Shown here: piece by piece, positions 1-64,000 of the stretch
Position numbering within the stretch: position 1 is the first letter of the stretch
Layout: every line of letters starts with the position of its first letter
Source of the DNA: Ensifer adhaerens
GTDB lineage: Bacteria > Pseudomonadota > Alphaproteobacteria > Rhizobiales > Rhizobiaceae
Length of the DNA stretch: 64,000 bases
Assembly: GCF_013283195.1 (NCBI RefSeq)
Contig: NZ_JABEKT010000002.1
Coordinates: 1,313,862 to 1,377,861, forward strand
Reading direction: 5' to 3'
Notes under the pieces: model-generated
Seen by the model: the letters and a program-made list of their open reading frames with translations, nothing else
Told to the model about the DNA's origin: nothing
Databases searched by the model: none
Made by a program: the position numbers and the translations under genes

Positions 1-1
1 C

Positions 2-712
2 ACCTCATGCCAAAGCTCACTCAATTGCAGAAGGTGCGGAGAAATTCGCGCTTACGATCAAAAGCATTGGGGCCGATTCGGGGATGATTGGACCTGCGAT
101 TGTTGCTCACGCTCAAAACGATCGATATGCCGAAAATCCAACTCGGGGAAATGGACCGCTCGCATTCACGTCATACGAGACTGGAAGCTCGACGAACCAG
201 TCTCTGATCTAGACCTAAACGACGAATGCGGAACCTTTTATGTACTTAACCATGTGCCGGCATTCATATGCCAGGACTGCAGGAACGTTGTTTCTGAAAT
301 GCAACGTCGCGATGACGCACTGAGCGAGTATTCGGTGACATTGCCTGATATCCGCTCGGCAATCGTTGCGATCGCCGCGAACACTGTTCACGAAGTCGAT
401 TTCGATATCCTTATAGAAAGAGCCTATGAAAACCAGGGATTGGAAGAAGCAATCGACCACTATCACAAGCTCGAGGGCAACGCTCGCTATTATCTCGAAT
501 GCGCTAAACGGATTGCCAGATGGAAGCGCTGCTCGTTTGAACGGGCGCGCGACGAGCTAGTTAAAGAGCACGTAGAGATTATGGGCTGCTCGGCGGAAGA
601 GGCCGCAGACTTTATCGATTGGTATCTCTACAAAGGAAAGAGGTTTGAGGCGCTGAGAGAAATTGAGTTGGGGCCAAAATCAAATCGAGCAGGGTCTTTG
701 CAACCACTATAG
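2..712 (+). CDS. Cys-rich hypothetical protein, 5' end outside the window
   Basis: I do not recognise this protein. The frame is open from base 2 with no stop, so the gene very probably starts upstream of the window; an internal ATG at 254 is too late because coding-like sequence precedes it. The visible 236 codons begin with a cysteine-rich part (CxxC near codon 10, CDCC near codon 39, and a CQDC near codon 89), which suggests a zinc-ribbon-like segment. A charged, helical C-terminal half follows. No membrane segment or signal peptide is visible in the part seen. A DNA- or RNA-associated role would fit the cysteine pairs but is inference. The gene ends at a TAG, followed by about 290 bases without a recognisable gene. 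Confidence 0.5.
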   Translation, partial: TSCQSSLNCRRCGEIRAYDQKHWGRFGDDWTCDCCSRSKRSICRKSNSGKWTARIHVIRDWKLDEPVSDLDLNDECGTFYVLNHVPAFICQDCRNVVSEMQRRDDALSEYSVTLPDIRSAIVAIAANTVHEVDFDILIERAYENQGLEEAIDHYHKLEGNARYYLECAKRIARWKRCSFERARDELVKEHVEIMGCSAEEAADFIDWYLYKGKRFEALREIELGPKSNRAGSLQPL

Positions 713-999
713 AAATAGATCAAGTAAATAGGCAAGAGCGTTAGTGGAAGGATAGGCGCCGGGCTTATGCTTAATTCGTCGATTATCTCAATTGAAAGCT
801 CATCGCGCTTTGCGAGGATTCAAACGGCGGACGCACCCCGAATGCATGCCGTCGCGGTAGAGCGAGAGCATAAGTATTTAGAATTTCGTTCGGCAGTCCC
901 TTCATTCGCCCTTACCCCAAACCAGAAACTCAATTGATACAATGGTCGTCGCTCACACAACTCTGAATGTCAGGGGTGCTCCAAGACGACGCATGCCAT

Positions 1000-2139
1000 T
1001 TACAGAATCCCCCACGCCCGAAACCTCCCCCTGCCCGTCATCTCCCTGAGGCCGAGTTCCAAAACAATCCGCCGCGCCGCCTGCGGCGTCACCTCGAGCG
1101 TCTTCGCCACCATCTTCGCCGACACCAGGGGCCGCGCCATCACCAGCTCGACCAGCTCCGGCAGCTTTGAAGACGTCCGGCGTCCGCCCAGCTTTCGCCC
1201 GAACATCGTGCGCGCCAACGCCAGCCGGTCATGCTCTTTCAGACCGAGCTCGGCGGCCGCGATCAGGCCGTGAGCAATGGCTAACAACCGGGTCTCCCGA
1301 TCACGATGTCGGCGCCGATCGACCGGGATGGATTTCAGGCCAACGTTGATGGCGGCGAGATGGGTGCCAGTCGTGATGCCAGCCTGGCGCAGGATCGATG
1401 CGACCAGCAGCCGGCCGAGCCAGGGCGCGTGCTGGAGGACCGAAAGCTCGTTCCAGGCGTCGAGGGCGACGATCGCCTGAAGCACCGCCGGCAAATCGGT
1501 TGCCTGCCGCAACACACCGCGCCATTCCTCGAGCCTGGAATCCTCGTCCCAGTCGAGGTCATAGACCAGCGGATCTCTTTCCGCCGCGCTGGCGCGGCCC
1601 GGCCGTGTTGCGTTCTCGATCGCAGCCTCCGATCGGGCGAGCACCGCATCAATGGCCGCATAGTCGACTCCGGGGAGATTGGAGACGTCGTCGGGTTCGT
1701 CCCCCTCCCCCTCCCCTTCCGTATTGATCGCGACCGCGCGCCGGATGGCACCTGCTGTGTCGTCAGCGTCGACCAGTGTGATCTCAGCGGTTTTTCGCAG
1801 CGTGCGAACGCCGTCGGCCGACAATGCCCAGCCGGGCAGTTGGGCTGCGATGCGCCGGCGAGTTCGCAAGACGTCACGGGCGATTGTCAGCTCGTGGGTG
1901 GGTGTGCGAATATCTCTGATGTCGTCGTGGAGGATGAGGTCCTCGAGATGGACGAGTTCGCCGTCGATCCACAGAGAGGCGCAGGCGTCGGCAAAATGGG
2001 TGCGCTCGATCCATCCATGCCCGACCGGCGAACGGGCGATGCGCTCGTCCAGGCGCGTGAGGGCGAGACCGGCGTCGAATGCCGGCCGCATTAGAGCTGT
2101 CATGCTGATTTTTGCTAGATTGTAAGCCATTGAAATCAT
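1000..2139 (-). CDS. DUF1612/HTH plasmid protein (RHE_PE00001 family)
   Basis: A protein of about 379 residues resembling the RHE_PE00001-like family known from rhizobial plasmids (DUF1612 plus a C-terminal helix-turn-helix). The N-terminal part has the family-like stretch [14 protein letters not shown] and a [16 protein letters not shown] segment. The last 45 residues form a likely HTH ([16 protein letters not shown]). ATG codons at 2139 and 2130 are both possible starts; neither has a strong ribosome site. The family is typical of repABC replicons and often sits near replication genes, which fits the repC relics 2-4 kb away. The biochemical role is unknown; DNA binding is inferred from the HTH. 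Two inverted repeats lie between this gene and the divergent toxin-antitoxin genes and could control both. Confidence 0.75.
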
Positions 2140-2180
2140 GGTAACGCCACTTGGTATTATTGCTCGCTGAGGCTCTAACC

Positions 2181-2203
2181 ATCGATAAGTTTCAAGTATC
2201 GAT
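2181..2203. promoter_or_regulatory. Inverted repeat, candidate operator
   Basis: ATCGATA, a 9-base spacer, then TATCGAT: perfect 7-base arms in the divergent intergenic region between the DUF1612 gene and the antitoxin gene. Position and symmetry suit an operator for autoregulation by the antitoxin or the HTH protein; that is inference. Confidence 0.35.
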
Positions 2204-2210
2204 AGTGATG

Positions 2211-2228
2211 TGGTCCACTAGTTGACCA
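2211..2228. promoter_or_regulatory. Near-perfect 18-bp palindrome, candidate operator
   Basis: TGGTCCACTAGTTGACCA matches its own reverse complement at 16 of 18 positions with CTAG at the centre. It lies about 95 bases before the antitoxin start. Phd/VapB antitoxins usually repress their own operon by binding such palindromes, so this is a reasonable operator candidate. Confidence 0.35.
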
Positions 2229-2257
2229 ACTCATAAACGCGTCCTATCTTGGCGTAG

Positions 2258-2968
<711 letters not shown>

Positions 2969-2979
<11 letters not shown>

Positions 2980-4120
2980 TCATGATATAGAGCGGCGCGC
3001 GGTGGCACTCGACGCGCTCGATTCCATCCTGCCCTTCGACCGGCGTGACCAACTCGCTGCGCTCCTCACCGACGACGACGTCGCGACGCTCAAGCATCTG
3101 GCCAGCGAAGGCATGGGCGACAACACGCTTCGGGCGCTTGCCTCCGATCTCGGCTACCTCGAGGCCTGGTGCCAGCTTGCAACTGAAGATCCCCTCCCCT
3201 GGCCGGCGCCCGAAAGCCTGCTGCTAAAGTTCCTTGCGCACCACCTGTGGGACCCGGTCAAGCGCTCAGAGGATCCGAGCCATGGCATGCCGGCAGAGGT
3301 GGAAATCGGCCTTCGTTCCCTTCGCGTCCTGCGCGTTTACGGGCCCCACGCCCCAGGGACGGTTCGGCGCCGGCTGACGAGCTGGTCGATCCTCACTCGC
3401 TGGCGCGGCCTCACCGGCTCGTTTGACGGCCCTTCCCTCAAATCGGCACTGCGACTTGCTGTCCGCGCCAGTGCCCGCCCACGCCAACGCAAGAGCAGGC
3501 AAGCGGTGACCGGCGATATCCTGGCGAATCTGTTGCACGCCTGTGCCGGCGAACGGCTGGTCGATCTGCGCGACCGGGCGCTGCTTCTCGTGGCGTTCGC
3601 CTCCGGCGGGCGACGCCGATCGGAGATAGCAGGGTTACGAGTCGAAGATCTCCTCGAGGAAGACCCGGTCCGGACGGACCCGGCGAACCCGGACTCCCCT
3701 CCCCTCCCCTGCCTCTCGATCCGCCTTGGTCGCACTAAGACGACGGCGAGTGACAACGACGAACATGTGCTGCTGGTCGGCCGGCCGGTTATGGCGTTGA
3801 AGGGCTGGCTTGATGAGGCAGGTATCGGAAAAGGACCAATATTCCGGCGCATTGACCAGTGGGGGAATGTCGATCGGCGCGCGATGACACCGCAGTCCGT
3901 CAATCTAATCCTAAAAACCCGCTGCAAACAGGCTGGGCTGGATCCGACATTGTTCTCGGCGCATGGATTGCGGTCCGGCTACCTGACCGAGGCAGCCAAT
4001 CGCGGCATCCCCTTACCCGAGGCGATGCAGCAGTCGCTGCACAAATCGGTGACCCAGGCGGCGAGCTATTACAACAACGCGGAACGCAAGAATGGACGAG
4101 CGGCGCGACTGATCGTCTAG
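2969..4120 (+). CDS. Tyrosine recombinase/integrase
   Basis: A site-specific recombinase of about 383 residues. I chose the ATG at 2969, which overlaps the end of vapC; an upstream ATG at 2855 would lie wholly inside vapC. The N-terminal part resembles a SAM-like core-binding domain. The catalytic domain shows Arg in SGGRRRSEIAGL, Lys in RLGRTKTT, His-x-x-Arg in SAHGLRSGYLTEA, a late His in QSLHKS, and the nucleophile candidate Tyr in ASYYNN near the C-terminus. It could act in plasmid multimer resolution or integration. Overlap with the toxin-antitoxin pair suggests coexpression. No att site was identified. Confidence 0.85.
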
Positions 4121-4394
4121 GAGGAACTCGGGGTGAGCGCTGCAACATTGCTAGCGATCGCGCCCGATAAAATCCACGGCAGGGCTCTGCGACACTAAGC
4201 TCCTTGTGGATCGAAGGCAGCAGACTGTGCCGATGAAGTCGCAATTCATCGACAGGTTTCGGCAACATCTCGTCGGCAGCGACATAACGGCAGGTGTCTT
4301 TCCTGGATGAGATGCACGTTGATCCGGCGATCGCCATGGATTTACCACGGAAGTTCTCGGCCCTTGCGGGCTATCCCCTTCCCTTGGCGCGGGC

Positions 4395-4604
4395 GGATTG
4401 ATGTGCGCTGCCTTTTCGAGAATGCATGCCATCACGGCGGCCGACAAAGGTAGCGCCAGCTCTCGACCGCACCTTTCGGGCCGTAATCGCGGATCTCCGG
4501 GCAGGCCTGCAGCACCATACCCAAAGGAAGTGTCTCTATCGGCTCCCGCATCGGCCTGATTCAAGGCTCGGCTTCGCCCCCTGCTCTATTCGAGAGCTAG
4601 GTTC
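4395..4604 (-). pseudogene. repC: Decayed repC 3' fragment, copy 1
   Basis: Read on the minus strand, this segment encodes broken pieces of a RepC replication initiator: LPLGMVLQACPEIRDYGPKG, then VESWR, then in another frame SAAVMACILEKAAHIN. Compared with copy 2 (5985-6305) the part encoding roughly VVRSMLGVSPSAYEEACGI plus flanks is missing. The junction falls at a GCCGCCGT repeat that brackets the missing part in copy 2, indicating deletion by short-repeat recombination. Frameshift and deletion make it non-functional. It abuts the 3' end of serA. Confidence 0.75.
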
Positions 4605-5843
4605 TCAGTAGACTAATCGCGTTCGTATCGTTCCAGGAATTTCGCGTAGGGCCTGAAGAATCTCGTCGGCATCTGCGGAAATTCCTTCGGCCTCGACCAC
4701 CACATAGCCCGTGTCGCCATGCGTCTGAAGGAACTCAGCGACGATGTTCAGCCCGCGCGACGAGAAGATCTCGTTGAGCTGGATGAGCATTCCGGGGCGG
4801 TTTTCATGCACGTGAATGAAACGCGTGCCGTTCGGGCGCTCGGGCAGTTGTACTTGCGGAAAGTTGACGGCGCCCATCGTTGAGCCGATGTCGGAATACT
4901 CGACCAGCTTCCTTGAAACCTCCCCGCCGATGCGCTCTTGGGCTTCCTCAGTGGAGCCGCCGATATGCGGCGTCAGAATGACATTGCTCAAGCCTTGCAA
5001 CGGTGTCTCAAAACGCTCGTTGTTCGATGCCGGCTCCTTGGGGAACACGTCTACGGCGGCACCCGCCAGATGCCCGTCTTTCAGGACTTTCGCAAGCGCA
5101 TCGAGATCGACCACCGTGCCGCGAGAATTGTTGATGAAGATGGCGCCCTTCTTCATGCGGCGCAGTTCGGTTTCGGTGATCATGTTATGCGTCGAGGGTG
5201 CTTCGGGAACGTGCATCGTCACATAGTCAGAGATTTCGAGAAGGTCACCGAGCGAAGCCATCGACTCCGAATTGCCCCGGCGCAGCCGATCGGAAAGATC
5301 GAAGTAGCGCACGACCATGCCCATGCTTTCGGCAAGCGCGCTGAGCTGCGATCCGATATTTCCGTAACCGACAATGCCGAGCGTTTTGCCGCGGACCTCC
5401 CTGCTGCCGACAGCGGACTTCTCCCACCCACCTCGATGCGCGGAAGCCGAGCGCGGAAAGATCTGCCGTGTCAGCATGATAATCTCGCCGATCACAAGCT
5501 CGGCCACCGATCGCGTGTTTGAATAAGGTGCATTGAACACCGGAATGCCGCGCCGCCGCGCTGCATCCAGATCGACTTGGTTCGTACCGACGGAGAAACA
5601 GCCAACGGCGATCAATTTCTTTGCGGATTCGAGAATCTCGTCCGTCAGCTGCGTGCGGGAACGAATGCCGATGATATGAGCGTCGGCGATGTGGCTCCTA
5701 AGATCCCTGTCGTCGAGCGCCTTCGGTAAAAGAATGAGGTTGGTGTAGCCGGACGAAGAAAAGTAGTCCACGGCGGTCTGGCTAATGCCTTCCAGCAGAA
5801 GCACGGAAATTCGGTCGCGTGGGAGAGAAAGTTGGCGGGTCAT
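4605..5843 (-). CDS. serA: D-3-phosphoglycerate dehydrogenase SerA
   Basis: A 412-residue NAD-dependent dehydrogenase, the first step of serine biosynthesis (3-phosphoglycerate to 3-phosphohydroxypyruvate), cytoplasmic. Length and order match the E. coli-type enzyme: catalytic/substrate domain, Rossmann motif TLGIVGYGNIGSQ near residue 156, active-site Arg in INNSRGTVVDL, catalytic His in ILTPHIGGSTEEA, and a C-terminal ACT domain (about 335-412) that binds serine for feedback inhibition. The ATG at 5843 begins MTRQLSLPRD. It is probably a plasmid-borne extra copy. Decayed repC fragments lie on both sides in the same orientation, suggesting duplication or replicon fusion brought it here. Confidence 0.92.
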   Translation of the reverse strand: MTRQLSLPRDRISVLLLEGISQTAVDYFSSSGYTNLILLPKALDDRDLRSHIADAHIIGIRSRTQLTDEILESAKKLIAVGCFSVGTNQVDLDAARRRGIPVFNAPYSNTRSVAELVIGEIIMLTRQIFPRSASAHRGGWEKSAVGSREVRGKTLGIVGYGNIGSQLSALAESMGMVVRYFDLSDRLRRGNSESMASLGDLLEISDYVTMHVPEAPSTHNMITETELRRMKKGAIFINNSRGTVVDLDALAKVLKDGHLAGAAVDVFPKEPASNNERFETPLQGLSNVILTPHIGGSTEEAQERIGGEVSRKLVEYSDIGSTMGAVNFPQVQLPERPNGTRFIHVHENRPGMLIQLNEIFSSRGLNIVAEFLQTHGDTGYVVVEAEGISADADEILQALREIPGTIRTRLVY

Positions 5844-5984
5844 AAATATCGCTCCGATTTCCGGAAGGCCGATGTGGCTTCGGCGCCTATGAAGATTTAA
5901 GCGGCTGGTCAGGCTAATATCAACACACTGATACCGCGAACAAATCTCGAGGTACCGCGGTTTTCAATGCTTCGTACCCAAAGG

Positions 5985-6305
5985 GCAAGAGCCCGCGCTC
6001 GGCTTTTCGCGTAAAATCGCTCAGATAGCCTCCGGCAGAATTGATGTGCCCTGCCCTTTCGAGGATACACGCCATGACGGCGGCCGCATTCTCGGCCCCA
6101 AGGATTCCGCAGGCTTCCTCATAGGCGCTCGGACTGACCCCGAGCATCGATCGAACCACGACGGCGGCAGACAAAAGATCGTGCCAGCTCTCGACCGCAC
6201 CGTTCGGGCCGTAATCGCGGAACTCCGGAAACGTCTTTATCGGCTACCGCATCGGCCTGATTTCAGGGCTCGGCTTCGCGCCCTGCGCTCCGGACTACAG
6301 AACCG
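5985..6305 (-). pseudogene. repC: Decayed repC 3' fragment, copy 2
   Basis: The minus strand encodes a recognisable RepC C-terminal region: EFRDYGPNGAVESW, then AAVVVRSMLGVSPSAYEEAC, then NAAAVMACILERAGHINSAG and YLSDFTRKAERG. After this the RepC match ends and the reading frame runs into unrelated residues. The upstream part carries a stop and lacks about 20 bases present in copy 1. RepC is the replication initiator of alphaproteobacterial repABC plasmids; only this fragment remains, so it is not functional. With copy 1 it forms direct repeats around serA. Confidence 0.8.
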
Positions 6306-6467
6306 AGGGTCTTTCTGGAAGTGTTGTCGTAGCGCGCAGCCACCGAGCAAGCGATTTAGACCTCAGATCTACAACTCCGCTCGCCAGCATCGTGATTGGA
6401 CAGAGCGCGGGACGAGGAACAGGCTGATTGAGCTGGCATTCGCAGCACCATTTGATTGGAGGCGACA

Positions 6468-6905
6468 ATGAAGCACCATACATTAGAGCAGATGCAGAAC
6501 ATCGCGCAGATAGAGCCCTTCTTCCACCTGCATGGGATGTCGCGCCGTCAGCGACTTGAGCGCTGGACCGAGCTCCTTGAGGAAATACGGCATAGGCACC
6601 TCGACACGCTTCACGAGACAGAGTTCCAATCCAGCGAGGAGCGAAATGCACTGCGCTGCGACTATTCTCCGATAACTGTCGCATTCCGCGATCCCGTTCT
6701 CCATTCGGCCGGTATGAAGAACGATACCTATGGCGAAGCGATACGGTTTTTCGAGATCTCTGACGAAGAGTTACATGACGTTGTTTGCTATTGCCGCTTC
6801 GGAACCACCGTGAGTGCGGCGGCAGCGGCTCGCCAAGTCCGCGTCCTGCTGTCCGACAAGCCCATGGGCTTTTGGTCTTCACTGCGGGCATTGTTCATTG
6901 GTTAG
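6468..6905 (+). CDS. Hypothetical protein, 145 residues
   Basis: An unrecognised soluble protein. The ATG at 6468 is preceded by GGAGG at 6458-6462 with good spacing, so this start is preferred over the TTG at 6456. The sequence is helical and charged at the N-terminus (LEQMQNIAQIEPFFHLHGMS, RRQRLERWTELLEEI) and ends with a cysteine-containing motif (DVVCYCRFGTTVSAAAAARQ) and a hydrophobic tail. A decayed copy of that motif occurs at about 32081-32135, so the family is repeated on this replicon. No function can be assigned. Confidence 0.65.
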   Translation: MKHHTLEQMQNIAQIEPFFHLHGMSRRQRLERWTELLEEIRHRHLDTLHETEFQSSEERNALRCDYSPITVAFRDPVLHSAGMKNDTYGEAIRFFEISDEELHDVVCYCRFGTTVSAAAAARQVRVLLSDKPMGFWSSLRALFIG

Positions 6906-7160
6906 ATCGGCGACGTGCCACCCAACTCGACTGCAATCATGGGGCGCCTAGATAGCGGTCAGCGCGGAAGGGCTATTTGCATCCCTCGCGTAAATCGGCG
7001 TTCCCAATAACCTGTCGTCTAGCAGGCGCCCCATCTGCTTCTGCTGAGGGAAACTATCACGTACGAGCCGTCTTCAACCTCTTGATGGGGTAACGGAACC
7101 CTGACAGCTGTCAGGTTTTTCGTGAGGCGAATACGATATTAAGCCGGGCTTGCGGCATAC

Positions 7161-7340
7161 ATGACCGATCCGGGCCTTTCACCGCCGCCCGCCGGCCGAG
7201 CCGCCGCGATTGAGACGATCTTGCGTGACTGGCTTGTTGCGCATCGGCACATGGCCGACGTCCCGGAGCTCACTCCGGTTCGGTTGGATTCCAAGGGCGT
7301 GAATCGAGAAGAGGTGCAGTACCCGGGTTTTATCGGATAG
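7161..7340 (+). CDS. Possible small protein, 59 residues
   Basis: An ATG-to-TAG frame encoding 59 residues with non-random composition (ETILRDWLVAHRHMADVPEL, then TPVRLDSKGVNREE). I do not recognise it. There is no convincing ribosome site, and the surrounding sequence is decayed, so it may be the 3' remnant of a longer gene; the frame is open only from 7143. Confidence 0.25.
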   Translation: MTDPGLSPPPAGRAAAIETILRDWLVAHRHMADVPELTPVRLDSKGVNREEVQYPGFIG

Positions 7341-7456
7341 CATCCGTGACGCATGTCGGCTCCTGTCGGCCAAAAGTCAGGAATCGAGCCGAGTCCCCGG
7401 CAAGCCGCTCCGCTCCTTCGAGGGTCCAGGTCGCTATGAAGGGTGGTCTCATCCCC

Positions 7457-7606
7457 TCACCTTCCCGGCGGTAGCGACCGGGCAATGTCGATGATGTCGT
7501 CCCGTGATGCGGTTGGGTCCTCCATATTCCAGGCTACCCCAAACCCGATCTTCAGATCGACACCGCGCACGGGTCTGAAGGGCCGCAGCCGATCCTACAT
7601 ACGTGG
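7457..7606 (-). pseudogene. LysR-type regulator C-terminal relic (copy A)
   Basis: The minus strand reads VRGVDLKIGFGVAWNMEDPT followed by ASRDDIIDIARSLPPGR and a stop. This matches the end of the better-preserved LysR relic at 26467-27062 (VRGVDFRIGLGVAWSKDDPT, RDDIIDIARSL). Upstream in the same frame a TAG appears and similarity fades, so only about 45 codons remain. Confidence 0.6.
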
Positions 7607-7893
7607 CCTCGCGGTCGTACCGCGGCATGCGCTCACGCGGCTGTCACTGACCTTAGCAATCGGCCGCGAAACTGCGGCTGCACAGTCCGCGGAGGTCGTT
7701 GCCACATAAATTGCACCTGCGACAGAGCATCTCGACATGCCGGTACACTTTTCTAGCAAGGCATCCGGCACGCGCCACGATATCTCGTCGAGCACGAATA
7801 AAACTATTTCAAGGGCGACAGCCAACAGGGATGGACTAGAGCGTACGCAATGTTACGTTGCGAAAGCAGATCACACAGGATTAGGGCAGCACC

Positions 7894-8006
7894 ATGAAAC
7901 ATGCTCCCATTCTTATCTGCTTGATGCAACGGTCCTGCCGGGATGCAGCACCACGGAACGAGGTGCGGTCATCGGAAACGTCGCTGGACAGCCTGGACGG
8001 GGCTAA
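7894..8006 (+). pseudogene. Frameshifted small lipoprotein relic
   Basis: ATG at 7894 encodes MKHAPILICL, a lipoprotein-like signal start. After a frame change the sequence reads VLPGCSTTERGAVIGNVAG, resembling the lipobox and glycine-zipper start of small outer-membrane lipoproteins. The two halves are in different frames and the second ends early, so this is read as a decayed gene. Confidence 0.4.
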
Positions 8007-8204
8007 ATAGGCACCGGCCCCCGCTGACAAGCTGGTGAACACGACCCGTTTGCTGGAACGCGCGATCATTGTCGAGCACCCCAATTTTTTGTCGTGCATG
8101 TTCAGGTTGACGGCCGATCCGCAGAGCGCATTCCTCAGTATTTACTTCGGCAGGCCGGGTCCGGTCAGCCGTGCCGGCGTACCCACTTTTTGCTGGAGTT
8201 CCCC

Positions 8205-9359
8205 ATGAACCGTACAGCTTGTATCACCCGCGTCTGCTGCGCAATCCTTCTCGGTGTCTCCAGCCTCGTGCCTGCTGAACTGGCGGCGCAAACGGTGGCC
8301 ACTGTCGGTGCAGCGAAGGTTCGCGTAGACGACGTCTCTCCGAGGTACGAGTTCGTCGGTCGGGTCGAAGCCATGGAGGCTGTTGATGTTCGCTCCCGCA
8401 TCGATGGGTTTATCGACAAACGGTTGTTCGACGAAGGTACCGTCGTTGAGGCTGGCCAACCCCTCTTCCTCATCGACCCACGCGATCTGGAAATCGCGTT
8501 GACCGTCACGCAGGCCCAACTGGCCAGCGCGAAAGCCACCCAGACAGATGCCGCACGTCGCTTCCAACGCAACCGCGCCTTGAACCAAACGGTGTCACGC
8601 GCGACGCTGGAGGAAAGCGAGACGGCCCTCGATACGGCTGACGCGGCCGTTCTATCCGCCGAGGCCAGGGTGAGCCAGGCGAAACTCAATCTCAGCTACA
8701 GCAAGATATCTTCCCCCATGAAGGGCCGCATCAGTGCGGCATCGCTATCCGCAGGCAGCTTCGTAAACGCCAGTTCCCCGGCGCTGGCCAGGATCGTCCA
8801 GATGGACCCAGTGCGGGTTGTTTTTTCCGTTAGCGATCGGACGGTGTTGGACTTGCGCGTAGCGGCAGGAAAGATCAGCAAGGAGGAACTTGCCCAACGC
8901 TTCCAGCTTTCGCTGCGCCTTTCGAACGGGCAGCAATACAAGCAAGGGGGGAAGATTGAGTTCTTCGGCAATGAAGTCGACGAGCGGACTGGTACGCTTG
9001 CCGTGCGTGCACAGTTCGCCAACCCCGACCTTCTGCTCGTACCGGGTCAGTTCGTGACGGTGGTGATCGCCGGGGACGAGAGGAAGATGCGCCCGGTCGT
9101 TCCCCTCGGCGCGGTGCATCAGGACCGTGAAGGCAAATATGTCCTCCTTGTCGGCGACGACGGGAAGGCTGTCCTGCGTCGCATCATGGTCTCCGAACAG
9201 GCGGGCGGCAACTGGATCGTCGACAGCGGTCTTGAAGGCGAGGAGATGCTGATCGTTGAAGGGCTGGCAAACATTGCCGACGGATCGGCCATCAAAGTAC
9301 TTCCCGTGTCTGACGATAGCGCCGATAGGTCCGCTTCCCAATCGGGTGCCTCACAATGA
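8205..9359 (+). CDS. RND efflux periplasmic adaptor subunit
   Basis: A 384-residue membrane-fusion (adaptor) protein of a tripartite RND pump, bridging the inner-membrane pump and an outer-membrane channel. It has a Sec signal peptide ending near AELAAQ, a lipoyl/barrel-sandwich segment ([17 protein letters not shown] with [13 protein letters not shown]), a helical hairpin (residues about 95-160), and beta-barrel segments ending [10 protein letters not shown] and VPLGAVHQD. The ATG at 8205 follows GGAG in TGGAGTTCCCC; earlier in-frame starts lack the signal-peptide context. Its TGA overlaps the ATG of the pump gene (ATGA), so the two are coupled. No TolC-like channel gene is nearby, so it probably uses a channel encoded elsewhere. 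Confidence 0.9.
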
Positions 9360-12300
9360 ATATTTCCGCCCCGTTTATCGGCCGGCCGCGGCTTGCAATG
9401 GTCATTGCGGTGATCATGCTAATCGCCGGTGCTGTCGCCCTCCTGCAGATACCTGTCGCACAGTTTCCGCAGATCACTCCGCCCGAAGTGCAGGTGACGG
9501 CGAGCTATCCGGGGGCAAATTCCAGCGTCATGACGGATAGCGTGGGTGCGCCGATCGAGGATCAGGTGAACGGCGTCGAAGATATGCTCTACATGTCTTC
9601 CTCCAGCACCAACAATGGTACCTACAGTCTGACGGTGACGTTCGCGCCAGGAACCGACCCGGCGATCGCGCAGGTCAACGTGCAGAACCGGGTCGCGATA
9701 GCGACGCCGCGGCTGCCTGCCGCTGTCACCCAGACGGGCGTTTCAGTGAGAAGCCGTTCGTCCAGTATGCTTATGGGGCTAGCGATCTATTCGCCGAAGG
9801 GCACGCGTGACAACGTCTTCATCAGCAATTACGCGACAGTCAATATCCGCGATGCCATCGCCCGCGTGCCAGGTGTCGGGGAGGCAGGCGTGTTCGGCCC
9901 AACCTACAGCATGCGGGTCTGGATGAACCCTGACCGCATGCAGGCTCTGGGCATCACGGCGTCGGATCTCGCCACTGCGATACGGGCGCAGAATGCACAG
10001 GCCTCCGCCGGCCAGATAGGCTCACCTCCCACGGCGTCGGGCCAGCAGCTGGAGCTGACAGTAACGGCGCTGGGGCGTCTTGCCGACGCGAATGCGTTTG
10101 GCAACGTGATCGTGCGCACGAACCGCGACGGCGCGATCGTGCGCCTCCGCGATGTCGCGCGCGTCGAACTCGGCGCACAATCCTATGACACCACGTCGAC
10201 GCTCAACGGCCTTCCCAGCGCCACGCTCGTCGTCTACCAGTCCGCCGACGCCAACGCACTTTCTGTCTCCGAGGCGGTCGTGAGCGAGCTTGAAGCTTTG
10301 TCGCGGCAGTTTCCAGACGACATCGCCTATACGGTCGTTTTCGATACGACTGCCTTCGTCAAGGAAACCATCCGCGAGATCTTCATAACGCTCGCGATTA
10401 CCTTTGCCCTCGTCGTCGCCGTGGTATTTGCCTTCCTCCAGGACTGGCGCGCAACGGTCATCCCGACCCTGACCATACCCGTTTCACTCATTGGGGGCTT
10501 CGCCGTCCTCTATGTTCTCGGTTACTCGGCCAACACGATCACCCTTTTCGCGGTCATCCTCGCCATCAGCCTTGTGGTCGATGACGCCATCATCGTCGTC
10601 GAAAATGTCCAGCGCATCATGGACCAGACCGGGGCCAACGTACGGGATGCCACCCTACGCACCATGGAGCAGGTAACGGGACCGATCGTCGCGACGACGC
10701 TGGTACTTGCCGCACTCTTCGTGCCGGTGGCCTTCCTTGCCGGCATCACCGGCGAGCTTTACCGCCAGTTCGCCGTCACGATCCTGATTACCATCGTCTT
10801 CTCGACGGTCAATGCGCTGACCCTCAGCCCGGCCTTGTGTGTGCTCATGCTTCGTCCAACGCCGAGACGGCGACTTGGACTGTTCGAGAAGCTGAACGCA
10901 GGCCTCGACGCTTCCCGGCGTTTTTACCTGAACCTGCTGCTCGCTTTCGCCCGACGGCTCGCCCTGGCGACGCTGGTCCTGGTCGCGGTCGCAGGGGGAA
11001 TCTACGGCCTCTACCGCATCATTCCGACTGGTTTCGTGCCCGCCGAGGACCAAGGCTACCTGTTCATGAACGTGCAGTTACCAAACGCAGCTTCCCTGGA
11101 GCGCACGGAACAGACAATGGCCGAGGTCAGCGCGCTCCTGCAGCGCACGCCCGGTATCGCCAATACGATCGGCATCGCGGGTGCGAGCATGGTCGGCGGT
11201 GGTGGTTCGAACTCCGGCATGATCATCTCGGCACTAAAGCCGTGGAGCGAGCGGGGACCGGATCAAAGCGTCTTCGCACTGATGGGCCGTTTACGGGCCG
11301 AACTTGCAACGATCTCGACCGCATCCGTCGTGCCCTTCAATCCGCCGGCTATTCCGGGGCTTGGCACAACGGGCGGCTTCGACTTCCGCCTTCAGGCGCG
11401 CGCCGGGCAGAGCCAGGAGGAGCTTGCCGAGGTCATGCGCAGTCTTATCATGCGCGCGAACCAGACGCCCGGCCTTGCCTCAGTGTTCAGCACATTCTCA
11501 GCCGACGTGCCGCAGGTCTACCTCGACATCGACCGGGAGCGGGCGGAGCTCTACAGCGTGTCCCCCGCCACGATTTTCAGTACGCTGCAGTCCCATCTCG
11601 GGTCGTCGTACGTAGACGATTTCAACATCCTTTCCCGGGTCTTCCAGATCCGCATTCAGAACGAGCCGGCCTTCCGCAGCCGGATAGAAGATATCCAGCG
11701 ACTGAGAGTACGCAGCGATACGGGCGACCTCGTGCCGTTGCAGGGCTTGCTTTCGATCTCCACCCACTACGGTCCGAATTCGGTGAACCGCTACAACCTC
11801 TTCCCCTCCGCCTCGATCAACGGCCAGGCCGGACCGGGCACCAGCACCGGTGAGGCGCTGAGCACCATGGAGGCGCTTGCGGCAAGCACACTGCCGACCG
11901 GCTTTGGATTTGAGTGGACCGGGCTGGCACTGCAGGAAAAACAATCGGGCAACCAGACGGTGATGATCCTTATTATGGGCATCGTCTTCACCTATCTCTT
12001 TCTCGTTGGCCAGTATGAGAGCTGGAGCATTCCGATAGCAGTGATGATGTCTGTCACAGTGGCCGTTCTTGGGGCCTTGGGAGCACTCTTGGTAGGCGGC
12101 ATCGATCTCAACATCTACGCTCAAATTGGCCTTCTCTTGCTCATAGGCCTTGCGGCCAAGAATGCCATCCTGATCGTGGAGTTCGCCAAGGATCGCCGGG
12201 AGGAGGGAATGAGCATTATAGATGCGGCTACCGAGGGGACGTCGCAGCGTTTTCGGCCGGTGCTGATGACCGCGATGGCGTCCGTTCTGGGCGTTGTACC

Positions 12301-12496
12301 GCTCGTCCTCGCCGCCGGGGCGGGCGCGGGCAGTCGACAGGCGATCGGCGCAACCGTGCTCGGCGGTCTGCTCGTGGGCACTGTCCTCGGATTGGTGATC
12401 ATCCCGATGCTTTATATTCTCGCACAGACGCTGCGCGAGGCAGTCAAACGCCGTCTGTTCGGTCCAGCCGGTGCCCAGGACGAGAGTAATGCCTGA
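9356..12496 (+). CDS. RND multidrug efflux pump, AcrB/HAE1 type
   Basis: A 1046-residue proton-driven inner-membrane pump of the hydrophobe/amphiphile efflux (HAE1) family, full length. Features: N-terminal transmembrane helix ([20 protein letters not shown]), a large periplasmic loop with [22 protein letters not shown]4 carrying the proton-relay aspartate pair in [13 protein letters not shown], a second periplasmic loop, and TM10 with the relay lysine in [15 protein letters not shown]. The C-terminus is [20 protein letters not shown]. Substrates cannot be told from sequence. The start overlaps the adaptor's stop by four bases. The 3' end faces a convergent BA14K gene. Confidence 0.93.
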
Positions 12497-12627
12497 AACC
12501 TAAACACTCGACCTGACACCGGAGAAACTGGAGGATCGTGGTGTCGTTCTTACGCGCACTTCGGTCCTGGTCGATGACGCCGGCGCCGGCGCCGGCGCCA
12601 GACGCCCTCGCGCCTCTCACCCCGCTG

Positions 12628-13092
12628 TCAATAGTACGGCGAGATGCATGCTTGTCGGGGGCCGTGATAGGGCTGGAACGTGTTGTCGAAGGCCCTGTAG
12701 GAGCGATATCGTGCGTAGCACCAGCGCGTGTGTGTGCCGCCGCCATAATAGACTTGACGGGAATAGCGTGGCGCATAATAGCGCGGCCGATAATAGGTCC
12801 GCCCGTAGTAGTCGGGTTCGTAGTAGCTCGGGCCGTAATACCGGGGTTGCGCCAATAGGCCGCCGATAACGGCGCCAGCGGCAAGCCCCCCTAACGCCCA
12901 GGCCCAGTCGTCGCCACCGTGATGATGACCATTGTAGTAGCCACCGTGATAACCGCCATATCGGCGGTATTGAACCGGTTGAGCTTGCGGCGCTTCAATC
13001 TTCGGCGCAGAAAGAACGGGAAATGCCCTGGCTGGCGCAGCGCATGTCAGCCCAGTGACAAGCGACAGAGCAACGATTGCAAACCTTTGCAT
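12628..13092 (-). CDS. BA14K family secreted protein
   Basis: A 154-residue exported protein of the BA14K type, first described as an immunoreactive, lectin-like Brucella protein and common in Rhizobiales. It has a Sec signal ([20 protein letters not shown]), a Tyr/Gly/His-rich middle, a hydrophobic segment ([20 protein letters not shown]), and the diagnostic C-terminal motif [20 protein letters not shown] ending CISPYY. I chose the ATG at 13092 because an AGGAAAGG ribosome site precedes it; an upstream ATG at 13122 lacks one. It is one of two intact BA14K genes here; the motif recurs at the end of a penicillin-binding protein. Confidence 0.85.
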
Positions 13093-14022
13093 TGTCTTCA
13101 CCTTTCCTCTGTAGCGCTGCAAGTCGAACTCGGCACGCTAGAAACACTGCAGCCCTTTCGATAGCCTCATAATTGTACTCCAAAACCGATTGGAGTTGAG
13201 AATTTATGCATCGGCGAAAACCACCCATTGCGCTTGCCTGTCGACGGCTGCGCACACGCTTTTGCGCGCGCCGTGCCCAGCCCACGGTTTTCGTCATCGC
13301 CGTAGCCGGCGGGCGCTACAAGCTGCGGCGCAGGTTTCCATCCGATGCATTTGAGCGGGAGATGCTCAGGTCGCGCATCGCCGGGATTGGCGTCGATCCA
13401 AGAGACTAGAGAGGCAACAGCATAAACATAAATGAGTGCGTTTGAGTGCTTCAGCGATCCGCTGAACGGATATTTTGCCGGGGGGATAGCCACCTCCCAT
13501 TAAACGAAGTTCGTCTAGGCTCCCTTCGGGCGGCAGCCCCACCCCGCCCCCCGCTTAACACCGCTGAGGGCTAATCGTGTCGCGGGATGAAGCGGGTGGC
13601 CACTTCCAACATTGTACGTCTTGAAACACCTCAGCGAGGCGATGCCGGTCTTGCTCTTATCTGCGACCTGCGAACACACGTGGGGCACTTTTGCGGAGGG
13701 CCTGATCCGGACGTCAGAGCTATGGGAAGGTCACAATCGTCCCAGTCGACCCGTTATGCGATCTCGTAGCAGCCGGGCTCAAGGTTGGTGCACGGCATCG
13801 CGCGGAGCTTCAACCCCGGCTCCATCGGAGTTTGGCTTGGCCGTGGCTCACCGTGCCGAACGATGCGACCAGCCCGCATAAAGACTTTCTTGCCTGTCAT
13901 CGCTCACGTTCTCGCTCGATCACCCAGTATTTGCCGGCGCCCTTCTGCTCGGTCTTCTCGAGGATCATGTCGATGATCGTCCCACACACCCCAAGCCTAC
14001 AATCTCGCGCCGGCTGGGGTCT
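13093..14022. other. Gene-poor stretch, about 930 bases
   Basis: No intact gene is convincing. The only coding-like trace is on the minus strand at about 13906-13980, reading IIDMILEKTEQKGAGKYWVI. This resembles the conserved active-site region of 6-phosphogluconate dehydrogenase (QKGTGKW) and may be a gnd relic. The rest holds the promoter of the BA14K gene and the region downstream of the ABC operon; no clear terminator was found. Confidence 0.4.
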
Positions 14023-14766
14023 TCAGTGCTTCAAGATTTGACCGAGGAAAAGCTTCGTCCGCTCGTGCCTGGGATTGGAGAAAAACTCGTCCGGCTTTGC
14101 TTCTTCAACAATCTGCCCGGCGTTCATGAATATCACACGATCAGCGACCGCCCGTGCGAACCCCATCTCGTGGGTGACGCAGACCATGGTCATCCCGTCC
14201 TTGGCGAGACCGGTCATGGTTTCGAGCACTTCCGACACCATTTCAGGGTCAAGGGCCGAGGTGGGCTCGTCGAACAACATCACTGCCGGCTGCATGCAGA
14301 GTGAGCGGGCAATCGCCACGCGTTGCTGCTGACCGCCCGAGAGCTGGACCGGGAACTTGTTTGCCTGTTCAGGAATACGAACCCGGTCAAGGTACTTCAG
14401 TGCCCGTGCCCGCGCCTCTGCCTCCGGCACGCCACTGATCCACATCGGCCCAACCATGCAGTTCATCAGCACTGTCATGTGCGGAAACAGATTGAAATGC
14501 TGGAACACCATGCCGACATTGCGCCGCACGTCCGAAATATTGCGCATCTTGGCATGCAGGTGGATACCGTCGACGACGATATCGCCTTCCTGATGCGCCT
14601 CCAGCCTATTGAAGCAGCGGATCAACGTCGATTTTCCGGATCCGGACGGGCCGCAAATTACGATGCGCTCGCCCTTGCGGACCGTCAGGTTGATATCGGT
14701 CAGCACTTGAAAGGCACCGTACCATTTGGAAACGTTCCTGACTTCGATGATGGTTTCAACACTCAT
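14023..14766 (-). CDS. Polar amino-acid-type ABC transporter, ATP-binding subunit
   Basis: A 247-residue ATPase of the GlnQ/HisP family that powers uptake of polar amino acids or related compounds. Walker [10 protein letters not shown] near residue 39, the Q-loop in VFQHFNLFP, signature [15 protein letters not shown], Walker [13 protein letters not shown] and the switch His in CVTHEMGF are all intact. The ATG (14764-14766) overlaps the permease's TGA, so the two are translationally coupled. It is the last gene of the eight-gene minus-strand run starting at 21582. Its substrate is presumably the compound degraded by the oxidative enzymes upstream. Confidence 0.92.
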
Positions 14767-15737
14767 CTGACCTTGCTCCTGGCATAGTGGCGTTCGATGC
14801 GGGACTGGATGAGCTCAAGGCAGATGGACATGATCCAGTAGAGCATGGCGGCTGAGATCAGCATTTCCATGTGCTGGAAGGTTTTCTGGCCAAGCGTGCG
14901 GGCAAGAAACATCAGTTCCCAGACGCCAATCACCGAGACGAGCGAGCTGTCTTTCAGCATCGAGATGAACTGGTTTCCGGTTGGGGGAATAATGACCGGC
15001 AACGCCTGCGGAAGGATGATCTTGCGCATGGTCAGCCCGAAGCCGAAGCCGATCGACCTTGAGGCCTCCCACTGGCCGCGGTCGATGCTCTGTATGCCTG
15101 AGCGGAAGATCTCGGTCATGTAAGCGCCGTAGCAGAGCGAAAGCGCCAGGATACCGGCCGGAACGGCATCGATGATGATGCCGAGCTGAGGCAGACCCAG
15201 ATAGATCAGATAGACCTGCATCAGGAGCGGCAGTCCTCGAAAGAACGATGTGTAGAAGCTTGCGATCGCATAGGCAAAACCGTTGGTCGACAACTTGGCC
15301 ACCGCGCCAAGGATTGCGATGAGCGAGGCGATAGCGATCGAGATCGCCGACACATAGACGGTCGTCACGAGACCCTGGGCGATCAGAAAAGGCAGCTTTT
15401 GTTCGATGAACGGCAGGCTCAAGTGAAACGTCTGGAAGAAGGCGAGAAATAACGCGAGAAGCTCGAGCCATACAATGGCGATCTGGACCCTGAGGCTGGC
15501 AAAGCCGATCAGAACGATGTTGAGGCTGAAGAGCGCTGCGATCACGAGGGCGATGGCGAAACGGCCGTAGAAACCGCTCTGCAAAGGTTCGCCTATCACC
15601 GGGCGCATGAGTTCTCCCATTGTCGTCCCGGTCAGATTGAAGGCGGTGAAGACGATCAGGGCGGCGGCGAACACCGTCGCTACGAACCGCGGGTTGTGGA
15701 CGAGTATTTCGGACTCGACTGTATCCGGATAAAGCAT
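14763..15737 (-). CDS. Polar amino-acid-type ABC transporter permease
   Basis: A 324-residue inner-membrane permease of the His/Glu/Gln/Arg/opine (HisM) family. The C-terminal permease core shows [20 protein letters not shown], the EAA-loop signature [20 protein letters not shown] and PALPVIIPP-like [14 protein letters not shown]. About 100 extra N-terminal residues carry two more hydrophobic segments, as in longer members. The ATG at 15737 follows an AGAGGGAC ribosome site; an upstream in-frame ATG at 15830 would lie inside the binding-protein gene. A hairpin separates it from that gene. Confidence 0.9.
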
Positions 15738-15758
15738 CTTAGTCCCTCTGAACAAAAA

Positions 15759-15782
15759 GGCGCTCCGGACGACCGGAGCGCC
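15759..15782 (-). terminator. Intercistronic hairpin between binding protein and permease
   Basis: GGCGCTCCGG, loop of four, CCGGAGCGCC: a perfect 10-base stem, followed on the minus strand by TTTTTG. It lies 14 bases after the binding-protein stop and before the permease start. Such partial terminators or mRNA-stabilising hairpins commonly keep binding-protein expression above that of the membrane components. Confidence 0.75.
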
Positions 15783-15796
15783 AAACGTGGGAAGGG

Positions 15797-16630
15797 TTAC
15801 TTCGCGACGGTGTAGTCGACGCCGTACCACTTCTCGGACAGCTTGCTCAGCGTGCCGTCGCTCTGCATCGCCTTGATCGCTTCGGCGATCTTGTCGTTCA
15901 GTTCCTTGTCGCCGTGCTCGATGGCAACGGCGAGCGGCTCATAGAAGACGGGAGCGCCGATCTGCTTGATCGGATAGCCTGCCTTGATGGCGTCGCGAAT
16001 GCTCGGCAGAGACGACACCACCGCGTCGAGGCGAACGCCGTCACCAAGGCGCAGGTCGTCGAAGGCCGTTGACGAGTTGGCGTAGGATTTCACTTCCGTC
16101 GGCTTGAACACGTATTCGAAAGCCGGCGCACCGGCGGCATCGAGCGTCAGCTCTTGCTTGGCGTAGGCCTCGAAGGTGGACGTCGCTGTCGTTCCGACGA
16201 CCTTGCCGTCCAGATCGATCAGCGTCACTGCAACGCTATCCTTGTGAACCGCGACCGCAGCCGGCGTGTAATAGTAGACGGCGGGGAAGTCGAAGATCTT
16301 GGCCCGTTCCTTGGTTGGCGTCATCGAGCCAATGTGCATGTCCCAGCGGCCCTGCCAGTTGCCGGCTGTGATGATGTCCCAGCCCGGGGTGACGAATTCG
16401 ACGCCGACACCCAGTCGCTTTGCGACTTCCTTGGCGACATCGACGTCGAAGCCGTCCATCTCGTTCTTGTCGTTCATAAAGGACTGCGGCGCCCAGCTGG
16501 CGTCGGTCGCAACCTTCAGGGTTTTTGCGTCGAGCACGCGGTCGAGTACGGCACCTGCATGGGCCGGAAGAGCCGCGAGCGAAATGGCAAGCGAGGCCGC
16601 CGCCGCAGTCAGTTTGGTGAAAGTGTTCAT
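15797..16630 (-). CDS. ABC transporter substrate-binding protein, family 3
   Basis: A 277-residue periplasmic binding protein of the polar amino-acid type (SBP_bac_3). It has a Sec signal peptide ending near LPAHAGA, the typical opening LKVATDASWAPQSF, the family phrase MDGFDVDVAKEVAKRLGV, then GRWDMHIGSMTPTKERAKIF, and the C-terminal DGTLSKLSEKWYG. The ATG at 16630 is preceded by GGGA in GGGAACGACAGC. Family membership suggests an amino acid, a modified amino acid or a small cationic/zwitterionic molecule as ligand. It follows the catabolic genes by about 145 bases, so it may also have its own promoter. Confidence 0.92.
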   Translation of the reverse strand: MNTFTKLTAAAASLAISLAALPAHAGAVLDRVLDAKTLKVATDASWAPQSFMNDKNEMDGFDVDVAKEVAKRLGVGVEFVTPGWDIITAGNWQGRWDMHIGSMTPTKERAKIFDFPAVYYYTPAAVAVHKDSVAVTLIDLDGKVVGTTATSTFEAYAKQELTLDAAGAPAFEYVFKPTEVKSYANSSTAFDDLRLGDGVRLDAVVSSLPSIRDAIKAGYPIKQIGAPVFYEPLAVAIEHGDKELNDKIAEAIKAMQSDGTLSKLSEKWYGVDYTVAK

Positions 16631-16774
16631 GCTGTCGTTCCCTCTTTTGTCGTTCTGGGTTTTTCCGGCAGGGTCCTCTTCCTGCCATCGGGTTGATCTT
16701 GAGTTCTCAAGGCCCCTCCGTCTTCCGGCGATATGAGGCAGCGCGGAGCCGCCCCTTCCTAGAAACAGTGGAAG

Positions 16775-17164
16775 TCAGCACTCGCCTTTCTGGTCCATCT
16801 CGTCACGGACACTGCGTGCGACCCTGAAGGCCTCGACGCCCGCGGGAATGCCGCAATAGATCGCGATCTGGACGAGCGCCGCGCGAAGCTCTTCGTCGGT
16901 CAGGCCGTTGCGGATCGCCCCGCGGAAATGGATGCCGAATTCATGCATGCGGTTGAGCGCGGCGAGCATTCCAAGGTTGAGCAGGCTTCGGCTCTTCAGA
17001 TCGAGCCTCTCGTCCGTCCAGGCGGTGCCCCAGCAATACTCGTTCAGCAGATCCTGGAAGGGGCGCGAGAAAGCATCGCTGTTTTTGATCGCCCGATCGA
17101 CGTAGTCGTCACCGAGCACCTTGCGCCGGATGGTTTCTCCCCTTCTCTGCAGCGCCTCATCCAT
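16775..17164 (-). CDS. Carboxymuconolactone decarboxylase family protein
   Basis: A 129-residue AhpD-like/CMD-family protein. The arrangement AIKNSDAFSRPFQDLLNEYC, WGTAWTDERLDLKSRSLLNL and HFRGAIRNGLTDEELRAALV closely resembles 4-carboxymuconolactone decarboxylase (PcaC). The start overlaps the preceding alpha/beta hydrolase gene by 8 bases. PcaC and an enol-lactone hydrolase are adjacent steps of the protocatechuate pathway, and the order here recalls that pair. However, no protocatechuate dioxygenase or cycloisomerase genes are nearby, so a related decarboxylation in another pathway is equally likely. Confidence 0.82.
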   Translation of the reverse strand: MDEALQRRGETIRRKVLGDDYVDRAIKNSDAFSRPFQDLLNEYCWGTAWTDERLDLKSRSLLNLGMLAALNRMHEFGIHFRGAIRNGLTDEELRAALVQIAIYCGIPAGVEAFRVARSVRDEMDQKGEC

Positions 17165-17966
17165 TGACCGTCACTCCCTGGCTCAGAAATTCACCCATCA
17201 GATCCGCTATGACGTGGGGCGCTTCGATCAGGATCGAATGCCGCAAGCCTGGCAGGATCCGAAGCTCGGACCTGGGAATGCGCTCGTGCATGTAACTGGC
17301 CATGCGCGGATTGGAGCCGGCATCGTCCTCGCCGGTGGCGATCAGCGTCGGGCACCGGATCTGGTCGAGAAATCCGCCGAAATCCGTCTCTGCCAGCACC
17401 CGGTAAGCAGAGGCATAGCAATCCGGATCGTTTTGGGCGTCGCGCGACCTGAGCCTAGCGATGACCTCGGGGTTTCGCTCCTGGAAGCCCTCCGTCAGCC
17501 AGCGCGACAGCGATGCATTGTGGTGATCCGCAGGGGTCCCGGCTCTGAGCGCTGCAAGGCGCTCAAGAACGCGCTCGCGCTCGAACGGCGTGCGACCGGC
17601 GACGGTCGACAGAAGAACCAGGCGGCGCAGTCGCTGAAGGTGGGTCAGAGCCAGGCGCTGGGCAATCAGGCCACCCAGCGAGAAGCCGGCGAGATTGAAG
17701 GTGGGAAAGCCCGCCCGGTCGGCAAGCGTCAACGTCTCGTTGACGAAGTCGTCGATCTCGTATCGCCCGGTCACCCGGCTTGATTGGCCGTGGCCGCGCA
17801 GATCGAAGGTCAGGATCGTGAACCGATCCTTCAGCCGCTCGACCACGCCCGACCACGCCTCCAGATAGGATCCGACGCCGTGAATGCAGACAAGCGGCTC
17901 GCCGTCCCCGTCGATGCGGTAGTTGAGCGTTACCTCGCCGATCGTATGACGCTGCATCCCTGCCAT
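17157..17966 (-). CDS. Alpha/beta hydrolase (enol-lactonase-like)
   Basis: A 269-residue alpha/beta-hydrolase fold enzyme resembling 3-oxoadipate enol-lactonases and RutD-type hydrolases. The oxyanion-hole motif is VCIHGVGSYLEAW, the nucleophile Ser lies in LAGFSLGGLIAQ, the acid is likely in IATGEDDAGSNP, and the catalytic His in LPGLRHSILIEAP. The start ATG at 17966 is two bases after the stop of the monooxygenase gene, and the 3' end overlaps the CMD gene. It probably hydrolyses a lactone, ester or amide formed by the flavin monooxygenase, or clears a toxic intermediate; this is inferred from operon position. Confidence 0.85.
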   Translation of the reverse strand: MAGMQRHTIGEVTLNYRIDGDGEPLVCIHGVGSYLEAWSGVVERLKDRFTILTFDLRGHGQSSRVTGRYEIDDFVNETLTLADRAGFPTFNLAGFSLGGLIAQRLALTHLQRLRRLVLLSTVAGRTPFERERVLERLAALRAGTPADHHNASLSRWLTEGFQERNPEVIARLRSRDAQNDPDCYASAYRVLAETDFGGFLDQIRCPTLIATGEDDAGSNPRMASYMHERIPRSELRILPGLRHSILIEAPHVIADLMGEFLSQGVTVNG

Positions 17967-17968
17967 CG

Positions 17969-19045
17969 TCAGCGTCCCACCGCGACGCGCTTCTGCTCAT
18001 TTTCGCGGGCTGCGAAGAAGGGCATGATTTCGGTGATGAACAGCTCAAGCGTGCGCTTCTGCAATTCGAAGGGCAGGTTGAAGGTCAGGCCGAGGCAATA
18101 TTGATCGACGCCGGCGGCCTCGTAGGCGAGCAGCTTCTCGATCGCCTCGTCCGGAGTCCCGAACATCAGGTTCTTGCGGATATTTTCCGGATTGTAGTTA
18201 TCCTTGCCCTTGACCGCTTCGTAAGGCACGGCTTCGGGGAACCCGTTGTGTACCGCGCCAATGTTCTGCATCAGGTTTTCGAAGGCGCGGCCGTAGTCCA
18301 TGCTGCGCTTGACGGCGAGTTCCCAACCATCCGGCCTGTCGTAGACGCAGGTCCGGCGCTGCATCATGAAGCGCGGCCGCGGCACTTCCGGGTGGTCAGC
18401 GACCGCCTTGCGGAACTTGTCGGACAGTACCTGAATTTCTGCGGCTGGCGCAGAGAGCGGCGTTGACAGGATGCTGGCGCCGTTGGCGACCGCCCAGTCG
18501 AAGGTTCCAGGATCGCGCGCCGCCACCCAGATTGGCGGATGGGGTTGCTGCAGGGGTTTTGGCACCGCCGCAGTGACCGGAAAATTCCAGTATTGCCCCT
18601 CATGCGCATAGTCGCCGGACCAGAGCTTTTTAACCGCCGGCACGATCTCCTTCATGTAGGCGACGCCTTCCTGCTGCGGCATGCCTCCTGCCATGCGGTC
18701 GAACTCGTATTGGTAGGAACCGCGCGCGATACCGAACTCCAGGCGACCATTGGTCAGGTGGTCGCAAAGCGCCGACTCGCCTGCGAGCCGGATCGGGTTC
18801 CAGTAGGGTGCCACCAGCGTGGATGTGCCCAACCGGATGCGATCGGTGTGCTGGGCAAGCCAGACCAGCGTCTGGAACGGGTTCGGCGAGATCGTGCATT
18901 CAAGCGTATGGTGTTCAGCCGTCCAGAGGGCCTCGAAACCACCTTCGTCGGCAATTCGCGCGAGCTGAAGCAGGTTGCTTTTCACCCGCTCCATCGGCAC
19001 GTCCGGTGAGAAGCGTTCCATCGTGAGGGAGACTGCGAACTTCAT
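17969..19045 (-). CDS. LLM-class flavin-dependent monooxygenase
   Basis: A 358-residue luciferase-like (TIM-barrel) flavin monooxygenase. Family features: ARIADEGGFEALWTAEHHT, LVWLAQHTDRIRLGTSTLVA, GRLEFGIARGSYQYEFDRMA and HPPIWVAARDPGTF. Such enzymes use reduced FMN and oxygen delivered with a separate flavin reductase, and one is encoded two genes upstream (20596-21582). It is probably the key oxidising enzyme of the operon. The substrate is unknown; the amino-acid-type importer suggests a small polar compound. The gap to the aldehyde dehydrogenase gene is about 34 bases. Confidence 0.9.
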   Translation of the reverse strand: MKFAVSLTMERFSPDVPMERVKSNLLQLARIADEGGFEALWTAEHHTLECTISPNPFQTLVWLAQHTDRIRLGTSTLVAPYWNPIRLAGESALCDHLTNGRLEFGIARGSYQYEFDRMAGGMPQQEGVAYMKEIVPAVKKLWSGDYAHEGQYWNFPVTAAVPKPLQQPHPPIWVAARDPGTFDWAVANGASILSTPLSAPAAEIQVLSDKFRKAVADHPEVPRPRFMMQRRTCVYDRPDGWELAVKRSMDYGRAFENLMQNIGAVHNGFPEAVPYEAVKGKDNYNPENIRKNLMFGTPDEAIEKLLAYEAAGVDQYCLGLTFNLPFELQKRTLELFITEIMPFFAARENEQKRVAVGR

Positions 19046-19079
19046 GGTTTCTGCCTTTCCTGTGCCCGTGCTTCTGCTG

Positions 19080-20594
19080 TTATTTCAGGCGAATGATGAA
19101 GGGGTCCTGCATGGCGCCGGAGTAGTCGACGATGACGTTCTTCAGCCGCGAGAACTCGTGCATGACCTCGAAGCCGCCGCGCCGGCCGTAGCCACTTTCC
19201 TTGAAGCCGCCGTTGGCGGACATGAACGAGGCGGAGCGATAGGTGTTGATCCAGACCGTGCCGGCGTCGATCCGGTTGGCGAAACGCAGCGCCCGATCGA
19301 TGTCCTTGGTCCAGATGCCGGATGCGAGGCCATAGCGCGTGTCGTTGGCAAGCTCGATCATCTCCTCCTCGTCACGGAACGGCATGACACCGACCACCGG
19401 GCCGAAGAGTTCGTCACGCATGAAGGACATGTCGTTTTGCGCATCGATCATGACGGTCGGCTCGAAGTACCAGCCTCCCTCGGCAAGCCCTTCCCTCTCA
19501 GGGCGGCGGCCGCCGGTTGCGATCTTCGCCCCTTCCTTGACGCCGGACACGATGTATCCTTCCACCTTCGAGAGCTGGTCGGCGAGCGCCAGCGGACCGA
19601 TATCCGTGTCGTCGACCGTCGGCAGGCCGACGCGGATGCGTTCGGTCCTGGCAACGAGCGCATCGATGAACTTGCCGTAGACGCGCGCCTCGACGAAGCA
19701 TCGTGAACCGGCCACGCAGGTCTGACCGGCCGCGGCAAAGACACCAGAGACGACGCCGTTCACAGCGTGCTCGATGTCAACGTCACCGAAGACCACATTG
19801 GGAGACTTGCCGCCGAGCTCCATCGAGCAGGGAACAAGGTTCTCGGCCGCATTTCCAGCGATGCGCCGGCCAGTGGCCGTGCTGCCCGTAAAGACATACT
19901 TAGCGACACCGGGATGACGGGTCAGCGCCTCGCCGGCGCTTTTTCCCGTACCCGTCACGATATTGACGACACCGGCCGGGAAGCCCGCATCGTGGATCAA
20001 TTCAGCAAGCGCCAGCGTCGAGACCGTTGCGTGTTCCGAGGGCTTGATGACGACGGTGTTGCCGATCGCAAGGCTAGGCGCCAGCGTGCCGGTCAAGAGC
20101 ATCAGCGGCGAGTTCCACGGCGTGATCATGCCGACGACGCCCAAGGGCTCGCGAAGATTGAAGTTCAACGTATCGAGCCGGTTGATCGGGATCGTTTCGC
20201 CCTGCAGCTTGTCGGCCATGCCGGCGAAGTAGTAGTAGCTGTCGGGCATGGCGCGCATCTGCGCCCGGGTTTCCTTGAGCAGCTTGCCATTGTCGCGCGT
20301 CTCGATTTCCGCGAGCGTATCGGCGTTGGCGCGGACGAGTTCGGCAAGCCGGCGCATCAGCGCGCCGCGATCGGTCTGTGTCATGCGCCGCCAGTCCGGG
20401 TTGCGAAAGGCGGCGTTGGCGGCGGCCACGGCGGCCTCGACATCATCAGCATCCGCCTCGGCAAAGTGATACCAGGGCTCACCCGTCGTCGGATCGAAGC
20501 TAGGTATGTACTTGCCGTTCTTCGGCGCCACGAACTGCCCGCCGATAAACAGGGGCTGGCGCGAGCCTTCAATGGAACTGACTGTCGTTTTCAT
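19080..20594 (-). CDS. NAD(P)-dependent aldehyde dehydrogenase
   Basis: A 504-residue aldehyde dehydrogenase. The ATG at 20594 is preferred over one at 20642 because AAGGACAATGAC precedes it and the protein then starts MKTTVSSIEG. Motifs: MITPWNSPLMLL (cofactor site with catalytic Asn), the glutamate in MELGGKSPNVVFGD, the catalytic Cys in AAGQTCVAGSRCF, and the C-terminal FKESGYGRRGGFE. It oxidises an aldehyde intermediate to an acid. It begins one base after the flavin reductase stop, so the two are tightly coupled. The 2-aminomuconate/hydroxymuconic-semialdehyde-type dehydrogenases are near relatives by length and motifs, but the substrate is unproven. Confidence 0.92.
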   Translation of the reverse strand: MKTTVSSIEGSRQPLFIGGQFVAPKNGKYIPSFDPTTGEPWYHFAEADADDVEAAVAAANAAFRNPDWRRMTQTDRGALMRRLAELVRANADTLAEIETRDNGKLLKETRAQMRAMPDSYYYFAGMADKLQGETIPINRLDTLNFNLREPLGVVGMITPWNSPLMLLTGTLAPSLAIGNTVVIKPSEHATVSTLALAELIHDAGFPAGVVNIVTGTGKSAGEALTRHPGVAKYVFTGSTATGRRIAGNAAENLVPCSMELGGKSPNVVFGDVDIEHAVNGVVSGVFAAAGQTCVAGSRCFVEARVYGKFIDALVARTERIRVGLPTVDDTDIGPLALADQLSKVEGYIVSGVKEGAKIATGGRRPEREGLAEGGWYFEPTVMIDAQNDMSFMRDELFGPVVGVMPFRDEEEMIELANDTRYGLASGIWTKDIDRALRFANRIDAGTVWINTYRSASFMSANGGFKESGYGRRGGFEVMHEFSRLKNVIVDYSGAMQDPFIIRLK

Positions 20595-20595
20595 G

Positions 20596-21582
20596 TCATT
20601 GTCCTTGGTCTTGGGAGGCCTGAAGCCAGGCACGGGCTTCACCGTCGATCATCGCGACGCGGCCGCCGTCATTGCTATCCATGTAGATGCCAAAGCGTCC
20701 CGCCTGCCGCTCACGCACATAGCGCCGCAGCATGGATCGCAGTTCGTGGGTGCCGATCGCGTCGTAAGGCAGATCGTCGAGAGAAAAGAACCGGAGATCA
20801 CCGGGCACATTTGTCCCCTCACCGGCGAGCCGCGCGCGGTAGACGAGATAGCCAGGATCGCTGTCGGCGACGTCGAAGACGGAGTAGAGGAAGGTCTCCT
20901 CCGGCACGAGACGAAGCGCATCGCCACCATCGACGACGAGCTGGCTATCCGCCTTGCGACGCCGCGCCGAGGGCAACACCCATCCCCCCTTGCCATCCGC
21001 GCGCAGCAACAGGCGATCACCCGCTTCGATCAGGTAGCCGATGATCATTCCATGAGAAGCAAGCCAGCCGTTCGGCAGCGGATCCTTGACGCTCGCATAG
21101 CGGCCGCGACAGAAACCGAGCGGCGCGGTCGGGCTCGTCCCGAAAGCGCGCACCTGGCCGATCAGAACCGCATGGTCGCCGGCATCGACCGTGCTGAAGG
21201 TGGTGCAGTCGAACCAGGTCAGGCTATCGGTCAGCACCGGCGCGCCTGTGTGAATGTTGTCGTGCGTCACCGACTGGAATTTGTCTTGCGCCTTGGAGGC
21301 AAAGGTACCGGAGACGTCGACCTGTCCCTCGTGCAGGATGTTGACTGCAAAACATCCCGCGCTGGTGAAGGCTTGGTAGCTCGATGCCGACTTCGCGACG
21401 CAGACCAGAAGCAACGGTGGATCGAGTGAGACGGAGGTAAAGGAGTTCGCCGTCATGCCGCGAGGCATGCCATCCTCGTCGCGGGTCGTGATAACAGTGA
21501 CACCGGTCACGAAAGTCCCGAAGGCGCGGCGCAGCGCAATGGGATCTATCGGCGTGTCCGTCGATGCATCTTCGATCACCAT
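20596..21582 (-). CDS. Flavin reductase with Nudix-like C-terminal domain
   Basis: A 328-residue two-domain protein. Residues about 12-170 are a flavin-reductase-like FMN-binding domain (LRRAFGTFVTGVTVITTRDE, MTANSFTSVSLDPPLLLVCV, DHAVLIGQV), the partner type for FMNH2-dependent monooxygenases. Residues about 180-310 have a Nudix-like layout (IGYLIEAGDRLLLRADGKGG, WVLPSARR) but no complete Nudix box (GX5EX7REUXEEXGU). It may therefore bind rather than cleave a nucleotide or flavin. Stand-alone reductases are about 170 residues, so the extension is notable. The ATG at 21582 follows GGAGG. It is the first gene of the catabolic operon. Confidence 0.85.
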   Translation of the reverse strand: MVIEDASTDTPIDPIALRRAFGTFVTGVTVITTRDEDGMPRGMTANSFTSVSLDPPLLLVCVAKSASSYQAFTSAGCFAVNILHEGQVDVSGTFASKAQDKFQSVTHDNIHTGAPVLTDSLTWFDCTTFSTVDAGDHAVLIGQVRAFGTSPTAPLGFCRGRYASVKDPLPNGWLASHGMIIGYLIEAGDRLLLRADGKGGWVLPSARRRKADSQLVVDGGDALRLVPEETFLYSVFDVADSDPGYLVYRARLAGEGTNVPGDLRFFSLDDLPYDAIGTHELRSMLRRYVRERQAGRFGIYMDSNDGGRVAMIDGEARAWLQASQDQGQ

Positions 21583-21761
21583 GCGTTCGTACCTCCTCTC
21601 GATTACATTGAGAGGAGGCTATCGTGGCGATCACGGCTGTTCTTCCGTGACTTCATAGGAAGAGATCGAGAACTTCTTCACCGATCCCTAGCAGGGCAAC
21701 AGAAGCCAAAAAACAGCATGGCGACCCTATCGCAAGGGGTACTTCAGCGGGATGAGAAATA
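21583..21761. promoter_or_regulatory. Probable promoter region of the catabolic operon
   Basis: 180 non-coding bases between the regulator's stop and the first operon gene, the natural place for the promoter and the PucR-type activator site. No unambiguous -35/-10 or symmetric operator was identified by eye. Confidence 0.35.
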
Positions 21762-23591
21762 TCAGGCGCGTGCCGAGGAACGGTTGTCGATGACACCGTG
21801 CAGGCGAAGGGCGAGTTCGACGGCAAATCGCTTTTCCGGCGTCTCGATATCGATGCCGAAGAGTTCCTGAATCCGCGTCAGGCGGTAGCGCAGCGTGGTG
21901 ACGTGCAGACCCATCGTATCTGCGCAGGCCTGGCTACGGCACCCCTCCTGCAGATAGATCGACAAGGTCTCGAGATAGGGCGTTCCGTTTTCGCGATCGT
22001 GGTCGGCGATCGCGCCGATGCTTTCTTGGACGAAGCCGCGCACATCGCCCGCGTCGCAGGCTGCTACCAGCATCGGAAGGGGACCGAAATCCTGGGCCGA
22101 TATCGCCCCGTTCAAGCCGAAGGAGCGACCGATCCCGATCATGCGCGTGCAACGCTCCCAGGCGGCAGGATAGTCACCAAGCGTGGAGCAACGATTGCCG
22201 ACCACTACGATCGGTTCCTCGTCGAAGTAACGACCGAGTTCTTCGGCAATGCGGCGCGTGAGCTTCGCCATACGCTCCTGTCGCTTGCCGGTTTCCGGCG
22301 GAACCAGGCAAACCACTCCGCCGTCGATGGCAACAAGGTTCGCTTGCATCGACGCCTGCTGCAGGATGCGTGATAGCGTGTGCTCGACATCGACGGACGC
22401 GCCGCCGAACGCCTTGGTCTTTTCCGGGAAATCGACGACGATCATCTGCTGCGGGGCGGCGAAACTGAACCCCAGACGCTGCGCACGCTGGGATATGTCG
22501 TTCGCGTTGCGCCAACGCCCTTCGACCACCTCGAAGAAGAGCTCGGTCTGCGTCCGTGTCTCAAAACGAAAGCGAATAAAGCTGCGCATCATCTGCACGC
22601 TCAGCGCAAACTTGGCGCTGTCGAGCATCAGGAGGTCGAGTTCGCTGAACTCCCGCAATGTCGGAAAGATGATCAGCGCCCCGACGAGCTGCATATCGAC
22701 CATCAGCCCCTCGATACGCGCGCTGATCCGGAAGCGCTGCTTGCCGTCATCCAGGAACAGGCTCGTTCCCTCGGTCGTCCCCTTCTCGACAGCGTCACGC
22801 GCTGCTTTCATCAGCGGCCGGGCAAGGACGGTCGAGGCCGCTTCCTGCCAACCAGCATCGTCGAACAAGGTCACATTCGGCGACTTGCCCGCCATGACCT
22901 GGTTCGCGGTGAAATCGACGACGACCGTCGGATTGGGAAGCATCGTTCCAACCATGGCCGAGAGCGACGAAACCGAACCGTCGGTCAGCACATGTTCCAG
23001 AAGCGACGTATGCGCCTTCAATGCGCGCTCCAGACGCTGGGCCGAGACCTTCTGCGCTTCCAGCTGATGTTCGCGCTCGACGGCGACGGCGCCCAGGTGA
23101 ATGATCGTGCCGAGAAAGGCGAGATCGTCCTCGGTAACATCCGTCACCTGCCTTGCGATGACGCTCAGGACCATCGGCCGGCCTTCCGCATCGCTGCAGT
23201 TCATCGGCATGACGAGAACGGTGCGATAGTCGCGCTCGAAGGCTTCCTTGCGGTAGCCTGGAAACTCGGCGGTTTCGCGCGCGTCGCGGATGTAGACGGG
23301 TTCGTTTCGTTGCAGCGCGATCAGGGAAGGACTTGTCGCTAGTTCCCATTTGTCGGGCAGCGCCCGCTGGATCAACGTCGGATCGTAGCGCACGATGACA
23401 TGCGCATAACCATGAGCGGCATCGATGCCCATGATCGACCCCAGAGACCAGTTCGCATGGCGACAGGCGGCCGCAATGAGCTGCTGCAGCACTGTCTGAA
23501 GATCGCCGCCACTGTTGATCTGACTGGCGACGTCGCGGAGCGCCAGTATCCGGGACTTCTGATCCAAGTCGTCTCGCCTCTTGACATTCAT
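21762..23591 (-). CDS. PucR/CdaR-family transcriptional regulator with GAF domain
   Basis: A 609-residue regulator. Residues about 15-180 look like a GAF sensory domain (LQTVLQQLIAAACRHANWSL, GTIIHLGAVAVEREHQLEAQ). A central region precedes the C-terminal PucR-type HTH: YLETLSIYLQEGCRSQACAD, TMGLHVTTLRYRLTRIQELF. Members often activate purine, heterocycle, aromatic or glycolate catabolism genes in response to a metabolite. The start is taken at ATG 23591; a TTG lies one codon upstream. Adjacent to and co-oriented with the flavin reductase operon, it is the likely pathway-specific regulator and may sense the substrate via the GAF domain. Confidence 0.88.
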   Translation of the reverse strand: MNVKRRDDLDQKSRILALRDVASQINSGGDLQTVLQQLIAAACRHANWSLGSIMGIDAAHGYAHVIVRYDPTLIQRALPDKWELATSPSLIALQRNEPVYIRDARETAEFPGYRKEAFERDYRTVLVMPMNCSDAEGRPMVLSVIARQVTDVTEDDLAFLGTIIHLGAVAVEREHQLEAQKVSAQRLERALKAHTSLLEHVLTDGSVSSLSAMVGTMLPNPTVVVDFTANQVMAGKSPNVTLFDDAGWQEAASTVLARPLMKAARDAVEKGTTEGTSLFLDDGKQRFRISARIEGLMVDMQLVGALIIFPTLREFSELDLLMLDSAKFALSVQMMRSFIRFRFETRTQTELFFEVVEGRWRNANDISQRAQRLGFSFAAPQQMIVVDFPEKTKAFGGASVDVEHTLSRILQQASMQANLVAIDGGVVCLVPPETGKRQERMAKLTRRIAEELGRYFDEEPIVVVGNRCSTLGDYPAAWERCTRMIGIGRSFGLNGAISAQDFGPLPMLVAACDAGDVRGFVQESIGAIADHDRENGTPYLETLSIYLQEGCRSQACADTMGLHVTTLRYRLTRIQELFGIDIETPEKRFAVELALRLHGVIDNRSSARA

Positions 23592-23737
23592 CAAGCAACC
23601 ATGCGCGTGCCGAAGGCCAAAGTCTACTCTGCTTCGTTGAAGCCGATGCGCACATCATCCGACGAAACGTAGGAAGCGTCATTCGGCGATCCCGCTAGGG
23701 TGCGAGACAATCCCAACAAACAGCAACGGCACATCCC
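23592..23737. promoter_or_regulatory. Divergent promoter region, PucR regulator / DUF1185
   Basis: 146 bases between divergent starts. They must contain promoters for both the regulator and the DUF1185-Lrp pair; no clear palindrome was recognised. Confidence 0.35.
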
Positions 23738-24340
23738 ATGACGATCGGCATTCGAAAATTCTACACTTTCCTGGAAGAGACATTGGTGGAAGGCGGCAAG
23801 GCAGCGCCCCGTCCCGTCAATATCGTCGTGGTCGCGGCGGTGATCCACAACCCCTGGGCCGGCCGCGGATTTGTCGAAGACCTCAGGCCAGAAATCATTC
23901 GCATTGCCAGTGAGCTCAGCCACGAAATGACGAGCCGGCTGCTTCGGCAAATGGAGCCCGAGCGGATCGAGGCTTGCGGCAAGGCAGCTGCAGTCGGCGT
24001 TAACGGTGAAATCGAGCACGCCTCGGCGATGATCCATACGCTGCGCTTCGGCAATCCCTTCCGCGAGGCGATCGGCGGTACGAACTATCTAGAATTCGCG
24101 AACACCCGCAACGCAGCCGGCGCGCTGCTTTGCCTGCCGATGATGCACAAGAGCGAGAGCGGCAAACGATCGCATTTCCTGACGGCCAATTTCCAGATCG
24201 CCGACGCGCCGGGTCCCGATGAGATCATCGTTGCAATCGGTGCCTCAGACAGCGGCCGCGCCCATGCCCGCATTGCCGACCGCTTCCAGGACATCGCCGA
24301 AATGGATGCCGAAAAGGCCGCGCTGCGCGCCAAGGTCTGA
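23738..24340 (+). CDS. DUF1185 ('amino acid synthesis') family protein
   Basis: A 200-residue protein of the DUF1185 family, annotated in databases as an amino acid synthesis protein without demonstrated activity. Typical phrases are RKFYTFLEETLVEGG, PRPVNIVVVAAVIHNPWAGR and EIEHASAMIHTLRFGNPFRE. Members are frequently encoded next to catabolic oxidoreductases and regulators, as here, so a role in the same pathway is likely. It is divergent from the PucR-type regulator and is followed 35 bases later by an Lrp/AsnC regulator in the same direction. Confidence 0.8.
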   Translation: MTIGIRKFYTFLEETLVEGGKAAPRPVNIVVVAAVIHNPWAGRGFVEDLRPEIIRIASELSHEMTSRLLRQMEPERIEACGKAAAVGVNGEIEHASAMIHTLRFGNPFREAIGGTNYLEFANTRNAAGALLCLPMMHKSESGKRSHFLTANFQIADAPGPDEIIVAIGASDSGRAHARIADRFQDIAEMDAEKAALRAKV

Positions 24341-24375
24341 AGTGAGCTGACAGGCAAGTTGTGTGGGAGTTTGTG

Positions 24376-24855
24376 ATGAGGCTTGATGCGACCGACCTGC
24401 GCATTCTCGATGCCATCCAGCGAGACGGCCGCATCACCAAACTTGCGCTCGCCGATAAGGCGGGCCTGTCTCCCACGGCCTGCTGGATGCGGCTGCGCAA
24501 GTTCGAAAAGGCTGGCATTATCAGCGGCTACCATGCGCATGTGGCATTGCGGCGGCTGGCCCCGGTTGCAAGCTTATTGGTGGAGCTAACGCTCGCCAAC
24601 CACCGCCAGGCTGACTTCGACCGGTTCGAACGAGCCGTCCGCGACGTTCCAGAAATCGTCTGCTGCTGGTCGGTTGGCGGCGGCGTCGACTACATCCTGA
24701 AAATTGTCGCCGCCGACATCGACGCCTATCAGCGCCTGATCGATGCGCTGCTTGACCGGGAGCTCGGCATCGCTCGCTATTTCACCTACATCGTTACCAA
24801 GACTGTCAAGGAAGAACCCGTACTTCCCTTGGCTATGCTGGTGGACGAGGCCTAG
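24376..24855 (+). CDS. Lrp/AsnC family transcriptional regulator
   Basis: A 159-residue regulator with an N-terminal HTH (DATDLRILDAIQRDGRITKL, SPTACWMRLRKFEKAGIISG) and a C-terminal RAM/AsnC ligand-binding domain (DVPEIVCCWSVGGGVDYILK, then DIDAYQRLIDALLDRELGI). The ATG at 24376 has GGGAG 7-11 bases upstream and gives the usual start; an in-frame GTG at 24361 is less likely. Members sense amino acids, in keeping with the amino-acid-type importer nearby. It probably adds a second layer of control to the island. Confidence 0.88.
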   Translation: MRLDATDLRILDAIQRDGRITKLALADKAGLSPTACWMRLRKFEKAGIISGYHAHVALRRLAPVASLLVELTLANHRQADFDRFERAVRDVPEIVCCWSVGGGVDYILKIVAADIDAYQRLIDALLDRELGIARYFTYIVTKTVKEEPVLPLAMLVDEA

Positions 24856-25123
24856 AACGGGTCGTAGACACACGCACCATTGATGAAGACAGTGACATGT
24901 CAACGCCGTTTGAGAACGCCCACCTCGCCGAGCGCTGGGCAAAGCGCGGCCGCGGCCCTGTCTATTGATCATGATGGACACCCCGACGTTACGATCCCCG
25001 GTGGTCGGCACGCAGGAATAGGTGCAATCACCTCTCTGGAGATGCCGGGGAATTTTATATTGTAGAAAATTACCAATCTGTTTTACTGCGGCTCGCTGCT
25101 TGGCTTTTCGGGGGATATTGCCG

Positions 25124-25801
25124 ATGGAATGCACCCGCAGGGATATTATGCTTGGTGGTCTGGCCCTGCTAAGCGCCGGCGCAATCCAAAAACCGGTCTT
25201 CGCTGCGGCGACGTCCTATTTTTCCGGCCCTGCAGTCGACAATGGTGTGACCTACCGAAGCACGAATTTCGCCAAGATCGACAGGAAATGGCAGCGTCAG
25301 GTCGTCAAATATTTCAGCACCGAGCCGATCGGCACGGTCGTTGTCGATACAAGGCACCATTTTCTCTATCTGATCATGGAGAACAAGACTGCCATCCGTT
25401 ATGGCGTCGGCGTCGGGCGCGAGGGCTTCAAATGGTATGGCCGCGCTACGATCGACCGCAAATCGCTCTGGCCGCGCTGGACACCGCCGCCGGAAATGCG
25501 CGAACGTCACCCCGAACTGCCTGAGTTCGTCGACGGGGGCTCGCCGAAGAACCCGCTTGGCCCGCGCGCCATGTACCTGCTTCGTGATGGTATCGACACC
25601 GGCTATCGCTTCCACGGGACGCTGGAGCCGGGTAGTATCGGCAAGGATGCCTCCAGCGGCTGCATCCGCATGTTCAATGAAGATGCGATTGATCTTTATC
25701 AGCGCTGCCCGATCGGCACCGCCGTTCAGGTCCTGCCACACATTGCCGACAAGGCCCCCGAGGTCAGTCAAGCAACTCCGGTCACAACCCCCGTCGAATG
25801 A
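25124..25801 (+). CDS. L,D-transpeptidase (YkuD domain)
   Basis: A 225-residue exported L,D-transpeptidase that forms 3-3 peptidoglycan cross-links or attaches proteins to peptidoglycan. A short leader with twin arginines (CTRRDIMLGGLALLSAGA) suggests Tat or Sec export. The YkuD domain (about 60-205) contains GTVVVDTRHHFLYLI, the conserved His in YRFHGTLEPGSIG and the catalytic Cys in ASSGCIRM. The ATG at 25124 has GGGGGA about 9 bases upstream. The stop overlaps the start of the following OmpA-type lipoprotein gene (ATGA), so both are coexpressed envelope proteins. Confidence 0.9.
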   Translation: MECTRRDIMLGGLALLSAGAIQKPVFAAATSYFSGPAVDNGVTYRSTNFAKIDRKWQRQVVKYFSTEPIGTVVVDTRHHFLYLIMENKTAIRYGVGVGREGFKWYGRATIDRKSLWPRWTPPPEMRERHPELPEFVDGGSPKNPLGPRAMYLLRDGIDTGYRFHGTLEPGSIGKDASSGCIRMFNEDAIDLYQRCPIGTAVQVLPHIADKAPEVSQATPVTTPVE

Positions 25802-26352
25802 GGAACACCGCCCTGATGCCCGCTATGCCTGGCTATATGAGGCTGCTTTCTGCTGCGGCCATTCTCCTGACGCTGACCGCCTGCAACACCACCGAGATTG
25901 CTGCGGTCGAAGAACCAGCCGCGGTGCCGATGACCGGAAGAACCGACGATCCGGCTCCCGGCTTCGAGACTGTCTCGGCTGGCAGCGAGGAGGATTTCAT
26001 CCTCAATGTCGGCCGCCGAACCTATTTCACGCAGGATTCGGCCGCGCTCGACCCCGTCGCCAAGGCAACTCTGGACAAGCAGGCGACCTGGCTCAACAGC
26101 AATCCGCGCTGGCTGGTCAAGCTGCAGGGCTTCTCCGACGACAGCGGCTCCGCCTCGAAGATGGCGGATCTGTCGCAGCAGCGCGCCGATGTGGCGATGG
26201 CCTATCTTGCCTCGAAGGGCGTTGACCCCAGCCGCATGTGGGCCAAGGGCTATGGCAACGACCGCGAGGTGCGCGACTGCGCGGAGCGTTCCTGCAAGGT
26301 GCAGAATCGGCGCGTGGTCTCCAATCTTCGCGCAGAACGGGACACACTCTGA
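25798..26352 (+). CDS. OmpA-family peptidoglycan-associated lipoprotein
   Basis: A 184-residue lipoprotein with a signal peptide ending in the lipobox LTAC (LLTLTACNTT), then an OmpA-like domain: YFTQDSAALDPVAKATLDKQ, WLVKLQGFSDDSGS, LSQQRADVAMAYLASKGVDP and a final QNRRVV. This matches the Pal/OmpA peptidoglycan-binding fold. It probably anchors the outer membrane to peptidoglycan. Translationally coupled to the L,D-transpeptidase, whose product it may bind. Confidence 0.9.
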   Translation: MRNTALMPAMPGYMRLLSAAAILLTLTACNTTEIAAVEEPAAVPMTGRTDDPAPGFETVSAGSEEDFILNVGRRTYFTQDSAALDPVAKATLDKQATWLNSNPRWLVKLQGFSDDSGSASKMADLSQQRADVAMAYLASKGVDPSRMWAKGYGNDREVRDCAERSCKVQNRRVVSNLRAERDTL

Positions 26353-26466
26353 GAGGCAGGTGTCCAGGAAGCGTCGCCTTGTTAACTACCTTAGTAGAGA
26401 GGCTACCGGCAAACCCCTCCGTTTGATAAGGGATTGCGAACAGGAGCAACCTTGGCCACCTCGCCC

Positions 26467-27062
26467 TCACTTCCCCGACCTGACTAACGACCGCGCGATA
26501 TCGATGATGTCGTCGCGCGCTGCCGTCGGGTCGTCCTTCGACCAGGCGACACCGAGCCCGATCCGGAAGTCGACGCCCCTCACCTTCCGAAGCTCGAAGT
26601 TGCGGTTGGGCAGATCCAGCGTCCATTCCGGCGCAAAGCCGATGCCAAGTCCGGCTGACACCAGCGAGAAGGTGTCGTCACAGGTATAGGCGACACTCTT
26701 CGAAAGATCGTGCTCCTCGAACTTCTCCGCGAAATAGCGAGAGGTTCTGCCGCGAGAACGAGATGATCTTTTCGCCCTTTAGATCCTCGAAGCCGATCTC
26801 ACTTCGGGTAAGCAGCGCGCTCTTCTTCTCCATCGCCAGCAGGTAGCGCTCATGCGCGATCGAGAAGAAACGGACCGAGCCGATGTTTTCGACCGGGCGA
26901 ATAAAATCGAGATTAATTTGGCCGTTCTCGAGCCCGCGGATGATGTCGTTGGTCGAGCCACTGGAAATATGCAGCTCGATATCGGGATACTTGCGGCCGA
27001 TGCGGGCTACCGAATGTAAAGCATCGAAAGCGGCACGGCTCATTCCCGGAGCGAGAGGCGTC
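26467..27062 (-). pseudogene. LysR-type regulator, 5'-truncated and frameshifted (copy B)
   Basis: The substrate-binding domain of a LysR regulator survives without its HTH. The first part reads ARIGRKYPDIELHISSGSTN, DIIRGLENGQINLDFIRPVE and GEKIISFSRQNLS. Near 26735-26745 the frame changes, and it continues as YFAEKFEEHDLSKSVAYTCD then SAGLGIGFAPEWTLDLPNRN and RDDIIDIARSLVRSGK. The 5' side ends where a BA14K gene ends (27067), so the HTH-coding part was lost there. Two shorter relics of the same C-terminus occur at 7457-7606 and 31765-31935. Confidence 0.85.
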
Positions 27063-27066
27063 CTGA

Positions 27067-27537
27067 TCAATAATACGGCGACACACATTCCTGGCGTTGT
27101 CCATAATAGGGCTGGAAGGTGTTGTCGTAGGCTCTGTATGACCGATACCGGTCAAAGCACCATTCGACATGCGCTGATGGCGCGTTGGAATAGACCCTGC
27201 GGGGAGGTGAGGCGATCGCACCACCGATAACCACTCCAGCTCCGAAAGCAGCGAGAGGGTACCACCACCCGTCACTGTGTCGACGATACCCGTCCCGACG
27301 GTAACGGTAACCCTGGTGGCCATTGTAATAGCCGTATCGCGGGCCCACATCGTAACGATAGCCATTGTACCCCCGTGAGCGCGGCGGGCCACCGTAGTGA
27401 CCTGGCTTGTGGTGGACAAACTCGACGGACTGAGAGAGAGACTTGCCGCCCGTAACAGGAGACATAGGCACGGCCTGAGCCGAGACCGCCGACAATGCCG
27501 TAGCGGCTGCTACGAATATTGTACCTATTGTTTTCAT
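27067..27537 (-). CDS. BA14K family secreted protein
   Basis: A 156-residue exported BA14K protein: Sec signal [20 protein letters not shown], a Tyr/Arg/Gly-rich middle, a hydrophobic segment [14 protein letters not shown] and the diagnostic end [26 protein letters not shown]. The ATG at 27537 fits the signal peptide better than one four codons upstream. It shares its whole architecture with the protein at 12628-13092. A GGACC-type palindrome pair lies 145-190 bases upstream. Confidence 0.85.
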
Positions 27538-28842
27538 GACTTCACCCAAAAGCTTCCTGCTAAGAGATGTCTGTGATTAGTACGCGCCACTAACGGGCTG
27601 CGCGTGGAATTCGGGCTGACTTCCGATGGTGAACAGAGCGAAGCCGCTTACCCAATCACTTAGCGCCAAGAATATCGCGTGCCATAGGACCTCAGTCCTA
27701 TGGCCGCCCCGCAAAGGTCCTATATGCCGCTCGAGCCGGTCGGCTCTACGAGGGTGGAGGCGATCTCGCTTGGTTGCGCCGAATTCGGGCGGGATCCGGA
27801 GATTTCAGTGCGGAGCCTACGCCCGCATATCGACAACGTCGCGACGGGATTGTCCTCACCTCGTGGGTTTCTCGTGCATGTATTCGCGCACGCTTCTTGA
27901 AGTGCTCGGTGCCGTTACATAGTATCGGTAACTATATGTAAATCTGCGCCCCTCAATCAGAAGTACTATAACTTTAGTGATAGGAAACCATCCAATTCTC
28001 TACTTGAGGACGTTGCGCGACTTGGTGACTTCGGCGCACAACGTGGAGCCAGTCTCCAGCCCTGACGAGGGAGCGATCCTGGCGGTGCATGTCGACCCGT
28101 CGAGCCTGCACAAGCTGACCCGTGGTGGCCCTGACTGGACACATAGTTCCCCACGATAGAGGCACTCGGCCCATCGGCGATGATCCCTGAAGGCGAGGCG
28201 GCGGTGCTCGTCGATGTCGGCAGCGGTTGTTGCAGGCGGCGCTCGGCGGCCGGGCTGCAAGCGTATCCGCGGTGAGCCGCCACTGAACTTTGGAGTTAAA
28301 CGAAGCTTCGCCTGACCATCGTCTGAAAGGCCCGCAGACTAGGGTCGCCCCCCCCATGCGACTGAAGTCTGGCCATGGAACGGCCAGGGGGTAGCGACTG
28401 GCTGGTTGGTGACAAACACCTGTCAGAAAAAGTCGTCGGCCGACTGGAGCAGTCTCATCTCGTCGAAGAGAGCTTCGTGCGTGGCGAGCCGTTGCTGACG
28501 ATCGTTGGGCAGGCGATCAAGGGTCGGCTGCAAAAGTGTTCTCGCGTGCGATTGCTGCCAGCCGAATGAAAGGCGGCCTCCATGCAGAACTTGTCTCCCT
28601 CAGAGAAGAGATTGGTTGCAGCTCCAACACGCGCATGAGATGAAGCGTGGCAGCGAAATAGCTTGTCCTGCAGGAACATCCTCGCGATCGGAGCGATGAT
28701 AGCGGCGATGCGGGTTGAAGCAACCAATAGCCCGGCTCCTTCGTAGCCCCCATTCGCGGGTAAAGCCTCATCGGGCCGGTCGTGAAATGGCGCGCAGACG
28801 CTGCCTTAGAAGTCAGTACAGCATCCGAGCTCGGCGTTGCGC
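27538..28842. other. Gene-poor stretch with a palindromic site
   Basis: About 1.3 kb without a convincing gene. It carries the palindromic element at 27684-27725 (separate entry). On the minus strand, about 28434-28590, a coding-like tail reads RTLLQPTLDRLPNDRQQRL, ATHEALFDEMRLLQSADDFF and a stop, but there is no start codon in frame, so it is at best a relic of an unknown gene. The remaining ORFs look like noise. Confidence 0.4.
27684..27725. promoter_or_regulatory. Palindromic element, site 1 (GGACC-N3-GTCC type)
   Basis: CCATAGGACCTCAGTCCTATGG, given here in two parts (CCATAGGAC, CTCA, GTCCTATGG), is a perfect 9-base inverted repeat. About 10 bases later comes AAAGGTCCTAT. The same two-part pattern appears at 34702-34734 and a related one at 37870-37905, so it is probably a regulator-binding site. 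Confidence 0.45.
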
Positions 28843-29195
28843 TCAGCCGAGGCGCGGGCAACCGGGCCTATTGGCAAATGCCACGGTCACGAACCGCCCA
28901 CGTCGCTCACCGTCAACAACGATCTGTCGGCGTGTTACCGCCTGGATCTCAGGATCTCGTACACCAAGTCGCGATGCGCGACGAAGCGCCTGCCGTTCGC
29001 TACAACCCGGCCGCTCATATTCCTCGTCGTAGTATCGGCGGTCTCGGTCTTGATCGCGGAACTGCATGTGTCCGGTCGCCCATCCGGACCTATATAGAGA
29101 TCCAATGATTGCGCCGATGACGTCGATGAAAGGGCAGAAAGGGCGCCCACTGCCAGCAGGCCCGCTGCCAGAAAATTGTGAAGGGACTTTCGCAT
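28843..29195 (-). pseudogene. Small secreted protein gene broken by one frameshift
   Basis: The first frame starts at ATG 29195 with a clean signal peptide (MRKSLHNFLAAGLLAVGALS, then ALSSTSSAQSLDLYIGPDGR). Near 29060 the natural continuation switches frame to QFRDQDRDRRYYDEEYERPG, CSERQALRRASRLGVRDPEI and ends RGRFVTVAFANRPGCPRLG. Together the halves make one coherent secreted protein of about 117 residues with two cysteines, of a type seen in rhizobia. Without a frame change the first half ends in unrelated sequence at 28935. A sequencing error remains possible. Confidence 0.6.
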
Positions 29196-29379
29196 GTCCG
29201 CCTCCTCAGTAAAGTTCAATTGACCATTGAGAACTGAACGATGAAGGACCGGTAAGGTTCCCGATATCTCTGGCGCTTCGTTCCCCGTCGCAAAGACTGG
29301 GAACGCAAATCTCGTCGACCGCGTGAGCAGCCGCTCCGGTCAACGCCTTTCTTCCGCCTTTTCCCGCGCTAAATCCTAG

Positions 29380-31743
29380 ATGCAACAACAGCGCCGGCAG
29401 GAAATGAATAATTCCTCAGACAACTCAAATCGGACCGATGAGCAAAATGCCGCCTCCGGCGCCGAACCAGAACACCTTGGAGTGTCCGTTGAGGCAGTTC
29501 TCAGCTCCAATGACGGCAGAACAGAAAACGGGTCTTCTCCGCAACGAGGTGCGGAAATCACGGCGCCGCATCCTTTGGCGTTCACGGAAAGCAAGCTCGC
29601 GCTTCGCCATCTCGCATCTGCATTTCGACGTGATCTCGGCACGATCGGACGGCATTTCGAGACAGTTTCATCCGCGCTGATCAACACGATCAAATCGGCA
29701 GCGAGCGCTCTGGGCGCACGAATGCCGCACGGTATGAAGTTGAAGGCGGCGACCACGCTGTCTTCCGTGACCAGAGGCATACCCGGTGCGATAGGCGCCA
29801 TCACCACGCCGGTATGGTTTCGTTTCCTGCGAGCTCCGCTACGGTCATGGAAGGTCGGTATTGCGACGGTGCTGCTGAGCGTCTTGATCTTGGCGATCGG
29901 AACGATGACGTGGGCACTGAAGGACGTGCCCTGGAGAGAAATTGCCGATGGCTCTCTGAAACCGATTGTGGTACTTGAAGCCGCTGACGGCAATCCGATC
30001 GTAAGGCAGGGCCCCTTCCAGGGTCGCTACGCCCGATACGAGGAATTCCCCGTACATTTGCTCGATGCAGTGCTTTCAATCGAAGATCGCCGGTTCATGG
30101 ATCACTACGGCGTCGACGCTAGAGGGATCATGCGGGCGATACTCAGAAACTTCCAGGCCGGCACGGTCGTCCAGGGCGGCAGCACCATTACCCAGCAGCT
30201 CATCAAGCTGCAGTATCTTGAAAGCGATCGTACGCTGAAGCGCAAACTGCAGGAGTTGGTCGTCGCATTCTGGCTCGAGTGGAAACTGGGCAAGCGCGAG
30301 ATCCTGACGCGGTACTTGAATTCCGTTTACCTTGGGGCAGGCGCGACGGGAATGCCGGCGGCGGCGCGGATCTACTTCAACAAGGATATCGCCGCACTCA
30401 GCGTGCAGGAGGCCGCCATGCTTGCCGGTCTCCTGAAGGCGCCGAGCCAATTGAATCCGATCGACAATTTTGACGCCGCACGTGAACGGACGGCAACGGT
30501 CCTGGACGCGATGGTAACAAACGGAAAGTTGGGGTCAGAGGACGCGATCGCCGCGAAAGCAGAGTTTGCTGAGTTGCACCCAACCAGCCCGACCCCGCGC
30601 CTGGGCAGCTGGTTCGCAGACTGGATCTCACCCCAGGCCGGCGAAATTGCGGGAGCCTCTCCAGGTTTGACAACAGTGCGCACGACGCTGGTACCCCACC
30701 TTCAACAACTCGCCGAGGAGGTGGTGGCCCGCAATCTTGACAAGGACGGGAAAGCGGTAGGTGCGTCGCAGGCAGCGCTTGTGGCGATGACGCCGGATGG
30801 AGCGGTGGTCGCCATGGTCGGTGGACGAGACTACAAGATCAGCCAGTTCAATCGCGCCGTCTCCGCCAAGAGGCAGCCCGGCTCAACATTCAAGCTATTC
30901 GTCTTTTATGCAGCCCTCAAGAACGGGCTTACCCTGGGTGATAGGGTCTTCGATGGTCCGATTGAAATCGACGGTTGGTCGCCGCAAAACTCGACCGGCC
31001 GCTACCGCGGTTGGGTGACACTTGCCGAAGCCTTCGCCCGATCCTTGAATGGCGCGACCGTCGCGCTGGCGCAGGACGTGGGCGTCGAGAATGTTATCGC
31101 CGCCGCGAGGGACCTTGGTATCGACGCTCCACTTAATCCGGTGCCGGCATTGGCGCTTGGATCATCCGAAGTCAATTTGCTTGATCTGACGGGCGCCTAT
31201 GCTTCGATCCGTCTTGGCAAATCTCCTGTCGAACCTTGGGGCGTCATCGACTTTCAGGCGTCCGGCCAAACCAGGGCCTTCCGCGTCGGGCCGCTGGTTC
31301 CAGCAACTATCGATCTCGCCTCCTACCAACAGGACTTGGTGAGCCTACTGCAGCTCGTGGTCGAGCGCGGCACTGGCCAAGACGCTTCGCCGGGCGCATT
31401 TGCTGCCGGGAAGACAGGCACCAGCCAGAACAACCGCGATGCCTGGTTTGTAGGTTTTACGGAGGATCTCGTTGCGGGCGTCTGGGTCGGCAACGATGAC
31501 GATACACCAATGAAAGGCGTGACCGGTGGAGCGCTTCCGGCGCGCATCTGGCGGGACTTCATGCATGCGGCTATGTCGCAACCGGCACAGCCGATTGATC
31601 CGGAGACCGGGCTCATGACAAGCCAAAGAACGCCTGCGGCATCCTGCAACATCAGAGCTTGCGCCCGGAGTTATCGATCGTTTCGGGCTTCCGATTGCAC
31701 CTACCAACCCTATCGGGGAGAGCGACGGCTGTGTGAGAGGTAA
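29380..31743 (+). CDS. Class A penicillin-binding protein (PBP1A family) with BA14K-like tail
   Basis: A 787-residue bifunctional peptidoglycan synthase. A long N-terminal cytoplasmic part (about 160 residues) precedes one membrane helix (VGIATVLLSVLILAIGTMTW). The GT51 glycosyltransferase domain shows AVLSIEDRRFMDHYGVDARG, QGGSTITQQLIKLQYL and KREILTRYLNSVYLGAGATG. The transpeptidase domain shows the active-site Ser in QPGSTFKLF, SLN in ARSLNGATVAL and KTG in AGKTGTSQNNRDAWF. The last 30 residues (IRACARSYRSFRASDCTYQP, YRGERRLCER) match the BA14K C-terminal motif. The start ATG at 29380 has no strong ribosome site; 29404 is an alternative. Confidence 0.9.
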   Translation: MQQQRRQEMNNSSDNSNRTDEQNAASGAEPEHLGVSVEAVLSSNDGRTENGSSPQRGAEITAPHPLAFTESKLALRHLASAFRRDLGTIGRHFETVSSALINTIKSAASALGARMPHGMKLKAATTLSSVTRGIPGAIGAITTPVWFRFLRAPLRSWKVGIATVLLSVLILAIGTMTWALKDVPWREIADGSLKPIVVLEAADGNPIVRQGPFQGRYARYEEFPVHLLDAVLSIEDRRFMDHYGVDARGIMRAILRNFQAGTVVQGGSTITQQLIKLQYLESDRTLKRKLQELVVAFWLEWKLGKREILTRYLNSVYLGAGATGMPAAARIYFNKDIAALSVQEAAMLAGLLKAPSQLNPIDNFDAARERTATVLDAMVTNGKLGSEDAIAAKAEFAELHPTSPTPRLGSWFADWISPQAGEIAGASPGLTTVRTTLVPHLQQLAEEVVARNLDKDGKAVGASQAALVAMTPDGAVVAMVGGRDYKISQFNRAVSAKRQPGSTFKLFVFYAALKNGLTLGDRVFDGPIEIDGWSPQNSTGRYRGWVTLAEAFARSLNGATVALAQDVGVENVIAAARDLGIDAPLNPVPALALGSSEVNLLDLTGAYASIRLGKSPVEPWGVIDFQASGQTRAFRVGPLVPATIDLASYQQDLVSLLQLVVERGTGQDASPGAFAAGKTGTSQNNRDAWFVGFTEDLVAGVWVGNDDDTPMKGVTGGALPARIWRDFMHAAMSQPAQPIDPETGLMTSQRTPAASCNIRACARSYRSFRASDCTYQPYRGERRLCER

Positions 31744-31764
31744 CGACCAGGTTGCCACTTGGCC

Positions 31765-31935
31765 TGGACCCATTTACCAAATACGCTCTGCGCAACCCAG
31801 ACCCGATCCTGACATCGATACCCCTCACCTTCCTGCACTGAAAATTGCGGTTCTGCTGTTCGAGCGTCCAAACGGGCGCGAGCCGAACGCCAAGGCCCGC
31901 CGAGCCGGGCAGGCCATTGGCGTTAAAGTTGAAGG
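31765..31935 (-). pseudogene. LysR-type regulator C-terminal relic (copy C)
   Basis: The minus strand encodes GSAGLGVRLAPVWTLEQQNR, NFQCRKVRGIDVRIGSGLRR before similarity is lost. This parallels SAGLGIGFAPEWTLDLPNRN, FELRKVRGVDFRIGLGVAWS in copy B. Only about 50 codons are left. Confidence 0.6.
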
Positions 31936-32080
31936 TCAGACATAAAGCGTCGCATCTGAGCGGCAAATCGCTGGCATCGGGCTCGACCCTGTCAGGCACC
32001 GTCGAAGGATACTCCCGCGTTGTTGCGAAGTCAGTGCTCAACGGGTCGATGTGGGCGCGCATGCGCAGTCGCATGAAATC

Positions 32081-32135
32081 ATTTGCTACTGCCACTTCGG
32101 GACTACGCTAAGCGCAGCAACGGCTGCCTCTACCA
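32081..32135 (+). pseudogene. Relic of the 145-residue hypothetical gene
   Basis: The plus strand reads EIICYCHFGTTLSAATAA, matching DVVCYCRFGTTVSAAAAA in the intact gene at 6468-6905. No more than about 18 codons can be aligned by eye. Confidence 0.5.
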
Positions 32136-32587
32136 TCAGATCAACCTTGATCGAGTGATCGCCAAGAGTGCGCTGGCACCCAATGCTGCAACTAGGCTTG
32201 GGTGCTCGGCAGAACGGTGTCGGCAATTAGATGTGGAGCTCACCAGGATGCTCCGGTTGAAACCGAGGCGAGAAGTCGTACATGGGTCCTGTTATGCAGA
32301 TACATTTTGCGATGTTCTTTTGCTCGGCCCGCGCGCAATTCCATCCGGTGACCCTCCCTCACTTTACGCGTCCCCCTCGAAGCATGTCACCCGCGAGTCC
32401 CTAAGGACGAGTTCCGGCTTGTCGAGCGAGCGCGACCACCGCTTCGCGATCTATCGCGAGATCAGCCAAATCCGCCTGCAACACCCGTCCACTTCCAGCT
32501 CTATTTATCGGTCGACCCGAACAACAACGTCACCATCACTTGACGCATCCGCACACTGCAATACCTTCCGTGAAGGGGGGAACAAGT

Positions 32588-32977
32588 ATGCTCAATGAAC
32601 CAGTTGACCAAAGTAACGTCGAGGACGTCATTGAGCCTGGCACCCGCTGGCTTGTGCCACAAAGCGTCGCGATAGAGATCCTTCATCCTTCGTTGCTTAC
32701 AGCGCTCGAGCAACGAGGCGATACGAATGACTTTCAGGGCTTTATCACGCGGATCTACGACATGCCGCACGATATTGCGAATGGCTCCTTTCACATTGCC
32801 GTCAATCTGACAACGTCTGAGGCCGTGGGGCTGCACACCGTCAGTATGGTACTGGGCGAGAAGTATCGCGAAGAAATCGAACTTGCGATCGGACCAATCT
32901 GGGTCGATGCCGGCGGAGAAGACGAGGCGGCGACGGAACTGTACGCAATTCTGAAAGATGTCGGACGCCTCGCCTGA
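32588..32977 (+). CDS. Hypothetical protein, 129 residues
   Basis: Unrecognised soluble protein. The ATG at 32588 follows a strong GGGGGGAA ribosome site; the in-frame ATG at 32540 has none. The sequence looks genuinely coding (RWLVPQSVAIEILHPSLLTA, DFQGFITRIYDMPHDIANGS, YREEIELAIGPIWVDAGGED). It has no signal peptide or membrane segment. It stands alone between relics and a convergent DUF892 gene. Confidence 0.65.
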   Translation: MLNEPVDQSNVEDVIEPGTRWLVPQSVAIEILHPSLLTALEQRGDTNDFQGFITRIYDMPHDIANGSFHIAVNLTTSEAVGLHTVSMVLGEKYREEIELAIGPIWVDAGGEDEAATELYAILKDVGRLA

Positions 32978-33179
32978 ACTCCATCATCAAATGTGGGCGG
33001 TCCCGCGGAACTGGCAGCGTGCGGGCATCTCGTGTCCGGGTCGTCGGATTAGTCTGGCTGATCACGACGGTTACTTGATCGCTCACTTGCCGGCTTTGTG
33101 GTGTCTGCTCCTGCGCGAGCCCGCGCTATGAAACGCTGACGTGAGCAAGCAGCAGCCCGCCGCGAAATATGAAATGGAA

Positions 33180-33201
33180 AAGGGCGGACATTGCCGCCCT
33201 T
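33180..33201 (-). terminator. Terminator after the DUF892 gene
   Basis: On the minus strand AAGGGCGG, a six-base loop and CCGCCCTT are followed by TTCC, 8 bases after the stop codon of the DUF892 gene. The 8-base perfect stem with a short T-rich tail fits a rho-independent terminator. Confidence 0.7.
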
Positions 33202-33208
33202 GTTATTA

Positions 33209-33703
33209 CTATGCGGCTTTGAAGCGCGCCGAGGTCTTGTTAATCGATGTGACGGCCAAGTTGGTGAGCTTGTTGTTGGTCGCCTTCTCCTGGTCGAGGA
33301 TCTCGCTCAAAAGTTTGTGCGCCTCATCATGGCCGAGGTCCTTTGCCCATTCGCGAAGCGAACCATAGCGGGCGATCTCATAGTGTTCGACAGCTTGGCA
33401 AGCAGCCAGAAGACCGGCGTCAAGTGCCGTCCCTTCAGCCTCTTTCATCAAGCCGTCGGCCTCCTTGATCAGACCTTCGATGGCATCGCATTTTTCGCCG
33501 GATGCCGTCTTGCCGATTGACTTGAAGACCTGCTCCAACTTCTTGATCTGCTCTTTCGTTTCCGAAAGGTGGTCCTCGGCTGCCTTCTTCAGTTCGGCGC
33601 TGTTTGCGGCCTTGGCGACCTTTGGAAGCGCCTTGGTGATGGCGTTCTCGGCAAAATAAACGTCCTGCAGCGTGTGTTCGAAAATATCAGCCAGCGATTT
33701 CAT
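33209..33703 (-). CDS. YciE/YciF ferritin-like protein (DUF892)
   Basis: A 164-residue ferritin-like stress protein of the YciE/YciF family. Typical features: MKSLADIFEHTLQDVYFAEN, ITKALPKVAKAANSAELKKA, HLSETKEQIKKLEQVF and LLAACQAVEHYEIARYGSLR, with Glu/His residues that bind a dimetal centre in the four-helix bundle. The ATG at 33703 is preceded by AAGGGAGAACGTTT, a clear ribosome site; the longer frame to 33856 is not supported. Homologues are induced by osmotic, oxidative or general stress. A GGAAC motif lies about 55 bases upstream, but its -10 partner is weak. Confidence 0.88.
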   Translation of the reverse strand: MKSLADIFEHTLQDVYFAENAITKALPKVAKAANSAELKKAAEDHLSETKEQIKKLEQVFKSIGKTASGEKCDAIEGLIKEADGLMKEAEGTALDAGLLAACQAVEHYEIARYGSLREWAKDLGHDEAHKLLSEILDQEKATNNKLTNLAVTSINKTSARFKAA

Positions 33704-33827
33704 AAACGTTCTCCCTTGATTGTATGCAGGGGAGAAAGCATCCAAATGCGAAATCGTTCCAGTTCGCCGGTCTAAAATGCGGTGCGCCAGGGCGACGGGG
33801 GGCAAACCGGAGCAATGCCAGCAAGAA

Positions 33828-33869
33828 CGCCGAGCCCCAGTTGTCCACCACGACAACTGGGGCTCGGCG
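33828..33869. terminator. Strong 18-bp inverted repeat
   Basis: CGCCGAGCCCCAGTTGTC, six-base loop, then GACAACTGGGGCTCGGCG: a perfect 18-base stem 40 bases beyond the stop of the minus-strand gene 33909-34580. On that strand it is followed by TTCTTG. It most likely ends transcription of that gene and isolates it from the DUF892 promoter. Confidence 0.75.
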
Positions 33870-33908
33870 AATATCGGCTTGGGTCTACCTGGTTGGCCAA
33901 CCGGCCTG

Positions 33909-34580
33909 TTAATCCACGGACGGGGGAGGAAGCGTGTCGCGGATCTGGTCTATCTTGCCAACCTCGGGTCCAACTCCAAGAATATCCTTGGCTTCGTCAA
34001 GCACCTCATCGGTAACGATGCCATCCTTCGTGAAGCTGGCCAGCGCATCGCGCAATGCCTCGTCGCTGAGAGCCGGGTCACTTGGGATGGCGTCGACGCC
34101 GTTCTCCGCTTCGAACTCGGCGTAGGCCATCGCGTACGCAGAAACCGCAGCCATACGCGGATCGTTCGAGTTGATATAGGCGTGATAGTTGCGGTTCAGC
34201 GAGCGTAGCCCCGGAGTGCCGACGCCGGCACCGACCGGTTCCGCCTTGGCCAGCTTGTCCGCTTTGGCAGGTTTTCTTGTTGTCTCGGGTGATTTGTCGC
34301 GTGTGAAGAACGACTTCAACGTCGACTTGTCGCTGGCTTTGCTGGACCGGGAGTCCTTGTTTGCGCGCGCGGCTTCCGATTTCCCATGGCTGGAACCTGA
34401 GCCCCCGCCGTGGCTGCCGCCATTTCCGTTGCCGCTCCCACCACCTCCACCGCCACCGGAATTGCCATGGCCGTCCTTGGCAAGGGCAGTGCCTGGCGCG
34501 CCGACCATCCCGCCCACCGGAAGAGTTACGGCCAAACTCAGCGCCACGACGCCACGAGCGATTGCTTTGTTGAAAACCAT
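33909..34580 (-). CDS. Gly/Ser-rich secreted hypothetical protein
   Basis: A 223-residue exported protein. The ATG at 34580 has an ideal GGAGG ribosome site 8 bases away. Signal peptide: AIARGVVALSLAVTLPVGGM, cleaved near TALAKD. A low-complexity Gly/Ser/Asn/His stretch (residues about 38-65) follows, then a basic Lys/Ser-rich linker, then a folded-looking C-terminal half (SLNRNYHAYINSNDPRMAAV, SAYAMAYAEFEAENGVDAIP). No enzyme motif is visible. The gene diverges from the two-component operon, with palindromic site 2 between them. A similar Gly/Asn-rich protein lies at 36894-37370, on the other side of that operon. Confidence 0.7.
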   Translation of the reverse strand: MVFNKAIARGVVALSLAVTLPVGGMVGAPGTALAKDGHGNSGGGGGGGSGNGNGGSHGGGSGSSHGKSEAARANKDSRSSKASDKSTLKSFFTRDKSPETTRKPAKADKLAKAEPVGAGVGTPGLRSLNRNYHAYINSNDPRMAAVSAYAMAYAEFEAENGVDAIPSDPALSDEALRDALASFTKDGIVTDEVLDEAKDILGVGPEVGKIDQIRDTLPPPSVD

Positions 34581-34701
34581 TAGAATTCCTCCTAGGATCG
34601 CCGCGGCACAGGGGGTTGACAAAGGCCGGGCTTGTAGAAGGTCCGAACTTATCTTGGGCAAAAGTGAGCGGCTATGCCCCCCGGACCATTGCTGCAGCCG
34701 A

Positions 34702-34734
34702 TCGGACCTTGGTCCTATCCGGCAGACAGCCAAA
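34702..34734. promoter_or_regulatory. Palindromic element, site 2 (GGACC-N2-GGTCC)
   Basis: GGACCTTGGTCCTAT, then 13 bases, then AAAGGTCCGAC. It lies roughly midway between the divergent Gly-rich gene (start 34580) and the histidine kinase gene (start 34857), so it could control both. Same two-part layout as site 1. Confidence 0.5.
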
Positions 34735-34856
34735 GGTCCGACAAGGATTGAGAACCGATCCACAGCATTGACCGGCCTGTCCAAGCGGTTAGGCTATCGT
34801 GGGTTTGTTGTCCTACAACGACGCTGGCAACCCAGCGGTCGATCCCGGGAAGTCTC

Positions 34857-36251
34857 TTGCGCGCCAACCAACTCATCAAAAATTGGAACTCCCGATCGCT
34901 GGCGAGTCAGTTCCTGCTGATAGGTGGCCTCGTTGCAATCTCTGCAATGGTGCTGGTCGGTGCGTTTGTTTCACGCATTATCGAGGAGGCGGTCACGCGG
35001 AACTCCGCCGCAACCACGGCTCTTTATGTGGACAGTGTGATCGCACCGCTATTGCCCGATATGCAACGGACACAGGTGCTTGACGGTGCAGTTGCGCGCG
35101 CACTCGACGAAACGCTTGGCCAAGGAGCACTGGGGGACCGCCTTTTGTCCTTCCGGCTGTGGCGGGCAGACGGGACGGTCCTCTATTCCAGCGACGAGGC
35201 TCAAGTTGGAAAAAGGCTCGAACTCAGCGACGAGCTTCGAACGGCGTTTTCGGGCAGCATGGTGGCGCTGTTCGATCAATCAGGGGAGCAGCCCGACAGA
35301 CGCCCAGCCGACATGCCGGTCCTTGAGATCTATAATCCGGTGCTGCAACCGTGGTCGGGAGCCGTCGTCGCCGTCTCGGAGTTTCATGAAGTCTCCTACG
35401 ACTTTCAACACGGCCTGAAGCAAGCGCGGTTATATACCTGGCTGGCGGTCGCGGCATTTACCCTCGCCTTTTTCGTGGTCCTTTCCGCGATCGTGCTGCG
35501 AGGCAGCCGGACGATTGAAAGCCAGCGCCACGCGCTCAAGGAGCGGATCGCGGAGCTTTCGACGCTGCTTGAGCAGAACGAAGGGTTGCGCGCGAGACTT
35601 CAGCGCGCCTCGCAACGCACGACTGCGCTCAACGAAAGCCATCTGCGTCGCATCGGCGCTGATCTGCACGATGGGCCGGCTCAGTTGCTGGCCTTCGCTT
35701 CCCTGCGGCTCGACAGCGGTGCTTTCACCAACCCGAAATCGGCACGCACCGCACGCGAGCGCGTCATAGGCGAAATCAAGGAAAGTCTGGATGAGGCGAT
35801 GCAGGAGATCCGGACGATCTGCAGCGGCCTCGTCCTGCCGCAGATTGAGACCGCGACCCTGCCCGAGATCTTGAAGCGGGTGGTTCACGCTCATCAACAG
35901 CGAACGGGGACGATGGTGCAGCTGTCGATTGTCGACCCACCGGCTGATATCTCGCTTTCGGCAAAAATCTGCATATACCGGTTCGTACAGGAAGCCCTCA
36001 ACAACGCCTATCGTCATGCCAGAGGCGCCGGACAACGTGTCTTGCAATCGGTGACGGGTGACTACGTGACGATCGAAGTCGGCGACAATGGACCCGGCTT
36101 CGACCCCGATCGCGTCGAGCCAACCGGACTTGGTCTTGAGGGATTGAGAGAGCGTATCGAGAGTTTGGGCGGAACCTTCGAGATTATGGTCTCTACCTCC
36201 GGCACTCTCGTTCGTATGACAATCAGCACCGAGGAGACAAAAGCGGCATGA
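34857..36251 (+). CDS. Sensor histidine kinase, NarL-partner type
   Basis: A 464-residue membrane histidine kinase. TM1 (about 17-38, [20 protein letters not shown]) and TM2 (about 193-214) bracket a periplasmic sensor region of about 150 residues. A coiled linker follows, then a HisKA_3 dimerisation domain with the phospho-acceptor His271 in [14 protein letters not shown] and an HATPase domain ([24 protein letters not shown]-like [29 protein letters not shown]). The start is a TTG at 34857, needed to include TM1, with GGGAAG upstream. Its stop overlaps the response regulator start (ATGA). The signal is unknown. Confidence 0.88.
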
Positions 36252-36904
36252 CGACAGCGATACGCGTGGCCGTGGTCGACGACCATCCCTTGTTTCGAGA
36301 GGGCGTGACAAGGAGTCTGCTGGAGATCGGTGGCTTCGAGATCGTTGCTGAGGGGAGTTCCAGGGACGAAGCCCTGCTTATTGCCGAGAACCTACGTCCG
36401 GACGTCTTGCTACTGGACATCTCGATGCCCGGGGGCGGTTTGAACGCAATCCTCCCGATCCTCGAGTTGTCGCCATCACAGAAAATTATCATGCTGACCG
36501 TTTCCGAGACCAGCGACGATGTCACCGCGGCCCTTGACCGAGGCGCGCTCGGATATGTCCTTAAGGGGGTCGGCGGTCGAGCGCTTGCGGAAATCATTCG
36601 CGGCGTCGCGACGGGCGAAAGCTACGTCACTCCCGCACTCTCGGCCAAACTCCTTTCCAACCGGGCACGCGCGACAACAAACCTGACGGCCCTGGTCGCC
36701 AGCCTGACCCCGCGCGAACACGAAGTGCTGCAGTTTGTCGCCGCAGGCATGAGCAACAAGCACGTCGCCCGGAAGCTCGACCTTCAGGAAAAAACAGTAA
36801 AGCACCATATGACGCAGATCATGGCCAAACTCGGTGTCACCAACCGGACTGAGGCCGCCATGCTACTGCGCGACGCGGCCGATTGGCGTCCTCTCACGGA
36901 GTGA
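36248..36904 (+). CDS. NarL/LuxR-type response regulator
   Basis: A 218-residue response regulator. The receiver domain (1-120) has the acidic pair in [13 protein letters not shown], the phospho-acceptor Asp57 in [12 protein letters not shown] and the conserved Lys in GYVLKGVGG. The C-terminal LuxR HTH (about 150-210) reads [40 protein letters not shown]. It is the cognate partner of the kinase with which it overlaps. NarL-type regulators bind short palindromes, so the GGACC-type sites nearby are candidates for its targets. The 3' end overlaps the convergent gene 36894-37370 by 11 bases. Confidence 0.92.
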
Positions 36905-37370
36905 GGGACTTAATTCGTTTCATGTCGGCCAGCGTCGCCCTTCGGTTGATGATCATGCGCCCACGTGCATCCTTCATGATGTAGCGGCCGTCACTGATCT
37001 CCTCGCTCATGCCATCGGCATGACGCACGCCGATCCTGGCAGCACCGCCGCCGAGAGCGGCTCCCCCACCCCTGGCGCCCGTCGAACTGCCACGAGCATT
37101 GCCCCCGCTCGATTTTTCATTTCCGGATCTGCCCCCTCCGTTACCTCCGCCATTTCCTCCGCTATTGCCTCCACCGTTTCCACCACCGTTGCCCCCACCG
37201 TTACCGTTGCCACCGCCGTTGCCGTTGTTGTCCCCGCTCTTGGCGAAGGCCTCCTGGGGAACAAGCTGAAGAAGCGAACCAGCGGGCTGGAGCTTATAAG
37301 GAAACGCAAGGGTAGACAGACAAACAACCGTCGAACAGGCTGCGGCAAGTAACTTCCGACGCGTAGACAT
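36894..37370 (-). CDS. Gly/Asn-repeat secreted protein
   Basis: A 158-residue exported protein. The signal peptide ([20 protein letters not shown], cut near EAFAKS) is followed by about 35 residues of repeated NGGG/GNGG units, then an Arg/Ser/Gly linker and a conserved-looking tail ([33 protein letters not shown]). The ATG at 37370 follows AGGAAATGCC. Overall plan resembles the 33909-34580 protein. Its end overlaps the response regulator gene by 11 bases tail to tail. Function unknown; a surface or matrix role is plausible. Confidence 0.65.
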
Positions 37371-37509
37371 GGCATTTCCTCAGATCAGAATTTCACCCGG
37401 CCTTCGACAGGTTGTCGCGATTGTGCGATCTCCGCTATCTGACCAACCCCCGAATATGCCCGTCCCAAATACCCGCCTCGATAAACCAGGGCAATGAAGG
37501 CACGACGTT

Positions 37510-37812
37510 TCAAGGCTCCCCCGACCAATGCAATCCAGCAGGCAGTTGCCCCGATCCATCCGTGCTTCCGGCCCGATCCTTCATGTCGAGGGCTGACATC
37601 AACCGTTCTTCAATAAGGCGGCAAAGGATTTCAAACTCGCGGATCGTTTCTTGCCGCGGCGGTTTTTCGGCATGCAGTCTGTGCAGTTCCATCACTGCCA
37701 CGCTATAGGCTTGCCATACGTCGAGAAAGGTCTCCAGATCATGGATTTTGCTTGCTGGCGCTTGTCGAACCGGCAGACAAAGAAATTGGCGCAGTGATTT
37801 CTTGATCGACAT
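37510..37812 (-). CDS. Hypothetical protein, 100 residues
   Basis: Unrecognised, basic at the N-terminus and helical (IHDLETFLDVWQAYSVAVME, ETIREFEILCRLIEERLMSA). Composition supports coding but there is no clear ribosome site at the ATG. A GGACC-type palindrome lies 60-95 bases upstream, which supports it being transcribed from there. Confidence 0.5.
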   Translation of the reverse strand: MSIKKSLRQFLCLPVRQAPASKIHDLETFLDVWQAYSVAVMELHRLHAEKPPRQETIREFEILCRLIEERLMSALDMKDRAGSTDGSGQLPAGLHWSGEP

Positions 37813-37869
37813 GTTCGCGACACCAGCCCGGCAGTGTACTCAGCGTGCGTAAGAAGCGGGTTGCTGTCA

Positions 37870-37905
37870 AAGCGGACTGAAGTCGGATGATAGATAGGAC
37901 CAAAG
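37870..37905. promoter_or_regulatory. Palindromic element, site 3 (GGACC-N3-GTCC)
   Basis: On the plus strand GGACTGAAGTC, about 9 bases, then AGGACCAAAGTCC. On the minus strand it reads GGACTTTGGTCCTAT upstream of the gene at 37510-37812. It resembles sites 1 and 2 in having a GTCCTAT half and a second GTCC-containing half nearby. Confidence 0.45.
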
Positions 37906-38051
37906 TCCGCCAGCGCGGCACGCCCGACATTTTCGCAATATGGGTTGCGCGTCGACACCAGATTGTCTGGACGGCGTCATCGTCTGGGTTCCCTAGGGTC
38001 GATCGACATTCAGGATTCCCAAATCACTTGAATGCTGATTCATAGGACACC

Positions 38052-38450
38052 GTGTTGGAACACGGAGGTCTTTGGATAGCTGCCAGTCGGTATGAGTTGA
38101 GCGATGTTCAGTGGGCGAAGATTGCGCCTCTGTTGCCCGGCAAAGCTGGTGATCCAGGGCGCACCGGCTCCGACAACCGTCTGTTCATCAATGGCTGCCT
38201 ATGGGTTTTGCGCTCTGGCGCACATTGGCGCGACCTGCCGGCACGCTATGGAAAATGGAAGACAGTGCATAAGCGCTTCAGCCGCTGGTGCCATGCCGGC
38301 ATCTGGGAGCAGGTGTTCGAGACGCTGACGGCCGATCGGGACAATCAATATCTGATGATCGACAGCACAATCGTGCGTGCTCATCAGCAGGCAGCATCGG
38401 GAAAAGGGGGGCCAAAGATCAGGCGCTGGGGCGTTCCCGAGGCGGGCTGA
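38052..38450 (+). CDS. IS5-family transposase, first frame
   Basis: The 5' frame encodes the N-terminal transposase part: ASRYELSDVQWAKIAPLLPG, FINGCLWVLRSGAHWRDLPA, KTVHKRFSRWCHAGIWEQVF, and the first catalytic Asp region YLMIDSTIVRAHQQAASG. It starts at a GTG (38052). At A4G6 (38402-38411) a -1 slip would join it to the second frame; without slipping it ends at 38450. Confidence 0.82.
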   Translation: MLEHGGLWIAASRYELSDVQWAKIAPLLPGKAGDPGRTGSDNRLFINGCLWVLRSGAHWRDLPARYGKWKTVHKRFSRWCHAGIWEQVFETLTADRDNQYLMIDSTIVRAHQQAASGKGGPKIRRWGVPEAG

Positions 38451-38833
38451 CCAGCAAAATCCACATGCTGGCCGATGCCTTGGGCAGGCCGCTGCGTCTT
38501 ATCGTTACCGCTGGCCAGGTCGGCGACATCACCCAAGCACCGGCACTTCTGGTGGGACAGAGCGGTGATGCCGTGCTGGCCGACAAAGCCTATGACAGCA
38601 ACGCTTTGCGGCAAATCATTGCCAGCATCGGAGCCGAAGCGGTCATCCCGTCAAACCGCTCGCGCAAGATCATCATCCCCCACGACGAAGCCGCCTATAC
38701 ACATCGCAACCGCATCGAGCGGTGCCTCAACCGAATGAAGCACTTCCGCCGCTTTGCCACCCGATACGACCGCAGAACAATCCACTTCGAAGGTTTCCTC
38801 TATCGCCTCGCCGCTATGTTTTGGCTGAGGTGA
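38400..38833 (+). CDS. IS5-family transposase, second frame
   Basis: The 3' frame, entered by probable -1 frameshifting at the AAAAGGGGGG run, encodes GAKDQALGRSRGGLTSKIHM, VLADKAYDSNALRQIIASIG with the second catalytic Asp, and YTHRNRIERCLNRMKHFRRF with the catalytic Glu, ending FLYRLAAMFWLR. Such frameshift-fused transposases are usual for IS427-group elements, so the split is probably programmed. The feature start is the slip region, not a start codon. Confidence 0.82.
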
Positions 38834-38850
38834 ATGTCGATTCGTCCTAG

Positions 38851-39166
38851 CATTTCCGATTGTGCCCTGCCGCCCACACGAGATTGGGAGCTCAGGCCAT
38901 CCGCCGCCTGCTTTACGAAGATGCTGAACGGCGCCGGCCGGCCTGTTATGAGCGCTCGCATTTTTTGCAACGAAACGCCCATTCGCGCGGATTCGCATCA
39001 ACCACCAGACCGAGCCGAGCCCATGCCTACCCATCCCGAGCCGCTTCCGCTCGCCTCCCTCGAGTCCGAAATTGTCAGTGCTGGTGCATGCGTGATTGCC
39101 GCCAGGGCCGTCGCTGGATAAGGTTCTGCGGTAAAACGCAGAACACTCAAGCTGACAAGGATGACT
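38851..39166. other. Region between IS and cspA, with cspA leader
   Basis: 316 bases without a recognisable gene; they should contain the cspA promoter and its untranslated leader. An inverted repeat in the leader is listed separately. Confidence 0.45.
39123..39144 (+). promoter_or_regulatory. Hairpin in the cspA leader
   Basis: GTTCTGCG, six-base loop GTAAAA, CGCAGAAC: a perfect 8-base stem ending 22 bases before the cspA start codon. It may be an operator or a temperature-sensitive RNA structure; cold-shock leaders are often structured. Confidence 0.4.
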
Positions 39167-39370
39167 ATGGCAACCGGTACTGTTAAATTCTTCAACCAGG
39201 ACAAGGGTTTTGGTTTCATCACGCCCGATAACGGTGGACAGGACGTTTTTGTCCATGTGTCGGCGCTTGATGGCGCAACCTCACTGCGCGACGGCCAAAA
39301 GGTCAGCTACGAGCTTGGCCAGGACCGCAAGACCGGAAAATCGAAGGCCGAGAACGTCCGGTCAGCCTGA
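39167..39370 (+). CDS. cspA: Cold-shock protein, CspA family
   Basis: A 67-residue single cold-shock domain protein that binds single-stranded RNA/DNA. RNP1 (KGFGFI) and RNP2 (DVFVHVSAL) are intact, with the family opening [16 protein letters not shown] lies at 39157-39160, so the second ATG (39167) has better spacing than the one at 39161. It is a stand-alone gene followed by a strong hairpin. Confidence 0.93.
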
Positions 39371-39726
39371 ACGTCGTATCCTACACCTCGGGAATTCGCT
39401 TCTTTACGTTCCCTACCTGCCCGGCCGCGCGAGCGGCCGGGCATTGGGACACCTCTTCGCAGGTTCTCAATCTCGTAAGTGAAGGTTGGGCGGGCCTGAC
39501 ACGTCCCAGCCAACCGCATCAGTCTAGTGGCTGCGATGAATCGAAGTCGGGGACTAGGAAGCGTCCGTGCCTGGTGCTCCGGCGCGGTCGGTCCCGTTGC
39601 CTCCAGGGCTGAAAGCGGACATTGTTTCCGCTTCGCGCCCTTATAATGGTCGTCGCGCCGCCGGCCGCCGTTGTGGCAACGCGGTTCGCAGGTGCGCCAA
39701 GCCGCCATTCCGCACCGTGCGGGTGA
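39371..39726. other. Non-coding stretch between cspA and the convergent Mo enzyme gene
   Basis: 356 bases. They hold the cspA terminator hairpin (39418-39443); no gene-like ORF was found in the rest. Confidence 0.5.
39418..39443 (+). terminator. Terminator hairpin after cspA
   Basis: TGCCCGGCCGC, loop GCGA, GCGGCCGGGCA: an 11-base perfect stem about 48 bases beyond the cspA stop, with only a weak T tail. Confidence 0.65.
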
Positions 39727-40836
39727 TTAGATCACGAACTCCTCCTCATACGTCTGTGGCTCGGGAACGACCGTAACCTCCACCGGAACGATCCAATTGG
39801 CCGCGTAGCTCTCGCAGTCGGAACGCTGCAGGTCGGGCTGCACGCACCCCGCCCCATCGATCGCGCGGCATCGCAGTTTATATGGCCCCACTTCTTGAGG
39901 GGTCCACATGTACTCCCACAAGCGCCATGCAAAGGGATGTTCTGTTTCGAGGAGCCTTGCCTCGCGCCAACCCCTACCATCTCCGGTGCAGACCTCCACC
40001 TGCCGGATAGCAGCCTCGCCGCTCCAGGCGGCTCCGAAAATCCGATACGGTTGGCCGGCGATGAGACGCGCCCCCTGCACGGGTCGCGCGATCTGCGCTT
40101 TGACCTCCATCTCCGCGAGAGGGACCAGCCTGGGTTCCCCGAGGTTGCGCTCCCAACGGAAGTAGTCCCGCGCCTGCCAGTAGCCAAGGAACGGTTGTTC
40201 CAGAACCGTGATATGCGTGATCCACTTGACCCAAGCCATGCCGTACCAGCCACCCACGACCGCGCGTAGCGGGTAGCCGTGATCGCGCGTAAGCGGCTCC
40301 TCGTTCATCGAATAGGCAAGGATCGTGCTGTCCGCGATGGCCTTCTCAAGCGGTAAACTGCGGGCAAAAGCGATGGGGCCGGGAGAAGCCGTCTTCCTGT
40401 TCGTGTCGACGACGCCGCTGTCTGCGCCTACGAGCAGAACCTCACGTGCGGTTCGCTTAACGCCCGCCATTTCCAAAATCTCGCGCAGAAGAACACCTGT
40501 CCACGCAGCGTTGCCGACGGCTCCGTTCTGCCATTGGAGCCCCTCCTTCGGGGGCACATAGTAGACGCGGCCGTTCCCGGCGCACTCGACGACGGCGGTG
40601 AGCGTCGTGCTCCGCATCGCCTTGATGCTGTCGAGGTCAAGTTCGATCGGCCGCTCCACCGCCCCGCCAACGTGCAACCTCCAGTCTCGCGCATCGAGGT
40701 CCGGCGCGGGGAAATGGTTTCGCACGAAGAACAGCCCGGTTGGGATCAGCCAATCGGAGAGCGACGCAAACGGAAACTCGGTGTTCTGTGGGGATTTCTG
40801 TCGAACGATCAGACTGGGTTGCTCTTGTGTCGGCAT
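39727..40836 (-). CDS. Sulfite oxidase-family molybdenum enzyme
   Basis: A 369-residue molybdopterin oxidoreductase of the sulfite oxidase family. The ATG at 40836 lies at the family's usual N-terminus; upstream codons to 40995 do not look related. The Mo-pterin domain shows RNHFPAPDLDARDWRLHVGG and the molybdenum-ligand Cys in VVECAGNGRVYY, then GYPLRAVVGGWYGMAWVKWI. The C-terminal Mo-co dimerisation domain reads IRQVEVCTGDGRGWREARLL and FAWRLWEYMWTPQEVGPYKL. No Tat or Sec leader and no adjacent cytochrome gene are seen, so it may act in the cytoplasm, detoxifying sulfite or a related oxyanion. Confidence 0.88.
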   Translation of the reverse strand: MPTQEQPSLIVRQKSPQNTEFPFASLSDWLIPTGLFFVRNHFPAPDLDARDWRLHVGGAVERPIELDLDSIKAMRSTTLTAVVECAGNGRVYYVPPKEGLQWQNGAVGNAAWTGVLLREILEMAGVKRTAREVLLVGADSGVVDTNRKTASPGPIAFARSLPLEKAIADSTILAYSMNEEPLTRDHGYPLRAVVGGWYGMAWVKWITHITVLEQPFLGYWQARDYFRWERNLGEPRLVPLAEMEVKAQIARPVQGARLIAGQPYRIFGAAWSGEAAIRQVEVCTGDGRGWREARLLETEHPFAWRLWEYMWTPQEVGPYKLRCRAIDGAGCVQPDLQRSDCESYAANWIVPVEVTVVPEPQTYEEEFVI

Positions 40837-41046
40837 AGTCCTGGTCTCCCCTTCCAAGAGCACACACAACGCGGCACTCGCTCGCGCGAATTCCGCTTCG
40901 ATGACACCGCCCCTCGCAGTGCGTCTCGCGTTCCGCCTTCGGCCGCACTCTAGCACATACCGCGCGGTCCTCGGATCGACCTCGAACGGAACCAAAGGGC
41001 GCGAATGCTGCTATAGGCCCACGTCTCTTTTGCGCCCACTTGTCGT

Positions 41047-41718
41047 TCAAGCACTACCGCTGGCGAAGACCAGCAACCGATTGTTGGTAGGCATCTCGAT
41101 CGTCTCGCGGAGAGTAAGTCCAACGGCCTCACCAACTTGTTCAAGATCAGCGATATCACGCACACCCCAGGATGGGTTGCGCTCCTTTAGAGCCGCATCG
41201 AAAGCAGCGTTCGAGGGGGCGTTGTGTGCCCCCTTGCACATGAATGGGCCGTAGAGAAGAAGAAGCCCACCAGCGTGAAGCAAACGGCCAGCTCCTGCGA
41301 ACAATCCTAAGCTTGCCGCCCATGGCGCGATATGGATCATATTGATCGACACGATGGCGTCAAAATGCCCCGCTTGTTCGACGCCCCATTGTCCTGAGCA
41401 CACATCAATATCCCGCGGTGCCAGCACATTCTTCAGCCCTGCGTATCTGATCCAGCTAGACGTGCTGGTGCGGGCGTCGGCATCCGGATCGCTCGGCTGC
41501 CAGGTGAGGTTGGGCATTGCTTTCGCAAAACACACGGCGTGCTCGCCGGTCCCGCATCCAATCTCCAGCACGGCGCCACCTGCTGGAAAGACACGTTTCA
41601 GGACCGCTAGGATCGGCACCGAATTCCGCGCAGCGGAAGGTGAGAACATGCGCTTGTCGGCGCTTACGTCGCGCTGTTCCAGCGCAACAGGCGAACGGTC
41701 CTTCTGCTCTGGGGGCAT
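41047..41718 (-). CDS. DUF938 SAM-dependent methyltransferase-like protein
   Basis: A 223-residue class I methyltransferase fold protein of the DUF938 family. The SAM-binding loop is AVLEIGCGTGEHAVCFAKAM, preceded by the family motif FSPSAARNSVPILAVLKRVF and followed by IVSINMIHIAPWAASLGLFA and LLLYGPFMCKGAHNAPSNAA. Substrate unknown. It is co-oriented with the Mo enzyme gene (210 bases apart) and divergent from the CBS-led run. Confidence 0.88.
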   Translation of the reverse strand: MPPEQKDRSPVALEQRDVSADKRMFSPSAARNSVPILAVLKRVFPAGGAVLEIGCGTGEHAVCFAKAMPNLTWQPSDPDADARTSTSSWIRYAGLKNVLAPRDIDVCSGQWGVEQAGHFDAIVSINMIHIAPWAASLGLFAGAGRLLHAGGLLLLYGPFMCKGAHNAPSNAAFDAALKERNPSWGVRDIADLEQVGEAVGLTLRETIEMPTNNRLLVFASGSA

Positions 41719-41830
41719 TGGCCTTGAATCCCCTTTGGGCGATGTCCCCCATCTTATAGCTGAAATGATGGGACTGAAACCAAGGAGTTCGGGCTAAAGA
41801 ATGGTGTCGTCAGTACGCGCGTACACCTCG

Positions 41831-41847
41831 GAGAATGTGACATTCTC
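41831..41847. promoter_or_regulatory. Palindrome upstream of the CBS-led operon (a)
   Basis: GAGAATGT, one base, ACATTCTC: a perfect 17-base palindrome about 145 bases before the CBS-BON start. Candidate operator. Confidence 0.4.
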
Positions 41848-41853
41848 GTGAAA

Positions 41854-41868
41854 GATGCATTCTGCATC
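41854..41868. promoter_or_regulatory. Palindrome upstream of the CBS-led operon (b)
   Basis: GATGCA, three bases, TGCATC, seven bases after palindrome (a). The close pair suggests two bound regulator dimers or two different factors. Confidence 0.35.
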
Positions 41869-41990
41869 GCCTGCTCCGGTCAACAAGGAATAACCGGTCC
41901 TAAGCGAACAGGTTGTCGAACGACTGGGATGGGTTTACGTTACCCGTCCTGATGACGGTGCCAACAAGTCCTATCGGGGGTTGGATCGAC

Positions 41991-42656
41991 ATGCTCGCCC
42001 AGGATGTGATGACGACAGTTGTCGTCAAGCTTTCACCAGACAACAGTGTCAGGCAAGCAGCGCAGATCATGCTCGACAATCACGTTAGCGGCCTCCCGGT
42101 CGTTGACGATGACGGGCATTTGGTGGGCCTGATCACGGAAGGCGACCTGATCCGCCGGATTGAGCTTGGCGGCGGTGTGCCTGTTATAGATGCCTCCCTA
42201 ACGACCGAAGTCAGGGCTAACGCCTATCTGCGGCGGTCGTCGTGGAGGGTTGGCGACGCGATGACCGCTGATCCCGTAACGGTCAATGAAGACGCGTCCG
42301 TTTCGCGGGTGGCGGCGCTGATGCAGGAACGCGGCATCAAGCGCATTCCCGTCCTTCGAAACGACGTTCTTGTCGGCATCATCAGCCGCGCCGATCTGTT
42401 GCAGGCAATCCTGTCGGCAAGACATGACGAGACCGCATTGGGCGACGATGCGATCCGCCGCAGCATTCTGGTTCGACTTGGAGAGAACACGGGCCTTGAA
42501 GGGCTGGATGTCACAGTCGCGGTCAGCGATGGCGTCGTGCACCTGTGGGGCAACGTCGAAGCACCCGAATGCCGAAGGGCCGCACGCATACTCGCAGAAA
42601 ACGTTCGCGGCGTCAGAGGCGTGGTCGAGCACTTCCCGGAACCGTATCCGCACTAG
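41991..42656 (+). CDS. Two CBS domains plus BON domain protein
   Basis: A 221-residue protein. CBS domain 1 (about 1-60: MLAQDVMTTVVVKLSPDNSV, NHVSGLPVVDDDGHLVGLIT), CBS domain 2 (about 88-145: VGDAMTADPVTVNEDASVSR, GIKRIPVLRNDVLVGIISRA), and a C-terminal BON domain (about 155-221: TVAVSDGVVHLWGNVEAPEC). CBS pairs bind adenylates and sense energy state; BON domains bind lipid or envelope components. The ATG at 41991 starts exactly at the first CBS motif. It is the first gene of the long plus-strand run and precedes the alcohol dehydrogenase by 65 bases. Confidence 0.88.
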   Translation: MLAQDVMTTVVVKLSPDNSVRQAAQIMLDNHVSGLPVVDDDGHLVGLITEGDLIRRIELGGGVPVIDASLTTEVRANAYLRRSSWRVGDAMTADPVTVNEDASVSRVAALMQERGIKRIPVLRNDVLVGIISRADLLQAILSARHDETALGDDAIRRSILVRLGENTGLEGLDVTVAVSDGVVHLWGNVEAPECRRAARILAENVRGVRGVVEHFPEPYPH

Positions 42657-42721
42657 CACGGTACCTTCCCTTCCTATCCTCAATGCATCTTCTGGGTCTA
42701 CCAAGCTGGAGGAACATGGAA

Positions 42722-43750
42722 ATGGCAAAGACAATGAAGGCGGCTGTCGTACGGCAGTTTCGCGCTCCGCTCGTTATTGAGGAGATGACAGTTCCAACGC
42801 CCGCACCGGGGCAGATACTGGTCAAGTACGAAGCGACTGGCGTGTGCCATACGGATCTGCATGCGGCAAACGGCGACTGGCCGGTAAAGCCGTCGCCACC
42901 CTTCGTACCCGGACACGAAGGTGTCGGCTTCGTCGCGGCCGCAGGCACCGGCGTGAAGAGGGTGAAGGAGGGTGACAGGGTCGGCGTCCCCTGGCTGCAC
43001 TCCGCGTGTGGCTATTGTCCCTATTGCAGAACCGGCTGGGAGACCCTTTGTGGCTCGCAGACCAACACCGGATACTCCGTCAACGGCACGTTTGCAGAGT
43101 TTGGATTGGCCGACCCTGATTTTGTCGGCAGCCTTCCCAGGAGCCTGGAATTCGGCGCTGCCGCGCCCGTCCTCTGCGCGGGGGTGACCGTCTACAAGGG
43201 GCTGAAAGAGACGGAAGTTCGCCCGGGCGAATGGGTGGCCGTCTCAGGCATCGGAGGACTTGGTCACATGGCGGTGCAGTATGCCAAGGCCATGGGCATG
43301 AACGTTGTCGCCGCCGATATTTTTGAAGAGAAACTGGCCCTGGCCAAGCAGCTTGGCGCTGACATCACCGTCAACGGCAAGGCAAAAGACGCCATCGAGC
43401 AGGTAACGCGCGCCACAAATGGCGGCGTTCATGGGGTCCTTGTGACCGCCGTGTCTCCCATCGCCATGGAACAGGCCTTCGGCTTCCTGCGGTCGAAGGG
43501 GACGATGGCACTTGTCGGCCTGCCTCCAGGAATGATGTCGCTGCCTGTGTTCGAGACGGTCCTCAAGCGCATCACCGTGCGCGGATCGATCGTCGGCACC
43601 CGCCAGGACCTGGAGGAATCCCTGCTGTTTGCGGCGGAAGGAAAGGTGAAACCTCACTTTTCGTGGGAGAGCCTCGAGAACATCAACGACATCTTCCATC
43701 GGATGGAAGCAGGCAAGATCGACGGTCGCATCGTTCTGCGACTGCACTAA
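42722..43750 (+). CDS. adhP: Zinc-dependent alcohol dehydrogenase (AdhP type)
   Basis: A 342-residue medium-chain alcohol dehydrogenase acting on ethanol/acetaldehyde-like substrates. Catalytic zinc ligands lie in TGVCHTDLHAANGDWP and VPGHEGVGFV; the structural zinc site is CGYCPYCRTGWETLC; the Rossmann motif is VAVSGIGGLGHMAVQYAKAM. GGAGG at 42708-42712 best fits the ATG at 42722; another ATG at 42716 is too close. In this operon it could reduce acetaldehyde from the ethanolamine ammonia-lyase to ethanol, or oxidise ethanol; inference. Confidence 0.9.
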   Translation: MAKTMKAAVVRQFRAPLVIEEMTVPTPAPGQILVKYEATGVCHTDLHAANGDWPVKPSPPFVPGHEGVGFVAAAGTGVKRVKEGDRVGVPWLHSACGYCPYCRTGWETLCGSQTNTGYSVNGTFAEFGLADPDFVGSLPRSLEFGAAAPVLCAGVTVYKGLKETEVRPGEWVAVSGIGGLGHMAVQYAKAMGMNVVAADIFEEKLALAKQLGADITVNGKAKDAIEQVTRATNGGVHGVLVTAVSPIAMEQAFGFLRSKGTMALVGLPPGMMSLPVFETVLKRITVRGSIVGTRQDLEESLLFAAEGKVKPHFSWESLENINDIFHRMEAGKIDGRIVLRLH

Positions 43751-43804
43751 CGCGTCACAGTCAGCCGAAAGTCCAAGCAAAGTCTTGTCGACCGGGAGGG
43801 TCAG

Positions 43805-46261
43805 ATGGTCACGCCAGACACAGCATCGATGAACGAGGCAGCATCCGCAAAACCGGCAAAGCCACTAACGGCAGACGAACTTCGCCTGATGGATGCCTAT
43901 TGGCGGGCCTCGAACTATCTTTCGGTCGGCCAGATCTATCTGCTCGACAATCCGCTCCTGAGGAAGCCCCTGAAGCGAGAAGACATAAAACCACGCCTGC
44001 TCGGCCACTGGGGGACTTCGCCCGGCCTCAACATGCTCTACGTGCATCTCAACCGGATCATCAAGCGCGACGACCTCAACATGATCTACGTGATCGGTCC
44101 GGGACATGGCGGGCCATCGCTTGTGGCCCATGCCTATCTCGAGGGGACGTACAGCGAGTTCTATCCCAACGTCAGCCAGGATAGCGAAGGCCTGCAGCGG
44201 CTGTTCAAGCAGTTCAGCTTTCCCGGCGGCATTCCGAGCCATGTGGCGCCGGAAACGCCGGGCAGCCTCCATGAGGGCGGCGAGCTCGGCTACGCGCTCA
44301 GCCATGCCTATGGCGCAGCTTTCGACAATCCCGACCTCATCGTTGCCTGTGTCGTCGGTGACGGCGAGGCCGAGACCGGTCCACTGGCGACGGGATGGCA
44401 AAGCAACAAGTTCCTGAACCCCGCTCGCGACGGCTGCGTCCTGCCGATCCTGCATCTGAATGGCTACAAGATCGCCAACCCGTGCTTCCTCGCCCGCATC
44501 CCGCATGACGAGCTCCGCAAATTCTTCGAAGGCATGGGCTACAAGCCATATTTCGTCGAAGGCGATGACCCGGCAAGCGTTCACCAGCAGCTGGCAGGCG
44601 TGCTCGACACGGCCATGGCCGAGATCCGGCAGATCTGGGATGACGCCCGAAAAAGGGGGAATGTGAAACGACCGGCCTGGCCGATGATCGTCTTCCGCAC
44701 ACCGAAGGGGTGGACCTGCCCGGACGAAATCGACGGCAAGAAATGCGAGGGCTACTGGCGAGCGCATCAGGTACCGATGGGCGAGATGAGCAAGCCGGAG
44801 CACATTCGCATCCTGGAACAATGGATGAAAAGCTATCGCCCGGAGGAACTCTTCACCGACGAAGGGCGACTGAGACCGGAACTTGCCGCGCTTGCACCTA
44901 CGGGCCACCGCCGGATGAGCGATAACCCGCATGCCAACGGTGGCTTGCTGCTGCGCGATCTGAAGATGCCGGCCTTCCGCGACTATGGCGTGGATGTCCC
45001 GCAACCCGGCGCGACCACGGTGGAGGCCGCCCGCGTCATGGGCACGTTCCTAAGAGACGTGATGAAGGCCAACATGAACAGCCGCAACTTCCGCCTGTTC
45101 AGCCCCGACGAAAACAACTCCAACCGCTGGCAGGACGTGCTCGAGGTCACCAACCGCTGCTACATGGCGGAGATCTACCCCGAGGATGATCATCTATCCC
45201 CGGATGGCCGCATCATGGAAGTGCTCAGCGAGCACCAGTGCCAGGGCTGGCTCGAAGGCTACCTGCTCACCGGCCGCCACGGGTTCTTCTCCTGCTACGA
45301 GGCCTTCATCCACATCATCGATTCGATGTTCAACCAGCATGCCAAGTGGCTGAAGGTCTGCAACGAGATCCCGTGGCGCCGGCCGGTGGCGTCGCTGAAC
45401 TATTTCCTGAGCTCACATGTGTGGCGTCAGGATCACAACGGCTTCAGCCATCAGGACCCCGGCTTCATCGATCACGTCGTCAACAAGAAGGCAGAAGTCG
45501 TGCGCGTCTATCTGCCGCCGGATGCCAATACGCTGCTTACCGTCACCGATCATTGCCTGCGCAGCCGCAATTACATCAACGTCGTCGTCGCGGGCAAGCA
45601 ACCAGGGCCGCAATGGCTGACGATGGAACAGGCTGTGCGCCATTGCGCCATGGGCGTCAGCATCTGGGATTGGGCAAGCAACGACGAAGGCAGCGAGCCG
45701 GATGTCGTCATGGCCTGCTGCGGCGACGTCCCGACGCTCGAGACCTTGGCGGCGGTGCAATTACTGCGCGAGCACCTGCCGGAAGTGAAGGTGCGTGTCG
45801 TCAATGTCGTCAACCTGATGAAGCTACAGCCTGCCGAAGAGCACCCCCATGGCCTTTCAGACCGGGATTTCGATGGCATCTTCACCCGGAACAAGCCGAT
45901 CATCTTTGCCTTCCACGGTTACCCATGGCTGATCCATCGCCTCACCTATCGCAGGACCAACCACGGCAACCTGCATGTGCGCGGCTACAAGGAGGAAGGC
46001 ACGACAACGACGCCGTTCGACATGGTCGTCCTTAACGACCTCGATCGTTTCCACCTGGTCAGTGATGTCATCGACCGCCTGCCGCAACTTGGCGCCCGCG
46101 CCGCCTATTTCAAGCAGGCCATTCAGGCCAAGCTGTTCGAGCACCGCGACTACATCGAGAAACACGGCGACGACATGCCGTCGATCACCGGCTGGAAGTG
46201 GGGCGTCAAAGCTTCGGGACAAACAAAGGCATCGACGTCGACGGAAGGTGACAATGTCTAG
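43805..46261 (+). CDS. xfp: Xylulose-5-phosphate/fructose-6-phosphate phosphoketolase
   Basis: An 818-residue thiamine-diphosphate enzyme that splits xylulose-5-P or fructose-6-P with phosphate into acetyl phosphate plus glyceraldehyde-3-P or erythrose-4-P. Length and motifs match full-size phosphoketolases: [49 protein letters not shown], the ThDP motif [20 protein letters not shown], and [20 protein letters not shown]. The ATG at 43805 has GGGAGGGTCAG upstream. It lies 54 bases after adhP and 22 bases before the GH94 gene, so it is likely co-transcribed. It can feed acetate metabolism from sugar phosphates. Confidence 0.95.
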
Positions 46262-46283
46262 TTTTGGTTGAAAGGTCGGTTTG

Positions 46284-49200
46284 ATGGTTCATCCGGTTGG
46301 CAAGAGTGGTGTCAGCGCAAGCCGCGAGGCGGGTGCGCTGCCGGATGTCTCCCTCTTGTCGAACGGTCGATACAGCGTCCTTCTTACGGAGGCCGGCTCT
46401 GGATATGGATCCTGGCGCGGCCTCGACATCACCCGTTGGCGAGAAGACGGTACGCGCGACTGTTGGGGCCAGTTTTGCTACATTCGAGACCTTGAGAGCA
46501 ACGAGGTCTGGACAATCGGGCGACAACCGATCCATCATCCAGCGGCTGCCTACCAACATTCTTTTCACGTCGATCGCGCCGAATACCACTGTCATTACGG
46601 GGACATAGACATCCGGTGGGAGGTTTGCGTCGCGCCCGATTGCGATGCGGAGGTTCGCGTGCTCTTCCTGCACAACACCGGAAGCAAAACGAAAAGGATC
46701 GAGCTGACAAGCTACTCCGAAATATGCCTCAACAGCCGACGCGCCGACAGCGCACACCCGGCATTTGCCAAGCTTTTCATTGAAACCCGCTTCGACGCCG
46801 AAACAGGAGCACTGTTCGCGCGGCGTCGACCGCGCAGCGCGGCGGAGAAGCCAATCTGGGCGGTACATGTGTCGGCCTCCAGCGACGAAACCCATCATTC
46901 GGTGGAGCATGACACCGATCGGCACAGATTTCTCGGCCGGCACAGGACACCAACAGACCCGCGCGCCCTGGGGCCGGGAAGAAGCCTCTCAGGCACGACC
47001 GGCCCTGTCCTCGATCCCATTTTCAGCTTGCGCCGAGTGGTCGTTCTCGGCCCGGCCGAGACGCAACAGGTTGCGTTTGCAACTGGGGCTGCGGAGGATG
47101 AGGAAACGGCAGCAACGATCGCGAAGCGGTTTGCCGACGTTCGTTCCGCTCGCCGCGCATTGTCTGACGCCACGGCCAGTTGCGCCGATGGCGGCCTTCC
47201 ATCCCCCGAAGAGGCAACCCTCTTCAATCGGCTGGCGGGCACCTTGTTGTTTTCGCGCCCGGGCCTTCATGGCACGGCCGCGCAAGAGCATCCCGGTGAC
47301 AGCGGCTTCCAGTCAGCGGGCATCTCGGGACACCTCCCTATTGTGCTCCTGCGCGTGGACAAACAGGGCGAAGCACCCCTCATAGACACGGCGATCGACG
47401 CCCACGCGTTCATCACCGGTCGCGGATTTCCCTTCGATCTTGCCATCCTCGACGAGACAGAGGCAATCACACGATTGCCGCTGAGCACGAAGGCATCTGT
47501 CCACATGGAAGCGACGCTGGGCAAAGCCGGGGGTATCCACGTGGTATCCACCGAGAACGTGGGGGATGCAATCGCGGCCAAGGCTCGTGCGGTACTATGT
47601 TGTGGTCGCGGGTCGCTTGCTGAGCAACTCGCTCCAGCGCCCGCTATCGCTTTGCCGATCTGGAAACCGACGAAAGCGCCCCTTGCCGGCGTGGGTGCAA
47701 AACGTCGAGCGGGGCGAGACGGCCTGCACTTTTGGAATGGTCGCGGAGGTTTCTCGAAAGACGGGCGCGAATATGTCATCGCGACTGAAGGTGATCGCGC
47801 GACACCGATGCCGTGGTGCAACGTCATTGCCAACCCCGTGTTCGGCTGCATGACGAGTGACAGTTGTCTTGGCTACACCTGGGCAGGCAACAGTCAGTTG
47901 AACAGACTGACGCCCTGGTCAAACGATCCGGTTTCAGATCAGCCCGGCGAAATTGTCTACTTGCGCGACGAGTCGACAGCGACGTTGTGGACGCCGACGA
48001 CTTTGCCTCTCGGGCAGGCCTCAGCGACGACAGTGCGGCATGGGCAGGGTTACACGCGATACGAGAGCGATCTGGGGCTCCTTCATCATGAACTGACCGT
48101 CCATGTGCCCGTTGCAGCCACGGTCAAGATCGTCCGCCTCTCCTTGCGCAACGATGGAAGATATGCACGCAATCTCACCGCCACCTATTTCGTTGAATGG
48201 GTGCTCGGCATCTTGCGGGAAGACGGGCACGCTCTGATCGAATGTGAATTCGACATCGAAAGCAGTGCCATCGTCGCTGCGCGCCGCGGGACGGGAGAAT
48301 TTTCCGGAGACCTGGCATTTGTGGCATCGAGTGCGCCGGTGCGATCCTTCACATGCGACCGGCTCGGGTTTCTTGGCAGAGAGGGGTCAATTTCTCAGCC
48401 GGCGGGATTGGTAGGCCTGGAGCTCGACGGGCGCCTCGGATCCCCGCTCGACCCGTGCGCCGCCCTCATGGTCGACGTTTCAATCTCACCGGCATCAACC
48501 GTCGAACTGGTCTTCGTGCTGGGACAGGCAAAGGATCACGAAGAGATCCGCAGGCTCGTCCGTGAACACGCCGAACCGGGGAGTGCAAAGCGTTCGCTGG
48601 CAGAGGCTTCCCGCCAATGGGACCAGTTGCTGAACTCCGTCACGGTTCGTACGCCCGACAAGGCCTTTGACCTCATGATGAACCGCTGGCTGCTCTATCA
48701 GGTGCTGTCTTGCCGCATCTGGGCTCGAACAGGGTTCTACCAGTCCGGCGGCGCCTACGGATTTCGCGACCAACTCCAGGATGTCGCCGCCCTCGTCCAT
48801 AGCGCGCCTGAAGAAACGCGCGCTCACATCCTTCGCGCGGCCGCCCGCCAGTTCACCGAAGGAGACGTTCAGCATTGGTGGCATCCACCATCGGGCGCGG
48901 GCGTGCGCACCCGCATGACCGACGATCTGTATTTTCTGCCATACGTCGTCCATCGTTACGTGACGATCTCTGGCGATTACAAGCTCCTGAACGAGCTGGT
49001 TCCTTTCATCGTATCCCCAACCCTTAATAACCAAGAGGAGGAACGCTTCGAGGTCCCCGGGGTCAGCCAAGAGCGCGGCACCGTCTATGATCACTGCTGC
49101 CGGGCGCTCGATCAAGGTTTGAGACTGGGCCGCCACGGGCTTCCACTCATGGGAACGGGCGACTGGAACGACGGCATGAACCGGGTCGGCGCCGAGGGCA

Positions 49201-50123
49201 AAGGTGAGAGTGTGTGGAACGGGTGGTTCTTCCTGACCGTGCTCGGATCATTTGCCGCGATCGCGAAAGTCATGGGAGACAAAGATCGGGTCGCCTGGTG
49301 TACTGGCGCAGCCGAGGCATTGCGCGTGTCGTTGGAGCGCCATGCCTGGGACGGATCCTGGTACCGCCGTGCCTACTTCGACGACGGCACTCCCCTTGGT
49401 TCATCCCTCAACGACGAATGCCAGATTGACGCCATACCTCAGGCGTGGGCGGTCATCTCGGGCGCCGCCGATACTGAACGCGCCTCTATGGCAATGCGAG
49501 CGGTTTGGCAAAGGCTCGTTCGCACCGAGAGCAAGCTAATTCAGCTTTTCGATCCGCCGTTTGACAAGGGCGCGCTGCAGCCTGGATACATAAAAGGTTA
49601 TGTGCCCGGCATTCGGGAGAATGGCGGCCAATATACCCACGCAGCCACTTGGGTTGCCCTTGCAACCGCGTTGCTTGGGGACGGCGATCGAGCATTTCAG
49701 CTCTGGAGCATGCTCAATCCCATCAACCATTCCCTTTCACCTGAAGACGCCGAGCGCTACATGGTCGAACCCTATGTTGTTAGCGCCGACGTGTACGGTG
49801 CACCGCCTCATACCGGCCGCGGCGGCTGGACCTGGTACACCGGATCGGCCGCCTGGATGTATCGTGTAGGGCTGGAAGCTATTCTCGGCATTCGCCGTCA
49901 GGGGAATCGGCTTTTCGTGAAACCGTGCATACCGACGGAATGGTCGACATACGAAGTCGACTTCCGACACGGGAGGTCGATTTACCGGATCAAGGTACGC
50001 AATGATGCCAAATCAGGAGAGGGCTCCTATGCGCTGACCCTCGACGGCAAGAGTGTCGGTGATCTGAGTGTTCCACTCGTGGACGACGGACGAGATCACA
50101 ACATACATCTCGTGGTTGGCTGA
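46284..50123 (+). CDS. GH94-family phosphorylase-like protein (NdvB C-terminal half-like)
   Basis: A 1279-residue protein related to the GH94 part of cyclic beta-1,2-glucan synthase (NdvB/Cgs) and to 1,2-beta-oligoglucan phosphorylases. Two tandem glycosyltransferase-36-type regions open with LLSNGRYSVLLTEAGSGYGS and later VIANPVFGCMTSDSCLGYTW. The catalytic GH94 domain carries SGGAYGFRDQLQDVAALVHS, the proton-donor Asp in PLMGTGDWNDGMNRVG near residue 960, and GRGGWTWYTGSAAWMYR. It lacks the GT84 membrane synthase domain and any signal peptide, so it is presumably cytoplasmic. It probably releases glucose-1-phosphate from beta-1,2-glucooligosaccharides. ATG 46284 has AAAGG upstream. Confidence 0.88.
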   Translation: MVHPVGKSGVSASREAGALPDVSLLSNGRYSVLLTEAGSGYGSWRGLDITRWREDGTRDCWGQFCYIRDLESNEVWTIGRQPIHHPAAAYQHSFHVDRAEYHCHYGDIDIRWEVCVAPDCDAEVRVLFLHNTGSKTKRIELTSYSEICLNSRRADSAHPAFAKLFIETRFDAETGALFARRRPRSAAEKPIWAVHVSASSDETHHSVEHDTDRHRFLGRHRTPTDPRALGPGRSLSGTTGPVLDPIFSLRRVVVLGPAETQQVAFATGAAEDEETAATIAKRFADVRSARRALSDATASCADGGLPSPEEATLFNRLAGTLLFSRPGLHGTAAQEHPGDSGFQSAGISGHLPIVLLRVDKQGEAPLIDTAIDAHAFITGRGFPFDLAILDETEAITRLPLSTKASVHMEATLGKAGGIHVVSTENVGDAIAAKARAVLCCGRGSLAEQLAPAPAIALPIWKPTKAPLAGVGAKRRAGRDGLHFWNGRGGFSKDGREYVIATEGDRATPMPWCNVIANPVFGCMTSDSCLGYTWAGNSQLNRLTPWSNDPVSDQPGEIVYLRDESTATLWTPTTLPLGQASATTVRHGQGYTRYESDLGLLHHELTVHVPVAATVKIVRLSLRNDGRYARNLTATYFVEWVLGILREDGHALIECEFDIESSAIVAARRGTGEFSGDLAFVASSAPVRSFTCDRLGFLGREGSISQPAGLVGLELDGRLGSPLDPCAALMVDVSISPASTVELVFVLGQAKDHEEIRRLVREHAEPGSAKRSLAEASRQWDQLLNSVTVRTPDKAFDLMMNRWLLYQVLSCRIWARTGFYQSGGAYGFRDQLQDVAALVHSAPEETRAHILRAAARQFTEGDVQHWWHPPSGAGVRTRMTDDLYFLPYVVHRYVTISGDYKLLNELVPFIVSPTLNNQEEERFEVPGVSQERGTVYDHCCRALDQGLRLGRHGLPLMGTGDWNDGMNRVGAEGKGESVWNGWFFLTVLGSFAAIAKVMGDKDRVAWCTGAAEALRVSLERHAWDGSWYRRAYFDDGTPLGSSLNDECQIDAIPQAWAVISGAADTERASMAMRAVWQRLVRTESKLIQLFDPPFDKGALQPGYIKGYVPGIRENGGQYTHAATWVALATALLGDGDRAFQLWSMLNPINHSLSPEDAERYMVEPYVVSADVYGAPPHTGRGGWTWYTGSAAWMYRVGLEAILGIRRQGNRLFVKPCIPTEWSTYEVDFRHGRSIYRIKVRNDAKSGEGSYALTLDGKSVGDLSVPLVDDGRDHNIHLVVG

Positions 50124-50125
50124 CC

Positions 50126-51445
50126 ATGTCGCAAGCGCTGTCGACAGATGAAGAACTGAGCCGGATACCGACCGAGCAGGATCTCGCCCGGCTGCAATTC
50201 ACGACACTGCTGTATTATCTGCACTGCACCAACCCCGACAACGGGCTCGTTCGCGACAAGACGGAAGAAGACGCACCCGCAAGCATTGCCGCTATCGGCA
50301 TGGCGCTTGCCACAATCCCCGTGCTTGTCGAGCGGGGCATTGTCATCCGCAAATTCGCGGCAAAAATTGCCCGCAGGCGACTGCAATTTCTCCTGGAATG
50401 TCCGCAGGGGCCGGAGCCTGACGCCACCGGCTACAAGGGTTTCTTCTATCATTTCCTCGATATCGATACTGGCCGGCGCGTTTGGGAATGCGAACTGTCG
50501 ACGATCGACTCAGCGTTTCTTTTCGCAGGGGCACTGACGGTGGCCGCCTACTTCGACGCCGATGCGCCGGAAGAGGCGGAAATTCGTCGGCTGGGAAACG
50601 AACTTTATGAACGCGCGGACTGGAATTGGGCCCGCGATCACGGACTCACGCTGACCCATGGCTGGCGACCGGAAAACGGCTTTATTCCCTATCGCTGGCG
50701 CGGGTATGACGAAGGCCTGTTGCTCTACATCCTAGGCCTTGGATCGCCCACTCATCCGCTGCCACCGGAATCCTACTCCGCCTATACCGAGAGCTACGAC
50801 TGGCGGAACCTCTATGGGCGGGAACTACTCTATTCGGGACCGCTGTTCACCCACCAGCTTTCGCATATGTGGATCGACTTCCGCGGCATCCGTGACGAAT
50901 TCATGCGCGAACGTGACAGCGACTATTTCCAAAACAGCCGGCACGCGACCTACGTCCAACAGCAATATGCCATCCACAACCCGCTGAACTTCGCCGGATA
51001 CGGCGAATTCTGCTGGGGCTTCACGGCTAGCGACGGACCAGGATGGGTCAAGCGCACCGTCGACGGCGTCGAAAGGGAATTCTTCGACTACCTTGCCCGC
51101 GGTGCACCCTTCGGACCGGACGACGGAACGGTGTCTCCATGGGCCGTCGTCGCATCGTTACCGTTTGCTCCGGAGATCGTCATTCCAACGGTTTGGAACT
51201 TTGCCCGCATGAATCTCGGCATGACGCGCCTCTACGGATTCAAACCGTCGTTCAACCGGAGCTATGCCGTGGAAGGTGCCGAGGCGGGATGGTGGGTCAG
51301 CCCCCACCACTTCGGCATCGACCAGGGGCCCGTGGTGCTGATGATCGAAAACTACAGGACCGGGCTGTTGTGGAATATCATGCGCCGATCAGAGCCCCTG
51401 GTGAGGGGGCTGCGCCGCGCCGGCTTTTCCGGCGGTTGGCTGTAA
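50126..51445 (+). CDS. PF10091 'glycoamylase' protein, beta-1,2-glucan-active (GH144/GH189-like)
   Basis: A 439-residue (alpha/alpha)6-type enzyme of Pfam PF10091. Founding activities are endo-beta-1,2-glucanases (GH144) and the transglycosylase domain of cyclic glucan synthase (GH189). Motifs: LARLQFTTLLYYLHCTNPDN, STIDSAFLFAGALTVAAYFD, PYRWRGYDEGLLLYILGLGS, PLFTHQLSHMWIDFRGIRD and CWGFTASDGPGW. Two bases separate it from the GH94 gene, so both act together. Without a signal peptide it would cut imported or cytoplasmic beta-1,2-glucans into oligomers for the phosphorylase. GH144 versus GH189 cannot be settled by eye. Confidence 0.85.
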   Translation: MSQALSTDEELSRIPTEQDLARLQFTTLLYYLHCTNPDNGLVRDKTEEDAPASIAAIGMALATIPVLVERGIVIRKFAAKIARRRLQFLLECPQGPEPDATGYKGFFYHFLDIDTGRRVWECELSTIDSAFLFAGALTVAAYFDADAPEEAEIRRLGNELYERADWNWARDHGLTLTHGWRPENGFIPYRWRGYDEGLLLYILGLGSPTHPLPPESYSAYTESYDWRNLYGRELLYSGPLFTHQLSHMWIDFRGIRDEFMRERDSDYFQNSRHATYVQQQYAIHNPLNFAGYGEFCWGFTASDGPGWVKRTVDGVEREFFDYLARGAPFGPDDGTVSPWAVVASLPFAPEIVIPTVWNFARMNLGMTRLYGFKPSFNRSYAVEGAEAGWWVSPHHFGIDQGPVVLMIENYRTGLLWNIMRRSEPLVRGLRRAGFSGGWL

Positions 51446-51503
51446 GCGCTCCGCGTCGTTCAATCCAGGGCCGGGAGCGGCCTTCTGATGAAAGGAAATC
51501 GCC

Positions 51504-53855
51504 ATGAGGAAGGGCTTGTTCTCCAATCAAAGTGCCGGATTGTATAGACGGGATCTCCTGATTATTGCCGGAACTGCCGCTGCTGCGCTGTCCAGTTCCA
51601 GGCATGCAGCGCAAGCGGCGGCGAGGGAACATGCCGTCAGGATCGTGGAGGTCAAGCCGGACGAGGACGTCTTTGCCTATATCAGCAGGATGAAGGGCAG
51701 TTTCGATCAGAAGACCTATCAGCAGGTCATCGGCGCTGCGAACGATTTCAAGGAAGGCGACCAGACAATTGGAGTTGGCGCCGAAGACGACGCGACACGG
51801 CGCTATGCGCGCAGCCTTCTGACAAGGACGACAATCAGCAATCTCCATCAGCACCCATTGTTCGAGGACGATCTGCAGCGTTTGATTTGGGAGACGACCG
51901 ACAAGGCCCAGTTCGAGCAGATCAAAGAGTGGACTTTGGGTGACCTGAAGGAATTTCTCCTCAAAGAGCCGGAGGAAAGCATCAAAGCCATCATGAACGG
52001 CCTCACCAGCGACGCGATCGGATGCGTGCCGAAACTGATGAGTAACGAAGAACTGATCACCGTCAGTCAGAAGATTTTCAACGTCATGCCGGGCACCAAG
52101 CTGGGGGCCAAGGGCTACATGGGTGCGCGTATCCAGCCGAATTCGCCAACCGACCACCCAGACGACATTATGTGGCAGGTCTTCGACGCATTTTCCTATG
52201 CTACGGGCGACATCGTCATCGGCACCAACCCGGTGGACAGCACTGTTGACAGCGTCGTCACGGTGGAGCGTGCGCTCAAGGACATCGTGGACACCTTCAA
52301 ACTGGGCGATGTCATCCCGTGGTGCGTGCTTGCCCACATCGACGTCCAGAGCGAGGTGAGCGAAAGGTTCCCGGGAACGGTTTCCACGATGTTCCAGAGC
52401 CTCGCCGGCACGGATGACTGCAACAAGATCTTCGATATTACCAATGAGAAGATCCTCAAATACGCGCAGGCGAAGGCCGGAGAGCGTTACGGTCTTTATT
52501 TTGAAACAGGGCAAGGTTCGGAATTCACCAACAGTGTCGCCAACGGTGTCGACATGGTGGTGCTTGAGTCTCGAAAGTATGGTTTCAGCCGAGCGGTCGG
52601 CATCGAACTCGCAAAGGTCCAACCCGAAGGTGCCTGGCTCCATGTCAATGATGTTGCCGGCTTTATTGGACCGGAGGTCTTCAAGAGCCGCGAACAACTC
52701 GTGCGGTGCTGTCTGGAGGACATGGTCATGGGCAAGCTCCATGGGCTGACCATCGGCCTCGATGTTTGCACCACGCTGCACATGACGGTGAGCCTGGACG
52801 ATCTCGATTGGTGCCAGGACCAGATCATGCCCGCCAACCCCGCCTATCTGATTGCTTTGCCGACCAAGAACGACCCCATGCTGAGCTATCTCACGACTGC
52901 ATTCCAGGATCATGTGCGCGTGAGGGACAAATTTGGCTTCAAGGTCAACGACGCGATGTGGGATTTCTACAAGCGCATCGGGGTCGTTGGCGAGGACGGG
53001 CGTTTCACCAGGTATTACGGAGATCCTCTGTGGGTCTATTACCAATATCGCCTCGCCAAGGGTGATGGCAGGCCCCAGGACGCGATCTACGATGAAGGTC
53101 GTGAGAAGGTCCGGGAAGTCGAAGCGAGGGGCGTCGACCTGGCCATGGGGCATGGGGAGAAGATCTGGGACCTCAATCCGGCCCTCGCCGCAAAAGTCAG
53201 GGGCCTTTATGACGACGCCAAAGTCTCTCTTTGGGCCGAACTTACACCGGGGTTTATCGCGGCCGTCCCCAACGTCGTTCCCGTTCGCACCCTGTCCAAG
53301 GATCGGAACGACTACATCGCGCACCCGACCACCGGTGAGACGCTGAGCCCGGAGTCGATTGGGGAGATTGAACGGATAAGGGCCTCCTGGGGAAACGATA
53401 TGCCCAAGGGCCAGATCGTCATTTCCGACGGCCTTAACGCCAAGGCCATCATGGACGACGGGCATCTTGCACCTTACCTGGAGGAAGTGCGCAAGCTGCT
53501 TTCGGACGCCGGTGTCACCATGAGCGAAGACAACATCCTCGTCACCAGTGGAAGAGTGCGGGCCGGATATCGCATCGGCGAAACGCTCTTTGAGAAGTCG
53601 GACCCAGACAGTCTGAGGGGGATTCTCCATATTATCGGTGAGCGACCGGGCACAACGCACCACGCATACTCGGTCTACATCACGGTCGCCAAGGGCAAGC
53701 GATGGTCGCAGAAGGGTATCGACCACGATGCCACAAGACTTGTGAGCAATGTGGCTGACACCGCGCTGCACCCGCGAGACGCTGCCAGGGAAACCCTGAC
53801 GATCATCAGGGAGATCGTTGGTAAACAGGTTAACAATAGCAGGAGATATGGGTAG
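51504..53855 (+). CDS. eutBC: Fused EutB-EutC ethanolamine ammonia-lyase with Tat-like leader
   Basis: A 783-residue fusion of both subunits of adenosylcobalamin-dependent ethanolamine ammonia-lyase (ethanolamine to acetaldehyde plus ammonia). The EutB part (about 40-515) includes YFETGQGSEFTNSVANGVDM, HVNDVAGFIGPEVFKSREQL and KLHGLTIGLDVCTTLHMTVS. The EutC part (about 520-775) includes GQIVISDGLNAKAI, ILVTSGRVRAGYRIGE and LHIIGERPGTTHHAYSVYIT. The first 40 residues look like a twin-arginine signal (LYRRDLLIIAGTAAAALSSS, then RHAAQA), which would send the folded, cofactor-loaded enzyme to the periplasm; known homologues are cytoplasmic. AAAGGA precedes the ATG. No eut microcompartment or reactivase gene is nearby. 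Confidence 0.88.
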   Translation: MRKGLFSNQSAGLYRRDLLIIAGTAAAALSSSRHAAQAAAREHAVRIVEVKPDEDVFAYISRMKGSFDQKTYQQVIGAANDFKEGDQTIGVGAEDDATRRYARSLLTRTTISNLHQHPLFEDDLQRLIWETTDKAQFEQIKEWTLGDLKEFLLKEPEESIKAIMNGLTSDAIGCVPKLMSNEELITVSQKIFNVMPGTKLGAKGYMGARIQPNSPTDHPDDIMWQVFDAFSYATGDIVIGTNPVDSTVDSVVTVERALKDIVDTFKLGDVIPWCVLAHIDVQSEVSERFPGTVSTMFQSLAGTDDCNKIFDITNEKILKYAQAKAGERYGLYFETGQGSEFTNSVANGVDMVVLESRKYGFSRAVGIELAKVQPEGAWLHVNDVAGFIGPEVFKSREQLVRCCLEDMVMGKLHGLTIGLDVCTTLHMTVSLDDLDWCQDQIMPANPAYLIALPTKNDPMLSYLTTAFQDHVRVRDKFGFKVNDAMWDFYKRIGVVGEDGRFTRYYGDPLWVYYQYRLAKGDGRPQDAIYDEGREKVREVEARGVDLAMGHGEKIWDLNPALAAKVRGLYDDAKVSLWAELTPGFIAAVPNVVPVRTLSKDRNDYIAHPTTGETLSPESIGEIERIRASWGNDMPKGQIVISDGLNAKAIMDDGHLAPYLEEVRKLLSDAGVTMSEDNILVTSGRVRAGYRIGETLFEKSDPDSLRGILHIIGERPGTTHHAYSVYITVAKGKRWSQKGIDHDATRLVSNVADTALHPRDAARETLTIIREIVGKQVNNSRRYG

Positions 53856-53984
53856 GCAGCCGCCATCGCACGGCGCGCCGTGCGATCCGCAAAAGGTTGA
53901 CGGGCAGTGGTCCTGATTGGAGGTTTGGTGCCCGCTTTCTAGGGCTCCATCTTCGCAGCCGGCGTTTTCGCGAAGGAAAACGGC

Positions 53985-55664
53985 ATGGAGACCCAGCAAG
54001 CGTCACTCAAAGTGACGGCGGCTCGCTTCTTGCGATCCGTGCGAATTCTATTGCGCTCCGAGGTAGGTGGGAGGGCGAAGCTGACGTTCGCCGGGCTCGT
54101 GGCATTGTTGTTCGGCTTGAACGGTCTCAATGTCGTCAACAACTATGTCGGCCGAAACTTCATGACCGCCATCGCGGAGCGCCAGACCGATGAGTTCGTC
54201 CGACAGGCGGTCTATTACATCTGCGTTTTCGCTATCCTTACCATTGTCGGGGTCATCGCCCGCTTCACCGAAGAGCGACTGGCCTTGCTTTGGCGTGAAT
54301 TCCTCACGCGCCGCGCCGTGAACCTCTATCTTGAAGAGGGGACGTATTATCGCCTCGACATATCCGGGCAACTCGCTCATCCGGACCAGCGCATTGCCGA
54401 GGATATCCGCGCCTTCACCGTCACGACGCTTTCCTACGTCATCATGCTGTTCAGCAGCGCTTTGACGGTGGTGAGCTTCTCCGGCGTGCTCTGGTCCATA
54501 AGTCCCTTGCTGTTTGGCGTGGCCGTCCTCTACGCGGCATCCGGTTCCTACATGACGATCGTCCTGGGTCGACCGCTCATTGATCTGAACTACGACCGGC
54601 TCGACAAGGAGGCCAACTTCCGCTCCAGCCTCATTCACGTTCGTGAAAACGCCGAATCCGTTCTTGTGACGCGCGGCGAGGATCGGCAGAGAACCCGCTT
54701 GCTGCACCGCATTGACGATCTGGTCGCCAACATTCGCAGTATCATCGCCGTCAACCGGAACCTGGGCTTCTTCACCAACGGCTACAACTGGATGATCCAG
54801 ATTATTCCGGACCTCATCATAGCCCCGGCCTTCATGCGAGGCGAAATCGAGTTTGGCGTCATCACCCAGCCGGGCGCAGCCTTTGCGATGCTCGTCGGCG
54901 CATTTTCATTGATCATTCGCCAGTTCAACTCGATCTCGAACTTTGCCGCAGTCGTTTCTCGTCTGAGTTCATTGCTGGAAGCGATTGAACGAACCCATAC
55001 AAGCGATGAATCGCGCATTGAACTCGAAGAACAGAAGGGACAATTCGCATTTGAGCGGGTGACACTGCGGTTGCCGGATGGATCGCCTCTTCTGAATGAC
55101 CTTTCGATAAGCATACCTGCTGGTAGCCGGGTGCTGGTTACGGGAGCCAGCCCGGCCGTCGGGGTAGCCTTGTTCAGGGCGGCTGCGGGGATCCCGGTGG
55201 CGGGAGCCGGTCGGATCATTCGACCGGGCTCGGAAGACCTCATGTTTCTCCCGCAGCGACCCTACCTGACGCCTGGCTCGCTGCGACAAATTCTGCTTCC
55301 TCCGGGCGAAGTCAGCGCGACCTCCGATGCCCGGCTCCGGCAGGTCCTGCGAGAACTTGGCTTGGAGGAACTCGCCGGCGATGTCGAAGGGCTGGGCAAA
55401 GAACAAAATAGAGAAATCTCGCTGGGCGACCAACAGCTCCTGGCCATCGCCAAGGTCCTCCTGTCGAAACCACAGTTCGTCTTTATGGATCGCGTCGAGT
55501 CAATGCTGCGGCAAGACCAGTTCGACAGGGTGCTGCATCTCTTTTCCGCAAAGTCGATCACGTGCGTCAACAACGGTGAGCGATCCAATAAACGCGACCT
55601 CTACGACGCCGTGCTGGAATGCCACGAGGACGGTCAGTGGGCTTGGAAAGCCATCCGCTTGTGA
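53985..55664 (+). CDS. BacA/ABCD-type ABC transporter with degenerate ATPase domain
   Basis: A 559-residue fused membrane/nucleotide-binding protein of the ABC_membrane_2/SbmA-BacA-like class, whose relatives carry peptides or cobalamin (mycobacterial Rv1819c, human ABCD4). The membrane half has several helices (LTFAGLVALLFGLNGLNVVN) and the EAA-like motif NYDRLDKEANFRSSLIHVRE. The ATPase half (about 355-545) is eroded: Walker A reads GASPAVGVALF without Lys-Ser/Thr, the signature is ISLGDQQLLAIAKVLL, and Walker B is FVFMDRVES without the catalytic Asp-Glu pair. It may be a non-hydrolysing or proton-driven carrier. GAAGGA precedes the ATG. It lies 129 bases after eutBC. Confidence 0.85.
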   Translation: METQQASLKVTAARFLRSVRILLRSEVGGRAKLTFAGLVALLFGLNGLNVVNNYVGRNFMTAIAERQTDEFVRQAVYYICVFAILTIVGVIARFTEERLALLWREFLTRRAVNLYLEEGTYYRLDISGQLAHPDQRIAEDIRAFTVTTLSYVIMLFSSALTVVSFSGVLWSISPLLFGVAVLYAASGSYMTIVLGRPLIDLNYDRLDKEANFRSSLIHVRENAESVLVTRGEDRQRTRLLHRIDDLVANIRSIIAVNRNLGFFTNGYNWMIQIIPDLIIAPAFMRGEIEFGVITQPGAAFAMLVGAFSLIIRQFNSISNFAAVVSRLSSLLEAIERTHTSDESRIELEEQKGQFAFERVTLRLPDGSPLLNDLSISIPAGSRVLVTGASPAVGVALFRAAAGIPVAGAGRIIRPGSEDLMFLPQRPYLTPGSLRQILLPPGEVSATSDARLRQVLRELGLEELAGDVEGLGKEQNREISLGDQQLLAIAKVLLSKPQFVFMDRVESMLRQDQFDRVLHLFSAKSITCVNNGERSNKRDLYDAVLECHEDGQWAWKAIRL

Positions 55665-55792
55665 CCACCGGCAGTCCCAGCAAGGGGCAGCTACTGCGCA
55701 TACGCCAACCGCGCCGACTATCGACGGAGCGGCCGACAGCAGTTACCGAGACAGATGGATCGGCCGGCTCTTACCTGACTTGACCCGGTTTC

Positions 55793-58390
55793 TTAGCGCC
55801 CCCGACCGCCTCCGCCACGCCCGCCGCCGCCACCCCGGAAGGCTGCCCCACCACCACGCCCACCACCGCCACCACTGAAGGCTGGTCCGCCTCCGCGACC
55901 GCCGCCCCCTTGGAAACCTCCGCGGTTGCCGCCCTGAAAACCGCCGCCGCGATAGCTGCCGCGGTCAAAGTTCTGGAAGTTGCCGCCAGGCTGCTGATAG
56001 AGACGGCCATAGTTGCGGCTCAGCTCGTTCTGGTTGCCAAATTGTCGTCCGGCCCGATCAAATGAAAGATGATCCGGTGCCCGTTGCCGAACCTGCTGAT
56101 TGCGGCGTGGCGCGGGCCTCGTCTCAGCCCGGTTCTGGATGCGTTGCGCGGCTTGCGGCCGGTTGGATGCTGCGCGCTGAGCGGCGTTGCGAACGCTTTC
56201 TGCGTCAGGCCGCTGAACGGGCTGCCAACCGTCCGGTGAGTGCTTCTGCCACTGCCCGTCCTGGCGGCGATAGACGTTGCCGTCGCGGCCGGCATAGACG
56301 TCACCACCCTTGCTACCGACGATGAAGCCTTTTTCGCCTTCGGTGTTGCGCCAGCGCAGACCGCCAGCACTCCCGGTCGTTCCTCCGCTTATGCGCGCGA
56401 ATTCGCCGCCGTGCTTGACGGACACACTGCCCCACGAACCGTAGACATTCTGTCCGCCACGCGCGACCATGGCGTTGCCGGTGCTTGGATTGTAGGCGGA
56501 GATAAAGCCTCGTTCGCCACCAGGTCCTGCCACCGCGCCGGCACGGAACCGGGTTCCAGTCACTGGATTATAAGCCGCACCAAACGCCAAACCTCTTTCG
56601 GGGCCGTAGGCGTAACCGTAGCGTCCAAAGGTTCCGTAAGCCGGATTGTAGGAAGCGCCGAAGCCGTAGCTTATCGGAGGCGGATAATAGGGCCAATCGT
56701 CGTCGTAGTAGTCCCAATAGGGCGGATAATACCATCCCGACCCCCAAACGACCGTGTCCCAGGCGAGATAAGTATAGAGATAGCCGAGAGTGTACCCGTA
56801 CCAGATGGCGTCGGGCTCGGTGTCATAGACCCGGACATAGGTCGCGTTATAGAACGGAGACGATGATGGGATCGTATAGATCTCGTCCGCAACGGAGCGC
56901 GCAACGGCAAACGGACCGGTCGGTGTGTCACCGACGAACCAGATGCCATCCTTGAGGACGAAGTATTTATCCGCAACCTTGATGACCTGCTCATTCGCAT
57001 TGACGGCATAAAACAAGGACGTGCCTTCAATCGCTTCGAATTTCGGCTCGCCATTATAGCGTACATCGACCTTCAATGACCCATCGGTGGAAACGCGCGC
57101 GAGCTTCGGAATGCTTGCCCTCAGGCGCGCCATCGCGCTCTCGGACGTGCCAGGTATCGAGGCGCGCACTGCCGAATAGGACGCGTCGTCCGGTATGTTC
57201 CGGAAATCGTCCGGCAGGTCTGGAGTAGCAAAGGTCCAGGGTCCTTTGAGCGAGGCGGATGAAAACCATCTGCCGGAGATAAGGGTGTACCAGTTCTTGC
57301 TGCTACGATGGAAGAAGACCGAACTGGTGGTATTGGAGACCCAGTCAAGTCCGGTACCCGCCACCGGTTCGAGCACAGGCTTTCCTTCAAATAGCAAAAG
57401 CTCCGCTGGTTTCTGGGAATAGAAAACCCTCGGGATCCCGTCCTCGTTGAAGCGTGTTGGCGGGAGCGCGGTCTTTACCTCTTTCCAGTTTTCGCTCTCG
57501 GGAAGTTTGGAAATCAGATCCGGAACCGTTTCCGTCGCAACCCAATCTGCCTCCAATGTCTTTGAGGTGAGCCAGTTCTTGTCGCTTCGCAAAAAGTAGT
57601 CGCCCGACTGATCCACCTTGAAGAGATCCCAGTTCGTATTGACCACGAACGATAGGCCGTTAACACCCTTGACGGGAGCCAGGACGACCGCACCGTCAGT
57701 CTGCAACAGGATCGCCGGTGTCTCACTGATAAAGATTGGCGGCGGGTCGGACTTGATATCCGGCACGTCTGCGAGCCGCTCGAAATCGCCAAGGCTCGCT
57801 GCCAGGCGCTGCTGCGACACCACGATTGGCTCGGTCGGAATAAGCTTTCCGACATCGAGTGCGAGATCTGCAAGTTGCTTGCGGTCCAGTGCGGAGAATT
57901 CGAGCCGTGTCGCTTTCACATCTGTCAGCGTGACGTTTTCATTCGCATCGTCAGCCACGGTCTTGGCTGAAAGCCCGATGACCCCGTAGACCGGCGTCGC
58001 GTCGGCGGAGGATTTCAGTTCGGTCGCGAGCAGCGCCTCGAGCTCCCGGAAACCTTTCCACGAGGTTATCTGCGGCTGAAACAGCGTGATCGTCGCACCC
58101 GTGTCGGTGGTAAAGACCCGCGGCCACGCCGGGGCCGTGGAGTCGGACTGATTGAGATACTTCCCCGCAACAAAACCGTTGGTGCCAGAATAGCCGACGG
58201 CGCACCAGGAGGCTTCCGCATCGCACTCCTTGATATCGACCTCATCGCCCTGAGGAAGAACGCGCATCGATTGAAATCCGGTGCCCGGACCAACCCTGAA
58301 ATTCACGTTTGCCGTGAGGATCGCGGGATCCGCAAACGCAGAGGAAGAGAAGAACGAAGCGATTGTTAGATACGAGAGTATCTTACGCAT
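55793..58390 (-). CDS. Large secreted SH3b protein with Gly/Arg-rich tail
   Basis: An 865-residue exported protein. Signal peptide MRKILSYLTIASFFSSSAFA; a bacterial SH3 domain follows (about 22-80: NVNFRVGPGTGFQSMRVLPQ, CAVGYSGTNGFVAGKYL). The middle (100-560) has repeated beta-rich units around phrases such as NWYTLISGRWFSSASLKGPW and KYFVLKDGIWFVGDTPTGPF. Residues about 570-610 are Tyr/Trp/Pro-rich, and the last 90 residues are Gly/Arg/Phe repeats (GGGRGGG). The ATG at 58390 has GGAG 7 bases upstream; an in-frame GTG at 58396 is less likely. Similar proteins are annotated as carbohydrate-binding, unproven. Surface or cell-wall role inferred. Confidence 0.8.
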   Translation of the reverse strand: MRKILSYLTIASFFSSSAFADPAILTANVNFRVGPGTGFQSMRVLPQGDEVDIKECDAEASWCAVGYSGTNGFVAGKYLNQSDSTAPAWPRVFTTDTGATITLFQPQITSWKGFRELEALLATELKSSADATPVYGVIGLSAKTVADDANENVTLTDVKATRLEFSALDRKQLADLALDVGKLIPTEPIVVSQQRLAASLGDFERLADVPDIKSDPPPIFISETPAILLQTDGAVVLAPVKGVNGLSFVVNTNWDLFKVDQSGDYFLRSDKNWLTSKTLEADWVATETVPDLISKLPESENWKEVKTALPPTRFNEDGIPRVFYSQKPAELLLFEGKPVLEPVAGTGLDWVSNTTSSVFFHRSSKNWYTLISGRWFSSASLKGPWTFATPDLPDDFRNIPDDASYSAVRASIPGTSESAMARLRASIPKLARVSTDGSLKVDVRYNGEPKFEAIEGTSLFYAVNANEQVIKVADKYFVLKDGIWFVGDTPTGPFAVARSVADEIYTIPSSSPFYNATYVRVYDTEPDAIWYGYTLGYLYTYLAWDTVVWGSGWYYPPYWDYYDDDWPYYPPPISYGFGASYNPAYGTFGRYGYAYGPERGLAFGAAYNPVTGTRFRAGAVAGPGGERGFISAYNPSTGNAMVARGGQNVYGSWGSVSVKHGGEFARISGGTTGSAGGLRWRNTEGEKGFIVGSKGGDVYAGRDGNVYRRQDGQWQKHSPDGWQPVQRPDAESVRNAAQRAASNRPQAAQRIQNRAETRPAPRRNQQVRQRAPDHLSFDRAGRQFGNQNELSRNYGRLYQQPGGNFQNFDRGSYRGGGFQGGNRGGFQGGGGRGGGPAFSGGGGGRGGGAAFRGGGGGRGGGGRGR

Positions 58391-58744
58391 GATCACACTC
58401 CTTAATCGGTGTGCGAGGGTCTCAAGCCCTCTCCGCGATTAGCCCCACGGAAAGCGGCCGGTAGGCCAGGCGCGCATCGAGCTGGCAACTGGCTCCACCC
58501 CTCCACTTTAGGATATTTGCACATTCGATGCCGAGTGCAACTGGGCCAAGCGGCATCATCCAACCAAGCCGCGCCAAGGCGGGTATCATTACAGTCGATA
58601 CATTATGCGATCCCAGACGTACAAACCGGAAACAAACCCGGCACCTGATCGTCTTACCGTCCCTGACAGTGTCGGAATTCCGTGTTGCACAATCCTGTCG
58701 CAACTGGTTCAAACTATCCGGCGAACGTCGTTCCCCGGCGATGA

Positions 58745-58939
58745 TCATCTGATGATACACCTGAGGCCTGCGTTTCGCTCAAGCTTGCGATCGAGGACTT
58801 CTCCGCCCTCCGCTACGTGCGGGACCAGATTGCCGGACACGGTATGTTCACAGAACTCGACCTCCTCGCTGATCCCGACGAACCGCGTGACCTCTATGGT
58901 ATGCTCCTGCACTGTGAGAAAAAGCTCGAAGCGGCATAG
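58745..58939 (+). pseudogene. Coding-like frame without a good start (possible relic)
   Basis: An open frame of 64 codons reads SLKLAIEDFSALRYVRDQIA, GHGMFTELDLLADPDEPRDL, YGMLLHCEKKLEAA and TAG. Composition looks coding, and a strong hairpin follows 20 bases later. No ATG or TTG lies at the beginning; the first GTG (58817) would drop a third of it. Either a relic with lost 5' end or a frameshift from the ATG at 58752. Unrecognised. Confidence 0.35.
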
Positions 58940-58959
58940 ACTGACGCGAAGCAATCACG

Positions 58960-58991
58960 TTCCCCGGTTTGTCGACGGTCAAACCGGGGAA
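58960..58991 (+). terminator. Strong hairpin, probable terminator
   Basis: TTCCCCGGTTTG, eight-base loop, CAAACCGGGGAA: a perfect 12-base stem 20 bases after the coding-like frame that ends at 58939. No T-tract follows. Confidence 0.55.
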
Positions 58992-59068
58992 TGCCAGCAG
59001 GCTCTAAGCAGCCTGATAGAGGCCAATTGAGCGCCTTGATGGGATACGAACCAGTCGCTGCCCAATAG

Positions 59069-59093
59069 TTAATTAAGCGAGCACGTTAATTAA
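59069..59093. repeat. TTAATTAA pair
   Basis: Two copies of TTAATTAA (59069-59076 and 59086-59093) separated by 9 bases, each preceded by G. Such AT-rich symmetry stands out in this GC-rich DNA and could be a protein-binding site. The spacing is not the N7 of the CtrA consensus. Confidence 0.35.
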
Positions 59094-59562
59094 CGAAAAT
59101 GCTATTTCATTTATTAAGATGCATTCGGTCTGTGCTGTGGATGGTTCCGGCGGTACGGGTAAACCCGGCGAAGCAATCTCAACCTGCCTGGCATCGCGCC
59201 GAAGTCGGAACCGAGCCTGAGCTTGCCACAAGCGCCCTACGGGCATGCACTACGCCCGGCATTTCCACCCGATCGTTTTGCGCGTGTGATTGTCCGTCTA
59301 ATGCGATGGCCAGCGCAAGCCATTGAGTGTGATCGCATCAAGCGAGCAATCGAAAGATGTGGAAAGCGCCGCCATCACATTGTTCTTCGAAAGTCGGAAT
59401 GGAATGTTTCGCAGCAAGCGCCAAAAGCTCCGATTCGCGCGATGAAGCGAATTTCCGAGGTCAATCTGTTGCCGTGCCGTGAATTGAGAGGCGCCCACCT
59501 CGCAACAATATCACGTGCCCAGATCTGGCCGGTCACCACATCAGTTACAGGAGGAATTTATA

Positions 59563-59919
59563 TTGGCCACCGCGACGCTTCAGCCGAATACTACAGGGTC
59601 CGTTGGATTCAATCCACAAATGGCAGCACTTTCCATTTGCGCGCTTTCAGCCATGGCAGCGATATTCTACCTGGGACCTCCCCTGAATTTGCCGTGGAGT
59701 GAACCCGCCGTGGAATTCACGTCTGAGGCCGACCCTTCAAAAGGCACGGTTGCCGCAAGCCCGCCGAAGTTCGAGATTGTATACAGCGACGGTGATCGCG
59801 GGCTGATGGTCTATGGCGGTTATGTCTATGTCGTGCGACTCGGTGACAAGCTGCCGGATGGCCGTCGCGCGATCGGGTTCGAAAAGCAGGAAGGAAGTTG
59901 GTCCGCAATGACACTGTAG
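59563..59919 (+). CDS. Small membrane-anchored hypothetical protein
   Basis: A 118-residue protein. I place the start at TTG 59563 because GGAGG (59550-59554) lies 8 bases before it, whereas the ATG at 59515 has no ribosome site. It has one hydrophobic segment (MAALSICALSAMAAIFYLGP) followed by a probable periplasmic domain (FEIVYSDGDRGLMVYGGYVY, VVRLGDKLPDGRRAIGFEKQ) with a beta-rich look. Family not recognised. A perfect CtrA-type motif lies just downstream, before the next gene. Confidence 0.6.
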   Translation: MATATLQPNTTGSVGFNPQMAALSICALSAMAAIFYLGPPLNLPWSEPAVEFTSEADPSKGTVAASPPKFEIVYSDGDRGLMVYGGYVYVVRLGDKLPDGRRAIGFEKQEGSWSAMTL

Positions 59920-59949
59920 GAGGCGTTTCAGGTGCGGGCTCTGTGGATG

Positions 59950-59965
59950 TTAACGGAACGTTAAC
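59950..59965 (+). promoter_or_regulatory. CtrA-type binding motif
   Basis: TTAACGGAACGTTAAC fits the alphaproteobacterial CtrA consensus TTAA-N7-TTAA(C) exactly and is also part of a palindrome (GTTAACG, GAA, CGTTAAC, 59949-59965). It lies 110 bases before the FliN-like gene. CtrA commonly controls motility and cell-cycle genes. Confidence 0.5.
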
Positions 59966-60074
59966 GCTCGCATAAGACGCACGGGTCCTGCCCTCCCCGG
60001 TGCCATTGCCTGTCATGGCGAACTGGCGCAACCCTTTCGTTAAGGACTTGTAAACCAGTGTTTTTGGGTGGTGC

Positions 60075-60398
60075 ATGATGATGAACGAAACGTTGTACAA
60101 TGGCTTGCCGGAAATCGAGCATGCCCCGATCCTGCAAGAGAGCGCGCCAATCGGCGAGTATGCCGTCCAGGGCATACCCCTCGTCATCGAGGCCGTCCTC
60201 GGCCGTTCGAGATTGACCGTGGCGCAGCTTTCCAAACTGCATCGCGACGATCACATCGATCTCGACGCCAATTTCGGAGACCCGGTGGACCTCAAGGTCA
60301 ACGGCACGGTCATTGGCCGGGGCGAGATCGTTTTCAACGAATCCAAGACCGCCATCGGCGTCAAGATCGTAGAGATTTCTCACGGCAGGCGCCGGTAA
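60075..60398 (+). CDS. FliN/SpoA-domain protein
   Basis: A 107-residue protein with a SpoA (surface presentation of antigens) domain in its C-terminal 75 residues (VLGRSRLTVAQLSKLHRDDH, DPVDLKVNGTVIGRGEIVFN, IGVKIVEI), the fold of FliN, the C-ring switch protein of the flagellar motor. It is isolated from other flagellar genes, so it may be an extra FliN-like protein that modulates the motor rather than the main one. Three successive ATG codons begin at 60075; any may be used. A CtrA-type motif upstream supports a motility link. Confidence 0.8.
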   Translation: MMMNETLYNGLPEIEHAPILQESAPIGEYAVQGIPLVIEAVLGRSRLTVAQLSKLHRDDHIDLDANFGDPVDLKVNGTVIGRGEIVFNESKTAIGVKIVEISHGRRR

Positions 60399-60682
60399 CT
60401 GACACCAGCCGCTTTCGGCCCGAAAACCTGCCAAGCCCCGAATTGCTACTTCTGGTTGTCATGGCGGCATTTGCGGCTGCACTGGAAGGGTACGTCAAAT
60501 GGGCAAGGGTAGCCTGCCGGCCTTCTATCGGCGTCGCTCAGGCGGGCACCTCAGTGAGGCACTGCCCGCCGGACGGCATAAGGATCAAGATCTTCGACGT
60601 GCGGCTTGAAAAGCGAAGAGAGCGCCGCACGCTGTCCGCACGGCTGCTCGATTGATTGCTCCCGGTGGCCGGCTATTCGGTC

Positions 60683-61669
60683 CTATCGCAGCGGCAAGGC
60701 CACCGGGCGGATCGGCGCCGCGTCGGCCCCGCGGAACTTCAACGAGGCGCCGACAAAGGCGAATTCGTAGACGCGATCTTTCGACAGCCCTTCCAGGTTG
60801 ACGAGTTCGATGATCGGCGCGCCCTGTTGTGCGAGCAGATAGGTGTGCACAGGAACGTAGTTGTTCGACGTTTCGGCAGGAAACGCCTCGAAGCTGAGAT
60901 TGTCGGCGCCCACCACCATCGCACCACCGACTTCAACCAGGAACCTGGCCGCGTCGATGCTCAGCCCCGGAGGATTGCTCATATAGGCGGAGGCGTTCTC
61001 GTAGAATTGCATGCGGCCGGTGCGGATCAAAACCACGTCACCCTGTTGCAGCTTCACACCTTGGCTGTCGAGCGCCTCCTGCAGGTCCTGGCGTGTCACC
61101 CGGTAATTATCCGGCAGCATCTGCATACCCTTGGCTGCCGCGACATCGATCATGACGCCACGCGCGATAATCGGCGGCAGCTTTTCAGCGCTTGTGACCG
61201 TCCAGCCCTGGTCGCCCAGATGATCGATTGCTGCATAGCCGTTCCAGATCTTGCCGTTCAGACCGAAGTGGTTCAGCGCATCGATATGGGTTCCCATATG
61301 GGCATACATCGACACGGCCGAGCCGGTGTAGCTGACGTAGTCATTCATTTCCTTCCCGACTTTCATCGGATCGGAAACCGCGGTGCCGTGCGGCGTGTGG
61401 GTCATCCACATCTGGTAAGGCGGGTCGCCCGCCGCCTCCCAACTTGGCATGCCGATGAAATACTCGACAGCGAGATCGTAGGACCTGCCGCCGCCGACGC
61501 GCGCCAGGATGGCGGCACGGGATTCCGGTGTGATCAGGTTGAGGCGCCCGATTTCATCCTTCGGGCCCCATGGGCTCTTGCCAACTTCCTGCGCGATGGC
61601 CGCGCTGCCGAGGAGACCGGCGATGAGGGAGGCGGCCAAAGCGCGGTTGATAATTCTGGTGTCGAACAT
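60683..61669 (-). CDS. Periplasmic cyclase-family (kynurenine formamidase-like) hydrolase
   Basis: A 328-residue exported member of the cyclase family PF04199. The signal peptide (RALAASLIAGLLGSAAIAQE) is followed by PWGPKDEIGRLNLITPESRA and the metal-binding motif HMGTHIDALNHFG (His-x-Gly-Thr-His-x-Asp), then IIARGVMIDVAAAKG and DVVLIRTGR. Family members hydrolyse amides or lactones such as N-formylkynurenine or isatin; the substrate here is unknown. The ATG at 61669 has GGAG upstream. It diverges from a LysR regulator, which probably controls it. Confidence 0.88.
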   Translation of the reverse strand: MFDTRIINRALAASLIAGLLGSAAIAQEVGKSPWGPKDEIGRLNLITPESRAAILARVGGGRSYDLAVEYFIGMPSWEAAGDPPYQMWMTHTPHGTAVSDPMKVGKEMNDYVSYTGSAVSMYAHMGTHIDALNHFGLNGKIWNGYAAIDHLGDQGWTVTSAEKLPPIIARGVMIDVAAAKGMQMLPDNYRVTRQDLQEALDSQGVKLQQGDVVLIRTGRMQFYENASAYMSNPPGLSIDAARFLVEVGGAMVVGADNLSFEAFPAETSNNYVPVHTYLLAQQGAPIIELVNLEGLSKDRVYEFAFVGASLKFRGADAAPIRPVALPLR

Positions 61670-61740
61670 GATGAACTCCTTCTTCTCGCTTGCCCAGGTA
61701 TCGGGAAGCTGAGTTCACCCTATTGGTAGCGTCGAAGCGA

Positions 61741-61758
61741 ATAATCTGCCATAATCTG
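61741..61758. promoter_or_regulatory. Direct repeat ATAATCTG, candidate regulator site
   Basis: ATAATCTG at 61741-61748 and 61751-61758, one helical turn apart, in the divergent promoter between the cyclase-family gene and the LysR gene. It may be part of a LysR-type binding region, although no full T-N11-A palindrome is obvious. Confidence 0.35.
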
Positions 61759-61784
61759 AAAACATAATTTACAACGGAGAAAAT

Positions 61785-62681
61785 ATGGATCTGCTGGCAG
61801 CCATGCGCTCGTTCCGTCGCGTCGTCGAGTTGCAGAGCTTCAGCAAAGCTGCTGAAGAGCAGGGACAATCGAATGCGTCGATCAGCAAGCAGATCCGACA
61901 GCTGGAGACCCGTCTGGGCACGGTACTGATCGTTCGCACGACACGTCGCATGAGCCTCTCGGAAAACGGGCGCAGCTACTTCGCGGAATGTTGCCGGCTG
62001 CTCGATGAGCTCGACCACCTGGAGCGCACGACGTCCGGGGAGGCCGGCGAAATCAATGGCCGGCTTCGTATCAATGCACCATTGTCCTTCGGACTGACCG
62101 TTCTGGCGCCGATGCTCGCCCGCTTCATGATGCATCATCCGAAGCTGAAGGTTGACATGACGCTTGATGATCACCTCCTTGACGTCGTCTCAGAGGGGTT
62201 CGACGTCTCAATTCGCGTGCGCGCAGCGCTCACGGATTCATCGCTGATCGCCAAGCGGCTGGGAGACGTCGAACAATTCATCTGCGCAGCCCCCGCCTAT
62301 CTCTCGGCGAGCGGCACACCGACAGTTGTCGGCGATCTCAAGAACCACCATTGCCTGGCGTACCGCCTCGCCGACCAACCCGGCAGCTGGGTGCTGGAAG
62401 GTCCCGATGGCGCCACGAGCATAGACGTGCCCGCACGCTTCGTGGCCGACAACAGCCTGATGCTGTGCGAGATGATCCAGTCCGGCATCGGCATTGGCGT
62501 CCTGCCATCCTTTATCGCCAACCCGTTTCTCGGGAACGGCAAGCTCCTGCGGATCTTGCCACAGCACAAGCTGGCCCGGCGTAGCATCTTCGCTGTCTAC
62601 CCCACCAACCGCCTGCTTCTGCCCAAAGTGAAGCTCTTCACCGATTTTCTCGCAAGCGAGCTTCGGCAAGCAGGGTTCTAA
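61785..62681 (+). CDS. LysR-family transcriptional regulator
   Basis: A 298-residue LysR regulator. The N-terminal winged HTH reads MRSFRRVVELQSFSKAAEEQ, SNASISKQIRQLETRLGTVL, and the substrate-binding domain RLRINAPLSFGLTVLAPMLA, MTLDDHLLDVVSEGFDVSIR, CEMIQSGIGIGVLPSFIANP. The ATG at 61785 has GGAGA upstream. It is divergent from the cyclase-family hydrolase (115 bases between starts), the classic arrangement for a LysR regulator and its target. Confidence 0.93.
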   Translation: MDLLAAMRSFRRVVELQSFSKAAEEQGQSNASISKQIRQLETRLGTVLIVRTTRRMSLSENGRSYFAECCRLLDELDHLERTTSGEAGEINGRLRINAPLSFGLTVLAPMLARFMMHHPKLKVDMTLDDHLLDVVSEGFDVSIRVRAALTDSSLIAKRLGDVEQFICAAPAYLSASGTPTVVGDLKNHHCLAYRLADQPGSWVLEGPDGATSIDVPARFVADNSLMLCEMIQSGIGIGVLPSFIANPFLGNGKLLRILPQHKLARRSIFAVYPTNRLLLPKVKLFTDFLASELRQAGF

Positions 62682-62867
62682 CCGTGTTTGCCCGCCTAAC
62701 GACGCGCGCGTTCTCAGGCCACCGGCTAAGCACAACCCGTCGCGGGTGAACCTCGAGATTGCCTGTCGCGCGCCCGACATCTGTCGATCACGCAATTTTG
62801 CGCCCCAGCGCCTCGCCTGCGCCGTGCTTCGGTCGATAATGAGCAGAAACCAACCGAAAGATCGGCG

Positions 62868-64000
62868 ATGCATGGCGCGATGTTGAGGCTATTGCAAACT
62901 GCGCTGCTGCTGGTGCTCATGCCTGCAGGCGTACCAGCGGCCGAGCTACCACGATCGGGCAACCTGGTGTTCGACCGCGTCATCGCGCTGGTGAACTCCG
63001 AGTTTCACGACGAAAGCGCGCTGGACCGCTTCAACGAAACGGCCAAGAAAGAGATCGAAGACGTGGGGCAGGCACTGCCTCCACACGCCTCGACCGCACG
63101 CGTGGATGCAGCCATCGACGGAGCACTTGCGAGCCTGCAGGCCTCACACAACGGCCGCTTCAAACCGGACACGATCGCCTATTTCGAGTTAAGCGACATC
63201 TTTCGCTTCGCGATCCGCAACGACCTGTCGCGGTTGTTTCCGCCCGAAGGAGAGGTCAGTTATCCCGGCATCGGCCTGGTAACGCGCATGATAGGCGACA
63301 AGCGGTTCGTCGGCGATGTCTATGACGGTTCACCGGCCGCAAAGGCTGGAGTGGTGATGGGCGATGAGATCCTTTCCGTCGATGGCTTGCCTTATCGTGA
63401 GATCGCCTCTTTTCAGGGAAAGGTCGGGCAGTCGGTCGATATTCGCCTACGCCGCAAGGCCGATGTGGCGCCGACAAATGTCAAAGTCGCTGTCGAGCGG
63501 CTGCGGCCGCTGCCGACGTTCGAAAAAGCGATTGAGAACAGTATCGCCGTGCGCGAACACGGCGGGAGAAAGATCGGCTATGTCCGTTTCTGGACCTTGT
63601 CGACGCGTGACGGGCTGGACATCGTCGCCAGCGAGCTTTCCGACGGCCGCCTGAGTGGTGTCGACGGCGTGGTCGTGGATCTTCGCGGGCGCTGGGGCGG
63701 CGGTGCTGCCGATGCGGCCGAACTCTTCGTCGGCGACACCCCATCGTTCCGGTTGATCCCGCGGCATGGACGGGCAACGCTCGCGAATGTTCGCTGGCGC
63801 GGTCCGGTGGTTGCGTTGATCGACGAGGGAACGCGCAGCGGCCTTGAGCTTTTTGCCTATGCATTGCGGATCAATGGCATTCCGCTTGTGGGCAAGCGGA
63901 CCGCCGGCGCCCTGTTGGCGGGCCGCGCCTACATTCTGCCCGATGACAGCCTGCTGGAAATTGCCGTTTCGGATGCAGTGATCGACGACGATGTCCGGCT
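62868..64000 (+). CDS. S41-family PDZ protease, 3' end outside the window
   Basis: The frame is open from ATG 62868 to the window end (377 codons), so the gene continues. Signal peptide: MLRLLQTALLLVLMPAGVPA, starting at the second ATG (62880), which may be the true start. Residues about 120-200 hold a PDZ domain (YPGIGLVTRMIGDKRFVGDV, YDGSPAAKAGVVMGDEILSV). A peptidase S41 (CtpA-like) domain follows: KIGYVRFWTLSTRDG, GVVVDLRGRWGGGAADAAEL. Candidate Ser lies in IDEGTRSGLELFAYAL and Lys in PLVGKRTAGALLAG. It would process periplasmic proteins. The catalytic core differs somewhat from canonical CtpA. Confidence 0.82.
   Translation, partial: MHGAMLRLLQTALLLVLMPAGVPAAELPRSGNLVFDRVIALVNSEFHDESALDRFNETAKKEIEDVGQALPPHASTARVDAAIDGALASLQASHNGRFKPDTIAYFELSDIFRFAIRNDLSRLFPPEGEVSYPGIGLVTRMIGDKRFVGDVYDGSPAAKAGVVMGDEILSVDGLPYREIASFQGKVGQSVDIRLRRKADVAPTNVKVAVERLRPLPTFEKAIENSIAVREHGGRKIGYVRFWTLSTRDGLDIVASELSDGRLSGVDGVVVDLRGRWGGGAADAAELFVGDTPSFRLIPRHGRATLANVRWRGPVVALIDEGTRSGLELFAYALRINGIPLVGKRTAGALLAGRAYILPDDSLLEIAVSDAVIDDDVR

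Follow-up and report, generated by a model that had tools for sequence, protein, structure and literature searches.

The window analysed here, that is, the whole stretch of 64,000 nucleotides of Ensifer adhaerens DNA, encodes a protein that we read as an extracytoplasmic ethanolamine ammonia-lyase (EAL) made as one EutB-EutC chain, with adenosylcobalamin (AdoCbl)-dependent catalysis on ethanolamine presumably taking place outside the inner membrane (probability about 0.6). Judged from sequence, EutBC proteins of this exported type very likely cross the inner membrane. It is further plausible, at close to even odds, that a whole clade of AdoCbl radical enzymes acts outside this membrane and has kept that place while the route differs (Tat or Sec). 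B12 would then be exported with the folded enzyme in Tat members and bound in the periplasm in Sec members, some of which are encoded next to a B12-type importer. Cleavage of ethanolamine there would require no permease, reactivase or microcompartment, and this would apply to Pelobacter carbinolicus as well. The EutBC fusion itself is already in print in the portion of a genome paper available to us (PMC3543383). Its export appears to be new, as open-licence PubMed Central searches returned no report of exported EutBC fusions.

The fused protein and its leader

Both Pfam domains lie in one frame of 783 residues that starts with ATG (Table 1), in agreement with the preliminary description of a single EutB-EutC chain. 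The NCBIfam EutB model is passed by the window protein (637.6 against a cut-off of 554), while the NCBIfam EutC equivalog is not (77.7 against 230), and the EutC half is therefore divergent; the part of EutC needed to complete the cobalamin site is present. A genome search returned eutBC as the sole EutB match in the 7.07-Mb source genome. Eight positions of E. coli EutB that we take to be active-site residues (R160, Q162, N193, S247, F258, E287, V326 and D362) are identical in all 93 exported-type proteins compared (52/52 and 41/41), and R160, Q162, N193, E287 and D362, the residues by which an EAL was recognized, are thus kept in the window EutB domain. Beside the active site, exported proteins differ from ordinary EutB at several positions (S295 to T, V327 to A, A344-G345 to CC, N367 to L and A369 to M), and for this reason the substrate may differ. 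The fold of the structure model agrees with EAL EutB and EutC (PDB 3abo, 5ysr), at about 30% identity to known EAL in EutB and 20% in EutC. The E. coli and Salmonella enzymes thus share both domains, the fold and the active-site residues with the window protein, but they consist of two leaderless subunits and are cytoplasmic.

Two further observations concern the pocket. Six proteins (L153, L156, L157, L159, L165 and L167) carry His instead of Phe beside the catalytic Glu (E334); each stems from a genome with two matches, and together they perhaps represent a sub-type with another substrate. A change at Glu257 was considered as a mark of lost activity and rejected, as ordinary EutB proteins vary there as well.

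Table 1. Features of the eutBC row, with positions in the window
Feature	Position	Strand	Basis or remark
CBS-domain protein, first gene of the row	41913..42656	+	79% identical to the L006 protein, which has Pfam CBS and BON
AdhP-type alcohol dehydrogenase	ORF 42545..43750	+	likely start ~170 bases further in
Phosphoketolase	43805..46261	+	Pfam and NCBIfam
GH94-type protein	46281..50123	+	Pfam
Glucoamylase-like protein (PF10091)	50126..51445	+	58 bases 5' of eutBC
Shine-Dalgarno-like AAAGGAAA	51491..51498	+	sequence, 5' of the eutBC ATG
eutBC, EutB-EutC single chain with leader, 783 aa	51504..53855	+	ORF and Pfam
Tat-type leader, residues 1-38	51504..51617	+	motif and hydropathy; cut after A-Q-A proposed
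Twin arginine R15 R16	51546..51551	+	kept in 40/41 A1 rows, window included
EutB domain, residues 70-502	51711..53009	+	Pfam, 477.9 bits, above cut-off
EutC domain, residues 549-775	53148..53828	+	Pfam, 103.4 bits, above cut-off

The N-terminus of the window protein, MRKGLFSNQSAGLYRRDLLIIAGTAAAALSSSRHAAQAAAREH, has twin arginines at residues 15-16, a mild hydrophobic stretch, Arg and His ahead of the end, and AQA/AAA. By motif and hydropathy, which were used to assign the signal type (Tat or Sec) of all leaders, it has the features of a Tat substrate (RR, mild hydrophobic region and AxA-like end), and the source genome encodes TatC (PF00902, 234.8 bits). Residues 1-42 have pLDDT values below 50 in the structure model. 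Comparison of the window gene with seven rhizobial relatives (7 pairs) gave dN/dS values of 0.06-0.09 for the mature part and 0.20-0.34 for the leader; these ratios are rough, because dS is about 1 or above in these pairs. With this margin, the sequences indicate that eutBC is under purifying selection, its leader included.

Distribution of leaders and phylogeny

A scan of named genomes, with patterns built from the window protein and hence favouring close relatives, yielded 40 loci, and the resulting alignment A1 comprises 41 rows including the window, down to 52% identity. Twin arginine in a Tat-like setting is found in 40 of these rows; the exception, L030, is truncated by a contig edge, so that it starts within the protein. 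With two later members (L135 and L138) the Tat branch amounts to 42/42 readable rows with twin arginine, window included, from Rhizobiales, Thermodesulfobacteriota and one Verrucomicrobia MAG, so that the Tat-type leader proposed in the preliminary description appears both real and conserved.

A Sec-type signal peptide is present instead in 49 Thermodesulfobacteriota proteins. Homologues starting past residue 40, with the leader poorly kept, were looked for, and a leader was found in all 91 readable exported-type members (42 Tat-type and 49 Sec-type). These counts leave out L030 and L175, which are cut by the edge of a contig or locus, the partial L126, L182, whose gene is that of L167, and L179, which has an in-frame TRREFC motif and no standard start codon seen ahead of it; the broken copy L180 was entered in the leader count only. 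EutB was identified in 26 of 297 genomes sampled from the phylum to which the Geobacteraceae MAG G105 belongs, 14 with the exported type and 12 with ordinary EutB only. All 14 exported-type proteins have a leader, five of Tat type and nine of Sec type (for instance MKKIIGILGLFFLMIFSLPSMGGA), and two of the 14 are cut C-terminally by contig ends. Hydropathy separates this first set, the nine Sec-type leaders scoring 2.54-3.19 against 1.44-2.39 for all Tat rows. Three further samples added 40 readable leaders, none with a Tat motif behind the start, and their hydropathy of 1.89-3.33 overlaps the Tat range, so the distinction between Tat and Sec rests on the twin arginine. The proteins of L140, L169 and L177 begin with MRR, and in L169 and L177 no Tat motif follows the start. 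The leader of L022 contains LAGC, which we take to be lipobox-like.

Taxonomic distributions are uneven. EutB matches occur in 60 of 277 genomes of the class of G105; 29 of the 277 have an exported-type match of at least 1,100 bits, and seven have a more distant fusion at ~500-530 bits, leaderless in the six of these that were read. In the phylum of the Verrucomicrobia MAG, EutB was detected in 12 of 288 sampled genomes and the exported form in the starting MAG only. Within the window genus, a match was obtained in 11 of 16 genomes, full-length and unbroken in nine; broken exported-type copies were seen in two genomes of the genus (G014:C5:125366-127707 and G004:C2:978756-979338). Of the remaining 85 relatives, 16 gave a match, with the EutB part 30-37% identical.

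Ordinary EutB served as the control. In 39 loci, one of them partial, the longest open frame of up to 80 codons ahead of the core was taken with any start, and a leader was found in 0/38; one protein (L100) has an RR string without a hydrophobic stretch. Since Sec-type leaders replace Tat-type ones within the exported group and ordinary EutB is leaderless, the sequences indicate that export itself is conserved and that RR alone is an insufficient description.

Fusion and export do not always coincide. Methylocystis sp. MJC1 (WP_165050702.1) has EutB and EutC in one frame without a leader, and a leaderless fusion in genome G188 (L141) is, on a long branch, the nearest leaderless row to the exported clade. 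Six Desulfuromonadia fusions (L183-L188) are leaderless as well, each with an ATG 16 codons ahead of its KEGD/REGD core. All share the one-frame fusion of the window protein but lack its leader. Because of the Methylocystis fusion and the leaderless group that adjoins the exported clade, the one-chain state is not tied to export everywhere. As separate observations, the Methylocystis gene (plasmid locus L078, 5974-8169) is flanked by CAP-domain and TPR genes and its product has Ala at the catalytic Asp362 position, while L183-L188 and L141, at 34-38% identity, keep seven of the eight checked residues, F258 being Leu in the six and Ile in L141.

A quick tree of 93 rows, which predates the last samples and has long branches flagged, places the exported proteins in a single clade (support 100) on a branch of 2.28, L141 being the closest row outside it. 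Ordinary EutB makes up a separate group (support 95), and the leaderless fusion of Methylocystis falls on that side of the tree. The rhizobial members are nested within those of Thermodesulfobacteriota and other deltaproteobacterial MAGs, and this nesting suggests lateral transfer of exported eutBC into rhizobia.

Gene neighbourhoods and regulatory signals

In the window, eutBC closes a row of genes for CBS, AdhP, phosphoketolase, GH94 and glucoamylase-like proteins and is followed by an ABC protein. The window AdhP is 88% identical to the L009 protein, which passes the NCBIfam AdhP model (371.1 against 344). The same row, with a histidine phosphatase in addition, is present on a S. meliloti pSymA plasmid, where the annotation of the fused gene names EutB alone. 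Among rhizobial loci, adhP is in reach in 15/27; in 10/27 it shares the strand of eutBC and lies no more than 230 bp upstream. In L021 an acetate kinase gene is found 49 bp upstream of eutBC, behind a phosphate acetyltransferase gene. At the nine Sec-type loci of the first set, a gene for aldehyde:ferredoxin oxidoreductase (AOR) occurs within 240 bp in 5/9 and within 3 kb in 7/9, and BtuD-, BtuF- and BtuC-like genes follow eutBC in 3/9 (L130, L133 and L137); in L132 a BtuD-like gene alone follows, near a contig end. For the L130 proteins, BtuC and corrinoid-ATPase models score highest, yet below their cut-offs, so this type of importer may carry other cargo. The rhizobial eutBC flanks gave no BtuC or BtuF match. 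Taken together, the neighbours fit a B12 enzyme that makes acetaldehyde, namely AdhP in rhizobia, and AOR with a BtuCDF-like importer in Thermodesulfobacteriota.

Genes for a shell, a reactivase or a permease, which belong to the E. coli eut operon layout, are absent among the eutBC neighbours in the window. Elsewhere in the source genome, on other contigs, there are two strong PF06277 (EutA) matches and one fragment. The two EutA-type proteins (L075 and L076, contig C14) are of ~500 aa and lie beside cupin-like genes, one of them also near a flavin monooxygenase-like gene (cupin and monooxygenase judged by eye); a role as EAL reactivase was rejected, given this setting away from ethanolamine genes.

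Several other genes recur near eutBC. A hydrophobic protein of ~265 aa is encoded directly after Sec-type eutBC in L130 (9622-10419), with relatives in L132, L136, L137, L181 and L182; the L130 protein has no Pfam or NCBIfam match and probably corresponds to the multi-transmembrane protein described for P. carbinolicus. A gene for a TorF/Gcw_chp-type putative porin lies 139-172 bp before Sec-type eutBC in L130 (6297-7094), L136, L139 and L140. The L130 porin passes its Pfam model, the L136 counterpart has no Pfam match, and matches also occur in L181 and L182. DUF3300 and DUF2950 genes are near eutBC in L023, L026 and L036. In the window, a BacA/YddA-like ABC protein is encoded 3' of eutBC (53985-55664, + strand). 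Its ATPase part looks degenerate, with GASPAVGVAL at what we take to be the Walker A lysine site and FVFMDRVES at the presumed Walker B. It was rejected as an eutBC partner, since it adjoins eutBC only in the window and L002.

Regulatory signals were sought as well. No cobalamin riboswitch was identified in window positions 40000-58000 (E up to 1) or, at gathering score, in the 11 Thermodesulfobacteriota loci L130-L140, in which a c-di-AMP riboswitch in L135 was the sole riboswitch found. Window positions 41000-54100 contain no FixK/FNR-type box with one mismatch allowed, and consensus searches at eutBC gave no sigma-70-type promoter or terminator. On a S. meliloti pSymA plasmid (L073), two exact FixK/FNR-type boxes (1089-1102 and 1297-1310) lie 5' of the CBS-adhP-xfp-eutBC row, which as a hint of regulation is suggestive only.

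Proposed mechanism, alternative readings and implications

In the proposed mechanism, the Tat route would carry the one-chain EutBC over the inner membrane, with cleavage probably after AQA, and AdoCbl radical chemistry in the periplasm would convert ethanolamine into acetaldehyde and ammonia. Acetaldehyde would then diffuse inward and reach cytoplasmic AdhP in the source rhizobium, or AOR in the Thermodesulfobacteriota relatives, and the cell would need neither an ethanolamine permease nor a microcompartment. The preliminary description had the enzyme exported folded with its cofactor. Export stands as the best reading, with a conserved leader; that the protein travels folded with cofactor was not established, in view of the Sec-type sister group. 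Folded export with cofactor would fit the Tat members and could not hold where Sec is truly used. As Sec transports unfolded chains, its substrates among these enzymes would acquire the cofactor outside.

The closest known system is P. carbinolicus (Syntrophotalea). In the available portion of its 2012 genome paper, two EutBC genes are described as unusual fusions. They belong to a row of 43 genes that also includes AOR, a corrinoid-type ABC transporter and cobalamin synthesis; eutA is absent, growth on ethanolamine is reported, and it is suggested that distinct copies may handle ethanolamine and choline (PMC3543383). One-chain EutBC, nearby corrinoid-type ABC and multi-transmembrane genes, AOR in the cluster and the lack of eutA are thus common features of eutBC1/eutBC2 and the genes studied here. 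Export or a leader of EutBC is not mentioned in that portion, where 'signal peptide' refers to cytochromes and pili (PMC3543383). Genome G820 fits this organism, an identity that we infer. It has two eutBC ~29 kb apart on one strand, with BtuDFC-like genes after one copy, and these are its only EutB matches, both of exported type with leaders MRLRSKFLYGITFGLALTFVASLAGA and MLQKGKFVAGITGALVMTFLASMAGA, which are Sec-type, unlike the Tat-type leader of the window protein. With both EutB proteins of G820 carrying Sec-type leaders, the exported type seems to be the sole form of EutB in an organism for which life on ethanolamine has been reported, and on this ground our probability for an extracytoplasmic lyase was raised from 0.55 to 0.6.

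Among other cobalamin enzymes, AdoCbl diol and glycerol dehydratases are cytoplasmic or enclosed in microcompartments and have different subunits and substrates, and the reductive dehalogenases PceA and VcrA are cobalamin and iron-sulfur reductases, in chemistry unlike AdoCbl radical enzymes. These dehalogenases resemble the window protein as corrinoid enzymes with a Tat signal, according to the part of the source available (PMC4771760). A periplasmic lyase is not mentioned in the accessible part of a review of ethanolamine use (PMC5821096).

Certain points count against the extracytoplasmic reading. Known systems have their ATP-dependent reactivase and their source of cofactor in the cytoplasm, AdhP, phosphoketolase and GH94 of the window row look cytoplasmic, and the row may be a general carbon island. 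The same cytoplasmic types of neighbours would suit an enzyme that faces the cytoplasm and keeps its leader uncut, as a tail or membrane anchor; its reactivation and the supply of its cofactor would then be ordinary. This is improbable, as the twin arginine, superfluous for an anchor, is retained across large distances, Sec-type peptides that end in an AxA-like motif occur in other members, and L022 has the lipoprotein-like LAGC. A GTG at codon 48 might be the true start, the leader then being chance-open upstream DNA, but such an annotation artefact is most improbable given the leader dN/dS of 0.20-0.34 in 7/7 pairs, RR in 40/40 readable A1 rows and a Shine-Dalgarno-like stretch 5' of the ATG in the window and many relatives.

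Other alternatives accept export. A changed pocket might give an exported AdoCbl-dependent lyase another substrate, and in two-copy genomes one copy may take a second one. The active-site residues are kept, but several of their neighbours are fixed in a form unlike ordinary EutB (T342, N343, D383, A385, L425 and M427), the exported clade is led by a branch of 2.28, and the six proteins with His for Phe next to E334 come from two-copy genomes. Every residue taken as ethanolamine-binding is identical, however, and AdhP and AOR suit acetaldehyde, although both accept further aldehydes. Even with the separate ethanolamine and choline copies suggested for P. carbinolicus in the available text (PMC3543383), a different substrate is unlikely in our judgement. 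The Btu-like genes after eutBC in L130, L133, L137 and one G820 copy, together with the best, if sub-threshold, BtuC and corrinoid-ATPase scores of the L130 proteins, would also agree with a corrinoid-binding or scavenging protein, in which the EAL fold passes periplasmic cobamides to the importer and catalysis is secondary or lost. Active-site residues are conserved throughout, rhizobial flanks have no BtuC or BtuF match, and FecCD-type importers have other cargo too, such as iron chelates and oxyanions, which makes this role very unlikely.

Descriptions of ethanolamine breakdown place it in the cytoplasm or in microcompartments, with a reactivase and with containment of acetaldehyde. If the reading as an extracytoplasmic lyase is true, the view of ethanolamine use by some soil and sediment bacteria would have to be revised, and it would have to be asked how coenzyme B12 reaches the enzyme and stays active beyond the inner membrane. 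For an S. meliloti strain derived from Rm1021 and lacking MetH and NrdJ, MCM was taken as the sole cobamide-dependent enzyme in the part of a 2019 paper available (PMC6759758). In a comparison restricted to plasmid records, 25 match eutBC at 60% or more, with other S. meliloti plasmids among them and Rm1021 pSymA not. Exported EutBC may add a B12 enzyme to the rhizobial repertoire, and its Tat and Sec branches would represent a natural experiment on cofactor loading before versus after export.
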